In this document: one piece after another, positions 1-64,000 of the stretch
Layout: each line of letters starts with the position of its first letter
Numbering within the stretch: the first letter of the stretch is position 1
IMG/VR virus record: IMGVR_UViG_3300020442_002661
Location: 21,963 to 85,962 of that record
Strand: one strand, 5' to 3'
Length of the DNA stretch: 64,000 bases
From: a virus
Notes under the pieces: generated by a model
The model's database searches: none
What the model saw: only the letters and a program-made list of their open reading frames with translations
Told to the model about the DNA's origin: nothing
Made by a program: the position numbers and the translations under genes

Positions 1-340
1 TGCTTTCTTCAACCTTATAATCATGATGCACACACATAACAGCATATCTATCATCTGCTTGATCAAACAATTCTTGTATGTCTGTTGTCAGAATCATATC
101 ACTATCCATAAACACTGCCCAGCCTTTAAAGTTAGTAAGCTCTGGAATAAGAAAACGTGTAAATGTAAATTCTGTACTTGCAAGTTTATCTATAGGCCTT
201 GTATACCAACCTGCATCTCTTAATTCTTGCTGTTTAAGTGGACGTATATCTACGTTTTCACTTTTAGTTTCAATACTATGTTTACAAACTTGATACGCAA
301 TATCTTCTCTAGTATCATATCCAATAAAAACTTTATTCAT
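1..340 (-). CDS. Glycosyltransferase, DxD type (3' end outside window)
   Basis: Reading the minus strand from the ATG at 340 gives an open frame of 113 codons that runs off the window edge without a stop. It begins MNKVFIGYDTRED, a start common in GT8-like and related nucleotide-sugar glycosyltransferases. A hydrophobic strand then ends in D79-S80-D81 (VFMDSD), the DxD motif that binds the metal and sugar nucleotide in GT-A enzymes. The ATG overlaps by one base the stop codon of the upstream nucleotidyltransferase-cupin gene, so the two are probably translated together from the late promoter at 1119-1126. Acceptor and sugar cannot be told from this fragment. The family call is firm; the substrate is unknown. 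Confidence 0.75.
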   Translation of the reverse strand, partial: MNKVFIGYDTREDIAYQVCKHSIETKSENVDIRPLKQQELRDAGWYTRPIDKLASTEFTFTRFLIPELTNFKGWAVFMDSDMILTTDIQELFDQADDRYAVMCVHHDYKVEES

Positions 341-1113
341 TAATCCCTTCTTTCTATATCTTCTTCGTAACACTCGCCCCATTGAATTTCTAGTATATGA
401 CTATTTACTTCTCCAGGATTAGATGCTTTATGCCAAACTTCTTTCTCAATTTCATATGGCATACCGTGCGGTTGTAAAGTAACTTCGTTACTTAGACTAT
501 TCCATTCTGTTTTCATATTTACTAGACCCTCTAATATAATCCATTGTTCAGAACGTTTAAAATGTTTTTGATCGCTTAAACTTTTGCCTGGATAAATTAC
601 AAGTTCTTTAACCTTATATCCTTGTGCAGGTTTATCATCTAAAACTCTCCAATACCCCCATTCACGCTCTGTCTTCTGCGTTTTCCATTCATCTAGTATC
701 CAACTACTTGAATTCATTTTATTTTCACCACCAACTCCAAACTTAAAGTCTACCCAAGAAGTGTCCCCATAAGTTTTAAATTCTGGTGTTGTTGTATTTG
801 TTCTATCGCCACCGTTTGCGAATATAACTTTTGTTCCTGAACCATGTGTAGCAAGCGTTTTATATATAGCACCACATGCACTATCGTCTCTGTCATCAAA
901 ACTAATTACTTTATCCACAACTTCAAGAGCTTCTATAATACTTGCCCTATCCTTAAATTGCATAAAAGGTCTACCTTTTTTACGAGTAAGCCATTCGTCA
1001 GAGTTTAGTCCAACATGTAATTCTGCTCCTAAACTTTTTGCGGCTTTAAAGTATTCAATGTGACCTGAATGAAGAGGATCAAATCCTCCTGTAACTAGTA
1101 CGATTCTTTTCAT
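340..1113 (-). CDS. Nucleotidyltransferase-cupin fusion (sugar-1-phosphate activation)
   Basis: The protein has 257 aa in two parts. Residues 1 to about 140 are a cytidylyl/adenylyltransferase-like domain with the HxGH signature (GGFDPLHSGH, 9-18), as in HldE C-termini and glycerol-3-phosphate cytidylyltransferases. A GGDR stretch near residue 100 occupies the place of the HldE KGGDY motif. Residues of about 150-257 look like a cupin of the type found at the end of ManC or type II phosphomannose isomerase (KHFKRSEQWIILEG, near 183-196). The family suggests transfer of a nucleotide to a sugar or polyol phosphate; the cupin may isomerise or epimerise the sugar. A perfect TATAAATA lies 5 nt upstream of the ATG. 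It shares one base with the downstream glycosyltransferase start. The domains are clear; the substrate is inferred. Confidence 0.75.
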   Translation of the reverse strand: MKRIVLVTGGFDPLHSGHIEYFKAAKSLGAELHVGLNSDEWLTRKKGRPFMQFKDRASIIEALEVVDKVISFDDRDDSACGAIYKTLATHGSGTKVIFANGGDRTNTTTPEFKTYGDTSWVDFKFGVGGENKMNSSSWILDEWKTQKTEREWGYWRVLDDKPAQGYKVKELVIYPGKSLSDQKHFKRSEQWIILEGLVNMKTEWNSLSNEVTLQPHGMPYEIEKEVWHKASNPGEVNSHILEIQWGECYEEDIERRD

Positions 1114-1118
1114 ACTGA

Positions 1119-1126
1119 TATTTATA
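1119..1126 (-). promoter_or_regulatory. T4-type late promoter, perfect TATAAATA
   Basis: On the minus strand TATAAATA is followed by 5 nt and then the ATG at 1113. In T4 the octamer covers about -13 to -6, which would put +1 on the A of the ATG. It forms a divergent pair with the plus-strand motif at 1140-1147. Confidence 0.8.
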
Positions 1127-1139
1127 TACGTAGTTTACA

Positions 1140-1147
1140 CATAAATA
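1140..1147 (+). promoter_or_regulatory. T4-type late promoter CATAAATA
   Basis: The plus-strand octamer ends 5 nt before the ATG at 1153, and no Shine-Dalgarno sequence lies between. This is the same spacing as the divergent motif at 1119-1126 and predicts a leaderless message for the hydrolase gene. Confidence 0.7.
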
Positions 1148-1152
1148 ATTTT

Positions 1153-1761
1153 ATGGTTGAGATCAAACAATTATGGACAGGAAGTAAACATACAGTTATA
1201 AGTTTTTCTGGTATTGGAACTACTATCGAAGGTGCCAATCAAGAATTTTATAATTTAAAAAACAACGGTTACAATGTAATATGGGTCATTGATAAAGATA
1301 ATAGTTACTTCACATCTATCAATCCGCAAGACATAATAAGCCAAATTAAAACGGAAAATGTCTACACAATAGGTCAAAGTATGGGCGGCTTTAATGCAAT
1401 AACATTTGCAAGTTTATATAATATTAAAAAAGTTTTGGCATTTACTCCCCAATATAGTATGGATCCTGAGATTGTTCCTTGGGAAACTAGATGGCGGAAA
1501 CAAATCAAAAGAATAAATTTCAAATATAAAAAATTAAACTTTGTAAATTGGACTGACTATACTATTATTACAGGTCATAAAGGTGCAGATAAAAAACATA
1601 TAGATATGATCCCTAAGCAAAAAAATATTAATATCCAACAGGTTTACGGGCATCATACAGTTGCACAAAACTTTAAAAAAGCTGGTACAATGTATAAACT
1701 AATTAATGATTATTTCCTGAATGATGTAAAAATAACAAAAGATTATTTGGCAGGCTTATAA
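1153..1761 (+). CDS. Alpha/beta-hydrolase-like protein
   Basis: This 202-aa protein has a GxSxG nucleophile elbow (GQSMGG, S76 the probable nucleophile). A hydrophobic strand precedes it and a late His pair (GHH, 167-168) could supply the catalytic base, as in alpha/beta hydrolases acting on esters or acyl groups. No signal peptide or membrane segment is seen, so it probably acts in the cytoplasm. It is the only plus-strand gene in the first 19 kb and has its own late-type promoter with no leader. Its end overlaps by 19 nt the end of the convergent methyltransferase gene. Among sugar genes, a role in acylating or deacylating a glycan is possible, but this is inference. Confidence 0.6.
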   Translation: MVEIKQLWTGSKHTVISFSGIGTTIEGANQEFYNLKNNGYNVIWVIDKDNSYFTSINPQDIISQIKTENVYTIGQSMGGFNAITFASLYNIKKVLAFTPQYSMDPEIVPWETRWRKQIKRINFKYKKLNFVNWTDYTIITGHKGADKKHIDMIPKQKNINIQQVYGHHTVAQNFKKAGTMYKLINDYFLNDVKITKDYLAGL

Positions 1762-2231
1762 CATTCTACATATAAATGTTTATTAGTAACCTTCTTCAAA
1801 CTCTTAATATCGCGAAAGTTGTAGTCTTTAAGTAGTTGTTCAAGCAACTGAAAATCGTACCCACTTTTGTGAACGTCCCAAAGATCAAATTCGCCTTCTC
1901 TTTGCCAACCCCAAAAGCCTGCCTTTGCATGATCCATATTAGATCTTTGTAGCCATTGGTTAATATGAAATGCCATATTAGGCAACATCATTGACATTTT
2001 GCCGCCTGGCTTTAATATATTATACCATGCTTGTAATACTTTTTCGCCTTGAATGAAAGTAAGATGTTCAAAAAAATGTCTAGAAAATATTTCGTCTACA
2101 GTGTTTAGTTCAACATGTCTTTCAATTTCCCATGCTGGACATACAAAATCTACACCTGGTACATTCCTTATGTCGCATGTTTTGAATCCTGCCATTGTAG
2201 GATTCTCTCCCGAACCAAACTCTATATTCAT
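1743..2231 (-). CDS. SAM-dependent methyltransferase (type 11-like)
   Basis: The 162-aa protein starts almost directly with the SAM-binding loop (EFGSGENP, residues 4-11). An acidic residue follows (CDIRN), then a post-motif (RHFFEHL) and LKPGGKM, in the order of class I methyltransferases of the Methyltransf_11 type. At 162 aa it is short, close to a bare Rossmann core, so it may need a partner or be specialised for a small substrate. The start overlaps the stop of the upstream gene by 4 nt (ATGA type), which indicates translational coupling. Its 3' end overlaps the convergent hydrolase gene. Neighbouring glycosyltransferases suggest a sugar substrate, but the sequence does not prove it. Confidence 0.75.
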   Translation of the reverse strand: MNIEFGSGENPTMAGFKTCDIRNVPGVDFVCPAWEIERHVELNTVDEIFSRHFFEHLTFIQGEKVLQAWYNILKPGGKMSMMLPNMAFHINQWLQRSNMDHAKAGFWGWQREGEFDLWDVHKSGYDFQLLEQLLKDYNFRDIKSLKKVTNKHLYVECYKPAK

Positions 2232-3127
2232 TCATATTTCTTTCTTAAATGTTCCCATGGCAAGCCAGCAATACATTCGTCTTCTCGCCATTGACAGTAT
2301 CCTAAATTATTTAACCATTGTTGCCTTTCAAACATTACTGGTTGTTCAATCAATTTTAAACTTTTATTTGAAACATCATATGCCATACAACTTGGACACA
2401 TGCTAAAAGTAGGAATGCCTTCCATTGCACTTTCTGTTAAGGCATTACTGTTAAATCCAACAACACACCAAGCATCATCAAAGTCTCTTTGTAAACCTGC
2501 TCCGCCTTCTAGTAATCCTGCACCATCTGTATTTTTGCTTATCTCTACATCAAAGTCTTTTAGAACTTCCATTTGTCTGTCTTGCCTTAACGGATGCATA
2601 CGCACACGTATTGGTCTATCTGTATAAGTTTGTATCTCTTTAAGCGTATGACTAACAAACCCTTTATAAGTTCCGTGCTTTTTAAGTAAATTTACAAGAC
2701 TACTATCGCCAGGACGTTGTAAAATAACAAGAACATAGTCGCCATTAGATTGCCAATCTTTTACAGTTAAATTTTGATCTTGTTTAATTTGTTCCCATCT
2801 ATCGCTTGGACTATTTTCATTACAGTAATCACCTTCATCTCTAAAATAACTTGTCCAACTGTATCTATGATATGCCATTGGATTTGGTGGTGCTGGCATA
2901 TTTTTTCTAAACACTGCGCTTTCTGTAACAATATAAGGCTTGCCAGAATCCTTTACATATTTGTATATGTGTCCAATTTTCTTTTCTTTTTTTGATCCTG
3001 ATTGGTTACTTTGCACAAGCACGTCTGCTGTTTCTATAGAATCTACATCTGCAAATGGAACCGTTATCCAATCTTTAGGTAGCGGATGATAACTCCACAT
3101 TAATTCTTCAATAGCGACTATTTTCAA
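2228..3127 (-). CDS. Polysaccharide/glycerophosphate-transferase-like protein
   Basis: This 299-aa protein has no full domain match I can name with certainty. The second half carries RMHPLRQDRQ and, about 60 residues later, SNALTESAMEGIPTF. This resembles the GT-B C-terminal pattern of KDO transferases of capsule synthesis and CDP-glycerol glycerophosphotransferases, where a Ser/Thr-Glu-Ala-x-x-x-Gly-x-Pro stretch contacts the nucleotide. The N-terminal half would be the acceptor domain. It overlaps genes on both sides (4 nt downstream, 20 nt upstream), so it belongs to the same transcription unit as the methyltransferases and uvsY. The call is a motif-level guess. Confidence 0.45.
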   Translation of the reverse strand: MKIVAIEELMWSYHPLPKDWITVPFADVDSIETADVLVQSNQSGSKKEKKIGHIYKYVKDSGKPYIVTESAVFRKNMPAPPNPMAYHRYSWTSYFRDEGDYCNENSPSDRWEQIKQDQNLTVKDWQSNGDYVLVILQRPGDSSLVNLLKKHGTYKGFVSHTLKEIQTYTDRPIRVRMHPLRQDRQMEVLKDFDVEISKNTDGAGLLEGGAGLQRDFDDAWCVVGFNSNALTESAMEGIPTFSMCPSCMAYDVSNKSLKLIEQPVMFERQQWLNNLGYCQWREDECIAGLPWEHLRKKYE

Positions 3128-3668
3128 AGAACAATCCTCTGTTTCTTACAAATGCTTTTTTACTTCTATGTGCATTCATAGTGCTTGCTTGTCTAATAAA
3201 CTTTGTGTACGTTTGATTATGAAAGAATCCATATTCTTTAAATTTGTCTATCCAGTATTGCTCTTCTTGTAAGTTTACATGATGATGCCCTTTCCAACCT
3301 GGAGGTGCATATGTCATAATAACATACTTACATTGTTGAAACGCTGGCATATAATTTGGTTGATATTGTTCGTATACATGTTCAACAAATTCTACACTCC
3401 AACCTAAATCAAATTTCTCTTTGATAGGAGCAGGACCTTTTGTAAAATCGTGTAATAAAAAATTGCTTGAATTTTTTCTTTCTAGTGTATAGTCACCGTC
3501 AACACCTAAAACTTTTAATCCTTTTTGTTCAGCAAGCTCAACCATACCTCCTGGGCCACATCCAATATCGAGATATGTTTCAATACCTAATGTATCAAGA
3601 CACCAATTAATGACACCTTCATCTAGGTGTGTTTTATTTCCGTGTCCGCCTAAATGTTCTTCAAGCAT
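3108..3668 (-). CDS. SAM-dependent methyltransferase
   Basis: This 186-aa class I methyltransferase has a textbook SAM-binding motif (YLDIGCGPGGM, about 32-42), an acidic ribose-binding residue in VLGVDGD and a later FVEHV segment. It has no added domain, so the target cannot be read; sugar or small-molecule methylation fits the glycosyltransferase context. The gene overlaps the upstream glycosyltransferase by 8 nt and the downstream gene by 20 nt. It is unrelated in detail to the shorter methyltransferase at 1743-2231, so the cluster has two different methyl-transfer enzymes. Confidence 0.8.
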   Translation of the reverse strand: MLEEHLGGHGNKTHLDEGVINWCLDTLGIETYLDIGCGPGGMVELAEQKGLKVLGVDGDYTLERKNSSNFLLHDFTKGPAPIKEKFDLGWSVEFVEHVYEQYQPNYMPAFQQCKYVIMTYAPPGWKGHHHVNLQEEQYWIDKFKEYGFFHNQTYTKFIRQASTMNAHRSKKAFVRNRGLFFENSRY

Positions 3669-4455
3669 GTTTAGGATCCTTACCTCTAGCTTCTTGCAAT
3701 AAAAATCTTTTCATAAATTTGTGTTGCAAACGTTCTTTATTCTTACCTTTTGTATGTACCATAAATTCATTTATGCCGCTGTTGTTAAAAGGACTTTTGT
3801 TATCTTTAGGTGTTGGATTTAAATTATGAAACATGCTTTGATCTTCATATCCTAGTCTAAGTTGAAAGAAAATCCAACTGTCATGTGTTTCACGCAGATG
3901 TTCTAATCCATTTTTGTATTCATTTTCATATTTTTCTAAAAAGATTTTTGCGAAAGGTAGTTTTAAATTAAAGCTCATAAGTCCACACTCGTCATAAGTG
4001 TCTGGTCTACCTAAATATGATATTGCTTTTGTCTGCGGAAATAAACTAGATAATCTTGCATCGGTTACAGGTTGATGCATTAGTACATCTGCATCTAACC
4101 AAACTACTGTATTTGATACTTGCTGTTTTGCTTCAGCAAAAATTGCAAATGTTTTGTGAGCAAACTTAATTGCATTCCATTTGAATGCTTTTGAACTACC
4201 TTCTAGTTTGCGTCCTATTTGTCCATTGTAGTGTGGATTGTCTTTGTATTTTTCTTTGAATTCTAACAACTGAGGACAACTTTTATACAAGTCTTTTGTT
4301 GTTACTCTATTACTAAATGCATCTAAGTTAATATTATCTTCTGTGTAAATTATAATTTCGCAACTGTCAGAAAGATATTTGTCCCAACTTAGTAAGTTAG
4401 TTTTTGATGTAGATTTCCAATATTCTTGATTTAAACTTGTAACAAATGTGTACAT
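3661..4455 (-). CDS. Glycosyltransferase, DxD type
   Basis: The 264-aa protein carries a DxD motif (WLDADV, D121-D123) after a hydrophobic strand, as in GT-A enzymes that bind a metal and a nucleotide sugar. The region after it (YDECGLMSFNL, then DSWIFFQLRLG) follows the order seen in GT8/GT24-like enzymes. A C-terminal VHTKGKNK could contact the donor phosphates. No membrane anchor is seen. The ATG overlaps the uvsY stop by one base (TAATG), so it should be translated with the recombination genes. The family is clear; donor and acceptor are unknown. Confidence 0.7.
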   Translation of the reverse strand: MYTFVTSLNQEYWKSTSKTNLLSWDKYLSDSCEIIIYTEDNINLDAFSNRVTTKDLYKSCPQLLEFKEKYKDNPHYNGQIGRKLEGSSKAFKWNAIKFAHKTFAIFAEAKQQVSNTVVWLDADVLMHQPVTDARLSSLFPQTKAISYLGRPDTYDECGLMSFNLKLPFAKIFLEKYENEYKNGLEHLRETHDSWIFFQLRLGYEDQSMFHNLNPTPKDNKSPFNNSGINEFMVHTKGKNKERLQHKFMKRFLLQEARGKDPKHA

Positions 4456-4910
4456 TATAACGTAGCGTCCTCCATACCAGCAACTCTCAGCTTGACAATA
4501 TTAGTTATCTGCCATTGCTTCTGGTCTAGAGCTTTTAAGACTCCTAACCATTTGTTACGTAGTAAGGCGAACTCGTTAATAATCTTTTCATAGTCAACAA
4601 CATCTGCTTCGCCGTCGACATATTTTTCAACGTCACGACTTGATAATGCTCGTTGATAATTTTCTAAATATTTTTTGAAATACGAGCTACGCAATCTACG
4701 TAGCTCGATATTCATATAGTTTAGTATAGCTTCAATTTCTTGAAGTTGGTTAAATCGGTGTTCAACAATACCCGGCATAGCCGCAGATGCTCTTTCAACA
4801 TTGCCACTAAGTTTACATTCTACTTTTGCATCTTCAAGTTCACTTTCAAAGAACTGAATTGCAGTAGGTATCTTACCAATGTCTCTTGATATCTCGCTAT
4901 ACCAACCCAT
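4455..4910 (-). CDS. uvsY: UvsY-like recombination mediator
   Basis: This 151-aa basic, helix-rich protein is close to T4 UvsY in length (137 aa). Its C-terminal part, with the pattern of a long helix followed by ALDQKQWQITNIVKLRVAGME, matches the T4 C-terminus, which has a similar 'I..M..' ending. UvsY loads the UvsX recombinase onto single-stranded DNA coated with gp32. All three proteins are encoded within 3 kb here (uvsY, uvsX, gp32), which supports the call. The ATG overlaps the stop of the 79-aa gene by 1 nt. Sequence similarity to T4 is modest, so position carries part of the weight. Confidence 0.75.
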   Translation of the reverse strand: MGWYSEISRDIGKIPTAIQFFESELEDAKVECKLSGNVERASAAMPGIVEHRFNQLQEIEAILNYMNIELRRLRSSYFKKYLENYQRALSSRDVEKYVDGEADVVDYEKIINEFALLRNKWLGVLKALDQKQWQITNIVKLRVAGMEDATL

Positions 4911-5149
4911 TATTCATCCCAATCAAAACCGTCTTCGTTGTCATACACTTCTTCTGCATCTTCATCCAAATAATAGTGTATTGCATTATCGAGTATGTTA
5001 TCTGCACCTAGGGCTTCTCTAAAAGTGTTATCTTCTGTACCCATATCTGCAAGCAAATCAACATAGCGTTCTGCGGCTGTGTCAATATGCTTCTTATCTA
5101 AATACTCTTTAAAGCACATCCAAAACTCTTGAATCTGTTCTTCAGTCAT
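4910..5149 (-). CDS. Small acidic protein between uvsX and uvsY
   Basis: This 79-aa protein is strongly acidic at the C-terminus (DEDAEEVYDNEDGFDWDE) and looks mostly helical. I do not recognise a domain. It overlaps uvsX upstream by 8 nt and touches uvsY downstream, so it is co-translated with both. The acidic tail resembles protein-interaction tails of single-strand-binding proteins, and gp32 in this phage lacks an evident acidic C-terminus. A role in contacts between recombination proteins is a possible but untested idea. Confidence 0.6.
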   Translation of the reverse strand: MTEEQIQEFWMCFKEYLDKKHIDTAAERYVDLLADMGTEDNTFREALGADNILDNAIHYYLDEDAEEVYDNEDGFDWDE

Positions 5150-6233
5150 TAATTACAGGCTCCTCAACGTGATTTTCGATTTCGACTGTGTCGTCGTCTT
5201 CGGTATTTACCACGGAAGCCTCTTTTTGTAGGTAATCTGACATAACTTTGTCAAGAAGTTCACCTGACCAATTTTTACGATATTCAAGTAATTCTTCGCC
5301 TGCTGTTGTAACATATTTTAAACGATTGCCTTGCTTTTCGATAACACCTTTTTTCTCAAAAAGTTCAAGTAGTCCACTGTAAGGATTCATACCTGTTTCG
5401 TATGGAATCTTTACCTGTACACCTTCGAAAGGCTTAGCGTAACGTGTTTTCATTACCTTACAACCTGCACGAATACCACGTACTTCGCTGATCTTGTTGC
5501 CATCTTCATCTTCTTTTAGTTTTAGTTTTTTCATTGCTACAACAATTGAAGATGCATAGATAAAGCCTTGACCACCTGAAATCTTATCATCTGGATCAAA
5601 CATGTCTTGCGATGCATATGTGTGGTTAGTACATACAAGTCCTACATTATGTGAACCAATCATGTTAACTGTGTTACGAACAAGTGCAGTCAATGCCTTA
5701 GGCTTACGACCCATATCACCTTTCATATCACCTTTGTTAAACTGATCAACATCTGTAGGTGTTAGTAACATACCTAAACTATCAATAACAAACAACACTT
5801 TAGGGCGTTCTTCTTCTGCCATTGCTTTATAGTCTGTCATAAACACACTAATAGTTTTAGCAACGTCATCAATCATTGACATGTTTAATTTAAGTAGTTT
5901 ATCTTCACTTGTATCTACATCTAGTGCATGTAGCCAAGTTTCATCAAGTGCGTTCTCTGAGTCAATAAGAACTACAAAGATACCTTGTTCTTGTGCGGCT
6001 TTTACGATATTGCCTGCACAAATGTAACTTTTACCTGCACCACTTTCGCCTGCAAATACAGTTACCTTACCTAGTGGAACACCTTTGTGAAAGTCTCCTG
6101 ATACTAGATAGTTGAGTGCATAATTACCTGTACCAATCCAATCAGTAGGATCGTTAAATCCTGCACTCATGCCTGAAATAGATTTAGTTAGTTGTGTCCT
6201 AAACTTAGTAGGATCAAACGACTTTGTTGCCAT
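5142..6233 (-). CDS. uvsX: UvsX, RecA-like recombinase
   Basis: This 363-aa protein is a RecA/UvsX-type strand-exchange ATPase. The Walker A loop GESGAGKS is at 62-69 and a Walker B strand reads VLFVIDSLGML near residue 155. A RecA-type core follows, including GLVCTNHTY and a GGQGFIYASS stretch. It catalyses homologous pairing in recombination-dependent replication and repair, together with gp32 and UvsY. The length is close to T4 UvsX (about 390 aa). The ATG has an AGGAG Shine-Dalgarno (TAGGAGTAATTATG). A hairpin terminator lies between gp32 and this gene, so part of the transcription from the gp32 promoter may stop before uvsX. Confidence 0.95.
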   Translation of the reverse strand: MATKSFDPTKFRTQLTKSISGMSAGFNDPTDWIGTGNYALNYLVSGDFHKGVPLGKVTVFAGESGAGKSYICAGNIVKAAQEQGIFVVLIDSENALDETWLHALDVDTSEDKLLKLNMSMIDDVAKTISVFMTDYKAMAEEERPKVLFVIDSLGMLLTPTDVDQFNKGDMKGDMGRKPKALTALVRNTVNMIGSHNVGLVCTNHTYASQDMFDPDDKISGGQGFIYASSIVVAMKKLKLKEDEDGNKISEVRGIRAGCKVMKTRYAKPFEGVQVKIPYETGMNPYSGLLELFEKKGVIEKQGNRLKYVTTAGEELLEYRKNWSGELLDKVMSDYLQKEASVVNTEDDDTVEIENHVEEPVIND

Positions 6234-6248
6234 AATTACTCCTATATT

Positions 6249-6280
6249 AAAAAGCCTTAGTAGGGGATTGCTCCCCTACT
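6249..6280 (-). terminator. Hairpin terminator after gp32
   Basis: On the minus strand AGTAGGGG and CCCCTACT pair (8 bp) around a 6-nt loop, followed by TAAGGCTTTTT. It sits just past the gp32 stop and before uvsX, so it could lower uvsX expression relative to gp32. Confidence 0.75.
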
Positions 6281-6289
6281 GTGTTAATT

Positions 6290-7291
6290 TTACTGTGACT
6301 GTCTTGCACGAATCATTGCTAAAATGTCTTGTGCATTACCACCTTCTGCAGGTGCCGCTTCAGCCGCTGGTGCTGGAGTTGCTTCTGCTACTGGAGCCGC
6401 CGGAGCCGCTTCAGGTGCTGGTGTTGCCTCAGGTGCTGGTGTTGCCGCTGGAGCAGGAGTTGTCGGAGCCGCTTGCGCTACCGGATCACCTGTTCTTGCC
6501 GCCATACCCGCTGGACGGAAGTATTGTCCCCAACGGTCCATGTCATATGCTTCACCATCTACTGATGCTTCAAACATTTCTTGCATGACCTTAAGTTCTA
6601 CTTCACCTGGCTTTTTAGGCAGGAAGTCATTAAGATTAAACAAGCCGTGTGTATTAACTGCTTGCATCTCTGCATCACTAAGTGGACGTTCTCTACGTGC
6701 CCAAGTACTAGTGCTATAGTCTGCATAGCCACCTTTACTTGCTTTGTTAAGACGGAAGTCTACACCAGCAGTATAATCTGTTGGCAGTTCTTCCATATCT
6801 GGATCCATAAGCGCCTGCTTGATGATTTGAAAAATTTGTGGGCCAATAATAAACCTACGGATTGGATTTTCCGGAGTTCTATCTTCTTGTAACGGATTAT
6901 CTGTTACAAACCCTTGGAAGATATACGAACGTTTCTTCCAATATTTACGACCCATGTCTTCTAAACTTGGATCTTTAAACCAGCCACGTACTTCATTAAG
7001 AATGTTACATGTCTCGCCGTACATTTCCATACATGGAATTTGTACTTGTACTGGACGACTGTCTGTTTCGCCTTTTACACCAGCGAATGGAAGTTTGATC
7101 AACAAACGCTCTTTCCAGAAGAAAGTGTTGTCTGCATCTCCATCAGGAAGGAATCGCATTGTACTGCTTTCGCCTTCTTTCATATTCCAAAATGGGTAAA
7201 TTGCGTTATCGCCGCCGCCGCTGTTAGAGTTACCACTTGTGCGGTTCTCTTGTTCTTTGAGCTTTGCTCGGATCTCAGCTAATGATGCCAT
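6290..7291 (-). CDS. 32: gp32 single-stranded DNA-binding protein
   Basis: This 333-aa protein belongs to the T4 gp32 family, which coats single-stranded DNA in replication and recombination. The N-terminal segment (MASLAEIRAKLKEQ) resembles the basic cooperativity arm, and the core (YPFWNMKEGESSTMRFLPDGD) follows the OB-fold order. The start at 7291 has a strong AGGAGG; the frame is open further upstream to 7363, but that part is leader. T4 gp32 binds zinc through three Cys and one His, while here only two Cys are seen (IPCMEMYGETC). The last 70 or so residues are Ala/Pro repeats ending in a basic stretch instead of the T4 acidic tail. A sigma70-like promoter lies at 7353-7381. Confidence 0.85.
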   Translation of the reverse strand: MASLAEIRAKLKEQENRTSGNSNSGGGDNAIYPFWNMKEGESSTMRFLPDGDADNTFFWKERLLIKLPFAGVKGETDSRPVQVQIPCMEMYGETCNILNEVRGWFKDPSLEDMGRKYWKKRSYIFQGFVTDNPLQEDRTPENPIRRFIIGPQIFQIIKQALMDPDMEELPTDYTAGVDFRLNKASKGGYADYSTSTWARRERPLSDAEMQAVNTHGLFNLNDFLPKKPGEVELKVMQEMFEASVDGEAYDMDRWGQYFRPAGMAARTGDPVAQAAPTTPAPAATPAPEATPAPEAAPAAPVAEATPAPAAEAAPAEGGNAQDILAMIRARQSQ

Positions 7292-7352
7292 AGTATGCCT
7301 CCTTTTATATTGCCTATGTGCTTTGTGCCTTTTTGTATATAGCACATTATGT

Positions 7353-7381
7353 ACTATACACAACTATATAGCAGAAGTCAA
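7353..7381 (-). promoter_or_regulatory. Sigma70-like promoter of gp32
   Basis: On the minus strand TTGACT (7376-7381), a 17-nt spacer and TATAGT (7353-7358) lie about 60 nt upstream of the gp32 ATG. No late motif is present here, so gp32 is probably expressed early by host polymerase. Confidence 0.75.
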
Positions 7382-7411
7382 GTGAAATCTGCTAAATTCT
7401 TGATTTTTTTA

Positions 7412-9370
7412 CTAAATTCCTGCTAGAGCCTTAAGAGTTTCAACTGCCGCCATAGCCTTTTTGTCCTTTTCTAGCTCGGCTTGCCGTTTCATAAGCTCTT
7501 TTTTCAGCTCTGGGTCTTTAGTTGTGTTGGGGTCCTTCTTAATATCTTGAAGTGCCTTCAACTTCGCTTTCAGATCCTTATCATCTTTGGTATCTGTAGC
7601 ATATTCAATTTGCATATCGCCCTCACCTCTTACAGGTTTATCATATGATGGATCATCTGCTTTTGACAGGTCATCAACATCTTCTTCATCTAAATTGTAC
7701 TTTTTCATTATAGCATTGATTGTAGAAAACATTTTAGCTGTAATAGGACTCGTGCCTGTTTTGTTTGAAATAAAGTCTTCATGATCATCTCCATCCCAAC
7801 TTGTATCAAGCTCGTCTGTTGGATAACCTTTCATTTTGTTAAATGCTTCAACTTCATTTTCCTCAAAGGCATCTGCCGTAATACCTGAGTCCAATTTAGC
7901 ACGTATCCATCCTTGTGCTAGATCATCGCCATTTGTTCCTTTGTATTGGTTAAATTTTTCGAACCAATCTTGTACTTCTATTTGGCCTTGTTTCATTGCG
8001 CCTTCTTGAACCGCATCCATAGGAATCATTACTTCTTCATATTTTTGCATAATACGTTCAATAAAGTCTTTTGCAGATTCGATCTTATCTTCACCGTAGT
8101 CTTTTTCGACTGCTGTCAGCACTGCTGTTTCGCCTTTTGGAAACTTGCCAGTTTCTCTATCAAACATTGTTAGAATAAATTCAGTCATTGGTAGTTTTGG
8201 CTTTTCAGCTTTTGGGTTACCGTCCATTTTAGATAGCGCACCGTCTGGACCAATTTTTACATCCATTGGTCCGTCCATGTCGTCATGCTTTTCTGCAAAC
8301 TGTCCCATCATTTTTTCAAATGCATATTCTATATCATCTGTTGTAGGAATATCTACAGATTCACTCTCTGATCTTTCAGCTACAGTATCTTTATCGCCTT
8401 CACCTAATAAATCTTCCGGACCTAGTTCTACTGCTTTTGTTGCTTCACTTACTAACTTATAGATATAAGGAAATACATCTTTTAGTTCTTCGTTAAACTG
8501 ACGAATTGTAAGTTGGTCAATCCAATCACCTGCAACATCTTCTGGTACTTCTTGTAGATCAGTTTTTACAAAGTTTCTAAATGCTTCTGTGTAATAACCT
8601 TTACGCTGTAGTCTCATTACACTGTCTTTTACTAGATCAATACGTTCATTTACAATATCCATATAACCTAACAAGCCCTCGGCCATGACTCCGCTTCTTG
8701 CCATATATGTTTTAAATTTACGTAGTTTGTTTAATTCTTCTGAAAGACCTAATACGTGCTTACCAAAATCATCGTATTGGTTTCCGCCTTCTGCAACATG
8801 ACGTGCCATTGCTCTTGCACCATTTAGATGTTTGTAAGGATACTTAAATCTTTCACCATCTTTATTTTCAATATAAATGGCGCCAATTTTTTGTGTTCTG
8901 TTTTCACTGACGCTTTCTGTATGTTTTATTACAATACGAGCTGAGTCAATGTCTTGATAACTTAGCCTTGATGTACCGTATAATTTAGATTCTGTCATGG
9001 TATTGTCTCCGGTATTTTTTGCTAAAAATTTATAATCTCTTCTATTTAAGTTTGACTTTTGAATATCTCTGACGTCAAAGTTTAGCAGTCTTTTTCTAGC
9101 AAATGTACGTAGCTCTTTCAAAAAATCATACCAGTGTTTCTTTGTTGCTGGTTGATCGTTATCAAACAAAGCGTCACTATACATTACGCTAATTTTATCA
9201 TCGTCTAAACTTACACTAACTTTTGAGTCTTTATTGTACTCAAATTCATAAAAACGTGATTCGCTAGGTACGTTTGTAACTTGACCCTGCTCATTGCCAA
9301 TGGTCATACGCTTAAACCTACCACGTAGTTTAGAAAATAATTCTTCGCCTATTTTATCCAAGTCTTTCAT
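7412..9370 (-). CDS. Hypothetical 652-aa protein between gp17 and gp32
   Basis: I do not recognise the family. The frame is open to a TTG at 9385, but the ATG at 9370 (MKDLDKIGEELF) is preferred because a GATAAATA late promoter ends 5 nt upstream of it. The N-terminal 200 residues are mixed alpha/beta with many charged residues; the centre is helical. A long acidic low-complexity region (about 330-420) and a Lys/Asp/Glu-rich coiled C-terminus (DPELKKELMKRQAELEKD) follow. No enzyme motif or signal peptide is seen. The late promoter and the position just after the terminase gene suggest a virion or head-morphogenesis role such as scaffold or internal protein. Confidence 0.55.
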   Translation of the reverse strand: MKDLDKIGEELFSKLRGRFKRMTIGNEQGQVTNVPSESRFYEFEYNKDSKVSVSLDDDKISVMYSDALFDNDQPATKKHWYDFLKELRTFARKRLLNFDVRDIQKSNLNRRDYKFLAKNTGDNTMTESKLYGTSRLSYQDIDSARIVIKHTESVSENRTQKIGAIYIENKDGERFKYPYKHLNGARAMARHVAEGGNQYDDFGKHVLGLSEELNKLRKFKTYMARSGVMAEGLLGYMDIVNERIDLVKDSVMRLQRKGYYTEAFRNFVKTDLQEVPEDVAGDWIDQLTIRQFNEELKDVFPYIYKLVSEATKAVELGPEDLLGEGDKDTVAERSESESVDIPTTDDIEYAFEKMMGQFAEKHDDMDGPMDVKIGPDGALSKMDGNPKAEKPKLPMTEFILTMFDRETGKFPKGETAVLTAVEKDYGEDKIESAKDFIERIMQKYEEVMIPMDAVQEGAMKQGQIEVQDWFEKFNQYKGTNGDDLAQGWIRAKLDSGITADAFEENEVEAFNKMKGYPTDELDTSWDGDDHEDFISNKTGTSPITAKMFSTINAIMKKYNLDEEDVDDLSKADDPSYDKPVRGEGDMQIEYATDTKDDKDLKAKLKALQDIKKDPNTTKDPELKKELMKRQAELEKDKKAMAAVETLKALAGI

Positions 9371-9375
9371 ATTAG

Positions 9376-9383
9376 TATTTATC
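9376..9383 (-). promoter_or_regulatory. T4-type late promoter GATAAATA
   Basis: The octamer overlaps the gp17 stop codon and ends 5 nt before the ATG at 9370 (GATAAATA-CTAAT-ATG). There is no Shine-Dalgarno between, so a leaderless message is predicted. Confidence 0.75.
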
Positions 9384-10962
9384 AATAGTTGCTACTTATG
9401 AAGATAGGCATCGGCGGCTCATAATCTTCATCAGTTTCTGCCTGATTGAAGGTATTATACACCCTAGGATCCCAATCTTTGAGTACGCTCATCATTCTAA
9501 TTGCTAACAGTGTTGCACTAATAAGATCGTCTGTAGTTCCTACTTTTGCATTATAACTGCTTCCTGTAGCAACAAAGTTTTTAAGTTCTGATATAAGTGC
9601 ATTTGAATTTACTATCATTTTATCACTTTCGATCATACTTTTTAACCTGCTACATGCTGTAACTTTTGTGCTGTGTGTTGTATTAAATCCTTTGCGGAAC
9701 TTGCGTACATGTCCTTTACGAATTGGTTCACTTACAAACAAGCCCGGTATATTTTCTTCACCAAAGTCGTTGATAACAATAAGTGCCGCTTCACCTAGTC
9801 CGTTGTTCTCAACACTCCAGTAAATACTTTGTGGTGAATTAGTTGTGCTTTCAATATACTTACAAATATCTGCAAGCACACGTATTTGTCCTGGTATAGC
9901 TGTTTGGTTGTGTCGCCATTCTGCAACTTGTGTATAACTAGGTAGTTCAAATACTTGAATAGCACTGTAGTCTCCACCTGTGCCCATACTAGGATCAAGT
10001 GCTACAGCATAGGTAAATTCTGATGTTGGCTTTTTATACCAACGAGTTTGCCCCATGTTTATTACAGGTTGTATTCCTTCTAACACTGATAATTTTATAC
10101 TGTTGATAAGTGTTTCATCAAATACTAGGAATTCACAACCATATTCTCTTCTAAATTTTTCTTCACCAATACGTCCAATTTCATCATCTTTCCATTGTTC
10201 ATCTCTATCTGGATGTTCATCCCAACTAGCTCTAAAACTGTGAAAGCCGTTTATACCTACATCTTGCTCATTACCGTTAGCATCAAACTTTTCTTCTGCT
10301 TGTTTCCAAATAGTTGCAAATGTATCTTCGTCTGAATTAGGTGTGCTTGTAATAATAGCACGACCACCTGTTGCTAGTGTAGGTGATATTGATGTCCAAA
10401 ATTCATCTGCAATCGTAGGTTGTACAAACGCAAACTCATCACAATATAATAATGATATAGACATACCTCTACCAGTATTTCCAGTAGTTGTAGCACTCAT
10501 AATCCTGCTACCATTTTCAAATTCTATACTACCTTTGTTATAACTTGTTACACCTGCTCTTATAAAGTCAGGACAAGTTTCATACACATATCTAATACGT
10601 GTCATAATTTCCTGTGCGCCTGTATACTTGTGTGCCGCAATAAGCACAGTTTGATCTGGATTAAACATTGCATACCAAGCTAGGTAGATTGCCGCACAGG
10701 TAGTTTTTCCTGTTTGTCTTGGCATCATATTAATATTAAATCTATATGTATGATAACTATGCATCAATCTAAGTTGATACTCATAAGGTTTAAATAATAA
10801 TTTACCTTCTACAGGATGCTGTATGTATGCAAAGTGTTCAGCAAAATATAGATACCCTTTATCGGGATCCATACATTTAGATAAATGCTGTATTTGTTCT
10901 TCTGTGAATGTTTCTCGTGTATTGGCTTTTTTGGTTAATACACCGTCTAAACTCTTACTCAT
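9382..10962 (-). CDS. 17: gp17 terminase large subunit
   Basis: This 526-aa protein is the ATP-driven DNA packaging motor and head-filling nuclease. The Walker A-like loop is PRQTGKTT, the Walker B strand plus catalytic Glu is LLYCDEFAF, and a coupling segment reads IITSTPNS. The C-terminal RNase H-like nuclease shows the three acidic positions in order: ALDPSMGTGGDYSA, SVENNGLG and DDLISATLLA. T4 gp17 has 610 aa; this one lacks extra N-terminal residues. A late-type motif (core TAAATA) ends 5 nt before the ATG, and a strong hairpin terminator separates it from the preceding gene. The small subunit gene (gp16) is 1.3 kb upstream with two unknown genes between. Confidence 0.95.
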   Translation of the reverse strand: MSKSLDGVLTKKANTRETFTEEQIQHLSKCMDPDKGYLYFAEHFAYIQHPVEGKLLFKPYEYQLRLMHSYHTYRFNINMMPRQTGKTTCAAIYLAWYAMFNPDQTVLIAAHKYTGAQEIMTRIRYVYETCPDFIRAGVTSYNKGSIEFENGSRIMSATTTGNTGRGMSISLLYCDEFAFVQPTIADEFWTSISPTLATGGRAIITSTPNSDEDTFATIWKQAEEKFDANGNEQDVGINGFHSFRASWDEHPDRDEQWKDDEIGRIGEEKFRREYGCEFLVFDETLINSIKLSVLEGIQPVINMGQTRWYKKPTSEFTYAVALDPSMGTGGDYSAIQVFELPSYTQVAEWRHNQTAIPGQIRVLADICKYIESTTNSPQSIYWSVENNGLGEAALIVINDFGEENIPGLFVSEPIRKGHVRKFRKGFNTTHSTKVTACSRLKSMIESDKMIVNSNALISELKNFVATGSSYNAKVGTTDDLISATLLAIRMMSVLKDWDPRVYNTFNQAETDEDYEPPMPIFISSNY

Positions 10963-10967
10963 GGAAA

Positions 10968-10975
10968 TATTTAGT
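10968..10975 (-). promoter_or_regulatory. Late promoter-like ACTAAATA before gp17
   Basis: The conserved TAAATA core ends 5 nt before the gp17 ATG (TAAATA-TTTCC-ATG). The first two bases differ from the consensus, so it may be weaker than its neighbours. Confidence 0.55.
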
Positions 10976-10976
10976 C

Positions 10977-11003
10977 AAGAAAATAGGGCCCGTAGGCCCT
11001 ATT
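10977..11003 (-). terminator. Hairpin terminator upstream of gp17
   Basis: AATAGGGCC and GGCCCTATT form a 9-bp stem with a 4-nt loop, followed on the minus strand by TTTTC. It lies just after the stop of the gene at 11012 and before the gp17 promoter. Confidence 0.8.
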
Positions 11004-11011
11004 GAATTTGT

Positions 11012-11650
11012 TTAACCGCAGTGTGCGGCAAATAATTTTTCGAATTTACCTTTATCGCAACCGTATTCGTCTTGTACTTTCTTAAACATTTCATGTTTAG
11101 CACAACCGCTTGCGTAAAGTTTTTTCATCTCGCCTACACAGCCTGCTTCGTCAAAGTCTGCATCTGCTGGTGCCATTTTTTCTGCTAGTGCTTTGGCTAA
11201 TTCGCTTCTAAGCTCATCTTCCATTGCCATTGCATTGTCACCTCTGTTTGCGGCTTTGTATTGATTTTTCTCTCTATTAGCACCGCCTGAAAGATCTTTT
11301 GTCATATAGTGTTGATCTTTGTAATCTTCGTCTGGTGAATTATCCCATTCTTCTTTTGACTCTTCGTCACCCATCAAATCTTTTTTCATATCCATAGGTG
11401 GTTTTGGTCCAACAATAGCTTTTAGTTTGCTCATTGGTGGATTAATCATATCCATATCAACTGGCTTAGCATCTGGTGCTCCACCGCCTTGCATAATTTT
11501 TAACAAACTTGCAACTTCACTAGCACTGTCACCTGACATACTGATGTTCATTGATGCACCTTCGTCAATGCGTTTTACTTCTGCCGGAGTTGGATCTGTT
11601 GTTTCATCAATTCTATCTAACTCGGCTAATTTTTCAAGTAGTTCTTTCAT
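11012..11650 (-). CDS. Hypothetical acidic protein with Cys-containing C-terminus
   Basis: This 212-aa protein starts at the ATG at 11650, which has GGAGG 7 nt upstream; the open frame to 11734 lies inside the previous gene. The N-terminus is a predicted coiled-coil (MKELLEKLAELDRIDE) and the centre is disordered, with Met/Pro/Lys. The last 50 residues form a compact domain with three Cys and a His (GCVGEMKKLYASGC, then CDKGKFEKLFAAHC) that could bind a metal. I know no function. It lies between the genes for the two terminase subunits together with the 190-aa gene, so a link to packaging or head assembly is a guess from position. Confidence 0.55.
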   Translation of the reverse strand: MKELLEKLAELDRIDETTDPTPAEVKRIDEGASMNISMSGDSASEVASLLKIMQGGGAPDAKPVDMDMINPPMSKLKAIVGPKPPMDMKKDLMGDEESKEEWDNSPDEDYKDQHYMTKDLSGGANREKNQYKAANRGDNAMAMEDELRSELAKALAEKMAPADADFDEAGCVGEMKKLYASGCAKHEMFKKVQDEYGCDKGKFEKLFAAHCG

Positions 11651-11651
11651 A

Positions 11652-12224
11652 TTAGCCTCCAATAACTGCTTTTGTGTTTTCGCTGGCATCGATGTCTTTG
11701 CTTTCACCTTTTGGTGCGCCTTCTTGAGGATCAATGTTTCTTTCTTTACGAGCTGTTTCTAACTCTTTTAAAAGATCCATTACTCTGTTGCCAGCAACTT
11801 TATCTTGTGCGTCTGGATCTGCTTGTTCCATTTCCTCTGTTTCTAATTTAGTTTCATATGGTTCGCTAGGCTGTTTTGCATAGTTGTCATCTGCTCTATC
11901 ATCATTCATGTTACGCACAATTACATGACTTGGTTCACATGGGCAACATTTTTCAATGTAATCTTCTAGCATCTGGGGGGTAGTTGGATAGTTTAAAGAT
12001 ACTTCGTAATATGTTACTTCCATGTTTTGTAGTTGAGGGAAATCTAAAGGACGTTCTTGAATTGGTGTTTTCTTACCTGCTGACATTTCTACAATATCAA
12101 ATTTTTTCAAACATGTTTCTAAATGATCTACAAAGCCTTCTGCAAGATCACCTGCTACACCTATTTGAAATTGGTATACCTTATTGTTATAAACTTCATT
12201 TAATACTTCTGTAAATTTACCCAT
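11652..12224 (-). CDS. Hypothetical 190-aa protein between gp16 and gp17
   Basis: The family is not recognised. Residues 1-115 look like a folded domain with beta strands and a CCPCEP segment (residues about 93-98). The remaining 75 residues are charged and probably disordered (TKLETEEMEQADPD, then KELETARKERNIDP). The start at 12224 has a GAGGAAG Shine-Dalgarno and a GATAAATA late promoter overlapping the end of gp16, 21 nt upstream. It ends one base before the next gene's start, so the pair is transcribed together. Late expression suggests a virion or assembly role. Confidence 0.55.
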   Translation of the reverse strand: MGKFTEVLNEVYNNKVYQFQIGVAGDLAEGFVDHLETCLKKFDIVEMSAGKKTPIQERPLDFPQLQNMEVTYYEVSLNYPTTPQMLEDYIEKCCPCEPSHVIVRNMNDDRADDNYAKQPSEPYETKLETEEMEQADPDAQDKVAGNRVMDLLKELETARKERNIDPQEGAPKGESKDIDASENTKAVIGG

Positions 12225-12244
12225 AGTTTTCTTCCTCTATATAA

Positions 12245-12748
12245 CTATTTATCCTCTGACATGCCTTTTAGCTTGGCAATTAAGGAGTTTCTATCTGTAA
12301 CAATAGCACCTTGTCCAGTTATCATTTCGCCTGAATCGCCATTGTCTTTGTCTTGTTTTTCTTTTTTAAGTTGCAATTCAATCATTTTAAGTTTCTTATC
12401 CATCTTTGCAACTTTAGCATCTAAACTAGTTTTAAGCATAGAACCAGCAACTTCAAACACCCTGCCTGAATAACGGCTTTCTACGTTCATACCCAGATCC
12501 ATCAAATCTTCATAACTTTGTAAAGCACGATCTGCTATGTCTTCTAGTTCTGTATCTGCTTTTTCACCCAAGCCTTTTACTTGTGGTAGGGCGGCCGCAA
12601 TTTTATCAAATTCAGCCATATCACGAAAAGTATCTTGCTGAGTAGCTACTGCTTTTGTTTTTTCTTTTTTGACTTCTTGAGACTTTGCATCACTAATAAT
12701 TTCTTGTGAATCTGGCATGTCTAATAGGTCTTGCAATTTCTTTGTCAT
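12245..12748 (-). CDS. 16: gp16 terminase small subunit
   Basis: The 167-aa protein matches the marine T4-like terminase small subunit. A disordered N-terminus is followed by central helices (YEDLMDLGMNVESRYSGRVFEVAG), then a Lys-rich coiled-coil (KVAKMDKKLKMIELQLKKEK) and a short C-terminal tail (DRNSLIAKLKG). T4 gp16 has 164 aa. It forms rings that recognise concatemeric DNA and stimulate gp17 ATPase. A weak late-like GCTAAATA (12775-12782) lies 26 nt upstream of the ATG, inside the end of the methyltransferase gene. The call rests on the helix pattern and conserved segments I recall, plus position near gp17. Confidence 0.8.
   Translation of the reverse strand: MTKKLQDLLDMPDSQEIISDAKSQEVKKEKTKAVATQQDTFRDMAEFDKIAAALPQVKGLGEKADTELEDIADRALQSYEDLMDLGMNVESRYSGRVFEVAGSMLKTSLDAKVAKMDKKLKMIELQLKKEKQDKDNGDSGEMITGQGAIVTDRNSLIAKLKGMSEDK
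12246..12253 (-). promoter_or_regulatory. T4-type late promoter GATAAATA
   Basis: It overlaps the gp16 stop codon and stands 21 nt before the ATG at 12224, with a GAGGAAG ribosome site between, so this one gives a short normal leader. Confidence 0.65.
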
Positions 12749-12763
12749 TATATACTACTTTAA

Positions 12764-13381
12764 CTATCTTAATGTATTTAGCCATTGTTCTTTGGTAATA
12801 TGAAAATACCAGGCTCTATATGGTTTGCCTAATCCTTCAGTAATTCTGGGATTAAACCAAAACGGACCTAAGCCTGCACTAGTCAACGGTCCATTTTTTC
12901 CTGAATGGTTACACTTAATATAAATCTCGTTAAAATATTGAAATGCATCTTCACAGAAAAAATCCCAATTAAAATGTGTGCCAGGCTTCAATGATTCCCT
13001 ATCAAATTCAGTACGCTGTGCTAACAATATATCATACTTGCCAGGCCAGTCAGTTGGTTTATTGTTTTCTATATACAGTTCATATCTTTTTAATTTAATT
13101 AAATTACAGCATCTTGTAAACAAAGGTTCATTATAAATTGCTTCTTTAATATCTGTTGCTTCAACGTGTATACCTTTTTGTTGTAATTGAAAACATGTCA
13201 TACCTACACCTGTTCCTATGTCTAGTGCAGTTTTTTTATTTGACCAATCTATTTTATCAAGGTAATATTCTTTTTCACTCCAATGTTTGTCCCATTCTCT
13301 GATATATTTTGCTCCCCTATGTTTTTTAGGAAAGTCATACATTATATCAAACATCTTTTCTTTGTATTCTAATGCGTTCAT
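12764..13381 (-). CDS. SAM-dependent methyltransferase inserted among head genes
   Basis: This 205-aa protein has a class I SAM motif (ALDIGTGVGMTCFQL, near 52-66) and an acidic strand-2 end (VEATDIKEA). No extra domain is visible. It overlaps the gp4 start region upstream by 4 nt and precedes gp16, so it lies inside a conserved head/packaging block where T4 has no such gene. It is probably cargo acquired later and carried with late genes. A protein, sugar or small molecule could be the target; nothing in the sequence decides this. Confidence 0.7.
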   Translation of the reverse strand: MNALEYKEKMFDIMYDFPKKHRGAKYIREWDKHWSEKEYYLDKIDWSNKKTALDIGTGVGMTCFQLQQKGIHVEATDIKEAIYNEPLFTRCCNLIKLKRYELYIENNKPTDWPGKYDILLAQRTEFDRESLKPGTHFNWDFFCEDAFQYFNEIYIKCNHSGKNGPLTSAGLGPFWFNPRITEGLGKPYRAWYFHITKEQWLNTLR

Positions 13382-13818
13382 CTTTTCCGCCTTCCATTAT
13401 GGAAAATATCTTGCTCGTTAATAATTCTAAATCTTATGCCTCGTTGTTTGCACCATTTGCTCGCCGCTTCCCACTTTGCTTGGTTAACAACATAAGCCGC
13501 TTGGTTGTGTCTTGAACGCCCTACTTTTTCTCTTAATGTTTGGTTTGCTGGTTTTACTTCTATAAGTTCAACATGTTGCTTACTTTTTTTGTCGGCATAC
13601 ACAATAAAGAAGTCAGGAACATAAATTGTATGCTTACCTGTCAAAGGATTTCTATATGGAATTTTTATTGATTCACTTGCCCATTTACTAACACTAGGAT
13701 GGTTATCTAAAAACTGCATGAAAGTAAATTCCCAACTGGATCTATATGTAGGAGTTCTATTACCTAGAAATTTATCTGGATTTTTTAGTTCGAATTTTCC
13801 TTGTGCAAATCTAGGCAT
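13378..13818 (-). CDS. 4: gp4 head completion protein
   Basis: The 146-aa protein matches T4 gp4 (150 aa) in length and order. TYRSSWEFTFMQFLDNHPSVSKWASE parallels the T4 start region, and PYRNPLTGKHTIYVPDFFI is followed by HVELIEVKPANQ, a nuclease-like D/ExK pattern (D, then E-x-K). The end reads KWCKQRGIRFRIINE. gp4 is needed to finish the packaged head before tail joining and has a fold related to restriction-type endonucleases. The start follows the preceding gene's stop directly, with a 4-nt overlap at its own end. Confidence 0.85.
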   Translation of the reverse strand: MPRFAQGKFELKNPDKFLGNRTPTYRSSWEFTFMQFLDNHPSVSKWASESIKIPYRNPLTGKHTIYVPDFFIVYADKKSKQHVELIEVKPANQTLREKVGRSRHNQAAYVVNQAKWEAASKWCKQRGIRFRIINEQDIFHNGRRKR

Positions 13819-13819
13819 G

Positions 13820-14179
13820 TCATGCTACTATATTTCTTAGCTCTACACGATTTGCAGTATCAATTTTAAAACCTATTATACTATTTTTTGATCTGTTGTA
13901 ATTCAAAACTTCTGCTACAAGTCCACTAATTTGAACATCGTCTAAGCCTTTAAGTGTATCAAGCAGTGTAAATATTTCTACATTATCAATTATGGATTGT
14001 TGTATGAGTACTGTAGCAACATTAGCCGCGCTTATATCGTCAAATCCTCTTTTTTCAAAAAACCCTACAACAGCATCTATCTTGTTTGAAGATACACTTA
14101 TTTTTTCTGTAAAATATTTGTTGTAAAATTCTTTTACTTCTTCTCCACTATCTATTGGTTTAATTTTAAACTCGCTCAT
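13820..14179 (-). CDS. Small hypothetical protein between gp4 and baseplate gene
   Basis: This 119-aa helical protein has no motif I can assign. It overlaps the upstream tail-tube-like baseplate gene by 4 nt (ATGA type) and ends 1 nt before gp4, so all three are co-translated. The C-terminal segment (VLNYNRSKNSIIGFK, then ELRNIVA) looks conserved-type. In T4-like phages this position can hold small baseplate or tail assembly factors; I cannot tell which. Confidence is for being a real gene, not for its role. Confidence 0.6.
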   Translation of the reverse strand: MSEFKIKPIDSGEEVKEFYNKYFTEKISVSSNKIDAVVGFFEKRGFDDISAANVATVLIQQSIIDNVEIFTLLDTLKGLDDVQISGLVAEVLNYNRSKNSIIGFKIDTANRVELRNIVA

Positions 14180-15345
14180 ATTTGATCGTTACCTCCAAGA
14201 ATGTCTGACCTTAGTGTATTAGAACTAGGTGCGTTACCTTGTAGTTGTAAAATTTTATCTTGGTATACTGTGCTTGTGTTATTAACATTTCCACCGTTAG
14301 TTGTTGTTACTGACGCATTGCCACCATTACCTGTTTGTTTAGGGAAGTTGACATCACTCAGTCCGCCTACAGCTTCTTTTGTAATATTACCTAAAGCACT
14401 TTTTATAATACTGTATCCTTCTTGACGTAAACCTTCTTTTGTAAGTGCTTTTGCATTTTTGTAAGTATTAAAAACTGTTAATGCTGTGCCTAAATTAAAT
14501 TGACCGCCTGCAATGTCGCCAATAATATCACTTATACCTCCAACAACACCTCCTTGTCCAAGTAGTGATGTTGTGCCACCACCACCCAATGATAGTGGGC
14601 TTGGTGTAGAATCATAATGTATAGTTCCAAATCCTGCAGGATTATCTTCACCTACTGGTCCTCTACTATAGAATACAGTTTCATATGCTACTGTCATTTG
14701 GTTTTGTGTAACTTCACTACCTGCATTAGAATCCATTTGATCATGTGTAAGTCCTGTAACAAGAGGATTTACAAGTGTGTATGCAATATATTCTTTTCTT
14801 GCCATTTGATAGATTGTAATTTTATTAAAGAATGGTTCTGTGTGATCGTTATCTAAACCATACCTATAATTTTGTGATGCAGGTGTACCATATGTGTTAC
14901 GAGGTGCATAAGGAGGACTTACTCCGCCTGTGTTGTAATTTCCATCTCTATAATAATATCTATAATAGGCTTCCATTAATGTAGTTGTCAATCCTAAATT
15001 ATCATCATGAAATGTTATGTTGACAGGATCATATTCCAATGTTGTTTGTAAATTCTTTTTTCTATTGTACATGTTTTTTGTTACAGTTTGTACAGAAAAT
15101 TTTGGTAAGTCGACTGCCTTCACAAGCATGTTTAATTCAAGTTTATGACGTTGATCTAATTGAGGCATAACTTTTTGTGCTGATGCACTCAATTCAAATA
15201 CAGTGTAAAAGAGAAATTTTGATTTAGGTGAAAGTCTAAATCCGTCGTCGTTAAACAAACGTGCGGCATGTTGATAATCTTTTAGATTACCGCCAGGATT
15301 AAGAGCGCCTTGGAATACGTTATTTAGAAAACCTTTGAACTTCAT
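14176..15345 (-). CDS. Baseplate tail-tube initiator/cap-like protein (gp48/gp54 type)
   Basis: This 389-aa protein starts at 15345 (MKFKGFLNNVFQG), because a GATAAATA late promoter ends 5 nt upstream; the open frame reaches 15405. Residues of about 30-130 resemble a tail-tube fold: 'R.SPKSKFLFYTVFEL', then ELNMLVKAVDLPKF, then NITFHDDNLGL. T4 gp54 and gp48 carry such tube-like domains at the baseplate top, where tube and sheath growth begin. The C-terminal 150 residues are Gly/Ser/Asn-rich and probably disordered. It cannot be assigned to gp48 or gp54 alone. Next upstream is the tail tube gene gp19. Confidence 0.65.
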   Translation of the reverse strand: MKFKGFLNNVFQGALNPGGNLKDYQHAARLFNDDGFRLSPKSKFLFYTVFELSASAQKVMPQLDQRHKLELNMLVKAVDLPKFSVQTVTKNMYNRKKNLQTTLEYDPVNITFHDDNLGLTTTLMEAYYRYYYRDGNYNTGGVSPPYAPRNTYGTPASQNYRYGLDNDHTEPFFNKITIYQMARKEYIAYTLVNPLVTGLTHDQMDSNAGSEVTQNQMTVAYETVFYSRGPVGEDNPAGFGTIHYDSTPSPLSLGGGGTTSLLGQGGVVGGISDIIGDIAGGQFNLGTALTVFNTYKNAKALTKEGLRQEGYSIIKSALGNITKEAVGGLSDVNFPKQTGNGGNASVTTTNGGNVNNTSTVYQDKILQLQGNAPSSNTLRSDILGGNDQI

Positions 15346-15350
15346 ACTAA

Positions 15351-15358
15351 TATTTATC
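15351..15358 (-). promoter_or_regulatory. T4-type late promoter GATAAATA
   Basis: It ends 5 nt before the ATG at 15345 (GATAAATA-TTAGT-ATG), without a Shine-Dalgarno between, which predicts a leaderless message. Confidence 0.75.
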
Positions 15359-15380
15359 CTGGAGAGAAAAGTGCGTATAA

Positions 15381-15410
15381 AAAGAAAAAGGGTGACCGAA
15401 GCCACCCTTT
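15381..15410 (-). terminator. Terminator after gp19 with UUCG tetraloop
   Basis: On the minus strand AAAGGGTGGC-TTCG-GTCACCCTTT forms a stem closed by a C-G pair over TTCG and ends in TTTTTCTTTTT. This is a classical stable tetraloop terminator between gp19 and the baseplate gene. Confidence 0.85.
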
Positions 15411-15436
15411 AAAATCTATGGCAATTTGTTTAGGTA

Positions 15437-16069
15437 TTAGCCAATACCGCCGCCACCAGTAACTAGACTGTTAAGCGTTCTACCAACTGCTGTACCAATT
15501 CCTTCACCTTGTGGTGATTGAACAGCATTATCAAATCTAATTGATAGTGTAATTGATACTGGGTCGTTTGCACTATAAGTTAATTGGTTATAGTTTGCGT
15601 TTTGAATGAAACAACCGTATAATTCGAATGTTTCTAAAATGTTTGGTGTGTTTGCACCATTACCACCATCTAGTACTTCAATTCTTGTTGTAAATTTATA
15701 ATCAATACCAGATGCCGCAGTTGACATTTCAAAGAAGTCAAACTGTTTCTGAAGTTGTTCACCAACAAGTTTTTGAACACTGTTGTTTACATCTTCACGT
15801 AAGTTTAGTGTAATAGGTTCAAATGTATGTCTACCTGCTAGATAAGCACGTGAGTTATACACTGGAATCTCTACTTCCTCAAATGTAACACTTGGGCGTG
15901 TCACATCCATAACTTGCTTGGTTAATTCTGTTGTTGGTGTTGATACACCAAAGTTCTCTAGCATCACTCTAAAGCGATACTGTAGTTTTGGCATCAACAT
16001 ACCTTGGGTTGATGCACTACTGTCAGATGCTAAAGGAACTGTAATTTTTGATAATGTTGAAATTGCCAT
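15437..16069 (-). CDS. 19: gp19 tail tube protein
   Basis: This 210-aa protein has the T4 gp19 tail-tube order. It has an N-terminal strand (PKLQYRFRVMLENFG), then VTRPSVTFEEVEIPVYNSRAYLAGRHTFEPITL, which parallels the gp19 tube core, and a late beta hairpin (YGCFIQNANYNQLTYSAND). Hexamers stack into the inner tube through which DNA passes. T4 gp19 has 163 aa; the extra length is partly a Gly-rich C-terminus. A Shine-Dalgarno (AGGAGAAAC) and a GATAAATA late promoter precede it, and a UUCG terminator follows. Confidence 0.85.
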   Translation of the reverse strand: MAISTLSKITVPLASDSSASTQGMLMPKLQYRFRVMLENFGVSTPTTELTKQVMDVTRPSVTFEEVEIPVYNSRAYLAGRHTFEPITLNLREDVNNSVQKLVGEQLQKQFDFFEMSTAASGIDYKFTTRIEVLDGGNGANTPNILETFELYGCFIQNANYNQLTYSANDPVSITLSIRFDNAVQSPQGEGIGTAVGRTLNSLVTGGGGIG

Positions 16070-16087
16070 ATGTTTCTCCTGTTACAG

Positions 16088-16095
16088 TATTTATC
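16088..16095 (-). promoter_or_regulatory. T4-type late promoter GATAAATA of gp19
   Basis: It lies 18 nt before the gp19 ATG with AGGAGAAAC between. It is placed just after the small hairpin that follows gp18. Confidence 0.7.
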
Positions 16096-16102
16096 AATTA
16101 AC

Positions 16103-16124
16103 GGACCCCATATTTCAGGGGTCC
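16103..16124 (-). terminator. Possible terminator after gp18
   Basis: GGACCCC and GGGGTCC form a 7-bp stem with an 8-nt loop just after the gp18 stop. Only a short T-rich tract (GTTAATT) follows on the minus strand, so it may be a weak terminator or an RNA-stabilising hairpin. Confidence 0.5.
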
Positions 16125-16134
16125 ATTTAAACTA

Positions 16135-19100
16135 TTATAATCCTGCAATTTCTCCTGTATTCTTAAGTCTCAGTGGAATGTAAATAAATTCCACAGCCTT
16201 AACCGGTTCAATAGCAATATCTAAATATAGTTCGTTTCTATCAATTCTACTTGGAGTATTGTTTGATTCGTCACAAACTACAATATAGTCATATAGTGCT
16301 CTTGATCCAACAAGTTCTAGCATTAAACTTTCAGCCGCTTGTTTGATCTCATCACGTGTGATCTTATCATTTGGCTCAAAAATGTAAGGCTTAGCAAGTT
16401 TGTTAAGCTGACTACGTAGGTAAATTACAAGTCTAGCAACGTTGACTCTATCTAGTGAACTTGCGTTCTTAGCTCTAGTCTTTTGACCAAAACATACTAG
16501 TCCTGCACCTGTGATAAACGTAATTGGGTTAACACTAATACCATAAAGTGTATCACGTTGCCCTTCGTTTAATGCAACACTTACAAATTCGCCTTCATTG
16601 TCAATGTAGCCTGTTGCTGTAGCATTTGTAATGCCACCGCGTCTTGTTCCTGCTGGTGCAAACCATGGAAACGATACTTGGTCGCTTAATGCGATAGTAC
16701 GTAGCATCATGTGTGACGGTGGAACAACAATATTGTTTCCTAAGTTGTCACTTGTGAATCCCCATGGATAATAAACGCCTAAGTACTCATCTCTGCTTAC
16801 AAGTCCATCTGCATTATCTTCAACTGCTTGGTTAACGTTAGTTCCCCACTCATTTAATGATGTTGCATTTGGTAGTAATGTGCTAGGTGAGTCACCTACA
16901 ACAAATGCTGTTAAGCCTCTGTCATAGTTTAGGCTAATCATTTCACCAATTAGTTCTGGATATCCAGGTGTTGCAAGTACGTTGAAGATTCTTGATTCAT
17001 CATCTCTAATCTCGTCATTGCTATTCATAACTGCTTGTAGGCTTTGTACTACAACAGCTCTTTGCGCTGACTGACCAAAACGACCTGAACCATCTTCATT
17101 GTTTGCAGATTCTGTTACCCAACGATGCTCATAGTAACCTGTCATAGGTGCATCGTTCATACGCTTGTTTTCTGCGTTTGTATCGATGTAATTACGTACA
17201 AATTTCTTAACATTAAAACCACTTCTACGTGTGTTGAATAACAACATACCTTTTGGATATAGTGCTGGATCTGGAGCGTCTGGATCTAAGAAATTGCTAG
17301 TTAGCAAGTCTTTGATTGTAGCCGCATCAGCATTAGCGCCTGCTGTACTATAACGTGCATCAGCAAACAATACACCGTCTGATGTAGTTTGATCTGATGA
17401 GTCTAATTGTACCCAAGCACTCTTAGCATTGCTCCATCTGTAAATTTCTGGATACTTGTCTAAGTTAGCTGTGTTAATCCAAATGTCGCCGTTCTTAAGT
17501 GCAGTTTTGTCTGACTGGCCGTTTGTAGCCGCAGGTTCTGTAGCACTTACAATTGGACCATTTGGATCAGTTTGATCGCCAGCACCTGCCGCATAGTACG
17601 GAGATGTGCTATCTAAGTAACCTACCCAAGTTGTTCCATTGTGTACCATTATATCTGCTTCGTCAACAATTGAATTGTACCATAGTGTACCATCTGCCGC
17701 TAGTGCAGTTGGTGCTGTTGCACTGTTTGTTGCACTTAGAACTTTCCATAGTGTAGCAACAAAATCATGTGTTGTATCACCTGCTGGAGCATCATACAAG
17801 TTTGTTGTTGCACCTGTACCAGAAGTAGCATAACCTGCTTCTGCTAAGTGTCCACTTGTATCTGCAATTCTAAATTCACCGCCTAGTGCATGACTAATAA
17901 CAATTCTATTTGCACTGTCAACTGACGCACTAACATTTGTTAATGTAGAAGTATTAATTGCATTTGCAATATCTTCTGCATCGTCTGCGTCACCTGCCAC
18001 TGATACACTTATTGCTACTGCACTTTGTAAATTAGCATTGCCTTTAATAGATTCGCTAATTGAAAATGATGCAGTACCACTTGATAATTGTGTTGCAATT
18101 ATGCTTGAAGTGATTGATGTTGCTCCTGTTGAGTTTCTTTTGTAAACTTTAAAGTTTGCAACAAGGTCACTTGCTTCAGCATCATTGTATCTAACAAATA
18201 CAGCGTCTTGGCTAATGTTTGCTCCGCCGCCGTCTTTGTCCATGTTAAAGATTGCAGTTGCTCTATCTTTGTATATTGAAGCACTCTTTGTCTCCCAAAG
18301 TTTTGTATTTCCATTCCATTCTTTGATTGACCATGCCGCACCTTTATTTGGATTTGTTGTTTTGACCCAAACAGATCCAGTAGGACGCGGTGTTGTATCG
18401 TCTGTACCGAATTCAGGAACACTTGTATGTGGATCAATATTCAATGCAGGTGCATAGTAAGTACCAGCTGTTAGACCTAAGTCTGCCATTAAGCCTGTAC
18501 CTTCTGCGATTACTACGTTTGCTCCTGTGCTAAAGATTCTAACAATATTGTTGCTATCTTTATCAGCAGTTACACCAGAGATAGATGCTCCGTTAATTGC
18601 AGTTACAGCCGCATCTGCGTCTGTACCAGCTGTAGTAATAGTTGTGCTGTTAATTGTAAAATTTTCGCCTGATGTTGTAGCTGGGTTAGCAGAACCTTTT
18701 GTTACTGCCCAACTAGATTTCCAAGCACTGCTTCCTACTTCTACCCATGTACCACTTTCGTTTTTGTAGTATGTTTTGAATAGTGTAGTTGTTGCTACTA
18801 CTGCATAGTCACCTTTTGAGCCAACTGAGCCTTTTGGTGCTCCGCCAGTTACAAGTGTGCTATCTGTAATAACAATTGGTGCTTTGTTAGTAAATGATTG
18901 GCCGCCTGTTGTAGAAGCCGCCGCGCCATTCCATTCAAAGATACCAAATAGTGTACTTGCTGTATCTACCCAATATGTTCCGTCTGATGGATCACTTGTA
19001 GGAGCACTTGATGTTGCAGTAATCGCACCTAAGTCAATTCCTGCTCTTACAACATATGCTCTGTTGCTTACACCTAATAGACTGTAAGCCGCTTGTAATC

Positions 19101-19377
19101 CGTATTCATTCAATTCACCGCCGTGTATTGGGTTATTGTTTGTATCTGTGTAGAACTTAGGTTCTCCAAATGTTTCTACTAAATCCCTTTGTGATGTAAT
19201 TAGGTAGGGCTTACCTACATTTGCCGCTTCAGTACCGGCCGCAGTTCCTGTGCCTGCACCGTTAGTTTTGTTCTCTGCTGTTGCAACAAATATCATTGGT
19301 ACGGTGCCGGGTTCGGCTGGCGTGTAGAAACTTTCGTCAATTACCTTAACCTCAACACCTGGTGATGATAATGCCAT
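16135..19377 (-). CDS. 18: gp18 tail sheath protein with long insertion
   Basis: This 1080-aa protein is the contractile tail sheath. The start MALSSPGVEVKVIDES is typical, and the C-terminal 370 residues hold the conserved sheath core (FNTRRSGFNVKKFVRNYI, then PWGFTSDNLGNNIVVPPSHM, then VARLVIYLRSQLNKL). T4 gp18 has 659 aa. The extra length is an insertion of about 580 residues (near 110-690) made of Ser/Thr/Ala-rich beta modules with four repeats of a 'DGT.W..T....W.NG..W' pattern; it is probably exposed on the tail surface. The ATG at 19377 is chosen for its AGGAG Shine-Dalgarno over 19407. Confidence 0.9.
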   Translation of the reverse strand: MALSSPGVEVKVIDESFYTPAEPGTVPMIFVATAENKTNGAGTGTAAGTEAANVGKPYLITSQRDLVETFGEPKFYTDTNNNPIHGGELNEYGLQAAYSLLGVSNRAYVVRAGIDLGAITATSSAPTSDPSDGTYWVDTASTLFGIFEWNGAAASTTGGQSFTNKAPIVITDSTLVTGGAPKGSVGSKGDYAVVATTTLFKTYYKNESGTWVEVGSSAWKSSWAVTKGSANPATTSGENFTINSTTITTAGTDADAAVTAINGASISGVTADKDSNNIVRIFSTGANVVIAEGTGLMADLGLTAGTYYAPALNIDPHTSVPEFGTDDTTPRPTGSVWVKTTNPNKGAAWSIKEWNGNTKLWETKSASIYKDRATAIFNMDKDGGGANISQDAVFVRYNDAEASDLVANFKVYKRNSTGATSITSSIIATQLSSGTASFSISESIKGNANLQSAVAISVSVAGDADDAEDIANAINTSTLTNVSASVDSANRIVISHALGGEFRIADTSGHLAEAGYATSGTGATTNLYDAPAGDTTHDFVATLWKVLSATNSATAPTALAADGTLWYNSIVDEADIMVHNGTTWVGYLDSTSPYYAAGAGDQTDPNGPIVSATEPAATNGQSDKTALKNGDIWINTANLDKYPEIYRWSNAKSAWVQLDSSDQTTSDGVLFADARYSTAGANADAATIKDLLTSNFLDPDAPDPALYPKGMLLFNTRRSGFNVKKFVRNYIDTNAENKRMNDAPMTGYYEHRWVTESANNEDGSGRFGQSAQRAVVVQSLQAVMNSNDEIRDDESRIFNVLATPGYPELIGEMISLNYDRGLTAFVVGDSPSTLLPNATSLNEWGTNVNQAVEDNADGLVSRDEYLGVYYPWGFTSDNLGNNIVVPPSHMMLRTIALSDQVSFPWFAPAGTRRGGITNATATGYIDNEGEFVSVALNEGQRDTLYGISVNPITFITGAGLVCFGQKTRAKNASSLDRVNVARLVIYLRSQLNKLAKPYIFEPNDKITRDEIKQAAESLMLELVGSRALYDYIVVCDESNNTPSRIDRNELYLDIAIEPVKAVEFIYIPLRLKNTGEIAGL

Positions 19378-19410
19378 ATTCATTCTCCTTTTGGAATAAG
19401 TGTTCATTAG

Positions 19411-19418
19411 TATTTATG
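19411..19418 (-). promoter_or_regulatory. T4-type late promoter CATAAATA of gp18
   Basis: It lies 33 nt upstream of the chosen ATG at 19377. A further ATG at 19407 is only 3 nt below the motif and lacks a ribosome site, so the downstream start with AGGAG is preferred. Confidence 0.65.
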
Positions 19419-19438
19419 TGTTTTGTAATTAATTTGCC

Positions 19439-19444
19439 TATAAT
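19439..19444 (+). promoter_or_regulatory. Sigma70-like -10 box TATAAT for HNH gene
   Basis: A perfect TATAAT lies 27 nt upstream of the ATG at 19472 on the plus strand. A convincing -35 was not found, so the call rests on the -10 box alone. Confidence 0.4.
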
Positions 19445-19471
19445 AGCACCAGAAAAAGGGGTCAAAAAGGT

Positions 19472-19825
19472 ATGGTAAATAACAATATGAGACCATTATG
19501 TGTTTGTAAACAAAGACCTGCGGCGGTAAACTATAAAAAAGAAGGCAAAGTATACTACAGAAAAAAATGTGAAGTGTGCCTTAAAGGAAACCGTATAGGT
19601 GTAGGAATACCAAAGTGGAAGTTATCAGGATATATCAAAAAAGATACTTGTGAAAAATGTGGATTCAAAAGCAGACACAAAGAACAGTTCAATGTCTATC
19701 ATATTGATGGAGATTTGAATAATTGTTTGCCAAACAATTTAAAAACTGTATGTGCTAACTGTCAACGAATTATGCAGAAACAAGGCGTTCGTTGGAAGCA
19801 AGGAGACCTAACACCTGACTTCTAA
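19472..19825 (+). CDS. HNH-like endonuclease with zinc-binding Cys pairs
   Basis: This 117-aa protein has several CxxC or CxC pairs (LCVCKQ, CEVC, CEKCGF, CANC) and an HNH-like centre, VYHIDGDLNNCLPNNLKTVC. There the His and the Asn-Leu-x-x-Val-Cys pattern match HNH nucleases stabilised by zinc. It could be a homing-type or DNA-processing endonuclease. It sits as a lone plus-strand gene between the sheath gene and the gp1 operon. The ATG at 19487 is a possible alternative start. Its end overlaps the convergent gp1 gene by 56 nt, and this overlap region codes on both strands. Function is from the motif only. Confidence 0.6.
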   Translation: MVNNNMRPLCVCKQRPAAVNYKKEGKVYYRKKCEVCLKGNRIGVGIPKWKLSGYIKKDTCEKCGFKSRHKEQFNVYHIDGDLNNCLPNNLKTVCANCQRIMQKQGVRWKQGDLTPDF

Positions 19826-20378
19826 GTTCATCCATAGTACCGTTGTTGTGTATTGTTAGGGTGTATCCTGCATTTGCCCAACGCCATTCGCTTTCATGTA
19901 TGTCCTTAGGTTCTACACCAATATCTTGATACATTCTGAACCATACAGGATCAATGCCACGTTGTACACGCCATACTTTGCCGCCAATTTCTTTAATCAT
20001 TTTAATTTCATTTGGAAAACGTACATCTGGGATTATAAAGTTTTTATTAGGATTTTGTAGTATGTGTTGTTTTGTAAGGCTAACCCAAATACCATCATAA
20101 AAGCCCTTACGCATACAATCTGTGCCATATTCTTGTAGCACTAATCTTGGAGTGATTGTTCTGCCTGTTTCTTGTGTCCAAAAAGTATCAACTGTTTCTC
20201 GCCATTCACGACTTTCGTCAGTATCGCCTTCTAGCATTTGCCTATCCCAATTAAAGACACTTGCTACACCGTCTTTTAATTTGTCAGCAAAACTTATTTT
20301 TTCATAACCTTGTTCAACAAGTACATCAGCAACAGTACCTTTACCACTGCCTATCAAGCCACATAAGCCAATTATCAT
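19770..20378 (-). CDS. 1: gp1-like deoxynucleoside monophosphate kinase
   Basis: The 202-aa protein has a P-loop at the start (GLIGSGKGT, 7-15), then DKLKDGV and a long stretch including TPRLVLQEYGTDCMR. This matches the T4 gene 1 dNMP kinase, which makes dNDPs for replication. A further part, FIIPDVRFPNE, is typical. It is the last gene of a short minus-strand operon, 4 nt overlapping the second oxygenase gene. Early-type expression fits a nucleotide enzyme. The end overlaps the plus-strand HNH-like gene. Confidence 0.9.
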   Translation of the reverse strand: MIIGLCGLIGSGKGTVADVLVEQGYEKISFADKLKDGVASVFNWDRQMLEGDTDESREWRETVDTFWTQETGRTITPRLVLQEYGTDCMRKGFYDGIWVSLTKQHILQNPNKNFIIPDVRFPNEIKMIKEIGGKVWRVQRGIDPVWFRMYQDIGVEPKDIHESEWRWANAGYTLTIHNNGTMDELRSQVLGLLASNERLVSA

Positions 20379-20992
20379 ACACGCAACTCCGACGTTCCTT
20401 CCCCTACATGTCCTCTTGGAAAGTAGTTAAATGCCAAGCTATATCTAGGAGTATCTGTAAGATTAGGTGTTACCATGTGTTCTAAGTGACTTGGAAATAA
20501 CACTATATCTCCTGCTCTTGGCGTAATAAAAAATTCATTTGTATTATGTATATTAGTCTCTTTGTAGCTCATTCTCACTGTATCGTGGAACAAGTTATTC
20601 CAAAGATGTGATTTTTGGAACACAATATCACCTGCTCCTTCCGCACTATCTACATAGTATACACCACTCAACATAGCGTTACTATGCCAGTGTAGTGTAT
20701 TGTGTTCACCTTTTGCATGCCTGTTTACCCAGCTATTCTCAAGACCAAACTTTACATTATCATTTACTTGTAATACTTCGTGTACAAAATGCTGTACAGC
20801 ATCGTCTATTTGCTTTGCTAATACTTCAAGTGTAGCATCATTGAGTATATACTTGTTTGCTGTATGATCATGTCCTGCGGCTTCGTCAGGATATTCAAAG
20901 TTTTTGATTACATTTTTTACGTCAGCGTCTAGCTCTCCAATATTAGAATAAAATAACGGAATGCTAAACAGTTGTATTAGATTATGTTTCAT
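20375..20992 (-). CDS. 2OG-Fe(II) oxygenase-like protein, copy 2
   Basis: The 205-aa protein belongs to the group of 2-oxoglutarate/iron oxygenase-like proteins common in marine T4-like phages. Its double-stranded beta-helix region shows LHWHSNAMLSGVYYV and, further on, GDIVLFPSHLEHMV with RYSLAFNYFP near the end. The distal His and Arg fit the family. The first ligand motif reads H-x-H rather than H-x-D, so the metal centre may be altered. It is a close relative of the next gene (20989-21633), pointing to a tandem duplication. It overlaps both neighbours by 4 nt. Substrate unknown. Confidence 0.65.
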   Translation of the reverse strand: MKHNLIQLFSIPLFYSNIGELDADVKNVIKNFEYPDEAAGHDHTANKYILNDATLEVLAKQIDDAVQHFVHEVLQVNDNVKFGLENSWVNRHAKGEHNTLHWHSNAMLSGVYYVDSAEGAGDIVFQKSHLWNNLFHDTVRMSYKETNIHNTNEFFITPRAGDIVLFPSHLEHMVTPNLTDTPRYSLAFNYFPRGHVGEGTSELRV

Positions 20993-21633
20993 ATTGTTAA
21001 CCTTACTGAATTTTCACCTACAGTACCTTTAGGAAAATAATTAAATGCCAAACTGTATCTATCTTGTTTATCTTGACTTTTAGCTACTTGATGTTCTAAA
21101 TGGCTTGGAAAAATTAAACAATCTCCAGTCATAGGCTGAACAGTCCACGAACCAGTAGTGTATTGGGACCAATTATCATTTGTGTTCGGTCGTACATGTT
21201 CTGGAAAAGTATTAAGATGTTGTCTATTCTTCTTAAATGTTATAGGATTTGCAGTTGGTCCAATATCAGGATAGTATACTCCACTTACTAATGCGTTTGC
21301 ATGATTGTGTAATTCAATATCACTACCTGTATTCATTTTGTTAATCCAACTTGTAGTTAGTACAAATTCTGTTTCATCTGTTACATCACAGATTGTGTAA
21401 ACAAAATGATCAACTGCCTTTTTAATTAAATTTTGTAAATTTTGTAATTTTGATTGACGTAAAACGTCAAAGCCTCTTTCCCAAGGATTTAAATCTTCTT
21501 CTCCTTGGTATTGTGCTACAGAATTTGTAGGATATTCTAAATTTTTAAGCCATGCTAAAGTAATTGGATCTAGTGGACCGATATGAGTCTTTAATAACGG
21601 AGTAGAAAATAGAGGTGTAATTTCATAGTGCAT
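20989..21633 (-). CDS. 2OG-Fe(II) oxygenase-like protein, copy 1
   Basis: This 214-aa protein shares the same order as its neighbour: ELHNHANALVSGVYYPD, then GDCLIFPSHLEHQV, then RYSLAFNYFPKG and VGE near the end. Both have H-x-H-x-N at the place of the usual H-x-D iron motif. It begins the operon that ends with the dNMP kinase. A sigma70-like promoter (TTGACA, 17 nt, TATATT) sits right before the ATG, with +1 near the A of the ATG, so the message is probably leaderless. The role could be hydroxylation of a protein, base or small molecule. Confidence 0.65.
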   Translation of the reverse strand: MHYEITPLFSTPLLKTHIGPLDPITLAWLKNLEYPTNSVAQYQGEEDLNPWERGFDVLRQSKLQNLQNLIKKAVDHFVYTICDVTDETEFVLTTSWINKMNTGSDIELHNHANALVSGVYYPDIGPTANPITFKKNRQHLNTFPEHVRPNTNDNWSQYTTGSWTVQPMTGDCLIFPSHLEHQVAKSQDKQDRYSLAFNYFPKGTVGENSVRLTI

Positions 21634-21639
21634 TTATAT

Positions 21640-21668
21640 AATATAGCACCTAAAAATACGTTTGTCAA
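21640..21668 (-). promoter_or_regulatory. Sigma70-like promoter of the 2OG/gp1 operon
   Basis: On the minus strand TTGACA (21663-21668), 17 nt and TATATT (21640-21645) precede the ATG at 21633 by only 6 nt. Transcription should start at or next to the A of the ATG. Confidence 0.75.
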
Positions 21669-21675
21669 GTATAAA

Positions 21676-22434
21676 TTAACCTATAAGGAAACCGTAGCCT
21701 GCACCACCTGCTACTTGTGTTGAAACATCAGCTTCTAGTTTCTCCATCTCAGCTTGTGCTTCTGCTTTAAGTGCATCACCATTAAGTGCAGAGCCGCCTT
21801 GTGGTCCTGCTATCTGTGCAAACTTACTTCGTGCTTCACCTAACATATATTTGCAAGTTGCAACAGTATAATCTTTAATCCATTGTTTTGCTAGATAATC
21901 TTCTAGTAAGTTTTCATCTGGCCGATAGTTGTAAGCCATAAGCAATAGTGTTTCGTCTGTTCTTGGACGTTGAAGAAGTGTTATTTCTTTTGTGACTGTA
22001 TTCCATTTAAATTCTATAAACGAACCAAACATACGCCCTACTAGTTCTTGATATTGAGAGAAAAGATCATATGTTGCAAGTCCTCCCATGTTAGATGAAC
22101 TTAGCAAATAGGTGTTAGTATATGCCATGTTGAAAGGTTCAAATAAAGTACCACCATCACCTCCGCCAGTGCGTGAGCCAATTGATCTACGGAATATTTT
22201 ACGTACTTCAATTACTTCATTTGGCAATGTATATGTATTTTCATCTGTCAAAGTTTTCATAAACAAGTAAGATTCTTCTACGCTATTGTCAGAACGTTGT
22301 CTAAATTTTGATAGAGCTTTACTTAATGCTGTTTCATAATGCACTGGATCAAGCTCAACATCAACCATGCCGCCACCTAACATAGCGTTTACATAGTCAA
22401 ATACTTCTTGCTTTTTAGTTTGTAGTGTGGCCAT
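21676..22434 (-). CDS. 13: gp13 neck protein
   Basis: This 252-aa protein matches the marine T4-like gp13 neck protein, which closes the filled head and helps attach the tail. The N-terminus (TKKQEVFDYVNAMLGGGMVDVELD) and the pattern ALSKALSKFRQRS, then IEVRKIFRR, resemble the helical gp13 core. A C-terminal segment (LAKQWIKDYTVATCKYMLGEARSKF) is typical. The start is set at 22434 (MATLQTKK) because GGAGAAC lies just upstream; the frame is open to 22449. A GATAAATA late promoter precedes it, back to back with the gp14 promoter. T4 gp13 has 309 aa. Confidence 0.75.
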   Translation of the reverse strand: MATLQTKKQEVFDYVNAMLGGGMVDVELDPVHYETALSKALSKFRQRSDNSVEESYLFMKTLTDENTYTLPNEVIEVRKIFRRSIGSRTGGGDGGTLFEPFNMAYTNTYLLSSSNMGGLATYDLFSQYQELVGRMFGSFIEFKWNTVTKEITLLQRPRTDETLLLMAYNYRPDENLLEDYLAKQWIKDYTVATCKYMLGEARSKFAQIAGPQGGSALNGDALKAEAQAEMEKLEADVSTQVAGGAGYGFLIG

Positions 22435-22452
22435 ATAAAAGTTCTCCAATAG

Positions 22453-22460
22453 TATTTATC
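22453..22460 (-). promoter_or_regulatory. T4-type late promoter GATAAATA of gp13
   Basis: It lies 18 nt before the ATG at 22434, with GGAGAAC between. Its head-to-head partner on the plus strand starts only 4 nt away. Confidence 0.75.
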
Positions 22461-22464
22461 GTAA

Positions 22465-22472
22465 GATAAATA
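22465..22472 (+). promoter_or_regulatory. T4-type late promoter GATAAATA of gp14
   Basis: The motif ends 5 nt before the ATG at 22478. Another ATG (22472) overlaps the last base of the motif and cannot be in the transcript, so 22478 is the start. Confidence 0.75.
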
Positions 22473-22477
22473 TGTTT

Positions 22478-23635
22478 ATGCCAAGACTATCTTTATATAA
22501 ACCAGAAAAAGGCAGGGATTATCATTTCTTAGACAGACAAATTCAAGAAATGTTTACTGTGGGCGGAACAGACATATTTGTTCACAAATACCTCGGGCCT
22601 GAAAATCCAGCAGAAGCAGATGCTACAGCAGATCAGCCTCGTTATGATGCTGTCAAAAGTACAAATATACAGGACATGCTATTTTTAGAAAATAGAGATC
22701 GAAAGTATGATCCAGACATTTATACTATGCGAGCTGTATATAATGTTCAAGACATAGACTTTGATTTGAGTCAATTTGGTATGTTTTTGAGTAACGATAC
22801 ATTGTTCATGACAATACATATAAACAGTAGTGTAAAGACACTTGGTAGGAAAATTATGAGTGGCGATGTAATTGAACTACCACATTTGAAAGACGAGTAT
22901 GCACTAAATGATCATACAATAGCATTAAAACGCTTTTACGTTGTTGAAGATGTTAATAGAGCCGCTGAAGGTTTTTCACCTAGTTGGTATCCACATTTAT
23001 ATAGATTAAAATTAAAACAGATTGTTGATTCACAAGAATTCAAAGAAATACTTGATCTTCCAGCAGAAGAAGGTTCAGACAACACACTAAGAGACTTGCT
23101 TTCTACATATGAAAAAGAAATGCAAATTAACAATGCAGTTGTAGATCAAGCAGAAGTAGATGCTAAAAAATCAGGATATGATATTAGCCATTATTACACT
23201 TTAGCAACAAATGATGATGGCACAGTTGCTTTAACTACTGCTGATGAAACAGATATTGATGCAAGTAGCGTAGGATCAAATGCAAGTGATGTACATGAGA
23301 AACCTAGTAGATTAGGCTATCAAGGTTATTTACTTGGCGTTGAAGAAGGACCAAACGGTGCTCCATATGGTATGGGCATAAGTTTTCCATCGCAACCAGA
23401 AACAGGTGATTACTTTTTACGTACTGATTACATGCCAAAAAGATTATTTAAATATGATGGAGGTAGATGGGTGAAAATGCAAGATGGTGTTCGTGTTGAC
23501 CTTACAAACACAGATACAAGAAATACTCAAAAAACTACATTCATTAACAATACAAAAACAAATACTATTGGTGGTGAACAAGTTCAAGAAAGACAAAGTC
23601 TTTCAAAAGCACTTAGACCTAAGGCAGATAATTAA
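22478..23635 (+). CDS. 14: gp14 neck protein
   Basis: This 385-aa protein matches the T4 gp14 neck protein, which links the head to the tail. The first 190 residues (RDYHFLDRQIQEMFTVGG, then RDRKYDPDIYTMRAVYN, then LHINSSVKT-like strands and ALKRFYVVED) follow the known order. T4 gp14 has 256 aa. The extra C-terminal part ends with a module carrying TGDYFLRTDYMPKRLFKYDG followed by GRWVKMQ; the same pattern appears in gp15 and the sheath insertion. The start at 22478 is chosen by its late promoter. Its stop overlaps the gp15 start by 1 nt (TAATG). Confidence 0.8.
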   Translation: MPRLSLYKPEKGRDYHFLDRQIQEMFTVGGTDIFVHKYLGPENPAEADATADQPRYDAVKSTNIQDMLFLENRDRKYDPDIYTMRAVYNVQDIDFDLSQFGMFLSNDTLFMTIHINSSVKTLGRKIMSGDVIELPHLKDEYALNDHTIALKRFYVVEDVNRAAEGFSPSWYPHLYRLKLKQIVDSQEFKEILDLPAEEGSDNTLRDLLSTYEKEMQINNAVVDQAEVDAKKSGYDISHYYTLATNDDGTVALTTADETDIDASSVGSNASDVHEKPSRLGYQGYLLGVEEGPNGAPYGMGISFPSQPETGDYFLRTDYMPKRLFKYDGGRWVKMQDGVRVDLTNTDTRNTQKTTFINNTKTNTIGGEQVQERQSLSKALRPKADN

Positions 23636-25107
23636 TGCAACATTTTTATGATGGACAAATAAGAAGATACGTTACTCAAATGGTAAGACTTATGAGTAAT
23701 TTCTCTGTAAAAGATGGTTCAGGTACATTAAAACAAGTTCCTGTTATGTATGGTGATTTAACTAGACAGGTTGCAAGTATTATACGAGATAATAGTGAAA
23801 ACAAAATACCTAGTGCTCCACGTATGGCAGTTTATATAAATTCATTAGAAATGGATAGGTCTAGAACAGCTGATGCAAGTTATGTTAGCAAAGTAAATAT
23901 CCGTGAACGTGCTTATGATGAAAACAACGAGGAATATCTAAATACACAAGGTAAAAATTATACTGTAGAACGACTTATGCCAACGCCTTACACCCTTGGC
24001 TTTACTGTTGATATATGGAGTTCAAACACAGATCAAAAATTACAGATTATGGAACAAATACTTACATTGTTCAATCCTAGTTTAGAAATACAAACAACAG
24101 ACAACTATATAGACTGGACAAGTTTAAGTGTTGTTAATATGGAAGGCATTACATTTAGTTCAAGAAGTATTCCTGTAGGTGTTGACAGTGACATTGATGT
24201 TGCTAACATGACATTTACAACACCTATCTATTTGTCACCTCCTATTAAGGTTAAGAGACTAGGTGTTATTACAAATATTATAACAAGTGTATTCAACGAA
24301 GATAAAGGTACAATAGATTTAAGTTTGAGTAGACCTGAATTAAAAGCATATGATGATAGTGTAATAGCTGGATCTAAACCTACAACAGATGGTAACACTG
24401 AAACTGTAAACGACAGTAACGCTATACCTGTTAACGTAAGTCATAAAAATTATGGTATTTACATCACAGGTACTATGGCGCAATTAGTTGCAAACAATAG
24501 AGTAGGTAGCACTAATTGGCGCAATGTAATTGATACTTACCCTGGTCAATATCAAGATGATATTAGCAGGTTGTACATAAGACGCAGTGACGAAAATAGA
24601 GATGTTACAGGAACAATTAGTTTAAATCCAAATGATGAAACACAATTAATGGTAAATTGGGATTTAGATTCATTCCCAAGTAATACTATAATAAATGGAC
24701 CTACTAGATTAAATGCACAATGGACAAGCATAGATTACATAATAGATCCATTAAAAACTAATCCTATTACAGAAAACATGCGTGGACTTGGATCTCGTAT
24801 ATTATTGTTAAATGATATAGGTGATGCTGATAACGGAAATGAAGGTCCATCAGCATGGGATGGTAATTTCCAAGGTACTGATCTTGTTGCAAGTAAAGAT
24901 GATATTGTTGAATGGGATGGTAATCAGTGGCGCATTGTATTTGATGCAAGTGAAAATAAATTAGTATACAACGATGAAGTTTTAACCACAGTATACACAA
25001 CTAACCTAAAAACAGGTATACAATATCGTTGGGATGGTTCAGATTGGCTATTAAGTGTTGAAGGACTCTATCCAAACGGTACCTGGCGTCTAAGCCTAAA
25101 CGGCTAA
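23635..25107 (+). CDS. 15: gp15 tail sheath stabiliser/terminator
   Basis: This 490-aa protein resembles T4 gp15 (272 aa), the ring at the top of the tail. The start FYDGQIRRYVTQMVRLMSNF parallels the T4 start (FYNSSFRRY). Later segments (PTPYTLGFTVDIWSSNTDQK, then QIMEQILTLFNPSL) match the core, including the pattern 'IVEQILPYFQP' in T4. The extra C-terminus has two copies of a 'WDG..W' motif (VEWDGNQWRIV, YRWDGSDWLLS) as in the neck and sheath proteins. It is co-translated with gp14 and followed by the sugar cassette after 8 nt. Confidence 0.8.
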   Translation: MQHFYDGQIRRYVTQMVRLMSNFSVKDGSGTLKQVPVMYGDLTRQVASIIRDNSENKIPSAPRMAVYINSLEMDRSRTADASYVSKVNIRERAYDENNEEYLNTQGKNYTVERLMPTPYTLGFTVDIWSSNTDQKLQIMEQILTLFNPSLEIQTTDNYIDWTSLSVVNMEGITFSSRSIPVGVDSDIDVANMTFTTPIYLSPPIKVKRLGVITNIITSVFNEDKGTIDLSLSRPELKAYDDSVIAGSKPTTDGNTETVNDSNAIPVNVSHKNYGIYITGTMAQLVANNRVGSTNWRNVIDTYPGQYQDDISRLYIRRSDENRDVTGTISLNPNDETQLMVNWDLDSFPSNTIINGPTRLNAQWTSIDYIIDPLKTNPITENMRGLGSRILLLNDIGDADNGNEGPSAWDGNFQGTDLVASKDDIVEWDGNQWRIVFDASENKLVYNDEVLTTVYTTNLKTGIQYRWDGSDWLLSVEGLYPNGTWRLSLNG

Positions 25108-25115
25108 TTATTTTT

Positions 25116-25556
25116 ATGGACAAGATTATTTGCAGTGGAACTCTCTTTTATAGCCTCTCGAGTAAACGTTATTTGTTACTTAGACGTTGTGAAGGTAGAA
25201 CTAAAGGTACATGGGGACTTGTAGGCGGAACAAACGAAACTACAGAAACTCCTTGGGAAGCATTGAAAAGAGAAATATCTGAAGAAATAGGAAAACTGCC
25301 TGATATTCAAAAAACAATTCCACTTGAAACTTTTATTAGTACAGATCAAAAATTTCATTTTCACACTTATCTTTGTACAGTTCAAGAAGAATTTATTCCA
25401 GTGTTAAACAAAGAACATGACGGGTATGCGTGGGTTACTTCAGGTGGTTGGCCAAAGCCTTTACACCAAGGTTTGCGTAATACACTTAATAGTAAAATTA
25501 ATCAAGAAAAATTAGAAACAGTAACAAAAGTTCTTGATTTAATGTCTCAAATGTAG
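25116..25556 (+). CDS. NUDIX hydrolase
   Basis: This 146-aa protein has a complete NUDIX box: G38, E44 and REISEEIG (52-59), matching G-x5-E-x7-R-E-x2-E-E-x-G-x. Such enzymes split nucleoside diphosphates linked to another group, such as nucleotide sugars, dNTPs or caps. It begins 8 nt after gp15 and is followed by hldE. A role in sugar-nucleotide housekeeping within the cassette is plausible; the sequence does not say more. The hldE promoter lies inside its last codons. Confidence 0.85.
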   Translation: MDKIICSGTLFYSLSSKRYLLLRRCEGRTKGTWGLVGGTNETTETPWEALKREISEEIGKLPDIQKTIPLETFISTDQKFHFHTYLCTVQEEFIPVLNKEHDGYAWVTSGGWPKPLHQGLRNTLNSKINQEKLETVTKVLDLMSQM

Positions 25557-25562
25557 TATAGT
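25534..25562 (+). promoter_or_regulatory. Sigma70-like promoter of hldE
   Basis: TTGATT (25534-25539), 17 nt and TATAGT (25557-25562) lie in the last codons of the NUDIX gene, with the hldE ATG 5 nt below. Transcription would start at about the ATG, so the sugar cassette may be expressed apart from the late gp14 unit. Confidence 0.55.
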
Positions 25563-25567
25563 AAATT

Positions 25568-26815
25568 ATGATAAGAGTATATGGCGATATAATGCTAGAC
25601 AGGTGGATTAAAGGAGTATCACAGCGTGTTAGTCCTGAAGCACCAGTCCTTGTGTTACAAGAAGAAGAACAAATATTCTGCCCAGGCGGAGCAGGTAATC
25701 TTGCATTAAATATTGCAAGTCTTAATGGTAGTGTAAATGTATATGGTAGTATTGCACCAGATAAAGAAGGTTATAGAATTATTGATTGCTTTGAAAAGCA
25801 TCCAAAAATTAATTTTGCCGCTACACTAGATAGTAAAATTACAACTACAAAAAATAGATTAGTAGGTCAAGGAGGGCAACATATTGTACGTTGGGATAGA
25901 GAAGAACTTTATACCGGCGACGAAGCATACGAAAGATGTATAACAGATATAACAACAAAAGACATTGTGGTTGTAAGTGACTATGCAAAGGGAACTGTAA
26001 AAGAAAAAACTGTTTGGAATTTTGCTAGACGCTGTAAAACACTAGTAGATCCTAAACAAGCCCCTGCATATTATCAAGGAGCATATCTTGTAAAACCTAA
26101 TATGAAAGAATATGAAGGTTGGTTCGGAACATTCAATAAACTAGATGCATTAGATCATATTAAAACTTACGAATGGACCTATCTTGTTGTTACAGATGGT
26201 GCAAACGGTATGCATGTGTTAAGCGATGATGGAAGATATGAACATATTCAAGAAGAAGCAAAAGAAGTAGCAGACGTTACTGGTGCTGGAGACACTGTAC
26301 TGGCTGTCATTGCATACTTTATTGAACAAGGTTTAGATATGTTTGATGCTTGTAGGAAAGCATGTTATGCCGCGGCAAGAGCTGTAGAACACAGAGGAGT
26401 TCATGTAGTTACACATAACGACCTAGAAAAAGTAGTTTTTACAAACGGTGTTTTTGATATCTTGCACAAAGGACATTTACACTTATTGAAAGAAGCACGT
26501 AGTTTAGGTAATAAACTGATTGTAGCAATTAATACAGACGCAAGTGTACAAAGATTAAAAGGAAACGGCCGTCCTATTAACGATGTTCAAACAAGACAAG
26601 CACAATTAGAAGTATTGCCTTGGGTAGATGAGGTCATTACATTTACAGATGATACGCCTTTAGAACTTATTAATAAAATTAAACCAGATTTAATTGTCAA
26701 GGGTGGCGATTATAAAGTTGAAGATGTTGTTGGCCATGAGATTGCAGATGTGCATATTGTGCCTATAATAGACGGATTGTCGACATCTAATATAGTAGAA
26801 AAAATTACAATATGA
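25568..26815 (+). CDS. hldE: HldE-like bifunctional heptose kinase/adenylyltransferase
   Basis: This 415-aa protein has two domains. Residues 1 to about 285 are a PfkB-type kinase: DRWIKGVSQRVSPEAP, GGAGNLALNIASLNG and the late anion-hole motif VTGAGDTV. Residues of about 290-415 are a nucleotidyltransferase with TNGVFDILHKGHLHLL and VKGGDYKVEDVVG. This is the order of HldE (RfaE), which phosphorylates heptose-7-phosphate at C1 and later adds AMP in ADP-heptose synthesis. HldE is usually near 475 aa, so it is slightly short but carries both sites. It overlaps hldD by 4 nt. This is strong support for a phage heptose route. Confidence 0.85.
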   Translation: MIRVYGDIMLDRWIKGVSQRVSPEAPVLVLQEEEQIFCPGGAGNLALNIASLNGSVNVYGSIAPDKEGYRIIDCFEKHPKINFAATLDSKITTTKNRLVGQGGQHIVRWDREELYTGDEAYERCITDITTKDIVVVSDYAKGTVKEKTVWNFARRCKTLVDPKQAPAYYQGAYLVKPNMKEYEGWFGTFNKLDALDHIKTYEWTYLVVTDGANGMHVLSDDGRYEHIQEEAKEVADVTGAGDTVLAVIAYFIEQGLDMFDACRKACYAAARAVEHRGVHVVTHNDLEKVVFTNGVFDILHKGHLHLLKEARSLGNKLIVAINTDASVQRLKGNGRPINDVQTRQAQLEVLPWVDEVITFTDDTPLELINKIKPDLIVKGGDYKVEDVVGHEIADVHIVPIIDGLSTSNIVEKITI

Positions 26816-27636
26816 ACTTACTAATTACTGGCTCAAACGGATTTATAGGAAAAAATCTTGTAAATTATTTTGTTGATGAAGGACATACAGTTGCAGAATA
26901 TGATTACATAGAAAATGTAATTCCTGATTGTAGTCCTTTTGATCATGTTATTCATATGGGTGCTATTAGTTCTACAACAGAACGTAACGTAGAACAAGTC
27001 TTAACACAAAACTTAGATTTTAGTCATAGACTTTTACAAATTTGCGAAATGCAAGGAGTAAATTTAATTTATGCATCAAGTGCAAGCGTTTATGGAGATA
27101 CAGGCGTATTTAAAGAATATGGGCCCGTATATCCACAAAGTGCATATGCATGGAGCAAATACTTGTTTGACAGAACAATAAATCAAGTTGATAAAAAAGA
27201 TTGGATGTGCAACGTAAAAGGATTAAGATTCTTTAATGTTTACGGAGAGCATGAGGAAGATAAAGGTGATCAAATGAGTGTTTTTCATAAATTTAAAAAC
27301 CAAGCATTAGACACAGGAAAAGTTCATCCATTTGAAAATAGTAAAGAATATTTGAGAGATTTTATATATGTCGGCGATGTATGTAAAATTGTAGATAAGT
27401 TGTTAGATGTAGATGATAGTGGCATATACAATGTAGGTACAGGTACACCACGTAGTTTTCAAAGCATTGCAGAAGCAGTTGCAGAAAAATACAATGCAGA
27501 CATAGAACCAATACCTATGCCAGAAATACTTAAACAACAATATCAAAAATATACTTGTAGTGACAATACAAGACTACTTAAAGCAATAGGTAAATTTAAT
27601 TTTACAACACCGGAGGAATGGATATGCAAAGACTAG
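26812..27636 (+). CDS. hldD: HldD-like ADP-heptose 6-epimerase
   Basis: This 274-aa SDR protein has the NAD(P) loop TGSNGFIG (6-13), a YAWSK catalytic motif and HldD-like segments: GAISSTTE, YASSASVYG, RFFNVYG, EYLRDFIYVGDV and the final FQSIAEAVAEKY with IEPIPMPEILKQQYQ. HldD epimerises ADP-D-glycero-D-manno-heptose at C6. Normal length is about 310 aa. It overlaps hldE and the cupin gene (13 nt with the chosen cupin start). The match to HldD hallmarks is closer than to general epimerases such as GalE, but the exact substrate is inferred. Confidence 0.8.
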   Translation: MNLLITGSNGFIGKNLVNYFVDEGHTVAEYDYIENVIPDCSPFDHVIHMGAISSTTERNVEQVLTQNLDFSHRLLQICEMQGVNLIYASSASVYGDTGVFKEYGPVYPQSAYAWSKYLFDRTINQVDKKDWMCNVKGLRFFNVYGEHEEDKGDQMSVFHKFKNQALDTGKVHPFENSKEYLRDFIYVGDVCKIVDKLLDVDDSGIYNVGTGTPRSFQSIAEAVAEKYNADIEPIPMPEILKQQYQKYTCSDNTRLLKAIGKFNFTTPEEWICKD

Positions 27637-28046
27637 AAGGTAAAGTAGATAAAGGTTGGGGCTACGAAATAATTTGGGCCACAAATGAAAAATACTGTGG
27701 TAAAATACTTTTCTTTAACAAAAAAGGTTCAAAGTTTAGTATGCACTTTCATAGAGAAAAAGACGAAACATGGTTTGTTAACAACGGCAGTTTTGTTGTA
27801 CGCTGGATAGATACAAAAACAGCAACATTGTTTAGCCAAGTTCTTAAAGAAGGACAAACTTGGCATAATCCACCATTGCAACCACATCAATTAGAAGCAA
27901 TGGAAGATGGAAGCAGTATTACAGAAGTCAGCACAGCAGATAGTGTTGAAGACAACTACAGAGTAATTCCAGGTGATAGTCAATCGGAATTAACAACAAA
28001 AATTAAAGAGGTGGCAGATGCGCAGTCCAACGATAACGTGGAGTAA
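27624..28046 (+). CDS. Cupin protein in the heptose cassette
   Basis: This 140-aa protein has a single cupin barrel (KGWGYEIIWATNEKYCGKIL, then HFHREKDETWFVNNG and PPLQPHQLEA) with His residues placed as metal ligands. It starts with GWGYE, as sugar-phosphate isomerase or polysaccharide-related cupins do. The start at 27624 is chosen because GGAGG lies 7 nt upstream; the ATG at 27618 is too close to it. It overlaps hldD (13 nt) and the phosphatase gene (29 nt). It may isomerise or epimerise a sugar; function unproven. The nucleotidyltransferase-cupin at 340-1113 carries a related domain. Confidence 0.65.
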   Translation: MQRLEGKVDKGWGYEIIWATNEKYCGKILFFNKKGSKFSMHFHREKDETWFVNNGSFVVRWIDTKTATLFSQVLKEGQTWHNPPLQPHQLEAMEDGSSITEVSTADSVEDNYRVIPGDSQSELTTKIKEVADAQSNDNVE

Positions 28047-28653
28047 TGATGTAAACATTGATTTCTACAAACCAGATTATATTGCACCAAAGTGTGTTGT
28101 AGGTTTAGATAGAGATGGTGTTATTAATGTAGATATTGGAGATTACGTTTACAAAAAAAGTGACTGGAAATTTGAAGAGGGCAGTTTAGAAGCAATAGTA
28201 AAATTACGTAAATTAGGACACAAGATAGTTATTATAACTAATCAAGGCGGTATAGAAAAAGGTATCTACACACAAGAAGATGTAGAAAAATTACATGCAC
28301 ATATGTTTGAAGAATTTGGTAAGGCAGGTTGTCCTAGTATAGATGGATTGTACTACAGTGCATCAAGTGCAAAGAATGATATGTATGCAAAACCTAATAC
28401 AGGAATGTTTAAGCGTTGCGAAAAAGAAGTTCCTCATGTGAAATTTTCCCAAGGATATTATGTTGGTGATAGAATAAGAGATTTAAAGGCAGGATTAAAG
28501 ATGGGTGCGAAACCAATTCTAGTCCGAACTGGACATGGTAAAGAAACAGAAGAATTAATTAACAAAAGATTCACATATAAAAATATTAGGAAAGCAACAA
28601 AAGTATTTGATAACCTAGCCGCATTTGTTGATAGTTTAGATGATAATAGTTAG
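28018..28653 (+). CDS. gmhB: GmhB-like HAD phosphatase
   Basis: This 211-aa HAD-III enzyme has the catalytic GLDRDGVIN motif near residue 30 (first Asp the nucleophile), ITNQGGI, KPNTGMF and YVGDRIRDLKAG. It resembles GmhB, which removes the C7 phosphate from heptose-1,7-bisphosphate between the two HldE steps. The zinc-binding Cys/His loop of E. coli GmhB before the KPxPGM motif is absent (SASSAKNDMYAKP instead), so it may be a zinc-free variant. The first 25 residues are an extra stretch. Ribosome site GAGGTGG precedes the ATG. It overlaps the cupin and the next gene. Confidence 0.75.
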   Translation: MRSPTITWSNDVNIDFYKPDYIAPKCVVGLDRDGVINVDIGDYVYKKSDWKFEEGSLEAIVKLRKLGHKIVIITNQGGIEKGIYTQEDVEKLHAHMFEEFGKAGCPSIDGLYYSASSAKNDMYAKPNTGMFKRCEKEVPHVKFSQGYYVGDRIRDLKAGLKMGAKPILVRTGHGKETEELINKRFTYKNIRKATKVFDNLAAFVDSLDDNS

Positions 28654-29200
28654 AGACGATTACATTCCACAACATATACAAGATTATTTACATACAGCAG
28701 TATTTGGTACTGAAGAAATAAATGCTATGTTGCCCTTAACTGCAAAAGTAGAGCCCACAGCATATGATGGCGAAAATCCTTTGCCTGTTAGTTTTCAACA
28801 TGTGTTTATGAGTAGTACAAGTCACACAGAATGGTTTGGAAATTTTAGTAAAATACCACAAATAGTATGTAAGAAAATGGAAGTAGAGCTAATAGATATT
28901 ATTGCCGCAAGACTTTTTATAACTGTTCCGCACAAAACTAAATTAGAACATTATGCACCGCACACAGATAGACCAGAACCTCATCTTGGCTTAATTTATT
29001 ATGTAAACGATAGCGACGGAGACACACTTTTCTTTGACGATCCTAGTTTAGAAAACAATTGGAAACCAGAGATTATAGAAAGAGTAAGTCCAAAAAAAGG
29101 ACGTATTGTCTTGTTTGATGGTAGTCATTTACATGCAGGTGGATATCCTACTGATGTGCCTCGCTGTATTGTAAATTACAACATTAGAGCTGAACGTTAA
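28640..29200 (+). CDS. 2OG-Fe(II) oxygenase (prolyl-hydroxylase-like)
   Basis: This 186-aa protein has the full iron/2-oxoglutarate site: H108-T-D110 in YAPHTDRPEP, a distal His in GSHLHAGG (163/165), and R175 in VPRCIVNYN. The strand pattern (HLGLIYYVNDSDGDTLFF) is that of the small hydroxylases of phages. It follows the GmhB-like gene with overlapping ends and closes the plus-strand sugar cassette. Its stop shares TTAA (29197-29200) with the convergent 2475-aa gene. Unlike the tandem pair at 20375-21633, the H-x-D motif is intact. The substrate could be a sugar, a peptide or a small molecule. Confidence 0.8.
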   Translation: MIIVRDDYIPQHIQDYLHTAVFGTEEINAMLPLTAKVEPTAYDGENPLPVSFQHVFMSSTSHTEWFGNFSKIPQIVCKKMEVELIDIIAARLFITVPHKTKLEHYAPHTDRPEPHLGLIYYVNDSDGDTLFFDDPSLENNWKPEIIERVSPKKGRIVLFDGSHLHAGGYPTDVPRCIVNYNIRAER

Positions 29201-32200
29201 GCCTGTGCTTCACCCCATCTTAGAATTAAATTAGCATTTACATCTGAACCTGCTGTTTTATAAACATTAATTGCAAGAACGTCAGGTCCATTCGGGAATG
29301 TTCCTCTACCACCTAGTGTAGTATTAGTTAATTCTTTCAATTCACCAAGATCGATAGCGGCACGTTCTCCTGGTTGTGCAATAAATGATAGCACAGTTTC
29401 ACCTGGTTGTCCGTATGCTGGTGCACTAAATTCTAGTGTAATTGTTCCACTTCCTTGTGTAAGTGTACCTTGGCTGGCATTGTTAAAGTCAACTTCATAA
29501 TATTCGGTTCCTGCAAAGTCAACTAATTTAACATTGTTAATAATTGTGTTTGCAGGCCAACTTGGACTTGCACTTGTACTAGATACTGGTGTGCCGTTAG
29601 TTGCTCCGCTTGCTTCCCAACTTGACTTTGTTATAAATGCATAAGGTACGTTAGAGATATCAGCATGTGATTGAATTGTAAACGCATTTGCTGTATTTGC
29701 ATTAATATTACCTGTTAAGGATTGTGAAAAGAAGAAATATCCATAGTTACTACTTGGCGAAATATATCCGCCTGTAATTGTTGTACCCGCTGGCAATCTG
29801 TTACTTACAACAACTTTACCTAGCACAGGATCAATATTATCAGTGCCAAATGTAGATCTATAATCAGTTCCGCTTACATATGCAAAACTGTTACCATTCC
29901 TTGATCTACTTTGACCACTGTCTAGTATTGCATTTACAGTTGCTTGAGCAGTTAAGTTTGTAGTTGTTGTTGTAGCACCTGTAGACCACTGAATACCTGA
30001 ACCCGAAGCTACTTGGGCAAAGCTAGGTTGTCCACCTTGAGCAAGTGTGCTTAGACCTGTCCATGTTATCAATCCAGGGTTAACTGGATAGTTTTGAGGG
30101 TTAAGAATTCCTTCTACAACAATAGCACCTGTAGCGTTTGCTTCTGATGTAACTTCTAATCCTTGAAGTAATAATTGCGCTCTATTTAGAAGCTCTCTAT
30201 CACCTAAATCTCCCGGTATAGCATTAGAAACACTAGGTGCAAGTCTAATCATAAATGCAGTTTGTCTTGCATTTGTAACTGTTACACCTTGTTCAGTGTA
30301 ACTAAAGATATAACCTCTATCTTCATCGAACCCACCATCTGTTAAGAATGCTGATCCCCAATGTGATATAAGTGGTGTTGTAGTTTGACTTACAAGCACA
30401 ACACCTGTTCTTGCAGTATGGCTAGTAGCCCCTCCAGCTGTGTATGTTCTTGAAGCACCTGCTTGGAAGTTTGTTAAATTAGCACTTCTTGTACAGCCTG
30501 TAAGTTCATTAGTTGTACTATTTGTTGATGTATAACTAATAAGCTCGTTGTCTATATATACTGTACCTGCTGTTGGTAAGAAACTTACGCTTTCTACTGG
30601 AATAGTTGTTACAGCATCATCAATATCTGATTGTAATTTTGTATTTTGTCCTTCGTTAGTGACTTCGTAACGCACAGGCAAGTTTCCTGAACGCATAAAT
30701 GCTTCAGTGTTTACGTTTGAATTTCTAATTCTGTGTGCATATACAAATTCACCATTTGCTCCACGTACCATGTAGTCAATAAAACCAGCACCATACCATG
30801 AATACTCAATTCCAATCATCTGCATTTTGCTGTAAACAAAGTTATAACCACTTGGTCCAGTTCCGTCTAAACCATCTCTATTAAATTCACTTTGCTTAAC
30901 TTTTGTGTCGCTTATCAAACATACTTTTGTACCAGATGCAGTGTTAACACCTCTATAGTCTGGAGTAACAGTCATTGTTGTTTGGTCAGCAATATTTGTT
31001 ACAACGTGTGTCATTCCGCGGATAACAATTCTATCTCCTGCTTTTAATTGATCTCTGAACCTTGTGTTTACACCTGTTATACTATTACTGTCCGGATTAG
31101 CAGTTACCGTTCCTGCAATCTGTTTAGTTGCTGTTCTTAGACAAGCATATAAGTTGGTACCATCATATTCCCAATAGATACCATTTTGATCATCAAACAC
31201 TCCTGAACGAACAGTTGCACCATGCCATTTAAAGGTACTCATCTGTGCACCAAAACTTAATGTACCTGTAGTGCCACCTAATCTTTGATTTGATGTTACT
31301 TCAAAAGTTCTTTCGTCTGTAATGTCACTTACAGTGTATGTACCATCATATCCTTCAGTTTCAACACCGATAATTTGTATCTGTGCACCAATCTGTAGTC
31401 CATGATCATTATCATCTGTTGTAACAGTGATAGTTGAACCAATTTCAATACCGTCTGATGATATGCTACGTAAATCATAACTCGGTGCAAATAGTGCACC
31501 TGTTGTATACATAATACCTTTACCTGATTGATATCTAATATATTTTTTACTTTGACGTATTGCCTGTGCACCATGTTGTGGTCCGCCTGTACCTAATTGA
31601 ACACCACCGTCAAATGGTCTATGTATAAAGAACGAATCAGGTCTTGGATAAACAGTTCCTAGAATTGTATCAGTAGTTGTATCAATAGCACCTGCGGCTC
31701 TGGCTGTGAACGTTAATTGATTTAATTGTGGTACTGATGTAACTAAGAATGATCCTGCCGCTAATTTATGGTTATTTGTACCACCATCTTCTGTATCATC
31801 TGAATCAATACCTGTTATAAATGTATCACCAGGAACCAGTCCATGATTATTAGTAAATGTAATTAATAAAGTTGCTAATGCACTGAAACTAATATCTAGT
31901 GTAGTTGCAAGTTCTCCAGTTGATACTGCATCCATTGTAAATGTACTGTATAAATCTAAACTATCACCTGCATAAGCATCACCTTCGTGTGAAATAGTAA
32001 TAATGCCACCCATTGAATCTACACTATCTACAGTGATTGTCATGTCATTAGTTACTGTTGTACCGCCTAAGAATCCGCCATCAATTTTAATTTTATTTCC
32101 TGCCGCATAATCTTGGCCTGGAGAATTTAAAGATACTGTATATGTACCAACAGTTGAATCAGCTGTTGTTCCATCTCTTAGAATGTTAAAGTTACCACCA

Positions 32201-35200
32201 TTACCTGTTGCACCTGCGGCGTTTGCTACAACTGCTGAGAAACTTCCAACATCTGTTGATGCAGTACCACTTGATGACACACCTGTAATTGCACCACTAG
32301 CATCTACACCACTTATTGTGATTGTTAAATCATTTGTCGGAGTAGCACCTGCTAGACTTGTACCTAAAACTGTAAATGTTTGATCTACAAAGTAATCGTT
32401 ACCACCTGTTAATACAGAGGCTGTATATGAACCGCTACCTGCAACAATATTGAAACTTGCACCATTACCAGCTAAGTTTGTAGATGCTTTATCATTTGCA
32501 GTACCTGAGTTTACTGCTGTACCTGCCGTGCTAAACGTAAGAATTTGTCCCGTGCCATCAACTGTCAATACTGTAATTGTACAGTTGTTTGTAGGAGTTG
32601 CACCGCCTAAGTTTTCACCATTAAAAGTAAGTGTGTCGTTTTGAGCGTAGTTTGCACCTCCACTAGCCATGTTTGCTGTGTAAGTTGTACCAGTTCTGTT
32701 AATATCAAATTGTGCATTTGTACCACTTCCGCTGGTACCATCTTGCGATAAACCTGTGTAATCTACGTTTGCATTTGGAGCAGTACCAGTTATACTTGTT
32801 CCTGTAATTCCTCCATCTACATCAACGCCTGTAACTTCAATTGTTAAATCATTAGTTGTATCTGCGCCGCCTGGAAATTCACTACCATTAATTCTTAATC
32901 TATCTGCAACTGTAAATCCGCTTGTCGCTTTTTGTGCAGTTCCTGAAACACTTACAGTAGCAACTCCACCTGCACTTAATGTACTATCGTTGTTAACATC
33001 TGTAATTGTCATTGTCAAATCATTAGCAGGACTTTGACCACCTATTAAGTCTCCAGCAATTTCTAGTGTTTGATCAACACCATAATTATCACCAGCTTGG
33101 TTAACTGTGACCAAATAATTTCCTGTCAATCCATTGACTTCAATATCAAATCTTGCACCGCTACCAATTAAGTTATTTTGATTGTTTACATTGTTTACTG
33201 AAAAACTGTTTACTGCTGTACCTGACACTGTGTAAGTTAAAATTTCGCCACCTGTGTCAACAGTGTTAATTGTAATTGTTACATCGTTTGTGCTGTTTGC
33301 ACCACCTACTTGTGTTCCCAAGATTGTAATTGTATCATTTACTTGGAATCCTGTACCAGTTTGACTAAATGTTGCAGTATAAGTTGTACCGTTTGTGTTA
33401 ATATTAATTTGGGCACCAATACCACTATTGTTAGTTGAATAAGATACTGCTGTGTATGTATTTGTTGCATCAGGTGCTACACCTGTAACCCCGTATGTTA
33501 AAGGAACACCATTACTATCAACAGTATTAATTGTAATTTGGGCGTTGTTGTCTGGAGTAATACCTTGTAAGTCACCACCTACAACTTCAATAATATCGTT
33601 AGGAGCATAGCCTGTTACACCGTTAGTTTGTGGATCAATAGTTACACTATAACTTCCGTTTGTGGCTACAAAGTTCCAAATAGCACCTGTACCTTGACCA
33701 ACTGTCTGTGTAGCTTGTTGATTAGGATATGTAGGATTGCTTGCAGTAATACTGAATACATTATTAGTAAATGATACGTCCCATATACCGCCACTACCAT
33801 TACCGTGATTGTATGTTCCTGTTTCTGTAAATGTACCATTACCAGCATATGCACTACCACTTATTGTTGCTGTTAAAATTTCACCACCAGTATCTACTGT
33901 ATTGACTGTGATTTGTGCATCGTTTGTTCCAGTAATACCACCTAGACTTTCACCTGGGATTTCTAAAATATCATTTACTTCATAATCTTGACCGCCGTTC
34001 GCAATAGCAACTAATGTATAAGTTCCTCCAGCTCTGTCTACATCAAATAATGCGCCAAAACCTAAACTAATTACGTTTTGTCCTTCAATAGCACTATAGT
34101 TAACAAGGTTTCCTGCAAAAGTATCTTCTAGTCCTTGATTAAATGTAATTGTGTTACCAACCACAGTGTTTACAAGCATAGCTTGTCCATCACCTCTATC
34201 TGCGGCTAAGTTTTGTTGTACATCAGTTGTTGATTGAACATCAATTTGTGTGTCGCCTATGTTATAATCGTCTGTTACCACAGGTGTTACAACAACACCG
34301 CCATCGCCAACACGACCAGTTACCTGAGCACCTGTTGAAATACCAGAGCTTGCTGATAAAGGAGCACCAATTTCAGGAGCCGCTCCAACTGTAACAGTGT
34401 AAGGTACTACATCTTCTCCAATAGGCACTGTTAACGCAGGACGCACAGTTCCGCTTGAACCTTGACTTGATACACTAAAAGTTGGTGTACCAATACTTGC
34501 ACCTGTATAAAAACCTGCTTTTCTTAGTTGTGTAGTTGGTGTATCAATTCTTGTACCATCGCTTGTACCAACCTTAGCTTTTGCATAATATTGAAAACTA
34601 ATACCGTTTGGTACATTGATAATAATAAATGCACCTTCACCTCTACTATAACCTGTAACAGCTTGATCAAAACCTTTAATTGTAATAGCATCACCGATTT
34701 CAAATCCGTGTGCACCAGCAGTTGTAACTGTTATTAGAGAACTACCAATATCATTTGTGCCTGCACTTGCATCTGTTGTAATACTAGTTACATCTGTTTC
34801 AGTACCTGGCACTTCGTATACTGAAGGATATCCACGCATAGTGCTAATTGCACTCCATTTAGTAGGCTGAAGTCCGTATTCAAAGTCAGCATCAAGCATT
34901 GATAATGGATTTGCTGTACGCTGTCTTTCAATTGCATCAGTTCCAAATTCGTATGGTCTAACTAATAATTCATCTGTATCTACAAAAATTTGTAAAGGAT
35001 TACTAGAATGAGATGTTTCTGTATTTGTGTTAAAGTATATCTTTGTAATTGCATCTGTGACTTGTTTGTATTGTGGGAAATCTGTATCTTCGTCATAAAC
35101 AACACCATTGGTAGATGTTAATGCTGTGTTTTCTACCTTACCGCCAGTGTTAGTATCGTTGAAAGAATATACTACTCTATTTTCTACAGTATCTGTAATA

Positions 35201-36624
35201 AGCAAAATATCACTTGAATCATAATTGCCCATAAACTTAACATAGCCTGCACCAGTATCTTCAAATGCAGGTCTTGCACTTAATCCTGATGTAATAGTAT
35301 CTACAACAATTCCTACTAATGTATCTATCCTTGCATCTGCATCTGTCTCTGCATCGCTACCTGTGATTGTTTGTGTTGTTGCAGTTTGTTCTGCTGGATA
35401 AGTTGTTTTGTCAAAAATATAAGATTTAATAATTGTTTTTATATGACTGTGTGTATCAGTTTCAGGGTATCTTGTACCGTCAACTTGTGCTACATCACCT
35501 TCCCAATATTTTCCTGCATAATCCCAAGTTTTACTATTACCACCATATTGTAAATCATTAAGATATGCACTTAAAACAAAGTTCACATCTCTTTCACATT
35601 TTTCTTGATTGTAAGTATAGTTTAAGAATGCGTTTACATTTCCTTGATTAGCTTCTGTATCTGCCACATATGCCAAAATATCTGTCAATGCACTTTGATC
35701 TGCAACATCTTGGCTTGTTACATCAGGTGCAATATCTGCGGGCAAACTATTTGTTGATCCGTTAGCAATTACTGTTTGTACATTTAATGTCAATACTTCA
35801 GCATCCGCTCCGATGCTTGCTACAGGACTTGTTCCTGAAGTGTCTTGCGATGCAGTATTTCCAGTTTGTGGTGAGACTGTTGTACCTATTAAGACTTTCT
35901 CAACAACATCACCTAAATGTGTAAAGCCGTTACCTAATAAAGTTCTATTTGTAGAAAGTGTATTTACAAAAATTTCTGTAGCAATAGCATTTGTTAAATG
36001 GTTAGTGTTATAAAATATGTCATGAGTCAGAACATTTATAAACATTTTAATATCTGATTCAAAATCTGTTGCTGAAGTTATTGTGTTTGCAGGATCTGCT
36101 TCATTTATAAAATATTTTATTTCTTGGAATAAAAAGTCTTTGTTGTTAATAAGTCTTGATTTTGCATTAGATCTATCTAAATCTACACTACCAGGGTCTG
36201 TGTATACTAAAGTAGGAATTGGATCGCCGTTTGATATGTTATTAACTTCTGTTACACCTGCAACAAAATCAGTTTCGCTGTCTCCTGTGACATTGGTTTT
36301 TGTTATAACTACATCTTTTGCTCTAATAAGTGTTCTTTGACGTGTGCCTTTAGTTGTAGCTCTTTCTTTAGATTCTACATATCCTCTAAATACTTGTCCT
36401 ACATTCGTTGACATAACCATATCGTAACCTATGTCACGGATAGTTTCTTCTAATTGAATCTGATAGGCAGATGCACCAGATACACGTGATTGTATAAATT
36501 GAGCAACTTCGTCAATTAACCAAATTTTATTATTTTTAAGTAATGAATGAGCATTAGGAAATTTATTTTCTGTGTAACCTATGCCCGGTTTAAACTTATA
36601 CTGATTAATTTTTCTTTTTGCCAT
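29197..36624 (-). CDS. Giant 2475-aa repeat virion protein
   Basis: The N-terminal 180 residues (INQYKFKPGIGYTENKFPNA and a helical region) look like an attachment part. A C-x-R-D...YGGN helical module (CERDVNFVLSAYLNDLQYGG) appears near residue 340 and recurs in the 1997-aa fibre. From about 880 to 1550 there are eight beta repeats with the pattern ND-x-T-I-T-V-x-x-VD-x-x-G-x-I. The last third holds more beta modules and ends with a short strand region (YKTAGSDVNANLILRWGE). There is no signal peptide or enzyme motif. Cyanophage and pelagiphage genomes have proteins of this size in the tail fibre or baseplate region, so a virion role is inferred. Confidence 0.65.
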   Translation of the reverse strand: MAKRKINQYKFKPGIGYTENKFPNAHSLLKNNKIWLIDEVAQFIQSRVSGASAYQIQLEETIRDIGYDMVMSTNVGQVFRGYVESKERATTKGTRQRTLIRAKDVVITKTNVTGDSETDFVAGVTEVNNISNGDPIPTLVYTDPGSVDLDRSNAKSRLINNKDFLFQEIKYFINEADPANTITSATDFESDIKMFINVLTHDIFYNTNHLTNAIATEIFVNTLSTNRTLLGNGFTHLGDVVEKVLIGTTVSPQTGNTASQDTSGTSPVASIGADAEVLTLNVQTVIANGSTNSLPADIAPDVTSQDVADQSALTDILAYVADTEANQGNVNAFLNYTYNQEKCERDVNFVLSAYLNDLQYGGNSKTWDYAGKYWEGDVAQVDGTRYPETDTHSHIKTIIKSYIFDKTTYPAEQTATTQTITGSDAETDADARIDTLVGIVVDTITSGLSARPAFEDTGAGYVKFMGNYDSSDILLITDTVENRVVYSFNDTNTGGKVENTALTSTNGVVYDEDTDFPQYKQVTDAITKIYFNTNTETSHSSNPLQIFVDTDELLVRPYEFGTDAIERQRTANPLSMLDADFEYGLQPTKWSAISTMRGYPSVYEVPGTETDVTSITTDASAGTNDIGSSLITVTTAGAHGFEIGDAITIKGFDQAVTGYSRGEGAFIIINVPNGISFQYYAKAKVGTSDGTRIDTPTTQLRKAGFYTGASIGTPTFSVSSQGSSGTVRPALTVPIGEDVVPYTVTVGAAPEIGAPLSASSGISTGAQVTGRVGDGGVVVTPVVTDDYNIGDTQIDVQSTTDVQQNLAADRGDGQAMLVNTVVGNTITFNQGLEDTFAGNLVNYSAIEGQNVISLGFGALFDVDRAGGTYTLVAIANGGQDYEVNDILEIPGESLGGITGTNDAQITVNTVDTGGEILTATISGSAYAGNGTFTETGTYNHGNGSGGIWDVSFTNNVFSITASNPTYPNQQATQTVGQGTGAIWNFVATNGSYSVTIDPQTNGVTGYAPNDIIEVVGGDLQGITPDNNAQITINTVDSNGVPLTYGVTGVAPDATNTYTAVSYSTNNSGIGAQININTNGTTYTATFSQTGTGFQVNDTITILGTQVGGANSTNDVTITINTVDTGGEILTYTVSGTAVNSFSVNNVNNQNNLIGSGARFDIEVNGLTGNYLVTVNQAGDNYGVDQTLEIAGDLIGGQSPANDLTMTITDVNNDSTLSAGGVATVSVSGTAQKATSGFTVADRLRINGSEFPGGADTTNDLTIEVTGVDVDGGITGTSITGTAPNANVDYTGLSQDGTSGSGTNAQFDINRTGTTYTANMASGGANYAQNDTLTFNGENLGGATPTNNCTITVLTVDGTGQILTFSTAGTAVNSGTANDKASTNLAGNGASFNIVAGSGSYTASVLTGGNDYFVDQTFTVLGTSLAGATPTNDLTITISGVDASGAITGVSSSGTASTDVGSFSAVVANAAGATGNGGNFNILRDGTTADSTVGTYTVSLNSPGQDYAAGNKIKIDGGFLGGTTVTNDMTITVDSVDSMGGIITISHEGDAYAGDSLDLYSTFTMDAVSTGELATTLDISFSALATLLITFTNNHGLVPGDTFITGIDSDDTEDGGTNNHKLAAGSFLVTSVPQLNQLTFTARAAGAIDTTTDTILGTVYPRPDSFFIHRPFDGGVQLGTGGPQHGAQAIRQSKKYIRYQSGKGIMYTTGALFAPSYDLRSISSDGIEIGSTITVTTDDNDHGLQIGAQIQIIGVETEGYDGTYTVSDITDERTFEVTSNQRLGGTTGTLSFGAQMSTFKWHGATVRSGVFDDQNGIYWEYDGTNLYACLRTATKQIAGTVTANPDSNSITGVNTRFRDQLKAGDRIVIRGMTHVVTNIADQTTMTVTPDYRGVNTASGTKVCLISDTKVKQSEFNRDGLDGTGPSGYNFVYSKMQMIGIEYSWYGAGFIDYMVRGANGEFVYAHRIRNSNVNTEAFMRSGNLPVRYEVTNEGQNTKLQSDIDDAVTTIPVESVSFLPTAGTVYIDNELISYTSTNSTTNELTGCTRSANLTNFQAGASRTYTAGGATSHTARTGVVLVSQTTTPLISHWGSAFLTDGGFDEDRGYIFSYTEQGVTVTNARQTAFMIRLAPSVSNAIPGDLGDRELLNRAQLLLQGLEVTSEANATGAIVVEGILNPQNYPVNPGLITWTGLSTLAQGGQPSFAQVASGSGIQWSTGATTTTTNLTAQATVNAILDSGQSRSRNGNSFAYVSGTDYRSTFGTDNIDPVLGKVVVSNRLPAGTTITGGYISPSSNYGYFFFSQSLTGNINANTANAFTIQSHADISNVPYAFITKSSWEASGATNGTPVSSTSASPSWPANTIINNVKLVDFAGTEYYEVDFNNASQGTLTQGSGTITLEFSAPAYGQPGETVLSFIAQPGERAAIDLGELKELTNTTLGGRGTFPNGPDVLAINVYKTAGSDVNANLILRWGEAQA

Positions 36625-36626
36625 TA

Positions 36627-37550
36627 CTAAATTCCTAGTGCTACTGCTAATGCTGTCGCAGTATTATCTGTATATACTTTGTTACTTATCTGATTTTTTG
36701 TAGTTGGTTGTGCTAACACGGATGCTTCGCTGAATGTTGCTGTGCTAGGTTCTGTCCCGCCAATTATAGTATTATCAATAGTTGTATCAATTACTCTTAA
36801 TGTGCTACCATCTAAGCCAATAGTGCCTTTTGTAATTGAATCAATCTTAAATTCTATAGCGTTGCCAGCTGATAACACAATATTTGTACCTGCATTCATT
36901 TCAGCAACACCTAATCCATCAATATTTAAACTGTTTGCAGTAAGTGTACCTTCAACTTCAAAAGTTCCTGTAACTGTACCGTTACCATTAAGTGTCAATT
37001 CAGTTGCTGTAAGAGCTTGTACAGTTGATGCTCCTGTCACTGTCAAATCAGAAGCAGTAATATTAACTGCAATAGGGTCTTCTACATTAATTGTACCTTT
37101 TGGATCATAATCTGCATCACCATAATATAGTAAGTCGGGTGCAGTTCCAGGTACTTCAATAGTAAATGTACCACTTGTTTTAGCTTGAGCCGCCGCTCCT
37201 GTTGATATAGTATCATCGTCTGCTTGGTGTTGGATACCTGTATTATACAGTACATTAGAACCGTCAAAAAGATTAAAACTACCAGCACTAATATCTAACG
37301 AGAAAGAATAAGTTGTACCTCTTCTTAGTGTTAATGTTGGATTATCTCCTGCATCTACAATAACTGTATTACTGGTAATTCTAAAATTACCACCTGTAGT
37401 CGTAACGCTGTAGTCACCTGTTTGGGTTCCGCCACCGCCAGCACCAGCGGCATTGATAGAAGTTGCTGTGATGTTTCCTAGTGCATCAACAGTAAATCCT
37501 GGGCTCTTAAAACCAAACTCTGATTCAAACGGTCTTTGGGTGACTGCCAT
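36627..37550 (-). CDS. Virion protein with a metal-less cupredoxin-like segment
   Basis: This 307-aa protein starts FESEFGFKSPGFTVDALGNI. Residues of about 60-150 have NPTLTLRRGTTYSFSLD and then APDLLYYGDADYDPKGTIN. This parallels the cupredoxin-like segment in the 56054-56758 gene, but the copper ligands Cys-x-x-His-x-x-Met are replaced. The C-terminal half carries short beta repeats (LTLNGNGTVTGTFEVEG) like the tail fibres. A late promoter and GGAGAC ribosome site precede it, and it ends 2 nt before the 2475-aa gene. It is probably an adaptor or fibre part of the tail. Confidence 0.55.
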   Translation of the reverse strand: MAVTQRPFESEFGFKSPGFTVDALGNITATSINAAGAGGGGTQTGDYSVTTTGGNFRITSNTVIVDAGDNPTLTLRRGTTYSFSLDISAGSFNLFDGSNVLYNTGIQHQADDDTISTGAAAQAKTSGTFTIEVPGTAPDLLYYGDADYDPKGTINVEDPIAVNITASDLTVTGASTVQALTATELTLNGNGTVTGTFEVEGTLTANSLNIDGLGVAEMNAGTNIVLSAGNAIEFKIDSITKGTIGLDGSTLRVIDTTIDNTIIGGTEPSTATFSEASVLAQPTTKNQISNKVYTDNTATALAVALGI

Positions 37551-37570
37551 ATAATGTCTCCAATTTTATA

Positions 37571-37578
37571 TATTTATC
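37571..37578 (-). promoter_or_regulatory. T4-type late promoter GATAAATA
   Basis: It is 20 nt before the ATG at 37550, with GGAGAC between. It likely drives this gene and the 2475-aa gene. Confidence 0.7.
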
Positions 37579-37588
37579 CGTATGCAAT

Positions 37589-37981
37589 TTAGGTATGACT
37601 TCTAAAATATGATGCTGAAAAGAACGCTTTTGCACCTTTTTCAGAGTCGGTTTTTGGATTTAATATAAGCTCTACATAAGAATTTGTTACTTGTGCAGTA
37701 ACACTTACTAAATCAGTTGTAGTGCTTGCCCTACCATATACAACAACTGTTGCTTCATTTGGAGATGCTGTCAATAAACACTTGATTACTTCCTTTTTAT
37801 CTCGCCCTAATTCAATGTTAATTGTATATTCTGCACTTGCAAAATCGCCCATATGCCATCTGTCTATAGCAAGATTACTATATACTTCTTGCCAACGTCC
37901 TTCATAAGAGAATTGTGCACCATTTGCTAGTGCTACAGTTTTCCTTAAACCTTTTCTAAAATACTTGGATAAATCTATCAT
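37589..37981 (-). CDS. Small virion-type protein, function unknown
   Basis: This 130-aa protein is rich in beta strands (SYEGRWQEVYSNLAIDRWHMGDFASAEYTI...). I do not recognise a named family. It has its own late promoter and ribosome site and lies between the fibre-type gene at 36627 and the carbamoyltransferase, so late expression and a structural role are likely. It ends with a Ser/Phe/Tyr-rich strand (AFFSASYFRSHT). The Arg-Trp-His positions (DRWHMGD) near residue 42 are distinctive. Confidence 0.5.
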   Translation of the reverse strand: MIDLSKYFRKGLRKTVALANGAQFSYEGRWQEVYSNLAIDRWHMGDFASAEYTINIELGRDKKEVIKCLLTASPNEATVVVYGRASTTTDLVSVTAQVTNSYVELILNPKTDSEKGAKAFFSASYFRSHT

Positions 37982-37999
37982 TACAAACTCACTTTAATA

Positions 38000-38007
38000 T
38001 ATTTATC
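38000..38007 (-). promoter_or_regulatory. T4-type late promoter GATAAATA
   Basis: It is 18 nt before the ATG at 37981, with a weak AGTGAG ribosome site between. Confidence 0.65.
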
Positions 38008-38024
38008 GGAGTTTGTAAAAACAC

Positions 38025-39830
38025 TTAGGTGTTTTTTACAGTGATTAATTTGCCGTATTCAGGTAGATACAAGTACTCAATTTCACTATTTTGCAAGGTC
38101 CAAATAGCATCTTCAAGTTTTTCTACTAGAGGATCACCACCTAAATTAAAACTTGTATTGAATATAATAGGTAATCCTGTCTTTTCTTTGAATACTTTTA
38201 TAAGATCATAGTAATGCGGATTCTGTTCATGTGTTACTGTTTGAATACGACAAGTGCCATCTACATGTATAATACTAGGAATTTTTTCTGCTATTCCTTC
38301 TTGACAGTTGACAGCATACATCATATGCGGACTGTCGTCCATTCCACGTAGATCGAACCATTCATGCACATCTTCTTGTAGTATAGATCCTGCAAATGGA
38401 CGGAAATATTCTCTACGTTTTACTTTGTTAACATAATCTTTGCCATCTTCAAAACTAGGATCAAATAAAATACTTCTATTACCTAATGCTCTTGGACCGT
38501 TCTCGCTTTGGCCTTGGAAAATAGTTACAATATTCTTTTTTGTAAGCAATTCTACAACTTCTTCATGTGTAGAATCTTTCATTTCAACATCATCTGCACT
38601 AGTAAGCTCTTGTAATTGATCTTCAGTGTATGAATATTTTGGTCCTAAATATAATGTTTGTGTTTGACGCTTTTCAGTTTCGTCTTCTAGCCCATACCAA
38701 AACATCATTGCGGCACCCATTGCAGTACCAGCATCATTTGACACAGGCTCTACATACATTTCAATTCCTTTTTCACGTAACGTTTCTAAGTAATAATAGT
38801 TTGCAACACAATTTAATCCATATCCGCCACTCACTACTACTTTTTTCTTGCCTGTCATTTCGACTGCTTTTAGTATAAGATCTAAAACTTTTTCTTGTGT
38901 TTGTGTTTGCACAGCATATGCAATGTCTCTTCTACTTTGCAATAGAGTAACATCTTCTCCTTGGCGTGCAGGTTCTTTTAATTCATCGTATAAACCAGCG
39001 TTTATAAATGCGCCATTTGGATAATTTGGTACAACAATATTTCTATTTGTTAAAGGATACACTGCACCTTCTTCAAATAATTTTGGAAATTTATCATTTG
39101 GTTTACCATATGGAAACAAGCCCATTGTTTTTCCTGCTTCAATACTTGACCAACCGCAGTACATAGTTGCCGCTTCATATGCCTTTACAATTCCTGCTCT
39201 GTCATGTACAACTGCTGAGTGTGTTTTTCCATTTTCACCAAACATACTACTATCCATTTGAATAGCGGCACCTGTTACAGGTTCTCTTGTTCCATAAACT
39301 TTGTGTAGTGTAGAAAAGTTTGCAGGATATTCGCAATCAATAATACTTTCTGTTTCCCATGTCATGACTTGTTCTTCATTGATAGACAAAGGAATAAAAG
39401 TTCCTGCGCCATCAACAATAACACTTACTGCACTATCAAATCCTGAACGATAAAATGCACATGCACTATGAAGTTTGTGGTGCATAAATGCTAAATCTAT
39501 TACTTGTGGATGTTCGTATGTAGTAGAGTTAGACTTTTGATCTATCAATCCTAATTTTCTAGCAAGTCCTGTGTACACATCATCACCACTATAGTCAACT
39601 CTACCAGCAGTATCTCTCAATGATTGAGTATGTGCAACTACAAGATAATCTAACTTATCTGTATACTCTAAAATTTTGACCATACTTGCAAATGGTCCAC
39701 CGTCATATTTTTGTCTGCTTAATCTTTCTTCTTCAATAGAAAATATTACTTCTCCATCTTTAAGCAAGCATACGCCAGCATTGTGTCCTCTTGCAATACC
39801 TGCTATCCAAACTGGTTTTTTATCGCTCAT
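38025..39830 (-). CDS. NodU/TobZ-type carbamoyltransferase
   Basis: This 601-aa protein has both domains of the family. The N-terminal ASKHA part has ARGHNAGVCLLKDGEV, IEEERLSRQKYDGG, HHKLHSACAFYRSGF and VDGAGTF. The C-terminal YrdC-like part has QGQSENGPRALGNRSILFDP and REYFRPFAGSI. Members make carbamoyl-AMP and transfer the carbamoyl group to a sugar hydroxyl; WapO of Pseudomonas carbamoylates LPS heptose. The start directly follows the stop of the SGNH-like gene, and GT9 is next upstream, so the three form one unit. Length is normal for the family (about 570-610 aa). Acceptor unknown. Confidence 0.85.
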   Translation of the reverse strand: MSDKKPVWIAGIARGHNAGVCLLKDGEVIFSIEEERLSRQKYDGGPFASMVKILEYTDKLDYLVVAHTQSLRDTAGRVDYSGDDVYTGLARKLGLIDQKSNSTTYEHPQVIDLAFMHHKLHSACAFYRSGFDSAVSVIVDGAGTFIPLSINEEQVMTWETESIIDCEYPANFSTLHKVYGTREPVTGAAIQMDSSMFGENGKTHSAVVHDRAGIVKAYEAATMYCGWSSIEAGKTMGLFPYGKPNDKFPKLFEEGAVYPLTNRNIVVPNYPNGAFINAGLYDELKEPARQGEDVTLLQSRRDIAYAVQTQTQEKVLDLILKAVEMTGKKKVVVSGGYGLNCVANYYYLETLREKGIEMYVEPVSNDAGTAMGAAMMFWYGLEDETEKRQTQTLYLGPKYSYTEDQLQELTSADDVEMKDSTHEEVVELLTKKNIVTIFQGQSENGPRALGNRSILFDPSFEDGKDYVNKVKRREYFRPFAGSILQEDVHEWFDLRGMDDSPHMMYAVNCQEGIAEKIPSIIHVDGTCRIQTVTHEQNPHYYDLIKVFKEKTGLPIIFNTSFNLGGDPLVEKLEDAIWTLQNSEIEYLYLPEYGKLITVKNT

Positions 39831-40697
39831 TTAAAATCCTCTGTAATAATTACCCCAACCTTTAAGTTGTTTTCCTATACTATCAACAAAATAATCAAAA
39901 TCACCGTGTGTGCTAGTATAGCAGTTGTTTACTATATCTATCCATTTTTCTACTTGTTCAGGAGTATTCTGGCTTATATTTAATTTTGGTTTAACAACAT
40001 AATTCACGTAATCTGCATGTTGATTAATAGTAGGATGCCTATCTATATTAGGAGTAACACTATTTCTTATAATAAATTTGTATGGTTTTTCTGTATGTGT
40101 CCATGCAAAAACTCCAATAGGTTTTAACCATCTATCATTAAATATTTTATCTTTGTATTGTTTCAATTTAGGAATATCTTTCCATACATCTATTTTATTT
40201 GTGCTTTCTCCTTCACCGTTTCCGTCTTGAGGATAGTCACTATTCATTTTATTAATATACCCCATGCTTGTCATGTAATAATTAACACCAATACCTTCTA
40301 GAAACTTTTGTGTAAGCAGTATGTTATTAAGCGTATGCATCATATAACTATGTTCATCGAAAAAAGTTTTTATCCACTTTTCGTCATACAAATTTGCATT
40401 TATAAAATTAAAAATACTGCCAGATGTTTTCCAACCAACACCTGGTTGTGTATCATGACGCTGATCAAGTGTGTGCCAGTCATGTCTTAGATGACTTGTC
40501 CATTGTATTATTACTGTATCTTCTGGTGTTAATGTTTCTGATGCATGTAAATTAGCAACACGTTCTGCGATAGCTCTGTTGCCTAGTCCAGGATAAGCCC
40601 AATTTTCGTATGTGTCAAACTCACAACCTAGTATATCAGCCCAAGTAGGCCAAGCATAGTTTGTAAAAGAACACCCTAGTGCATAAAAACGTTTCAT
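39831..40697 (-). CDS. SGNH-hydrolase-like protein
   Basis: This 288-aa protein starts KRFYALGCSFTNY, the block I Ser motif (G-C-S-F-T) of the SGNH-like group found in marine phages. A GNRAIAERV segment could hold block II/III residues, and DRHPTINQHADYVN near residue 225 fits the D-x-x-H block V with Asp and His. Typical roles are deacetylation or acetylation of sugars and esters. It abuts the carbamoyltransferase start with no gap and overlaps the GT9 gene end by 1 nt, suggesting joint action on a glycan. The catalytic role is inferred from motifs. Confidence 0.6.
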   Translation of the reverse strand: MKRFYALGCSFTNYAWPTWADILGCEFDTYENWAYPGLGNRAIAERVANLHASETLTPEDTVIIQWTSHLRHDWHTLDQRHDTQPGVGWKTSGSIFNFINANLYDEKWIKTFFDEHSYMMHTLNNILLTQKFLEGIGVNYYMTSMGYINKMNSDYPQDGNGEGESTNKIDVWKDIPKLKQYKDKIFNDRWLKPIGVFAWTHTEKPYKFIIRNSVTPNIDRHPTINQHADYVNYVVKPKLNISQNTPEQVEKWIDIVNNCYTSTHGDFDYFVDSIGKQLKGWGNYYRGF

Positions 40698-41641
40698 TAT
40701 TCTGCGTCTGGATCATTTTCTCTTTTGATAACGCCAACAATATATTCACGCAGATTATCATCCATTTGCATTATACCTTCGTTAGCTCTATTAACAGTTT
40801 CGTCAACTGTAATTCTAATAGGATCGTATTGTCTATCTTTCATTCCCATGTCTACAATTTTTAATTTTTCTTGTCCTGGATATGATATGTTAATCGGAAA
40901 AGTAGATCCAACAACAACAGTAGTTTCTGTATCAACAGCATATGACAAATGTTGTCCAACACTATCACAACCTAAGAAATGATCTGCGGCTTTGATTACA
41001 CTTGTCCACTGCCTTAATCCTAGCCCCTCTGGCATAGCAACTTCGTTTTTCAATCCTTCACCTTTGAGCTCCATTTTCAATTCGCTCATCATAATAATTC
41101 CGTAATCTTTTTCTATAAGTTTTAATAACCTTTTTACATCAGCCCATTCAAAACTTCTTCCTGTTGAGTCCATAGGTGTTTCATTAATAATTTCTACACC
41201 TCTACCAAAAGGTTGGAATACTAATACTTTATCTTTTTTTAATTTTTGTTTTACTTCGTCAACTATTTGACGTCCTACAAGTATTTCATTATGACTTAAT
41301 TTTACAAAAGGTTTATCTAAATCTCTGACTCCTTTTTCATTAAGTAGAATATCAAATGCTTGTGATAAATTACATTTTTGATTATAGTATTCCCATACTT
41401 GATATGGTTCTGGGTTTACTACTTGCCTATGTTTTATTTCGCTTTCAAAAAGATTTTTATGCCAAGGATCGTATGCACGTTTATGTAGTGTAGGATGACC
41501 TTTAAACATATCTGTGCCACCTTCACATACGATAATAAAATCTTTATCTCCTGATTCTTCTTCATATTTTTCTAGTGCAGGAATAGAACACAGCATACGC
41601 CCAGCGCCGCCATTTAGAAAAAATGCCTTCGATCTTGTCAT
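40697..41641 (-). CDS. GT9 (heptosyltransferase-like) glycosyltransferase
   Basis: This 314-aa protein resembles the GT9 family, which includes WaaC/WaaF heptosyltransferases that use ADP-heptose. The start FLNGGAGRMLCSIPALEKY matches the G-G-x-G-D-x-L-x-x-x-P-A-L loop, with R in place of the usual D. The C-terminal part has FLGCDSVGQHLSYAV and VVGSTFPINISYP, in the place of the D-[ST]-G-x-x-H nucleotide-sugar motif. Because ADP-heptose genes are also present (25568-28653), a heptosyl-transfer role is attractive. Sequence is divergent, so confidence is moderate. It is the first gene of the unit with the SGNH-like protein and carbamoyltransferase. Confidence 0.6.
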   Translation of the reverse strand: MTRSKAFFLNGGAGRMLCSIPALEKYEEESGDKDFIIVCEGGTDMFKGHPTLHKRAYDPWHKNLFESEIKHRQVVNPEPYQVWEYYNQKCNLSQAFDILLNEKGVRDLDKPFVKLSHNEILVGRQIVDEVKQKLKKDKVLVFQPFGRGVEIINETPMDSTGRSFEWADVKRLLKLIEKDYGIIMMSELKMELKGEGLKNEVAMPEGLGLRQWTSVIKAADHFLGCDSVGQHLSYAVDTETTVVVGSTFPINISYPGQEKLKIVDMGMKDRQYDPIRITVDETVNRANEGIMQMDDNLREYIVGVIKRENDPDAE

Positions 41642-41658
41642 ATTATAATTACTCCATT

Positions 41659-41710
41659 AAAAAAGGTCGGACTCAACATTATATATTAAAGTATAGTGTT
41701 AAGTCCGACC
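41659..41710 (-). terminator. Strong hairpin terminator upstream of GT9 gene
   Basis: GGTCGGACT and AGTCCGACC pair (9 bp, then a mismatch and 4 more pairs) around a long AT-rich loop, followed on the minus strand by TTTTTT. It ends the virion-gene unit above and insulates the sugar genes below. Confidence 0.85.
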
Positions 41711-41739
41711 CAAATTGGATAGAGAATTTTTTTTAAATT

Positions 41740-42444
41740 TTATGCTTCGCCTGCATCTGGTGGATTAGGATCATCCCAATCTGGAAGTGTTTCTTCTGAG
41801 AAAGGCCATTTCCAGTGATTAACATTAGCGTATTTACGTGGTGCATCATCTAACCAATCTGCATGGTTAGTAAGTGTAGTTCTTTCATCGTCTGTGAAAG
41901 TTTGGTTTGTGTCCGCTAAAGCACGTCTAATCGCATCTGATTGTCCCTCTAAACTGTCAAGAACACTTTGTCTTGAGTTATTGTGTTCTCTAAATTGAGG
42001 TTCTCTCCATGTGTCTGTTTCATGCGTGTATAGTAAACTGTCTTGGTAGTAAATGTGTGCCAACATACCTGTTGTACCTTCGTACACATGATTCCAAGTC
42101 CATTTATTACCGTCTGCATCAGTACATTCTTCTGTATAATCAGCGACATCTGGGTGTGTATACTCATCTGTCATAAATGCGGCGTAACGAGCTTTGTCGT
42201 CACTTTCCCATGCATCTAGCAATACATAATCGTAATCGTCTTGTTCGTATCCTGCTGGATCTAATGCTGGATCTGTTTTTTCATCTCCACGTCCCGCTTC
42301 GCGACACTGATTGTCATCTTTGTCCACTTGGACTAAGATATAACGAGGTCCAATATAGGTACACTCGAAAGTGTTACCATCCTCAGTCGTAGTATGATAC
42401 GGCTGATCGGGGTAGGTAACTGTAAATGTTTTTGTTTTAGCCAT
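41740..42444 (-). CDS. Acidic hypothetical protein near fibre genes
   Basis: This 234-aa protein is rich in Asp/Glu/Trp/Tyr with no known motif. The first 60 residues look like a beta domain (KTFTVTYPDQPYHTTTEDGN) and the centre has several Trp-containing stretches (WTWNHVYEG, then WPFSEETLPDWD near the end). GGAGATAGAG is upstream of the ATG and a weak late-like ATTAAATA (42472-42479) lies in the end of the previous gene. It is the last gene before the terminator. A small tail or fibre accessory role is likely from position. Confidence 0.55.
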   Translation of the reverse strand: MAKTKTFTVTYPDQPYHTTTEDGNTFECTYIGPRYILVQVDKDDNQCREAGRGDEKTDPALDPAGYEQDDYDYVLLDAWESDDKARYAAFMTDEYTHPDVADYTEECTDADGNKWTWNHVYEGTTGMLAHIYYQDSLLYTHETDTWREPQFREHNNSRQSVLDSLEGQSDAIRRALADTNQTFTDDERTTLTNHADWLDDAPRKYANVNHWKWPFSEETLPDWDDPNPPDAGEA

Positions 42445-42458
42445 TCTCTATCTCCGTT

Positions 42459-43415
42459 TTAGCTTTCTATATATTTAATTCGAACGATGCTATCACCACC
42501 GGCCCATCCATTATCTCTAACACCTGAACATGGTGTAGCCGCTGGACCACCTGATCCGTGTGGTACAAACATCGAACACCCTTGTGTTTGGTAACAACCA
42601 CAATGTCTATTACCGTCCCAACATTCAGTCCAATGACTTCCTGTGCCTGGCATTCTAGACAAACTATTTAGTGCGTTAATATAGCCTTGTATAGCCATTC
42701 CGGACCAATCTGATTGTCCATTGTCTGAGTCTAATGAATATGTTGCTACGCCACCGCACTCACTAAACATGCCTGGTGGTAATGCTGTATGGTGTTGTGT
42801 TGAACAGTTACAATTTGGATAGCAGTGCCAAAAAGTTACACAACTATATACTGTATCTCTGTTTACGTCTCCGCCGTAAGCATTTGCTTGCCAACTGTTA
42901 GCACATCTGTTACAAATGATACCGCAGTATCCGTTATACCTAGTTGAGCACCAGTTATTTGCTGAAAAACAGCACCAACGAGCTGTACCAGTTGTACACC
43001 AACTTGCACCACTCCATCCGCCTTCTGCACAAATACATCCATTGTTTCCTGAATTTCCTTGCCAGCATACTCTACCTGCTTCTGAACAACCTCTGTGACA
43101 TAAACTACCGTTACGACAACTCTTACCTGCATAACCACAAATCCAACATGTAGCCGCTACGTTAATTGTTTTCTTTGCATATGCACCAGAATTACCTGAA
43201 ATTGTTGCAGAACAACAGCACATTCTTGAAGCCGATCCGCCAGCGCCGATAACTTCTAATTCTACAGTTGCACTGCCCGGTGATATCCAACAAAAACATC
43301 CTGGGTATGTTGAGTAAGTTGCAACTTGTGAGTAGGACCAAATTTTTCCTTTTTCCAAGTTCTCCTCAACGCTGGCTGGACTTCTGCTCTGTAATAATGA
43401 TCTTAATCCTGCCAT
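42459..43415 (-). CDS. Cysteine-rich virion-type protein, copy 2
   Basis: This 318-aa protein contains 30 Cys (about 9%) including a CCC triplet near residue 65, many CxC and CxxC groups, and 13 or more Trp. The order is: a short helical start, beta strands ending in VELEVIGAGGSASRM, a Gly/Cys-rich centre, then GGPAATPCSGVRD and VRIKYIES. Start and end resemble Gly-rich fibre-tip domains of phages. It is a paralogue of the next gene (43418-44374, same length, same Cys pattern). A GGAGAG site stands before the ATG. Such Cys content in a protein folded in the cytosol suggests metal clusters or disulfide formation after release. Confidence 0.7.
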   Translation of the reverse strand: MAGLRSLLQSRSPASVEENLEKGKIWSYSQVATYSTYPGCFCWISPGSATVELEVIGAGGSASRMCCCSATISGNSGAYAKKTINVAATCWICGYAGKSCRNGSLCHRGCSEAGRVCWQGNSGNNGCICAEGGWSGASWCTTGTARWCCFSANNWCSTRYNGYCGIICNRCANSWQANAYGGDVNRDTVYSCVTFWHCYPNCNCSTQHHTALPPGMFSECGGVATYSLDSDNGQSDWSGMAIQGYINALNSLSRMPGTGSHWTECWDGNRHCGCYQTQGCSMFVPHGSGGPAATPCSGVRDNGWAGGDSIVRIKYIES

Positions 43416-43417
43416 GT

Positions 43418-44374
43418 TTAACTCTCCACAAACTTAATTCTAATTGCGCCCATTCCACCTCTAACAGCATGATCTCTCACGCCTGGGCAAGGCTGAGGTC
43501 CTGGTCCGCCAACTCCGTATGGTAACATACTTTGACAACCGTTAGTGTGATAACAACCACAACTTGTGTCGTTTCTAAAACAACCTTTCCATTGTGTACC
43601 CATTCCTGGGGATTTTCCTGTACCGTTAATTGCGGCTAATGCACTGCCCCAACCCATACCCGACCAATTCGAGTGAGCTGAATCACTATCCATTCCGTAA
43701 CCAACAACGCCTCCACATTCTGCAATCATGCCTGGAGGAAATGCAACAAAGCCTCTAAATAAACAAATACATGATGGGCGGCAACCATGGAAGCCCATAC
43801 ATGAAATGTTTCCGCATCTGTTTACGTCTCCGCCATATGCAATAGCGTCCCATTGTCCTGTACATTGATTACAAATTGTACCACAGTTTGGTCCTGTATT
43901 TGTATGACAGAAACCGCCTGCTCTAAAACAACAGTACATACTTGATCCGGTTGAACAATAACTTACTCCGCCTTTACCGCCTCTTGCACACATACAACCG
44001 TTTGTTGATGAGCTAAACCAGCAAAGCATAGTAGGTTCTGAACAACCTCTAAAGCATAATGCGTCTGAATTTCCACAAGCAAAACCTACACAACCGTATA
44101 TGTAGTTGCTTGTTCCCATTGTAATTGTTCTTTTACTGTAAGAACCGGAGTTACCTGGTAAACCATTACCACAACAGCACATTTTAGCACCAGAACCACC
44201 AGCACCCCACATTTCAATTGTCACTGTTCCTGTGGCAGTTGGACACCAACAAATACATTTACAAAACTTAGTATATGTATTGCCCTCCGCAAAGCTATAG
44301 ACTCTTCCAGTTTCTAGGTTATCTTCACCTTTACTCGGAACCTTAGCTTTAATTAGTGTTTCTAATGATGCCAT
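43418..44374 (-). CDS. Cysteine-rich virion-type protein, copy 1
   Basis: This 318-aa protein has 32 Cys (about 10%), with CKCICWC near residue 38 and the CCC triplet at about 65. Its skeleton aligns with the downstream copy: VTIEMWGAGGSGAKMCCC, then RGCSEP, GDVNR, PPGM-x-x-ECGGV, G-C-Y-H/Q-T-x-G-C and a C-terminal IRIKFVES. The copies are a tandem duplication with much divergence outside Cys and Gly. An AGGAGAAG ribosome site precedes the ATG. The Gly-rich core resembles adhesin tips at the ends of phage fibres, so host contact is a reasonable guess. No signal peptide is present. Confidence 0.7.
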   Translation of the reverse strand: MASLETLIKAKVPSKGEDNLETGRVYSFAEGNTYTKFCKCICWCPTATGTVTIEMWGAGGSGAKMCCCGNGLPGNSGSYSKRTITMGTSNYIYGCVGFACGNSDALCFRGCSEPTMLCWFSSSTNGCMCARGGKGGVSYCSTGSSMYCCFRAGGFCHTNTGPNCGTICNQCTGQWDAIAYGGDVNRCGNISCMGFHGCRPSCICLFRGFVAFPPGMIAECGGVVGYGMDSDSAHSNWSGMGWGSALAAINGTGKSPGMGTQWKGCFRNDTSCGCYHTNGCQSMLPYGVGGPGPQPCPGVRDHAVRGGMGAIRIKFVES

Positions 44375-44405
44375 TTACTTCTCCTGTTATGACAGTATAA
44401 AAAAA

Positions 44406-44738
44406 TTATACTGCTCCAATAATCCAACCATATGTTGAACCACTGTAAATAAGTGTAACAATAGCGCCACTAACATCAATTGTTAGATTGTCAGCCGCGT
44501 TATTAATCTCACTGCCGTTACGATCAACTGTAATGTTGTTCGTTGCCGCGTTGTTTGCAATATCAATGATTTGAATTGTATCATCTACTAGCAAACTTGC
44601 ATTAGCAGGGAGTGTTACAGTATAAGCACCGCCAGCAGTATCAACTAATAATCTATCGTTGACTGCCGCTGAGTAGTTTCCGCTTACTGTTCTAGTTGTA
44701 ACACCAGCTGTACCAGTTGTTGTAATATATCTTCCCAT
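44406..44738 (-). CDS. Small fibre-type virion protein
   Basis: This 110-aa protein reads as an all-beta module (GGAYTVTLPANASL, then DTIQIIDIANNAATNNITVDRN and a final LIYSGSTYGWIIG). The same module occurs in many marine phage tail-fibre proteins as a cap or repeat. It has a late promoter (CATAAATA) and an AGGAGAAGG ribosome site. A weak AT-rich hairpin is around 44393-44413 at its end. It may be a fibre subunit or a small adaptor in the fibre. Confidence 0.55.
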   Translation of the reverse strand: MGRYITTTGTAGVTTRTVSGNYSAAVNDRLLVDTAGGAYTVTLPANASLLVDDTIQIIDIANNAATNNITVDRNGSEINNAADNLTIDVSGAIVTLIYSGSTYGWIIGAV

Positions 44739-44760
44739 GGTTTTATCCTTCTCCTATATG

Positions 44761-44768
44761 TATTTATG
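44761..44768 (-). promoter_or_regulatory. T4-type late promoter CATAAATA
   Basis: It is 22 nt before the ATG at 44738 with AGGAGAAGG between. It overlaps the stop of the upstream gene. Confidence 0.65.
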
Positions 44769-45084
44769 CAGTTGATGTCTCAATGCCCATAGCTACAGCA
44801 GAAATATTTGCACTCGATGAGTACGCTACTATTTTCTGCCCTGCCGCTAAGACAATACCAGTGCGCTCTAGCACACCTTTTGATAAAATTTCAACACCGT
44901 ATTCGATGTATTCACCGTCTGTTGGGGTATCTGCCGCCGCCACTGCAATCCTAATTGCACTAGCCTGGTTACCCCTGTTACACAAGTTTAAACTTGCTAC
45001 CGCGTATGTATCTGCTGGACAGGTGTAAACAGTTACGTTAGCACCCGCTGTCAAATCATTTGCGCCTAGTCTTCCTGTTGCCAT
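44764..45084 (-). CDS. Small virion-type protein
   Basis: This 106-aa beta-rich protein (RLGANDLTAGANVTVYTCPADT, then LNLCNRGNQASAIRIAV and LERTGIVLAAGQKIVAYSS) belongs to a group of small proteins seen next to tail fibres in marine T4-like phages. I cannot name its role. It overlaps the late promoter of the gene below and follows the 1997-aa fibre gene closely, so it is in a late unit. A structural protein in the fibre or baseplate is likely. Confidence 0.55.
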   Translation of the reverse strand: MATGRLGANDLTAGANVTVYTCPADTYAVASLNLCNRGNQASAIRIAVAAADTPTDGEYIEYGVEILSKGVLERTGIVLAAGQKIVAYSSSANISAVAMGIETSTA

Positions 45085-45099
45085 TTTTTACTTCTCCAT

Positions 45100-48000
45100 T
45101 TAGTTTAGTAAGAACATGTTTAGTGCTACTGGTGCACCGTCTATTCCACCTGTAAAGTTTACTCTATCTTCTATATTTATCTTAGCATCGGATGTGGTAG
45201 AAATTGTGTCTCCTGTAATTTCTATGACACCTGCTGTTACACTGTTAACGTTCAATGTAGCAACACCACCACCAATTTGTGATGTGATGTAAGTTTTAAT
45301 AGCTTTTTGTGTTGGTACAATACTATCACTATCTGCACTAAACGTACCATCAGTACTGAATTCTGTAATTACAGCTCCAGCACCTCCTAGTGCAACACTA
45401 CCTAATTGTAGTTCGTTCAACCCTGAGATGTTAAACGCTTCAACGTTAAGTGTAGCAATACCAGTTGCCTGTTCAACGTTAAACAATCCACCAACTCTAA
45501 AGTTACCGTCTTGGTCGGTGGATGTGTAGAACACTCTTCCTCCACCAAAATCATTTGTTTCTCTATCTGGTATCGGATCACTTAAAGGATCACCTGGATA
45601 GTTTGTATTACCAAAGTTACCAGTACCAATATCTAGGAAGTCATGTCCTGTTAGACGCACCTGTGAATATCTACGTCTAATTGTAATTGCATCTTGATGT
45701 GGAGGTCTTTCATCCGCTTCAAGTTTAGGACTAATTTGTAATATTGCGCTGTAAGGTCCTGCGCCAATTAGGCTTGTGACACTTACAAGTTTGTACCATG
45801 TATTTGGTCTACTTGCAAATTCTACGTTAGCACCTTTTTGTGGAATAGCATCTAAATTGTCAACTCTAATCTTTGTTCCAGTTTGTCTAATATCAGATAA
45901 ACCATCACCTACAACTGTTGCACTTGCTGTAACAAAACCTGTTCCTCTATTTGAGAATGTAGGTTGTCCAAGAACACCATCGCCAACTCTTACTGTATGT
46001 GGAACTAGCACAGTTGCGTTTGGATCGACAACAGTCATTTGTGGAGGATTATTTGCATCATATCCTGAACCAGGTTCAATAATTTTAACCTCAACTACTT
46101 TTTCATCAGCTACTCTTGCTCTTCCTCTTGCTCTTATACCACTAGCTGGTGCATCAAAAATTATTCTAGGAGTAATATCGTACTGTGAAGTAGCATCAAG
46201 TGTTGCTTCAATCGACGCACCTGTAATGTGTTCAAAGCCGCTTGTACCATCTGATTCTTTTTCAATAGTTGCAATTTTTGTACTTGCGTTGAATGATGTA
46301 ATTACGCCATACTGTCCAGCACCAAGTCCGCTTACAATGTATAGCATCATGCCGTTGTATGCACCTGTCGGTTGAACGTCTGTTGCCGCTAGTGTAATAC
46401 TTGTAGCATTACCTGCCTGTGCCGCACTATTTGTAGTTAAGAAACCATCACCGCCATATACAGTTGAGTCTTCTTCAAGTTGCACTTCAAACACTCCGCC
46501 ATCGCGTAATGTAATTCCACTTACTGCCGCACCAAAGCCTTCACCACTAATAGTATATCTAGTTGCTTCGCCTATTGTTTGTACGTCAAATGTTAGGTTG
46601 GCGCCGCCGCCGCCACCGAGTGAACTATCATTAATTGTAATTGTATCACTTATTGCATGACCTGTACCACCTTTGATAACTGTTACAGTTGCTCCACCTG
46701 TTGATGAAACTTCAACATCAAATTCTTGTCCTGTTCCTGAGCCAGCACTCGAACCTGTAATACCTTTATAAGTTCCTGCTGTACGGTTAGCATCGTTACC
46801 GCTTACATTGTGTACTGTAAGAATTGCTGTGCTTGTATTAGTATATCCTTGTCCTGCGTTTTGATATTCAAGTTGTAAGATTTCGTCTGCACCGTCTGTT
46901 TGAACAAAACTTATAATTGCTTCTAACTGTTGGTTGTCAACTTCACCTGTTACTGGAGTTTCTGTATCATCAATACCTTCAGCAACTGAACCAAAGTCAC
47001 CGTAAGAGTTGTTTCCGTTTGTAGCACGAATCTTACCACCATTCTCTGCAAGATATCCCATGTGACAATAGTATGTAAACACTGAAACAAGTTCTGAACG
47101 TCCTAGGTTTGTAACCCAATAACCAATACCATCACTCAATATCTGTGTAAAGTCGTTAGCAACAATACTGTCATTACCTGCTTGGTGTAAGTCACCATCA
47201 ACTTTCATTCCAATACATGCTGTACCAAATGTTGATACGTTTTGCACGTAAGGCGATTTATTTGTAATATGTACTCTAGTATCATATGGATTATATCCTG
47301 GATCTAGTGATACATAAGCACCTGCTGTTGGACGTTTTGTACCATAAGTATTTGCTGAACCCAATGTTCCTGTCAATCCACTTGTAGTACAGTTACGTAA
47401 ACCAGTACCATTTCTCATGTAGAACATATCATATAATATACTACCGTTTACAGCATTTGCATAGAACGTAGCGTTCATTAGCGTTGAATAATTACCTGTG
47501 TAAATTAAGTCATATTTTAGTCCATCGATATAATTTCTTACATCTCTTGAACAAGCCGCTATATCATATGTATAACTTGGATACTGCACACCTATGTATG
47601 CATGTACTTCTGCTACTAAGAAATCTTTGTTTTGTTCTAAAATTTCAACAGCATATGTGTGTGTTGTTGCTGTTTCTGGTGTATTAGTACCGCAGAAAAT
47701 AGGAGCAACATCACCTGAGCTAGATGTTTCAGCATCAATTTTGTATGCTAACATATCTAATAATTCAAATGCTTCTGCACCTGCACCGTTTGCCGCTATA
47801 AGTGCCGCTTTTGCTCTAATATGTCTTACAGCTGATTTTTGTCCAACTAATTGATCGTTGTAAACTTTTTGTGCTGATGCATTTACTCTAAAGTATGAGT
47901 TACCAGCTGTTACTGATCTATAATTTGTATTAAATGCCATATCATAACTAATAGCATCAACCATTAATTGACTATCTCTGTTACATAATGTTTCGTTGAA

Positions 48001-51000
48001 AACAAAATCTTGTGATGCTTTTACATGATGTACTGTGTGGTTAGCAATTTCTGCTTTTGCATCTTGAAGTTCTGTGTGTGAACTTTGTATTGCACTTGAC
48101 GCCCAAGTAATTACAGGTGTTGTTTCTGCATCTTGTCCTGTTAAGTTTCCTGCATTTACTGTTGTTTGTATATTTGTTAGTAAGTTTGAAACTTCAGTAC
48201 CTTCAGTTGATGATGCCGCTGTACCTGATGTATCTTGTGTTTCAGAGTTTCCTGTTGATTTTGTAACTGCTGTTTCTTGTACAATTTGACTTGCAACAGT
48301 TGCTAAACGTCCATAAGCCGCCGCTACTGCTGTTTTTTGACCTGAAGGAGTATAAGGAGCACCATTAGGATCAAACTTAGTACCTTTGTTGTGTCTATGA
48401 GTAGCAGAATTACCACCATATTGTACATCGTAACTTGCCGCATCAATTGCATAACCTATTTCTTTTTCAAACGCATTTGTATCTGTAACAATACCTGCAT
48501 AATTTACAGCTAACCATGCTGTAATTTCTGCTACCATAAAAGCTCTGTTTGCTTGTAATTGTTCTCTAGCAAAACGCTTGTTATTATCTACACCAGGATC
48601 ACTAAAATATATTTCACGTCCTGTAAATCCTTCACCACCGTCAAGAATATCAAGAATAGTGTCAGCCATATCCTTAACTCTATCTCTTGCAGTATCACTA
48701 CCTGCACTACCTGCTGGTCTTGAAGTTACTTGAGATTCTGCATTACCTGTGCTTTTTGTAATACTTGTATTTGTAATAACATCTGAAACAACATCTCTCA
48801 ACCTACCAATTGCCGCTAAACTATATGTTATATCACTAGTGTCAACTGAGGATGGAGCAGGTTTAATACGAGTAGAACGTAATTCGTCACCTACAACTGC
48901 TGTATCTTCAGGAACTCTAATTGGATGATTTTCTAAATATTCACCTGTTTTTACAAAAATTGTTTTTTGCGCTTTTAATATTGCAGGCACACCGTTTGTG
49001 TTTCCTGCTGTAATAGCATTTGTAATAATATCAATTAAATTTGCAATAGTTGTGTTTACACCTGTTGTTTTATCAAATCCGCTTGGCTTGATTTGTGTAA
49101 TAGGACTTGCAACACTATTAAGTGTTTGATAATTCGCCGCTGGATCTTCTTTATTTAGAACATTTCCTATAACTGTTTCTAAATAATTAATTGCCGCTAC
49201 GGTTTCATCTTCTTGTCCATTAATATAACTTAATCCACCAGTTGTAAAATATGCTAAAGCCGCTTCTCTTGAACGTACATTACCTCCGTGACTTAAATCC
49301 CAAATAATAGCATCAATAATAATACCTGTATCTCTGCGACATTTTTCTTTATTGTATGTAAACGATCCTGTGAATGGAGAAATAACGTTTGCAATTTGAT
49401 AATCAACCCATTCAACAACTTCTGCTTGCATAAATGCACGGTTGACTTCCATTAAATATTTGTCTTCGTAACTGTTTGCACCCTTTTCAATCCAATCAGC
49501 CGCATATCTTACAGTTTTGTAAGGTCTGTCTAGTGTAATACCACGTTTAGGTGGACGATCGTCCACACCGTCTTCGGCGTCAACAAAATACACATGATTG
49601 ATTTGTCCAAAGTATGTCCACTCTGGTGCATCTGCCGCATCGTTAACTTTCAATACTTGTCCAGGTTTACCAACTGGTAAACGTGTTGGTCCTGATCCGC
49701 CGTAGTAAACGATATCACCAGCAGTTGTTAAGTTACCTGCTTCAGTACCACCACTAAAGAAATTCCAATAATCTCCTGCTGTATCTTGGTCTGGTCTATT
49801 TTGATCTGTAACTTGATCAGCTGTGTGTGCATCAACACAAACATATGCGTTAACACCATGTGTAACTGTATCACCTAGTACGTATGCTGTACCGTTTGCC
49901 CAAGCCGATCTAAAATTAAAACCTTCATTAAGTTTTTCCCAGTAGCTTGTGTTAGGTGGTTGTTGACCGTTTGAGTTTGCTGTTGCAAGATAAGTGTAAC
50001 CACCTAATGTAACAACGTCACCTGTTTTGTAGTCTTGGTTAGTTGAGTCTGAACCCCATTCGCCTCTTAAGTTAAATCCTGTAATGAATACGTCCCAATC
50101 ATTTGGCGATTCTGCAGGTTTCTTCTCACTGTTGTTTGTTTTTGCGACATAAGTGTACCCACCGTATGTTACAATGTCACCAACTTGGTATTCACTGTAT
50201 GGTCCCCATGTGTCTTCAAATTCTAAACCTGGAATAAACACACTCCAGTTAGCCTCATCTGGCGTTAAGTTTTCACTTACACTTGATGTGTGATAAGTTG
50301 TACAAATCCAAATTGTACCTGAATCTTTAACTACATCATTTACTTTGTAACGTGTAGCACTTGTCCAGTCACCTAAGTATTCAATACCTTTATGGAAGTA
50401 ATCCCACTTAGCCTGGTCTGCTTCAAGACCTAAAGTATTAGTTGCCGCAGATGTGTGACCTGTATTACAACTATAAACTTGTCCACCATACTTAACAAGA
50501 TCATTTACTTTGTATCTTGTGTTTACTGTCCAATCTGTTTTCCAGTCAAAGCCGTCACTAAATGTATCCCACTTGTTTTGATCTAATTCTAAACCATTAG
50601 CAAGAACTGCTGTACTTGAATGATATGCTGTACAAATATAAAGTTTTGCACCGTATTTTACAATATCATTTACTTTATAACGTGTGCTGATTGCCCAATC
50701 ACCTTTGTAATCAAAGCCTTCGCCAAATAAATCCCAATACGCAGAAGTACTATCATCGCCTAAGTTACTTTCCAGACCACCAATGGCACTTGAGTCTGAA
50801 ATATGTCCTGTGTTTGCAATGTAAAGTTGCCCGCCGTATTTTACAATATCGTTAATTTTATAAACTGTACCTGTTGCCCAGTCGCCTCTCCAAGTTTGCC
50901 CATCTGCAAACTGTTGCCACTTAGGTGTTGAATCATTCAAATCCAACATGAAATCTGTTTGTGCTATATGCCCTACTACACATATAAATGTACGGCCGCC

Positions 51001-51093
51001 GTATCTTACTACGTCATCCTTATAATAGGTGGTATTCTCAGACCATTCGTCTTTCCAAATAAATCTAATTCTACCTAATTTAAACTCTGCCAT
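45100..51093 (-). CDS. Giant tail fibre (1997 aa) with CBM-like repeats
   Basis: The N-terminal 460 residues hold eight repeats of a chitin-binding-type pattern: W-x4-x-Y-x3-D-x-V-x-Y-G-G-x3-Y-x-C-x3-H. A beta-helix-type region (VYFVDAEDGVDDRPPKRG) follows, then four helical modules with C-x-R-D...Y-D-x-x-x-G-N. The C-terminal part has LTGHDFLDIGTG, then YTSTDQDGNFRVG and IVPTQKAIKTYI. It shares this frame with the 1637-aa fibre but lacks the Asp-box propeller of the sister. Late promoter GATAAATA (51116-51123) and a GGAG ribosome site precede it. It likely contacts the cell surface. Confidence 0.75.
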   Translation of the reverse strand: MAEFKLGRIRFIWKDEWSENTTYYKDDVVRYGGRTFICVVGHIAQTDFMLDLNDSTPKWQQFADGQTWRGDWATGTVYKINDIVKYGGQLYIANTGHISDSSAIGGLESNLGDDSTSAYWDLFGEGFDYKGDWAISTRYKVNDIVKYGAKLYICTAYHSSTAVLANGLELDQNKWDTFSDGFDWKTDWTVNTRYKVNDLVKYGGQVYSCNTGHTSAATNTLGLEADQAKWDYFHKGIEYLGDWTSATRYKVNDVVKDSGTIWICTTYHTSSVSENLTPDEANWSVFIPGLEFEDTWGPYSEYQVGDIVTYGGYTYVAKTNNSEKKPAESPNDWDVFITGFNLRGEWGSDSTNQDYKTGDVVTLGGYTYLATANSNGQQPPNTSYWEKLNEGFNFRSAWANGTAYVLGDTVTHGVNAYVCVDAHTADQVTDQNRPDQDTAGDYWNFFSGGTEAGNLTTAGDIVYYGGSGPTRLPVGKPGQVLKVNDAADAPEWTYFGQINHVYFVDAEDGVDDRPPKRGITLDRPYKTVRYAADWIEKGANSYEDKYLMEVNRAFMQAEVVEWVDYQIANVISPFTGSFTYNKEKCRRDTGIIIDAIIWDLSHGGNVRSREAALAYFTTGGLSYINGQEDETVAAINYLETVIGNVLNKEDPAANYQTLNSVASPITQIKPSGFDKTTGVNTTIANLIDIITNAITAGNTNGVPAILKAQKTIFVKTGEYLENHPIRVPEDTAVVGDELRSTRIKPAPSSVDTSDITYSLAAIGRLRDVVSDVITNTSITKSTGNAESQVTSRPAGSAGSDTARDRVKDMADTILDILDGGEGFTGREIYFSDPGVDNNKRFAREQLQANRAFMVAEITAWLAVNYAGIVTDTNAFEKEIGYAIDAASYDVQYGGNSATHRHNKGTKFDPNGAPYTPSGQKTAVAAAYGRLATVASQIVQETAVTKSTGNSETQDTSGTAASSTEGTEVSNLLTNIQTTVNAGNLTGQDAETTPVITWASSAIQSSHTELQDAKAEIANHTVHHVKASQDFVFNETLCNRDSQLMVDAISYDMAFNTNYRSVTAGNSYFRVNASAQKVYNDQLVGQKSAVRHIRAKAALIAANGAGAEAFELLDMLAYKIDAETSSSGDVAPIFCGTNTPETATTHTYAVEILEQNKDFLVAEVHAYIGVQYPSYTYDIAACSRDVRNYIDGLKYDLIYTGNYSTLMNATFYANAVNGSILYDMFYMRNGTGLRNCTTSGLTGTLGSANTYGTKRPTAGAYVSLDPGYNPYDTRVHITNKSPYVQNVSTFGTACIGMKVDGDLHQAGNDSIVANDFTQILSDGIGYWVTNLGRSELVSVFTYYCHMGYLAENGGKIRATNGNNSYGDFGSVAEGIDDTETPVTGEVDNQQLEAIISFVQTDGADEILQLEYQNAGQGYTNTSTAILTVHNVSGNDANRTAGTYKGITGSSAGSGTGQEFDVEVSSTGGATVTVIKGGTGHAISDTITINDSSLGGGGGANLTFDVQTIGEATRYTISGEGFGAAVSGITLRDGGVFEVQLEEDSTVYGGDGFLTTNSAAQAGNATSITLAATDVQPTGAYNGMMLYIVSGLGAGQYGVITSFNASTKIATIEKESDGTSGFEHITGASIEATLDATSQYDITPRIIFDAPASGIRARGRARVADEKVVEVKIIEPGSGYDANNPPQMTVVDPNATVLVPHTVRVGDGVLGQPTFSNRGTGFVTASATVVGDGLSDIRQTGTKIRVDNLDAIPQKGANVEFASRPNTWYKLVSVTSLIGAGPYSAILQISPKLEADERPPHQDAITIRRRYSQVRLTGHDFLDIGTGNFGNTNYPGDPLSDPIPDRETNDFGGGRVFYTSTDQDGNFRVGGLFNVEQATGIATLNVEAFNISGLNELQLGSVALGGAGAVITEFSTDGTFSADSDSIVPTQKAIKTYITSQIGGGVATLNVNSVTAGVIEITGDTISTTSDAKINIEDRVNFTGGIDGAPVALNMFLLN

Positions 51094-51115
51094 TGGTTAA
51101 CTCCGTATTATATTA

Positions 51116-51123
51116 TATTTATC
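51116..51123 (-). promoter_or_regulatory. T4-type late promoter GATAAATA
   Basis: It is 22 nt before the ATG at 51093 and touches the end of the upstream fibre gene. A GGAG ribosome site lies between. Confidence 0.65.
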
Positions 51124-51124
51124 C

Positions 51125-54100
51125 TTATTCAAATTCCCCAGGCTGTCCACCAGGTGCAAATGCCCCTCCACTTTGGAAGTATGACTGTGCCGCCATGTCA
51201 CCCATTGGTTGCCCTTTGATATTTGCAACAGTTGTTATTTTTATTTCTCCGCCTAAAACCTTAAATATTTTTTGTCCTTCAAAACTAATATTACCAGCAT
51301 TAAGTCTGTTTACAGCAACATCAGAACCGCCTGATGAAACCCTTGATTGCACATATGCGCCAATCGCTTTTTGTGTTGGTACAATATTGTTGCTGTTAGC
51401 CGCAAATGTTGGATCAGTGCTAAATTCTCTAATCACAGCACCTGTACCACCTAGCACAACACCGCCCAATCTTAGTTCTTCAAGACCATCTAGTTCAAAG
51501 AAACTTGCATTGATACTAATTGTACCAGTTGCTTGTTCAACTTCAAACAGTTCACCAACTCTAAAGTTACCATCTTGGTCAGTACTTGTGTAGAACACAC
51601 GCCCGCCATCATATTGGCTAACTTCATTAAACTGTTTTGGTTCTTGGTCTTCGTCTGGATTATATCCAAATACATAAAGTCCTGGATAATTTGTATCGCT
51701 AAAATCACCAGTACCAATGTCTAAGAAATCATGTCCTGTCAATCTAATCTGACTGTACTTTTGTCTGATAGTAACTTGTTCACCATGTTGTGGTGATTCT
51801 TTTCTACCTAAGTTTGGACTAATTTGTAACTTTAAGTTGTACGCTCCGCTTACACCAGTTTGCTCTAAAATTTTCACTACAAAATATGTTACGTCATCAA
51901 TACCATTGATACTTACGTTATCACCAGGTCCTGGTAACTTACTGATTCCTTCTAAAATCAATGTATCAGCTATTTGAGCAATTTCTGCAAATCCATCACC
52001 TGCACTAATTTCTGCACTAGATCTAAAGTATCCAGTACCAAAATTTGTTACAGTTGGTTGTGGTAAGACGCCGTTGTTTATTCTAGCATCTACTGTAACA
52101 TCTAAAGTATTACCTGTGTCAAAAACACTTACAGTAGGATTAGTTGTATAATTACTTCCTACTTCGTGTATTAAGAATTTACCAATACGTCCGCTACCAA
52201 CAACTGCTCTAGCTAGTGCAGGGCATCCGTATTCTATTCTGAGTGCATCAGTTTCATTAGCAGTTGCAACTACCCAATTACCATGTGCATAACCAACTAC
52301 TCCTGCTCTTAATTCATTTGCAGTTGTAAGTATTTTACCGTCCCAATGGAACCCGTCTCTACTAAACGCAACAACATCTGACGTAGAACCTGTATCGCTT
52401 TTTACTGCACACCACATACCTTTGTTGTATCCTAAACCGTTCCATTCTCCTGGTTCAGGCATTGTACCTTCGTACCATGTTTTACCGTCAAAGCTAACTG
52501 CGGTTTCTGCAGAACTACTATCTGTTTTATTTGTAGTAGCAACAAATCTATCTTTGCCCCATTCAACTTTGCCCCAAGCACTTGATGCTGGTAATGTAAC
52601 TGCATTCCATGTAGTACCGTTATCTGTTGACCAAAGTGCGTTATTGCTTGTAGCATCTGCTGTACCTGCAAGCATAACCCAAGTATTGATATCTTTTCCG
52701 TATGCAACACTACTCCATTTATCTGCTGTTGGAACTGTCACTGTAGCAAAACTGTTTCCGTTATCTGTACTTACTATTGCTTCAGTTACTGTGCTTGTTG
52801 CAGAAGTTACAGTACCAATAATAACATTTCCATCTCCACCTGCTATACTTGAAACAGTTGCATCACTGACGCCGCCGAGTGCTGGTAAAGTTGCATCATT
52901 AAATGTTGCTAAATCAGCATCAGAAACTTTTACAGCACCTGATGTTGGATCTACAATACAAACCTTATGATCTCCTGCTCCAGAATATGAAGTTGCAATT
53001 AATCCGCCGACTCCTGATAAGTCTGCCGCTGTAAATGAATTACCATCTGTGCTGTAAGAATATTGTCCATTACTTGCAGTAATAACTATTAACTCATTTC
53101 CTTGATATGATCCTTTAGCCATGTCAGTCCATGGAGCACTAGAACCCAAGTTTGTATTTGCAACAGTATAATTTGGTTTTTGTATATCAACCCTTGGTTC
53201 AATGTAATAACGTGTTGTATCATTTAATACTGCTTCAATAGGATATCCTGTAACATGTTCCCATCCAGGCTCTCCGTTTGATTCTTTTATGACTGTAGCA
53301 ATTTTTGTTATAGGACTAAAGCCACCAATTTTTGCATATTGTCCAGTACCTCTACCACTGTATAAGAAAATTCTCATTCCAATATAATTGTCAGGATCGT
53401 CTTCATCGTCAGCTCCGCTGAGTGTAATTTGTGTATTAGTACCAATTTGTGCTTTATTTGCTAAAAATTTATAATTAGAACCACCAATAAAATTGGAATC
53501 TTCTTCAGTAACAAAAAGTTCACTTACTGCACCATCTCTAAATTCGTTGTAAGTACTTGCAAAGTTTTGTCCGTTACCTGTTATTTGAAGTGTTGCATCT
53601 GTGTAGTTTTGTCCTGCATTAACATATGCTACCCCATATATTTTATCTTGGTTAGTATATGTTTGTTCAATCACTGCTTCTTGGCTTTGATTGTTTACTG
53701 TACCTGTAATTGCAATTTCTTCTTCATCATAACCTTCTGCTACACATCCATAATCACCATAAGAGTTGTTTCCGTTAAGTGCTCTAACTTTACCGCCTTC
53801 GGTTGCTAGGTATCCTATATGACAATAGTATGTAAACACTGAAACTAGTTCTGACTTACCTTCACCGTTTGCCCAGTATCCAATACCATCACTTAGTATT
53901 TGTGTAAAATCGTTTGCAACAATAGATTTGTTACCACCATTGTGCAGGTCACCATCAACTTTCATTCCAATACATGCTGTACCAAATGTTGTTACATTTT
54001 GTACGTATGGCGATTTAGTTGAAATCCATGTATAATCAGCGTCAGGACCTGTTCCTGGATCTAAACTACAGTAAGCCCCAGCTGTTGGACGTCTTGTAAG

Positions 54101-56038
54101 GTTTGCATTTAAGTCACCTAGTGTTCCTGTTAGTCCTTGTAGTGTCATATTTCTTAGTCCACTACCATTGTGCATACGGAACATATCTTTTAATTCATCT
54201 CCGTCTGCTGGCATAACAACAGTGCTACGTAATTCATCTCCTACCACTGCTGTATCACGTGGAATAACCATTGGTAATTGTTCTTTAAAAACTCCTGTTC
54301 CTACAAATACTGTTGCAGGTACACGTTCATTTAAATTACCTTGTAAATATTGTAGGGCATACTTTATTGTTTTCCATGGTGTTGCTTTATTTCTTCCGTT
54401 TTCAGGCAAGTCAACACCGTCAGTAGAAACATAATAAACTTTTGTAATTTCGTCTAATGTTTCATAAAATAATTTGTTATCTTCAGTAACTTTTAGTAAA
54501 CTACCTTTTTCACCTATTGCTAGTCTTGACACACCAACTGTACTTCCATCATCACCTGCATAACCATATGTTCTTATGTCACCTTTATAACGCATAACAT
54601 TATTTTGTGCAGAGCTTTCATTTCTTCCGCCATATACAGTCCAATATAAATTTCCTCCTGTTAGAGGAAATGTATCTAATTTAGGTCTAGCTTCAAAAAT
54701 ATCACTGTTGTGTTGTTTTTTACAAATGTATGTGGTAGATTCATCCATAACAACATCGCCTTGATAATATGTTATTATACTACTATCAGTTTGTGTTGAT
54801 TCTCTCCATTCTGCTTTCCAGTTTACACCAGTGTAAATTAAACGCCATTTATCACTTGTATCAGTGTCTGGATCTCCTGGTTCAATTGTTTCTACAGGTA
54901 AAATATTATCTAATGATTCGTAAAGATAACCGCCTTTACGTACAACACTACCTGGTGGATATGTAAGTGTTATGTCCCATTCGCCTTTAAATTTGTATCC
55001 GTCTGTAAGTATTTCCCAATTAGCACCGTCGCCATCTTGTTCAAACCCAAATGCACTAGGATTTGCACCTTGGTTGATTGTCAATGCAACATAGCTATAT
55101 CCGCCGTAAGTTACAATGTCACCTGGTTGGTATAATTCGTTTTCATTCCAAAGTCCTTCAAAACCTAAACCAGGAACCCATATTTCCCAACCTATTTGAT
55201 CATCAAAGGTATCACTACCACTCATACCAATTCTAGCTCTATATAGATTAGGACCATATCTTACAATGTCGTTAGTTTTATACCATTGAGATCCTGACCA
55301 ATCACCAACAAATTCTATGCCTTCTACAATTAATTCCCATTTTGCTACAGTAGAGTCATCACCTAAATCACTACCAATACCTTCTCTAACACCGTCATTA
55401 CTTGTATGACCTATTACACAACGATAAACATTTCCGCCAAATCTAACAACATCATCTTTTACATATCTTGTGTTTACTTGCCATACACCTTTCCAAAAAT
55501 CACTTCTGTTGTACACAGCCCATTTTGCTTGATCTTGTTCTAATCCGTTTGTTACTGTATCACTAGTATGTGCAGTCAAACAAATATAAACAGTACCGCC
55601 ATATTTTACAACATCATTTTCTTTGTAATTTGTAATTGCTGTCCAGTTTTCTAAGTAATTAGGACCTTTTGCCCAGACTGACCAATTAGCACTATTACTT
55701 TCTAAGCCTAATGTAATATTACTTGCACTTGTATGGGCTATAATACATCTGTAAATTATTCCTCTGTACTTAACAATATCGTTTTCTTTATAAAAATTAC
55801 TAGGAATCCAATCGCCTTTCCATTCAGAACCATCATTCATTAGTTCCCATCTTGGTGTAGATTCTCCTGCAACAAGATTATCCAAGTCAGTATAAAAGCT
55901 CGACGCCGCTGTGTGATTTGCAAGTGCTACATAAACTCTACCACCATATTGTACAACATCATCTTTACGATATGCTACGGCAGTTGCCCAGGCACCTTTC
56001 CAATTAAAACGTAATCTATCAATTCTAAATTCAGCCAT
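51125..56038 (-). CDS. Giant tail fibre (1637 aa) with Asp-box propeller
   Basis: This protein has the same N-terminal eight CBM-like repeats as the 1997-aa fibre and a beta-helix segment (VYYVSTDGVDLPENG). It then has a NGNNSYGDYGCVAEG block and, at about residues 955-1265, an extra domain with Asp-box signatures (STDGNSF, STDNGNSF, STDNGTTW, SFDGKTW, SRDGFHW), as in sialidase or BNR propellers. The C-terminus has LTGHDFLDIGTG, YTSTDQDGNFRVGELF and IVPTQKAIGAYV. The propeller sits where the sister protein has only a linker, so it looks inserted. A late-like AATAAATA precedes the gene. The propeller may bind or cut sugars. Confidence 0.75.
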   Translation of the reverse strand: MAEFRIDRLRFNWKGAWATAVAYRKDDVVQYGGRVYVALANHTAASSFYTDLDNLVAGESTPRWELMNDGSEWKGDWIPSNFYKENDIVKYRGIIYRCIIAHTSASNITLGLESNSANWSVWAKGPNYLENWTAITNYKENDVVKYGGTVYICLTAHTSDTVTNGLEQDQAKWAVYNRSDFWKGVWQVNTRYVKDDVVRFGGNVYRCVIGHTSNDGVREGIGSDLGDDSTVAKWELIVEGIEFVGDWSGSQWYKTNDIVRYGPNLYRARIGMSGSDTFDDQIGWEIWVPGLGFEGLWNENELYQPGDIVTYGGYSYVALTINQGANPSAFGFEQDGDGANWEILTDGYKFKGEWDITLTYPPGSVVRKGGYLYESLDNILPVETIEPGDPDTDTSDKWRLIYTGVNWKAEWRESTQTDSSIITYYQGDVVMDESTTYICKKQHNSDIFEARPKLDTFPLTGGNLYWTVYGGRNESSAQNNVMRYKGDIRTYGYAGDDGSTVGVSRLAIGEKGSLLKVTEDNKLFYETLDEITKVYYVSTDGVDLPENGRNKATPWKTIKYALQYLQGNLNERVPATVFVGTGVFKEQLPMVIPRDTAVVGDELRSTVVMPADGDELKDMFRMHNGSGLRNMTLQGLTGTLGDLNANLTRRPTAGAYCSLDPGTGPDADYTWISTKSPYVQNVTTFGTACIGMKVDGDLHNGGNKSIVANDFTQILSDGIGYWANGEGKSELVSVFTYYCHIGYLATEGGKVRALNGNNSYGDYGCVAEGYDEEEIAITGTVNNQSQEAVIEQTYTNQDKIYGVAYVNAGQNYTDATLQITGNGQNFASTYNEFRDGAVSELFVTEEDSNFIGGSNYKFLANKAQIGTNTQITLSGADDEDDPDNYIGMRIFLYSGRGTGQYAKIGGFSPITKIATVIKESNGEPGWEHVTGYPIEAVLNDTTRYYIEPRVDIQKPNYTVANTNLGSSAPWTDMAKGSYQGNELIVITASNGQYSYSTDGNSFTAADLSGVGGLIATSYSGAGDHKVCIVDPTSGAVKVSDADLATFNDATLPALGGVSDATVSSIAGGDGNVIIGTVTSATSTVTEAIVSTDNGNSFATVTVPTADKWSSVAYGKDINTWVMLAGTADATSNNALWSTDNGTTWNAVTLPASSAWGKVEWGKDRFVATTNKTDSSSAETAVSFDGKTWYEGTMPEPGEWNGLGYNKGMWCAVKSDTGSTSDVVAFSRDGFHWDGKILTTANELRAGVVGYAHGNWVVATANETDALRIEYGCPALARAVVGSGRIGKFLIHEVGSNYTTNPTVSVFDTGNTLDVTVDARINNGVLPQPTVTNFGTGYFRSSAEISAGDGFAEIAQIADTLILEGISKLPGPGDNVSINGIDDVTYFVVKILEQTGVSGAYNLKLQISPNLGRKESPQHGEQVTIRQKYSQIRLTGHDFLDIGTGDFSDTNYPGLYVFGYNPDEDQEPKQFNEVSQYDGGRVFYTSTDQDGNFRVGELFEVEQATGTISINASFFELDGLEELRLGGVVLGGTGAVIREFSTDPTFAANSNNIVPTQKAIGAYVQSRVSSGGSDVAVNRLNAGNISFEGQKIFKVLGGEIKITTVANIKGQPMGDMAAQSYFQSGGAFAPGGQPGEFE

Positions 56039-56053
56039 TGTTTTTCCTAATCA

Positions 56054-56758
56054 TTATGTTAGTGTATTTATTTGTCCACCCATTCCTGAATGATTTGTAC
56101 AGTAATAGTAAAGTGTAGGTGCATTGACAGGAACTTTAAATTTAACATAACTTCCTTCAATACCCGGTTGTCCAAATACTGTTACACCATCAGTATATTC
56201 TACACCGCCACCGTGTGTTCCGTTTTTAGTAGTACTCAACCTTAATGGATGAGTATTATTAGAGCTGTCACTTTGTCCAAATGTGTAAGTTTGACCTTCA
56301 TACAAGTTTATTGTTGGTCTTTCAATACCGTTCAAATAAAACTTGCCACCACTTGCTGTAACTTGATAAAAGTTTGGATTATAACTTGTAACACCATCTG
56401 AACTAATATCAGTTGGGTATGTGTAAGGTTTGTTTAATCTCATTACAAACTCACCTGCATCATTAATGTAATAATTTACGTGTCTATCGTCCCAACGCAT
56501 TTGCTCATATTTTAAATTTGAGTAAACAATTTCATGATTTTGATCTCTACCTTCGAAGAAATCAACACCTTGTTCGAATTCATTAAAATTATTAGCAGGA
56601 TCACCTGGTTCATTTACTTGTACTACTGCATTTGGATCCATTTGATCTACTTTTGTAAAAAACAATTCGCCTTGTTCTGTTCTGCGCAAACCGTAAAAAT
56701 ATCTTCCATCAATTTGTCCAGTTACAAAACCTGCATCATTACCTGCGTATTGTGTCAT
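56054..56758 (-). CDS. Virion-type protein with cupredoxin-like copper site
   Basis: This 234-aa protein ends with a cupredoxin-like domain: EGQTYTFGQ, THPLRLS (H170), then YYYCTNHSGMGG with C220, H223 and M226. H...C-x-x-H-x-x-M is the blue-copper ligand order of plastocyanin-like proteins. The first 115 residues are a separate domain (GNDAGFVTGQIDGRYFYGLR). It lies between fibre genes in the late block, with no signal peptide, so it is probably a part of the virion that may bind copper. A ligand-lacking relative is at 36627-37550. The copper role is inferred from the motif only. Confidence 0.6.
   Translation of the reverse strand: MTQYAGNDAGFVTGQIDGRYFYGLRRTEQGELFFTKVDQMDPNAVVQVNEPGDPANNFNEFEQGVDFFEGRDQNHEIVYSNLKYEQMRWDDRHVNYYINDAGEFVMRLNKPYTYPTDISSDGVTSYNPNFYQVTASGGKFYLNGIERPTINLYEGQTYTFGQSDSSNNTHPLRLSTTKNGTHGGGVEYTDGVTVFGQPGIEGSYVKFKVPVNAPTLYYYCTNHSGMGGQINTLT
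56065..56072 (-). promoter_or_regulatory. T4-type late promoter-like AATAAATA
   Basis: It lies 26 nt before the ATG at 56038, inside the last codons of the cupredoxin-like gene. The first base differs from the consensus. Confidence 0.5.
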
Positions 56759-56770
56759 AGTCTACTCCTT

Positions 56771-57100
56771 TTACGTAATGTCCACATAACTTATTATTAC
56801 ATCGACACTATCTGTAATATCTGATTGTACTAGTATTGAATATCCTGTGGTAAGAATGATCTTTTCACCTCCTATCATTGCTTTAAAAGCTGATTGAGGA
56901 GGAATCATTACATCCTTGACATAAAATGCTTCAACACTTGTGTCATCTCTAATTAAAATACTTGCTTGCACACTAAAAGTAGAAGTGTTAGCTAAGTTCA
57001 TACCAATAATAGTTGCATTGGTTCCTGGCGCTGTTTCAAACGCTTCTATTTTTTGTGTTCCAACATCTTTTACAATTTTTGTTCTAAACGTAGTTGCCAT
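56771..57100 (-). CDS. Small virion-type protein
   Basis: This 109-aa protein is beta-rich (TFRTKIVKDVGTQKIEAFET, then TIIGMNLANTSTFSVQASI and a late VIISYVDIT). No named domain is seen. It lies 4 nt after the 1700-aa fibre gene and just before the cupredoxin-like gene, in one late unit. It resembles the small proteins near fibre genes in marine phages; a fibre or baseplate accessory role is possible. A GGATAAAAAT stretch before the ATG is the only ribosome site candidate. Confidence 0.5.
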   Translation of the reverse strand: MATTFRTKIVKDVGTQKIEAFETAPGTNATIIGMNLANTSTFSVQASILIRDDTSVEAFYVKDVMIPPQSAFKAMIGGEKIILTTGYSILVQSDITDSVDVIISYVDIT

Positions 57101-57104
57101 ATTT

Positions 57105-60100
57105 TTATCCTAAAATTAATACATTCTCCAATGCGATTGCTTCTGCATCATTTCTACTAATACCACTTGAACTACCTGCAACACTAGTCCAGTTAGTGCC
57201 ATCAAATATTTCAGTTCTTTCGTCTTCAGTGTTATAACGTAACATACCTGCTTCGCTGTCAACACCTGCTGGTCTTTCAGCGTTATTACCAACCGGAATA
57301 ACAACACCTCTTGTACCTGCGAACTTCCAATAGCCTGTGCCAGTACTATCAAAAGTAAATACTTGATCTGTAGTTGTACTTGTAATTGTACTACCAGTAA
57401 ACTTCATTTCGTCTAGCAATACACCGCCTGTACCGTTGCTTTGTAAAACTAGATCACTATTAGTAGTTATCGTTCTAATAGTATTATCATTAAATTCTAT
57501 GTCATCAACTATTAATTTTTCAACACTTAACCTATTTTCTGTTAAATCTGCTGTAAGATTACCACTGTTGTAGAACCTAATTACATCATCATCTGCACCA
57601 GGAGTTAACTCTGCTGTAATGTATGTATCACTATCTTGATCTTTTAAGCCGTCTGTTAGAGTTTTCCAAGCACCGTTATATCCTTCAAATTGATTAGTGG
57701 TGGTATTATATCTAATCATTCCTGTAACAGGACTTGCATTTCTTTGTGCAGTTGTACCACTTGGTAATGTTAAACTGTCTGTAGTTTCTAATATTACTCT
57801 ACCTGCATTGACTGTAAAATCGCCTGTAGATGTAATAGTGCTATTTGCAAAACTTAAATCATCTATAACAATAACACCTGTTCCGTTAGCACGTAATTCT
57901 AAATTACTATTGCTTTGAGTTGTAGTAATAAAATTATCATCTATTAATATGTCACCTGTGCTAAAACTATTTGCTGTTATTTTACCTGCTGAATCTAGTG
58001 TATTAACAACTAAGTCTCCTTGAATAGTAACATTGTTTTCAACAACAACATCATTATTTGGAATATCTACTATACCTGTACCACTTGCACTAAGTTCTAG
58101 ATCACTATTTGTAAGTGTAGTTGCAATTTTATTTCCTGTAATAACTATATCTTCAAATTGTGCTGTACCATTAACTGAAAGGTTATCAGCAACATCAACA
58201 AAATCAGACGTTAGTGTTTCTACACTACCTGATGCAAGTGTTAAGTTACCGCCAACAGTTAGATCATTTTCAATAACAACATTGTTGTCAGGTATAATAA
58301 CTTCTCCTGTACCACTTGCACGTAATTCTAAATCACTATTACTACTTGTGGTTGTAATAACGTTGTCGTTGATTTCAATATCTTCTAAATTTATTTGCCC
58401 GTTAATAGTTACGTTTTCATTAATAATTAAATCATCTACAGTTACATCTTGGGCAGTTGTATTTTTAAGTGTTGTTGCACCTTCAACTGTAAGATTTTTT
58501 TCTAGTACAACATCATTTTCTGCAACAAGTATTTGACCTGTACCGCTTGCACGTAGTTCTAAGTCGCTGTTTGAAATACTTGTTTGTATAACATTTCCGT
58601 TTACATTAATATCATCAAAGGTTGCTGTACCTAAGATTTCCATATTGTCTGTTGTTAATGTTGTTGTTGTAATAGTGTTTGCACTTGCTGTATTCAAAGC
58701 AATATTACCAGCTACAGTCAAATCTCCAGTAACTTCTAAATCATTATCAGGAATAAGCACTTTACCTGTGCCATTTGCACGTAACTCTAAATCACTGTTT
58801 GATATTGTTGTTGTAATAAAATTATCATTAATTAAAATATTTTCAAATTGTGCTTGTCCGTTTATTGTTGCAGTTCCAGTAGTCATAAACTGTGTTGTAA
58901 CAGTACCACTTGCACTTACGTTTGCATATTGAGCTGTACCAAGAACATTAATATCTCCGCCAACTTCTAAGTCAGCATCTGGTACAGTTACTTTACCAGT
59001 ACCAGCGGCATCTAATTCTAAGTCACTGTTTGATTCTGTTGCTTGTATTAAGTTACCGGAAATGTTTATATTTTCAAACTGCGTTTCGCCTTCAACTGTT
59101 AATATTTTTGCAATAGTTAAATTATCACTTAGGCTTATACTTCCTGCTGTTTGGTTTATTGTGCCGTTTACAGTTAATCCTGCATTGACTGTTACAGCAC
59201 CTTCTAATGTTGTTGTGCCGTCTACAGTTAAATTATTACTTACTGTTACATCATTGTTAGGAACTGTTACTGAACCTGTGCCAGCCGCATCTAAATGTAA
59301 ATCACTGTTTGTATCTATTGTTTCTATCTTATTACCAGCAATATTGATATTACCGTTTGACCAATTGTCACTGTATACGTGATTCCATCTTTTGGTGTTT
59401 GATCCTAAATTAAAAGTTCCGTCTACATTAGGAACAATATTACTGTCTACCTCTGCACCAAATTCAATACTATCTGTATCTTCGTCACCAATAGTAATAT
59501 TTCCTCCGATTGTAACATTACCTGTCACATCTAAATTACCTGTGATATTAGTATTGTCTTGAATGTTAACTTCGCCTGTTGCACTTTCTACATTAAAGTT
59601 ACCGGATGTAGTTTCTATAGTGTTACCACTAATTCTAAAGTTACCAGTTTCAATTTTTGTGCCGTCAATAAATGTTGTGTTTGCACCAGACTCAAATGTA
59701 ATACCATTTGGTGTAACAATGTCTAATGCACTAGCATTAAATACAACTTGTCCTGTTTCTTGATCAACATAAAACTTATCGCCTACTCTAAAATCACCAC
59801 CTTGATCTACACTTGTATATCTAATTCTTGCATTGTTTAATTCTGTAACTTCTTGTGTTTGTTGTACAAGTGTTTCATCATTATCTTCTCTAAGACCTGT
59901 TCCAATGTAGGCAAAGTTATGCCCTATTAGGTACATTAGTACGCCGTTACCATCACCATATGCGCCATAATTACCATAAATGTTTGCACTACCTATAGTT
60001 CTAACTTCTCCCCCAAAATCAGTTCTATCAACTAGATCAATGAAGTTTGCAGTTGCACCTCCGCTAAATTCTATAGTTTGTGAAATTCTAACATCTTCAG

Positions 60101-62207
60101 TAAGTTCTGTATCACCGTCAGCACCGTCTAAGTGTGATAAGAATACTGTGCCTGTTTCTGGTACAACTTGCGAAGTAGGTACTGTGTAACTTCCTGTTTG
60201 GTACCTTGCAAAAGTAGCAATGTGTAAATCATCTAAGTGTCCTGTTAAGAAATTTGATACAGCATGATCTGCACCAAACTTGATAGGCTTAGTTTCACCG
60301 TAGTCATTATTATCAGTATAAGTTGTTCCTATTTGTGTGCCGTCGAGATACATTCTTGTGTATCCTGCAAATCTACTTACAGCAATATGATGCCATGTGT
60401 TTAAAGATACAGTACCTCCACTTATCCTTGTAGTTCCTCCTGAAGAATATTTTACTGTAGTTCCATCTAAAAATACATGTGGAGGATTGTCATTAGCAAT
60501 ACCTGCTCTCATATCAAATAGTGTTTGTGTTCCAGTTACGCTTTGTGCATACAACCAAAATTCTATAGTGAAATCACTTTGTTGAAAACCAAAGTCGTCG
60601 TTTGCACTCATTTGCAGATAGCTATCTGTGCCATTTAAGAGTAAACTGCTTGTGCCAAACTTTTTAATTGCTGTGTCTAATTCTGCGCCACCCTTAAATC
60701 CTAATGTTTTTTTAGTTCTGGTTGTTGCTTCTGCAATACCTGCGGCAAGCCCATTTATAAAAAACTTACCATCTGAATCTTTACTGTCAATAGTGCCACT
60801 GCCTAGTGTGCTACTACCATCAACACTTTTTAATGTAAATGTTTCGCCTGCACTAAAACTTCCTGTTATATCACTAACACGTATTGCCGTTTGACCTGCA
60901 CCTTTTAATCCTGTACTTCCGTTAAGTACATACAATCCTTTGTTTGCAAAATATGTAAAAGAGTTCAACCATTCGACTCTAGTACCGTTTGTAATTGTAA
61001 GGGCATCAACACCCGGTGTAATAAATGTTGCCGCATGAAATAAACAACTTGCTTCTTTACTGCTCGAAGTTGCTACTGATCCATCAAGATATGCACCTTT
61101 ACCTGCATCTCCTTCGTTGAACCCTCTTGGGTCGCTTGCACTTGTTACACTACCTTTTGTAATTACAGATACATTTCTTACATATGGTGAACGTGAAGTT
61201 ACTGTAAAGTTTGGTGCAAAACGAAAAGCATATCCTACATCATTACCGCTATCGTAATAAAAATCTTTTATAGTTAAATCTTCAACTGTAGTTTCACCAT
61301 TTAGATGAATAGCATCTTGGTAATTTAAACTATTAGGTTGTATCGTTGTAGTACGCATACTATGACCGCGTAGTGTTACACCTGCTGGAATAACAAGTGG
61401 AAATACTTCTTCGTATACACCAGGCATAACATGAACTGTGTCTCCTGCACTAACTTGTGTAAGTGCATATTCAATTGTTAAAAATGGTGCTTGTCTATGA
61501 TTACCTATATTTCCATCATGACCATTTTCCGATACATAATACACATTAGGTGTTGTCAAACCAATATCTATTCCGTCAACTTCTAGTGATGCTGTGTTTA
61601 TTGTTCCTGCTGTAACATTATTAATATAAGCACTACTCCAACGTTTTGGACTAGAACCTAAATTGTAAGTATTGTCAGCATCTGGAATGATATCACTTGC
61701 TAATTTTGAATTAAATGTAATACTGTCTGTTGCACTATCACCTATTGTAATATTACCATCAGTGCTAATATTTCCAGTAACATGTAAGTTACCATCTATA
61801 TTTGTATCTGTAAGTATTTCAATAGTGCCTGTGCCATTTGCATCAAATTCAAGATTAGCATTGCTTTCTGTAGTTCTTATAGTATTGTCATTAATTTCAA
61901 TACCGTCTATAGTAAGTTTATCATTGTAAACAACACTGTCTGCTGTTCCAAGATCAATTATACCTGTATCTGAAGTTATGCTGTTACCAGCAAAAGTTAA
62001 ATCTCCTACTTTTGCAGTAGTAGATAATATGTTTGTAGCTCTTACAGTCCCGTTAACATCTAAAGCGTATTGAGGATTATCGGTGTTTATTCCAACTCGA
62101 GAGTTGTTAACATCCAAATATAGAAGATCCGTCTCAAAAGCCAGGTCTATCCCGTTTCTAACGAGATTTGACTTTAAGAGCGGACCGGATATGCGACCTA
62201 CAGCCAT
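57105..62207 (-). CDS. Tail fibre (1700 aa) with beta-helix and LamG-like domains
   Basis: The start (MAVGRISGPLLKSNLVRNGIDLAFETDLLYLDVNNSRVGI...) resembles phage tail fibre attachment regions. About 222-470 is a pectate-lyase-like helix (VYYVSENGHDGNIGNHRQAP). About 505-705 is a LamG/concanavalin-like sandwich (SLLLNGTDSYLQM, FTIEFWLYAQS, WHHIAVSRF). After the GHNFAYIGTG/YTSVDQGGDFRVG block there are seven 'NSDLEL.A.GTG.V.IPD' repeats, with two more near the N-terminus or end. It ends ENVLILG. The leader is 106 nt with a TATAAATA promoter. It is the likely receptor-binding fibre. Confidence 0.75.
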   Translation of the reverse strand: MAVGRISGPLLKSNLVRNGIDLAFETDLLYLDVNNSRVGINTDNPQYALDVNGTVRATNILSTTAKVGDLTFAGNSITSDTGIIDLGTADSVVYNDKLTIDGIEINDNTIRTTESNANLEFDANGTGTIEILTDTNIDGNLHVTGNISTDGNITIGDSATDSITFNSKLASDIIPDADNTYNLGSSPKRWSSAYINNVTAGTINTASLEVDGIDIGLTTPNVYYVSENGHDGNIGNHRQAPFLTIEYALTQVSAGDTVHVMPGVYEEVFPLVIPAGVTLRGHSMRTTTIQPNSLNYQDAIHLNGETTVEDLTIKDFYYDSGNDVGYAFRFAPNFTVTSRSPYVRNVSVITKGSVTSASDPRGFNEGDAGKGAYLDGSVATSSSKEASCLFHAATFITPGVDALTITNGTRVEWLNSFTYFANKGLYVLNGSTGLKGAGQTAIRVSDITGSFSAGETFTLKSVDGSSTLGSGTIDSKDSDGKFFINGLAAGIAEATTRTKKTLGFKGGAELDTAIKKFGTSSLLLNGTDSYLQMSANDDFGFQQSDFTIEFWLYAQSVTGTQTLFDMRAGIANDNPPHVFLDGTTVKYSSGGTTRISGGTVSLNTWHHIAVSRFAGYTRMYLDGTQIGTTYTDNNDYGETKPIKFGADHAVSNFLTGHLDDLHIATFARYQTGSYTVPTSQVVPETGTVFLSHLDGADGDTELTEDVRISQTIEFSGGATANFIDLVDRTDFGGEVRTIGSANIYGNYGAYGDGNGVLMYLIGHNFAYIGTGLREDNDETLVQQTQEVTELNNARIRYTSVDQGGDFRVGDKFYVDQETGQVVFNASALDIVTPNGITFESGANTTFIDGTKIETGNFRISGNTIETTSGNFNVESATGEVNIQDNTNITGNLDVTGNVTIGGNITIGDEDTDSIEFGAEVDSNIVPNVDGTFNLGSNTKRWNHVYSDNWSNGNINIAGNKIETIDTNSDLHLDAAGTGSVTVPNNDVTVSNNLTVDGTTTLEGAVTVNAGLTVNGTINQTAGSISLSDNLTIAKILTVEGETQFENINISGNLIQATESNSDLELDAAGTGKVTVPDADLEVGGDINVLGTAQYANVSASGTVTTQFMTTGTATINGQAQFENILINDNFITTTISNSDLELRANGTGKVLIPDNDLEVTGDLTVAGNIALNTASANTITTTTLTTDNMEILGTATFDDINVNGNVIQTSISNSDLELRASGTGQILVAENDVVLEKNLTVEGATTLKNTTAQDVTVDDLIINENVTINGQINLEDIEINDNVITTTSSNSDLELRASGTGEVIIPDNNVVIENDLTVGGNLTLASGSVETLTSDFVDVADNLSVNGTAQFEDIVITGNKIATTLTNSDLELSASGTGIVDIPNNDVVVENNVTIQGDLVVNTLDSAGKITANSFSTGDILIDDNFITTTQSNSNLELRANGTGVIVIDDLSFANSTITSTGDFTVNAGRVILETTDSLTLPSGTTAQRNASPVTGMIRYNTTTNQFEGYNGAWKTLTDGLKDQDSDTYITAELTPGADDDVIRFYNSGNLTADLTENRLSVEKLIVDDIEFNDNTIRTITTNSDLVLQSNGTGGVLLDEMKFTGSTITSTTTDQVFTFDSTGTGYWKFAGTRGVVIPVGNNAERPAGVDSEAGMLRYNTEDERTEIFDGTNWTSVAGSSSGISRNDAEAIALENVLILG

Positions 62208-62343
62208 CTCTTCTCCTCAACACGGGCATCTTGTGCCACCAACCACCTTGCATTGCGGGTTGACCACAGTATGATAACTCTAGATTTTAGGTCTGACCTA
62301 CAGTTATATAATGTATTTATATGATTATTAAATATATGGCTGG
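62208..62343 (-). other. Gap between fibre genes: promoter plus 106-nt leader
   Basis: This 136-nt stretch contains the TATAAATA promoter (62314-62321), a 106-nt untranslated leader and the GGAGAAGAG ribosome site for the 1700-aa fibre. The leader can form short hairpins (a TAGGT/ACCTA stem near 62290). It also holds a 16-codon reading frame from GTG 62267 to TGA 62217 that reads MVNPQCKVVGGTRCPC. I see no tRNA or other RNA gene. Confidence 0.5.
62314..62321 (-). promoter_or_regulatory. T4-type late promoter, perfect TATAAATA
   Basis: It stands 106 nt before the ATG of the 1700-aa fibre, giving the longest leader in the window. Confidence 0.75.
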
Positions 62344-64000
62344 TTAGCCAAAGATAAGAATGAATTCATTCATTATTTCATTCATATCAGCTTCACTTAC
62401 ACCAGCACCTGTACCAGCGGCTGTTACCCAACCTCCTGCTGTGTAATTTTCTAAATATGCAAGATCTGTGTTATAACGAGAGGATCCTACTTCAGGATTT
62501 GGCTCTCTTTCAGCACTTGTACCTATAGGAACACGTAAAGCATTATCTTGATTAAATTTAATATATCCATTGCCTGTAGCGGCTAGTGTACCAATATTTG
62601 TACCTGTTGTATATATAGTTCTGTCTAAAAATTGTATTGCTTCAATTTGTGTTCTACCTGTTCCGCCTTCCGGAAGCAGTATAATATCACCGTTAGTATT
62701 ATTTGTTTGTATGGTGCTACCGTCAATATCAATACCTTGTAGTTCAATTCTATGAGCATATGTTTCGCCAATGCTATTCATCTCCATTACATTGACACCA
62801 TTTACATCAAAGAATATAGCATTGTTGTTGCTGTCTATTCTTACTCTAGTTTGTAAATCGTTACTGTATATGCCGCCGAATACTCTTTGTAATCCACCTT
62901 CTTTACCTACAAATTGATCAATGCTTGTGTCATATCTAATATCTGCATTTGCTGTACTATCTTCATTTAGTGTGAATGTACCTTTTGGAAGTGTAATACT
63001 GTCTGTGCTATCCATTACAAATTTATCAGCACGTATTTCTAATGTTGGAATAGTGCTATCATCTCTATTGGCATACAAAGTATTACCTTTGAAGTGTATA
63101 TCATTTAGATGAATTCTTCCGTCTGCATTACCACGTAGTTCTAAATTACTATTTGATTCTGTGGTAGTAATATAGTTGTCGTTGAAAAGTATATCACTAC
63201 TAGTTTCTATTTCTGTAAATTCAACATCAGCATTCACCGTAATGCCTTGTGTTGAAAGTGTATTGTTTACAGTAAGATTTGGTACTTTTAATCCTTCAAA
63301 TCTAACAACACCTGTGCCACTAGCACCTAGTTCTAAATTACTATTTGTCTGTGTTGTTTGTATTTTATTTCCAGATATATTGATATTTTCAAGTTGTGTT
63401 TGAAATGCATCAAGTCTTCCTACTATAAGTTTGTTCGGACTTGTGGCGGCAGAAGAAATAGTATCAAATGTTGTAAGGCCATTTACTGTTAAGTCTCCTG
63501 ATATATTTGTGTTACTACCTACTCTTACCACACCTGTACCACTAGCTCGTAAATCTAAATCATCATTAGTTCTGTAGGTTGTAATTGTGTTTCCTATAAA
63601 ATCTACACCTTCTAATTTCATATTGCTTGGCATAGAAATATTTTTGTTTACTGTGAGATTGTCTGCTGTAAATGTATCTGCTGTTACGTCTACAAAAGTA
63701 GTATCGCCATTTGTTGTAAGATTTTGCTGAAATTCACTTTGTGTGTTGAAACGCACAACTCCTGTACCACTAGCTCGTAATTCTAAATCTGCATTTGTGG
63801 TTGTTGTTGTAATAAAGTTGCCTGTAAATTCCAAATCTTGCATGTTGAAACTTGGCACATTAAGATCTGTTGTAATAATAGTGCCGCCAACAAAGTTGTT
63901 TACATTAACAGTATTTAAATCCATATTACCATTTACAATAGCATCATTATCTACTTGTAAATTTTCTTGGAATAAAACTTTTCCTGTGCCAGTGGCTCTT
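62344..64000 (-). CDS. Tail fibre repeat protein (5' end outside window)
   Basis: The frame has no start in the window: beyond the internal ATG at 63924 it stays open to base 64000, with a further repeat (ATGTGKVLFQENLQVDND), so the gene begins outside. At least 552 residues are visible. They include six copies of the fibre repeat 'N(S/A)(D/N)L.L.A.GTG.V' and end with a short RYNTD-type strand and a helix (MNEIMNEFILIFG), like the end of the 1700-aa fibre. It is thus a second member of that fibre family. Length of the whole protein is unknown. Confidence 0.7.
   Translation of the reverse strand, partial: RATGTGKVLFQENLQVDNDAIVNGNMDLNTVNVNNFVGGTIITTDLNVPSFNMQDLEFTGNFITTTTTNADLELRASGTGVVRFNTQSEFQQNLTTNGDTTFVDVTADTFTADNLTVNKNISMPSNMKLEGVDFIGNTITTYRTNDDLDLRASGTGVVRVGSNTNISGDLTVNGLTTFDTISSAATSPNKLIVGRLDAFQTQLENINISGNKIQTTQTNSNLELGASGTGVVRFEGLKVPNLTVNNTLSTQGITVNADVEFTEIETSSDILFNDNYITTTESNSNLELRGNADGRIHLNDIHFKGNTLYANRDDSTIPTLEIRADKFVMDSTDSITLPKGTFTLNEDSTANADIRYDTSIDQFVGKEGGLQRVFGGIYSNDLQTRVRIDSNNNAIFFDVNGVNVMEMNSIGETYAHRIELQGIDIDGSTIQTNNTNGDIILLPEGGTGRTQIEAIQFLDRTIYTTGTNIGTLAATGNGYIKFNQDNALRVPIGTSAEREPNPEVGSSRYNTDLAYLENYTAGGWVTAAGTGAGVSEADMNEIMNEFILIFG

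Follow-up and report, generated by a model that had tools for sequence, protein, structure and literature searches.

Two tandem cysteine- and glycine-rich proteins, predicted to form phage tail-fibre tips, together with a chaperone-like protein (41740-44374) are the most constant partners of a GT9-fold transferase and a carbamoyltransferase encoded in a genome fragment of a marine phage (IMGVR_UViG_3300020442_002661; the window is the whole 64,000-nucleotide stretch analyzed). This association is a new finding. We interpret the locus, with about even chances of being right, as a virion-decorating cassette in which heptose would be made, put on the Cys-rich fibre tips and O-carbamoylated. A preliminary description of this DNA had drawn the unit as three genes, which proved too small.

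Organization of the locus

Three open reading frames on the minus strand (38025-39830, 39831-40697 and 40697-41641) are intact and either abut or overlap by one base. Just upstream of the last of these, encoding the GT9-fold protein, lies an intrinsic terminator on the same strand (41659-41710), consisting of a hairpin at 41665-41710 followed by T6, which confirms the initial view of a co-directional, terminator-bounded unit. The hairpin is highly stable (-32.8 kcal/mol, z=-7.7), with equal stability reached in 0/200 shuffles, and most relatives carry a hairpin of different sequence at the same place. A consensus terminator scanner missed it because of a loop limit of 8. The terminator loop contains, 44 bases upstream of the GT9 start, a late-promoter-like motif (TATATAAT); similar motifs were found before only four other genes among those checked, and therefore no promoter claim is made.

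The middle gene (39831-40697, minus strand) encodes a 288 aa protein. Its earlier SGNH-like label is suggested by motifs: in 11 aligned homologues GCS is invariant close to the N-terminus and (D/E)xHPxxxQH occurs late in the sequence. Family profile searches gave no match. In comparison with the GxSx, Gly, Asn and DxxH blocks of SGNH hydrolases, Ser10 and HP...H are invariant and the block III Asn is not evident. Present in 31/80 loci, this gene is an optional member and was rejected as an obligate partner.

Carbamoyltransferase and GT9-fold transferase

The 601 aa product of 38025-39830 (minus strand) is a predicted O-carbamoyltransferase of the NodU/TobZ type, in agreement with the preliminary description. 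It matches PF16861 (E=7e-58), PF02543 (8e-25) and phrog_1601 (5e-170), with both the Kae1-like N-domain (PF02543) and the YrdC-like C-domain (PF16861) above cut-off. The nearest solved structures are 7xb6, GdmN and TobZ, and comparison with 7xb6 showed that the metal- and carbamoyl-site motifs HHxxxH and FQG..GPRALGNRSI are retained. The parallel previously drawn with Pseudomonas WapO (PA5005) agrees with the literature, where this protein is a putative heptose carbamoyltransferase (PMC8005017).

The 314 aa protein encoded at 40697-41641 (minus strand) is predicted to have a GT9 fold. By sequence the assignment is weak: Pfam GT9 matched at E=0.015 and TIGR02201 at 0.0012, both below the family cut-offs (PF01075, 15.1 bits vs 22; TIGR02201, 17.9 vs 170), and the strong match (4e-140) was to phrog_8954, listed as 'unknown'. 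Profile-profile comparison with WaaC and WaaF returned low probabilities (6.5% and 16%), and GT9 membership therefore rests on fold; hmmsearch of PDB with the GT9 alignment retrieved no GT9 chain. The AlphaFold2 model (pLDDT 91) matched GT9 enzymes at Z 18-22, in line with the original GT9-like call, with 3tov (Z 22.3), WaaF (20.1), TibC (19) and WaaC (19) as best matches, whereas non-GT9 folds stayed at Z <=11 except for chloroplast NDH subunits (Z 18), which are GT9-like. ADP-heptose enzymes are nearest to the model, including the protein heptosyltransferase TibC.

At the active site, known heptosyltransferases carry an N-terminal G-D with the catalytic Asp (SMGD in WaaC, WVGD in WaaF), and the catalytic base of TibC is D110 (PMC4358343). 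Here the Asp is replaced within GGAGR, Arg15 being found in 52/52 aligned members. The diphosphate-site D-S-x-G-x-H is invariant (D226, S227, G229, H231) and aligned to WaaC DTGLSH. As for TibC-type features, the sequence has no CxxC and the structural alignment begins at TibC residue 92/93. Heptose is the probable sugar donor, but with Arg standing where heptosyltransferases normally have the catalytic Asp, donor specificity is unproven.

Predicted fibre-tip proteins as constant partners

A tail(-fibre) assembly chaperone-like protein (phrog_9740; 41740-42444, minus strand), whose homologues match PF16778 and phrog_4912, lies next to two Gly-rich proteins of phrog_4205 at 42459-43415 (9.4% Cys) and 43418-44374 (10.1% Cys), also on the minus strand, which we propose as acceptors. 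The model of the latter (pLDDT 82) matched the Pam3 tail fibre 7ypx (Z 16.1), the Bxb1 tail tip (Z 13; 9d93 Z 12.7) and ALK/LTK (Z 8-9), predicting a phage tail-fibre tip fold with a Pam3/ALK-type glycine-rich domain. CCC occurs in 176/183 fibre proteins, which have about 31 Cys each. Proximity does not establish which protein is the acceptor, and tail-fibre genes fill the region as a whole.

The carbamoyltransferase was found near GT9 in 121/121 viral loci, and tandem Cys-rich (~10% Cys), Gly-rich proteins and the chaperone accompanied the pair in 111 of them, the 10 exceptions being contigs that end near the site; these loci are related and the counts are therefore not independent. Five long GT9-negative phage records, with ~700 ORFs, encoded no Cys/Gly-rich proteins of this kind. 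The reverse search placed GT9 within 10 kb at 62/74 Cys-rich loci and elsewhere on the record for two more, and one 66 kb contig (G075) carries Cys-rich proteins without GT9. Another contig (G063) does not count as a GT9-positive record lacking a Cys-rich protein, as a gene of this type is truncated where the contig stops. Tblastn with the Cys-rich protein of the window gave no matches in phages; the P-SSM2 query matched only GT9-positive phages or single-cell samples. Other candidates were rejected as obligate partners, namely 2OG-Fe(II) oxygenases (7/136 GT9-positive pieces) and tryptophan halogenase (4/136), both also present in GT9-negative controls. Similarly, NUDIX was rejected as a partner, being found in GT9-negative phages too.

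Link to ADP-heptose genes

Located 10 kb from the GT9 unit, four genes on the plus strand encode an HldE-like fused heptose-7-phosphate kinase and heptose-1-phosphate adenylyltransferase (25568-26815; NF008454 E=4e-105, TIGR02198, TIGR02199), an HldD-like ADP-glyceromanno-heptose 6-epimerase (26812-27636; TIGR02197 E=2e-71), a cupin (phrog_7851; 27618-28046) and a GmhB-like HAD phosphatase (28018-28653; NCBIfam match). HldE, HldD and GmhB are best NCBIfam matches, all below equivalog cut-offs. A search for a GmhA isomerase gave no match on the 86 kb contig, itself a fragment. The cupin occurs with the cassette in cyanophages, and weaker matches are also found in some GT9-negative phages. At two loci (L172 and L173), HADs related to the GmhB-like protein come after the carbamoyltransferase.

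Good evidence ties the GT9 unit to the ADP-heptose genes (25568-28653). In P-SSM2, S-CAM1 and like cyanophages, GT9, carbamoyltransferase, HldE, HAD, cupin and HldD make up one block. Carbamoyltransferase and HldE-C are present in every phage record with a full-length GT9 match (23/23), and the annotated cyanophages that were inspected have them in a single block. In several lineages the hld genes come immediately after GT9-carbamoyltransferase. Among terminase relatives, HldE was present in 6/6 GT9-positive vs 1/10 GT9-negative phages (nominal p=0.0009). The co-occurrence anticipated in the preliminary description is borne out. Strong hldE and hldD are missing in 8/16 GT9-positive contigs of at least 90 kb, and heptose synthesis is therefore optional. 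The suggested system that makes, attaches and carbamoylates heptose is favored by co-occurrence and by the GT9 fold but weakened by this optional synthesis and by the Asp to Arg replacement.

Proposed mechanism and target

In the proposed cassette, HldE, GmhB and HldD would produce ADP-heptose from a host precursor, with GmhA supplied by the host; phages without hld genes would use host ADP-heptose. The GT9-fold enzyme may then move the sugar, in the cytoplasm and through an O- or S-linkage, onto the neighboring fibre-tip proteins folding with the chaperone, and the carbamoyltransferase would presumably follow by O-carbamoylating the sugar. A tip modified in this way might show altered adhesion, stability or recognition. 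Host LPS, virion proteins and DNA had all been named as possible targets. The chromosome of a woesearchaeon, which has no LPS, encodes a Tat-like Cys/Gly-rich protein with GT9, carbamoyltransferase and HAD, and elsewhere an HldE/GmhB/epimerase cluster, which suggests a wider surface-protein glycosylation system. Given the constant fibre partners and this archaeal module, the virion fibre is the likeliest target, LPS being weaker and DNA unlikely.

Carbamoylated heptose could instead be put on host LPS, for example excluding other phages, which we consider rather unlikely. Bacterial GT9 enzymes and WapO do work on LPS core heptose (PMC8005017), and LPS-type genes have been reported in pelagiphages (PMC7029224) and in large cyanophages (PMC3037559). 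However, the pair is constantly accompanied by fibre proteins and a chaperone rather than by LPS genes, the archaeon has no LPS, and heptose is absent from marine Synechococcus LPS (PMC4515613), yet the cassette is kept in cyanophages. KdsA- and KdsB-like genes are also present upstream in this phage, but they occur in GT9-negative relatives too and thus represent a separate system, so that an LPS-only reading built on them was rejected.

A different reading, on balance also doubtful, has the GT9-fold enzyme acting on fibre proteins with another sugar, or serving as an inactive fold-assisting partner, while the hld genes feed another glycan. The invariant Arg and the long GT9-positive contigs without hld genes are consistent with this, as is S-SM2, which has hld genes and other glycosyltransferases and lacks GT9 and the Cys-rich proteins. 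Against it stand the invariant diphosphate site, which aligns with that of WaaC, the position of hld genes right after GT9-carbamoyltransferase in several lineages, and their joint gain and loss with GT9 in terminase relatives. More speculatively, and with little likelihood in our judgment, the conserved cysteines may be the acceptors of a GT9-fold S-heptosyltransferase, followed by carbamoylation; the change from the base Asp to Arg could then reflect that thiols do not require a strong base. If true, phage fibres and a surface protein of an archaeon would bear a coat of S-linked carbamoylated heptose, a form of protein glycosylation that would be new. DNA hypermodification is very improbable: 5-carbamoyloxymethylcytosine in phage-like contigs is made by the same carbamoyltransferase superfamily (PMC8670742), but 5hmC carbamoyltransferases, which act on a modified base, co-occur with thymidylate synthase homologues. 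This contig and 12 further GT9-positive records (13 in all) yielded none of these, and fibre genes flank the carbamoyltransferase here.

If the virion-decorating reading is correct, many aquatic phages chemically decorate the host-touching part of the particle, with bearing on adsorption and on the annotation of receptor-binding proteins. Cyanophage 'LPS genes' of open function would gain a specific hypothesis, tail-fibre-tip modification, and a likely role would fall to three families catalogued as unknown (phrog_8954, phrog_4205, phrog_9740). Culturable phages carrying the cassette include P-SSM2, whose Cys-rich proteins are PSSM2_304 and 306, S-CAM1 and S-SSM7.

Comparison with known systems

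Pam3 gp24/gp25 (PMC9608196) resemble the cassette in the fold of the Cys-rich proteins, predicted here, and in the pairing of fibre and assembly-chaperone genes, but the Pam3 fibre has a plain Gly-rich tip, and the available part of that source reports neither modification genes nor a Cys lattice. The cyanophage 'LPS gene' clusters T4-GC 302-308 of P-SSM2 and S-SSM7 comprise the same genes as the cassette (PMC3037559). According to its authors, GC 304, 305, 307 and 308 co-occur and are possibly functionally linked; function is left open ('stuffer DNA' or functional), and in the accessible portion of that report GC 302/303 and the Cys-rich proteins are not tied in. WaaC/WaaF with WapO share the glycosyltransferase fold and the product chemistry of heptose plus carbamoylation. 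In contrast, the cassette has a tail-fibre gene setting, has Arg at the Asp13 position, and occurs in phages whose hosts have no LPS heptose as well as in an archaeon. Finally, TibC and Aah (PMC4358343) have in common with the cassette a GT9-type GT-B fold and, as proposed for the cassette, a surface-adhesin protein acceptor, an enzyme gene beside the acceptor gene and an ADP-heptose donor. Compared with TibC, the cassette GT9 is without the N-terminal beta-barrel and the four-Cys CxxC iron finger and has Arg for Asp110; unlike both systems, the cassette would use a Cys-rich phage fibre as acceptor and always has a carbamoyltransferase attached.

Results

The unit at 38025-41641 (-) proved to be as first described, with three closely packed genes whose open reading frames are all intact, and its GT9-like and carbamoyltransferase genes extend a minus-strand series of tail-fibre genes. 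Carbamoyltransferase identity is strong (PF16861, E=7e-58; PF02543; phrog_1601, E=5e-170), with intact motifs and 7xb6, GdmN and TobZ as solved relatives. The SGNH label of the middle gene is putative, based on motifs only. GT9 identity is weak from sequence (Pfam E=0.015; phrog_8954, "unknown") but clear from predicted structure: AlphaFold2, given 52 homologues, yields a model (pLDDT 91) that matches the GT9 enzymes 3tov, WaaF, TibC and WaaC at Z 18-22, whereas unrelated GT-B folds do not exceed Z 11. Z 18 is also reached by three chloroplast NDH subunits whose fold resembles GT9. Nine contigs (L034, L045, L050, L051, L052, L054, L055, L060 and L061) carry a second GT9-like gene after the carbamoyltransferase, ~52% identical to the query, and this GT9-carbamoyltransferase-GT9 order looks as though a second sugar were added. 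The strong terminator reported upstream of GT9 is indeed present (hairpin 41665-41710, -32.8 kcal/mol, z=-7.7, then six T). Most relatives have a terminator-like hairpin at the same position, with a wholly different stem sequence and loops often containing ATATATAA.

The window covers positions 21963-85962 of an IMG/VR virus record 86 kb long. Its terminase is closest to those of jumbo T4-like phages such as PA5oct, and HldE-, HldD- and GmhB-like genes with an interleaved cupin lie at 25568-28653 (+). In the cyanophages P-SSM2 and S-CAM1, GT9, carbamoyltransferase, HldE-C, HldE-N, small HAD, cupin and HldD form a single block between fibre and neck genes; S-SSM7 and Sf-FS3 have the same block with a few insertions, and a marine single-cell phage contig has an identical gene order. 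In P-SSM2, PSSM2_311 (114 aa; L001:16903-17247), like other T4-GC 306/phrog_1238 members, is annotated "phosphoheptose isomerase". It has no Pfam match, and its sequence, beginning with DIDGTI, resembles a small phosphatase of the HAD type rather than a SIS-domain isomerase; the label is likely a misannotation of a protein filling the GmhB slot.

The predicted co-occurrence held for the carbamoyltransferase, found near GT9 in all 80 first and 41 further viral loci, and for HldE-C, present with it in 23/23 phage records in which 80% or more of the query is covered by the GT9 match. In a set of 16 records, picked with one exception by terminase, a handle independent of GT9, full-length HldE-C occurred in 6/6 with GT9 versus 1/10 without (nominal Fisher p=0.0009). 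For the heptose genes the association is incomplete: strong hldD and hldE-C occur in only 8/16 GT9-positive contigs that are 90 kb or longer, and the hld genes of S-SM2 belong to another sugar cluster in a phage that lacks GT9. The core is therefore GT9 and carbamoyltransferase, with ADP-heptose synthesis linked but optional. Elsewhere in the window, an HldE-C-like nucleotidyltransferase fused to a mannose-6-phosphate isomerase-type cupin (340-1113, -) shares 53-71% identity with homologues in GT9-negative relatives.

The preliminary description missed the Cys/Gly-rich partners of the pair. At most loci the pair has between one and three neighboring proteins rich in cysteine (8-12%) and glycine (14-22%), which in the window are 42459-43415 and 43418-44374. 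Cysteine content is bimodal, averaging 9.7% in 183 unique Cys-rich proteins (CCC in 176) versus 0.7% in other ORFs. Such proteins occur in 111/121 GT9 loci, the other ten being contigs that end near the site; divergent relatives G050 and G057 have a longer protein (5% Cys, 18% Gly) at the same place. Four long relatives without GT9 (562 ORFs) and S-SM2 (152 ORFs) yielded none. In the reverse search, GT9 lay within 10 kb of 62/74 Cys-rich loci and elsewhere on the record in two more; those without it are mostly cut contigs, the 66 kb G075 being possibly a true exception. Within the phage collection, the P-SSM2 Cys-rich query matched only GT9-bearing phages or single-cell samples.

An AlphaFold2 model on 85 homologues (pLDDT 82) predicts a glycine-rich fibre tip, matching the Pam3 tail fibre (Z 16.1), the Bxb1 tail tip (Z 12.7) and the ALK/LTK glycine-rich domain (Z 8-9), with all others at 4.4 or less. 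The gene between the Cys-rich gene and GT9 is a phrog_9740 member; homologues of this family match PF16778 (tail assembly chaperones) and phrog_4912 (tail fibre assembly). A Cys-rich fibre paralogue (L284, L240:10001-10954) is situated over 20 kb away from its record's GT9 locus (L284/L017), close to a gene reading as a major capsid protein of the T4 gp23 type. In a few phages the cassette has genes for tryptophan halogenase and 2OG-Fe(II) oxygenase beside it (L216:11198-14096, L002:15914-17402); these were rejected as obligate partners, occurring in GT9-negative controls too.

One contig titled Woesearchaeota (L173), with neighbors that read as cellular (Cbf5-, endonuclease III- and enolase-like), encodes a Cys/Gly-rich protein of 593 aa that bears a Tat-like signal; next in order come GT9 (phrog_8954, E=2e-78), the carbamoyltransferase (phrog_1601, E=1e-157) and a HAD resembling GmhB. 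LPS is absent from archaea. The same genome has a single cluster of HldE-N, GmhB-like, HldE-C and epimerase genes; because it is a metagenome bin, the HldE contig may be mis-binned.

Discussion

Linkage, predicted folds and intact carbamoyltransferase motifs are the observed basis for a mechanism in which the GT9-fold enzyme would transfer heptose from ADP-heptose to a fibre protein and the carbamoyltransferase would carbamoylate the attached sugar. Two points speak against host LPS, also proposed, as the only target: heptose is missing from the LPS of marine Synechococcus (PMC4515613), and the phage's KdsA-like (DAHP_synth_1) and KdsB-like (CTP_transf_3) genes, upstream of the window (L005:10212-11637, -) and accompanied by a carbamoyltransferase N-domain protein at L005:3499-4461, recur in GT9-negative relatives (G052, G055) and thus belong to a second sugar system separate from the GT9 cassette. 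Carbamoylation of phage DNA is likewise argued against, since the known phage 5hmC carbamoyltransferase accompanies thymidylate synthase homologues (PMC8670742) and none was found in 13 GT9-positive records. Distant cyanophage carbamoyltransferases (H86-H90, S-RIM44; H94-H95, Sf-FP1 and Sf-CH3) do adjoin thymidylate synthase genes, the layout reported for the DNA enzyme.

For the proposed fibre modification, a heptose donor is favored by hld linkage and by the nearest folds, including TibC, a protein heptosyltransferase acting on an adhesin (PMC4358343). The phage proteins keep the D-S-x-G-x-H diphosphate region but have an invariant Arg15 in place of TibC's catalytic D110 and the Asp of the WaaC/WaaF G-D motif, which counts against heptose. 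In Pam3, chaperone gp25 folds fibre gp24 (PMC9608196); genes and models suggest a similar arrangement of Cys-rich fibre-like gene and chaperone-like phrog_9740 in the window. Earlier work already describes the individual gene families and the "LPS" cluster of cyanophages (PMC3037559; PMC7378029). A full-text search, with most subscription journals outside its coverage, returned no paper connecting GT9 and carbamoyltransferase with the Cys-rich fibre proteins. This link appears to be the new element, within known protein heptosylation and virion glycosylation.

Follow-up and report, generated by a model that had tools for sequence, protein, structure and literature searches.

The window analysed here is a 64,000-nucleotide stretch of viral DNA (IMG/VR record IMGVR_UViG_3300020442_002661). 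Two adjacent ORFs on its minus strand, P1 and P2, encode proteins of equal length that are extremely rich in cysteine. The features of the window that bear on these two genes are as follows.

25568..26815 (+): HldE-like heptose-7-phosphate kinase / heptose-1-phosphate adenylyltransferase (352 bits, below the equivalog cut-off of 521)
26812..27636 (+): HldD-like ADP-heptose 6-epimerase (TIGR02197, 241 bits; cut-off 274.6)
28018..28653 (+): GmhB-like heptose bisphosphatase (NF006506, 137 bits; cut-off 178)
38025..39830 (-): NodU-type carbamoyltransferase (PF16861, E 7e-58; PF02543, E 9e-25)
39831..40697 (-): 288-aa protein without a family match, between the GT-like and carbamoyltransferase genes
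40697..41641 (-): putative GT9 (heptosyltransferase)-like protein, phrog_8954 (weak GT9 similarity)
41740..42444 (-): 234-aa partner protein (phrog_9740 match, E 6e-8)
42459..43415 (-): P1, tandem paralogue of P2 (318 aa, 30 Cys)
43418..44374 (-): P2, Cys-rich protein with a predicted TNF-like and glycine-rich fibre-tip fold (318 aa, 32 Cys)
44406..44738 (-): small fibre-associated protein, 110 aa (tail protein PHROGs; same location in S-CAM1, S-CAM3, and P-SSM2)
44764..45084 (-): small fibre-associated protein, 106 aa (PHROG match)
45100..51093 (-): large fibre protein, 1997 aa, upstream of the above (where S-CAM1, S-CAM3, and P-SSM2 have their annotated tail fiber genes)

The other ORFs of the window contain 134 Cys in 20,263 aa (0.66%), and the Cys excess over this background had a binomial p of ~1e-24 for P1 and ~1e-27 for P2. 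These values, together with the invariance of the Cys residues despite TGT/TGC turnover described below, rule out chance or a compositional artefact as the origin of the Cys density. P1 and P2 were 45% identical overall and 41% identical at non-Cys positions; 28 Cys positions were common to both, two were found only in P1, and four only in P2. The original prediction of tandem 318-aa paralogues with 30 and 32 Cys, strongly diverged non-Cys positions, and a conserved CCC triplet was thus borne out, the triplet being located at 66-68. A sequence search against solved structures gave no match, query A1 giving weak antibody matches only, and a toxin identity of the Cys-rich proteins was dropped because the Ntox44 match (E 0.024) was below the cut-off. 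Another small Cys-rich protein (117 aa, 9 Cys) is encoded at 19472-19825 (+) of the window.

The gene order large fibre, two small fibre-associated proteins, Cys-rich proteins, phrog_9740-like protein, phrog_8954, and carbamoyltransferase was also observed in S-CAM1, S-CAM3, and P-SSM2, except that the phrog_9740-like gene of P-SSM2 lies between its two Cys-rich genes. A gene for 286-288 aa sits between the phrog_8954 and carbamoyltransferase genes in the window lineage. The model of the 234-aa phrog_9740-like protein (pLDDT 86) consisted of a beta domain and a C-terminal helical hairpin and gave no clear match in the PDB; a fibre chaperone is a possible role for it. A "cysteine dioxygenase" annotated near the module in P-SSM2, S-CAM1, and S-CAM3 was considered as a Cys enzyme and dropped: Cupin_2 was the only match above the cut-off for the P-SSM2 protein (L046, 17637-17990), and its annotation is therefore likely to be wrong.

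Both P1 and P2 matched PHROG 4205 (function unknown). The 206 distinct proteins of this family contained 6.5-12.4% Cys, with a median of 10.2%. Relatives were found in 14 IMG/VR contigs closely related to the window, in many further IMG/VR contigs, in Synechococcus phages S-CAM1, S-CAM3, and S-SSM7 (three copies each), and in Prochlorococcus phage P-SSM2 (two copies, PSSM2_304 and PSSM2_306), the family being laid out as tandem pairs or trios behind the fibre genes of marine T4-like phages. According to the tree, the tandem copies of the window lineage, S-SSM7, and P-SSM2 have separate origins, and the three S-CAM slots are kept across several phages. A 182-kb relative (G001), in which psbA was not found, has a third copy ~22 kb from its pair, and one P1 orthologue (L014, 4973-5701) is apparently truncated (242 aa, 25 Cys). 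A search for PHROG 4205 in S-SM1, Syn9, S-PM2, P-SSM4, S-SM2, HTVC008M, and P-HM1 gave no match in any of the seven phages; the published cyanophage virion proteomes that we found are those of S-SM1, S-PM2, and Syn9, and none of these three phages has a family match. Our literature search found no publication on Cys-rich phage fibre tips.

Cysteine was the most conserved residue type among the orthologues from IMG/VR contigs (n = 10 for P2 and n = 8 for P1, window copies included). Of 62 Cys columns, 61 were invariant, and 38 of the invariant columns used both TGT and TGC; the mean dN was 0.13-0.16 and the dS 0.9-1.2. In the wider family, at ~25% identity, about a dozen Cys columns were still conserved in at least 82% of the members. 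The possibility, raised with the original prediction, that the cysteines might not be conserved in homologues was therefore not borne out. That prediction had also pointed to CxxC groups as a feature of the proteins; in the family, CxxC occurred at 0.86x the chance level and it was adjacent CC that was enriched instead (1.6x).

The invariance of Cys alongside synonymous codon turnover, as well as the enrichment of CC pairs, argues for disulfide-locked tips, in which the thiols, kept reduced inside the host, would become oxidised once the cell has lysed and cross-brace the glycine-rich loops, the GT-like enzyme acting on something else, either on the same tips or at the surface of the host. The phages Milano (PMC10811340) and 7-7-1 (PMC12796354) are known to have disulfide networks in their virions, and the available parts of these two reports provide a precedent for many virion cysteines. 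The contents given there (1.45% Cys proteome-wide and 2.58% in the 7-7-1 capsid proteins) compare with 9-10% in P1 and P2, and those parts describe no GT link, unlike the locus studied here. Moreover, even Cys counts were not favoured, either among the 206 distinct family proteins (102 odd and 104 even) or among the family representatives (26 odd and 16 even), and pairwise Cys co-loss on the tree, tested as a sign of disulfides, gave no convincing signal. We regard a disulfide lock as the main rival explanation, and as rather unlikely. The high Cys density and the CCC motif would also agree with metal-binding tips, which would hold Zn, Cu, or Fe on Cys for stability or metal uptake; the lack of CxxC enrichment and the low His content of the family (~1.8%) speak against this, and we consider it very unlikely.

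Structure prediction, which had been proposed with the original prediction, was carried out for P2 using AF2 with 98 family sequences (mean pLDDT 68, pTM 0.70). The predicted fold of P1 and P2 combines a TNF-like beta sandwich with a glycine-rich loop lattice and has a short helix at the N-terminus. In the AF2 model, the N-terminus of P2 was helical only at residues 4-10, so that a long helical trimerisation domain is absent from it; in the P-SSM2 members, the N-terminal region is longer. The best structural match was the Pam3 fibre 7ypx (Z 16.5, 2.9 A, 193 residues), followed by the Bxb1 tail tip (Z 12.3) and ALK/LTK (Z 7.7-9.2), the rest being below 5; among viral models, the best matches were the S-CAM3 and P-SSM2 relatives together with glycine-rich tail proteins. 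PF21722 (Gly_rich_2) matched 43 of the 98 family members and exceeded its curated cut-off (24.3 bits) in S-CAM1 (40.4 bits) and S-SSM7 (26.4 bits). P1 and P2 themselves gave no PF21722 match at E<=1 and appear as a Cys-rich branch of these phage glycine-rich tail proteins.

The Pam3 fibre gp24 recognises the receptor (PMC9608196). Like P1 and P2, it combines a TNF-like domain with a glycine-rich tip and has a partner gene next door; its domain is 39% Gly, and the main text of that paper does not mention cysteine, whereas P1 and P2 contain 9-10% Cys. The tandem paralogues, the short N-terminal helix, and the GT-like gene further distinguish P1 and P2 from Pam3. The S16/PP01 gp38 polyglycine-sandwich adhesins resemble P1 and P2 in having a glycine-rich lattice at the receptor-binding fibre tip; they differ in being carried on a beta-helix domain, and dense Cys is not reported in the available part of the gp38 literature. 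S16-type gp38 (beta-helix plus polyglycine sandwich) was not among the structural matches listed for the P2 model. From these models, P1 and P2 look like paralogous adhesins at the tail-fibre tips of an aquatic phage related to T4, for which we infer a virion location. The original prediction had described an adhesin or fibre tip with a glycine-rich core, and this part is supported by the Pam3 match, by the PF21722 matches of relatives, and by the position behind the fibre genes.

The phrog_8954 gene accompanied the Cys-rich genes almost without exception. Among loci with enough sequence, it lay just downstream of them in 87 of 88, a phrog_9740-like gene was linked in 92 of 94, and a carbamoyltransferase gene in 10 of 10, although locus counts here and below do not represent independent events because many loci are closely related. 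The sole locus with room and without a phrog_8954 match (L119) has a 419-aa ORF without a Pfam match instead. The records of the phage collection that matched the GT-like gene at an identity of at least 36% were S-CAM1, S-CAM3, Sf-FS3, S-SSM7, S-SSM6a, P-SSM2, P-SSM5, and AG-345, and all except AG-345-P14 and AG-345-O18 had already matched the phrog_4205 family. Both exceptions carry, beside the GT-like gene, Cys-rich proteins with no phrog_4205 match: one of 282 aa with 26 Cys in AG-345-P14, and two in AG-345-O18 (758 aa with 73 Cys and 290 aa with 31 Cys). The 758-aa protein has no Pfam match. On reading this locus (L141, 2024-4300), the 106-aa protein appears to be split by a Cys-rich insert of ~650 aa, with its ends flanking the insert.

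IMG/VR was then queried with the GT-like genes of AG-345-P14 and AG-345-O18, which gave 136 loci; the two AG-345 loci, Vibrio D505, and Aeromonas HJ05 were added, and the 127 loci with >2.5 kb upstream were counted. Cys-rich ORFs were present within 5 kb upstream of the GT-like gene in 120 of the 127 loci. The phrog_4205 family accounted for 61 of these, and the remaining 59 contained only other families, defined by the lack of BLAST or HMM similarity to phrog_4205, for which distant homology is possible. Around the GT-like gene, Cys-rich ORFs made up 257 of 481 upstream and 7 of 561 downstream. The seven loci without a Cys-rich ORF upstream were five marine loci, Vibrio D505, and Aeromonas HJ05. 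All four marine exceptions on longer contigs had three phrog_4205 copies elsewhere in the record, those read containing 8.4-10% Cys; the fifth (L209) is a 9-kb contig. Clustering by BLAST yielded 23 clusters, one of which is a Peptidase_S74 fibre (E 5e-15). Single proteins included one with a weak Gly_rich_2 match (L154) and a giant one of 1156 aa with 134 Cys and no Pfam match (L251). The other Cys-rich clusters had no common Cys spacing motif, which is a further point against metal sites, and the residues flanking Cys formed no sequon, the one deviation in both sets being a lower frequency of Pro at +1. Neither the metal nor the disulfide use suggested in the original prediction explains why Cys-richness tracks the GT-like gene across families.

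The assignment of phrog_8954 as a GT9-like enzyme is a prediction from remote similarity. PF01075 (GT9) was found in 12 of 14 phrog_8954 members with a best E of 1e-4, and the window protein scored 15.1 bits, under the curated cut-off of 22. Alignment with E. coli WaaF/WaaC by hhalign covered 229 columns (E 1e-3) with a probability of just 22%, and a DSxGxH-type motif of the members aligned with WaaF/WaaC; no match was obtained in the PDB. In WaaC, an Asp after the N-terminal Gly serves as the base. The phage proteins have Arg at this position, which, speculatively, a thiol acceptor might tolerate.

Remote homologues gave a similar picture. The GT homologue of Aeromonas phage HJ05, with 22.9% identity to the window protein, adjoins a glycine-rich tail protein whose densest 150 residues include 17 Cys, and the corresponding values for the tail proteins beside the homologues of Vibrio phages SBP1 and K479 were 13 and 15 Cys. 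These tail proteins had the highest Cys density of the sampled stretches (50 kb of HJ05, 16.6 and 46 kb of SBP1, and 16.6 kb of K479). S-SM1, Syn9, S-PM2, and HTVC008M, which have no GT-profile match, each had only one ORF, short and marginal, that came to 5-6% Cys; HTVC008M does have carbamoyltransferases. The stretches read of HJ05 and the Vibrio phages gave no carbamoyltransferase match. A heptose adenylyltransferase match was found in P-SSM2, S-CAM1, S-CAM3, S-SSM7, and G001, and also in S-SM2, which has no phrog_4205 match; it was found neither in S-PM2, Syn9, S-SM1, P-SSM4, HTVC008M, and P-HM1, which have no family match, nor in the Vibrio and Aeromonas phages. Because of this patchy distribution, donor supply is not a constant part of the module. 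Its constant parts are the GT-like gene and the Cys-dense tail protein.

Since the GT-like gene pairs with Cys density whatever the family, Cys as the acceptor is the simplest account; it also fits the equal odd and even Cys counts and the lack of a spacing motif, a sequon, and convincing co-loss. In the explanation that we tentatively favour, the dense cysteines would be the functional element of the module, and the tips would be glycosylated by the GT9-like partner, with Cys as the likeliest acceptor. The cysteines of the tips would be S-linked acceptors of a heptose-type sugar. The window phage may make the donor of this sugar through its own HldE-, GmhB-, and HldD-like genes, and the host may supply it to the Vibrio and Aeromonas phages. 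The sugar could be decorated further by the NodU-type carbamoyltransferase, and the virion would end up with a sugar-coated tip. That the tips are the substrate of the enzyme seems fairly probable, and that the sugar is S-linked to Cys is possible, if somewhat doubtful. More doubtful is a widespread phage S-glycosylation system in which the enzyme would load dozens of Cys on unrelated tips, with phage-made ADP-heptose in some lineages, to form a thio-glycan coat. According to the available part of the literature, S-glycosylation (sugar on Cys) is known in glycocins, which, unlike fibre tips, are small bacteriocin peptides; the likeness lies in the Cys acceptor.

Several observations argue against S-glycosylation. 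Invariance of nearly every Cys is commoner where residues form disulfides or metal sites than where they accept glycans, the predicted GT9 assignment is weak, and the carbamoyltransferase and heptose genes are not present in all phages. Instead, the target of the enzyme could be Ser, Thr, or Asn in the tips, or it could be the surface of the host. The former alternative, with Cys in a separate structural role needed in glycosylated fibres, agrees with the GT linkage of the loci and with the TibC-type heptosyltransferases, which hyperglycosylate autotransporter adhesins (PMC4358343). TibC/BAHT likewise pair a GT9-like enzyme with an adhesin and use ADP-heptose as the donor; their substrates, however, are autotransporters, and their four-Cys CxxC iron-finger is missing in the window phrog_8954 protein, which has Cys only at 18, 39, 90, and 225. 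As the tie between Cys-richness and the GT-like gene across unrelated families would then be mere coincidence, we judge glycosylation on Ser, Thr, or Asn to be distinctly unlikely. In the latter alternative, the GT-like enzyme and carbamoyltransferase would change a glycan on the surface of the infected host, for instance as a means of preventing re-adsorption, and this glycan would be what the tips bind. The heptose and carbamoyl genes nearby agree with this; it gives no reason for Cys-dense tips, and the Vibrio and Aeromonas phages have no carbamoyltransferase or heptose gene match, and we give it hardly any weight.

Phage fibre tips decide host range. The proteins described here form a class new to our literature search, presumably extracellular, with ~10% Cys, made in the reducing cytosol, and tied to one GT-like gene, and this tie spans T4-like phages as well as Vibrio and Aeromonas phages. 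If the tips are glycosylated on Cys, as we tentatively propose, viruses would gain a new system of protein modification; if they are not so modified, the cysteines would form the densest disulfide or metal system of any virion known to us. Cultured carriers are P-SSM2, S-CAM1, S-SSM7, Aeromonas phage HJ05, and Vibrio phage SBP1.

The terminase large subunit of the window (9382-10962) was closest (53%) to those of Pseudomonas PA5oct-like phages and not of cyanophages; despite this, the window shares its fibre module with cyanophages. Finally, two contigs filed under Euryarchaeota MAGs (L136 and L137) bear this Cys-rich locus of phages, with query identities of 67% and 33%, respectively, and are therefore probably phage contigs in archaeal bins.
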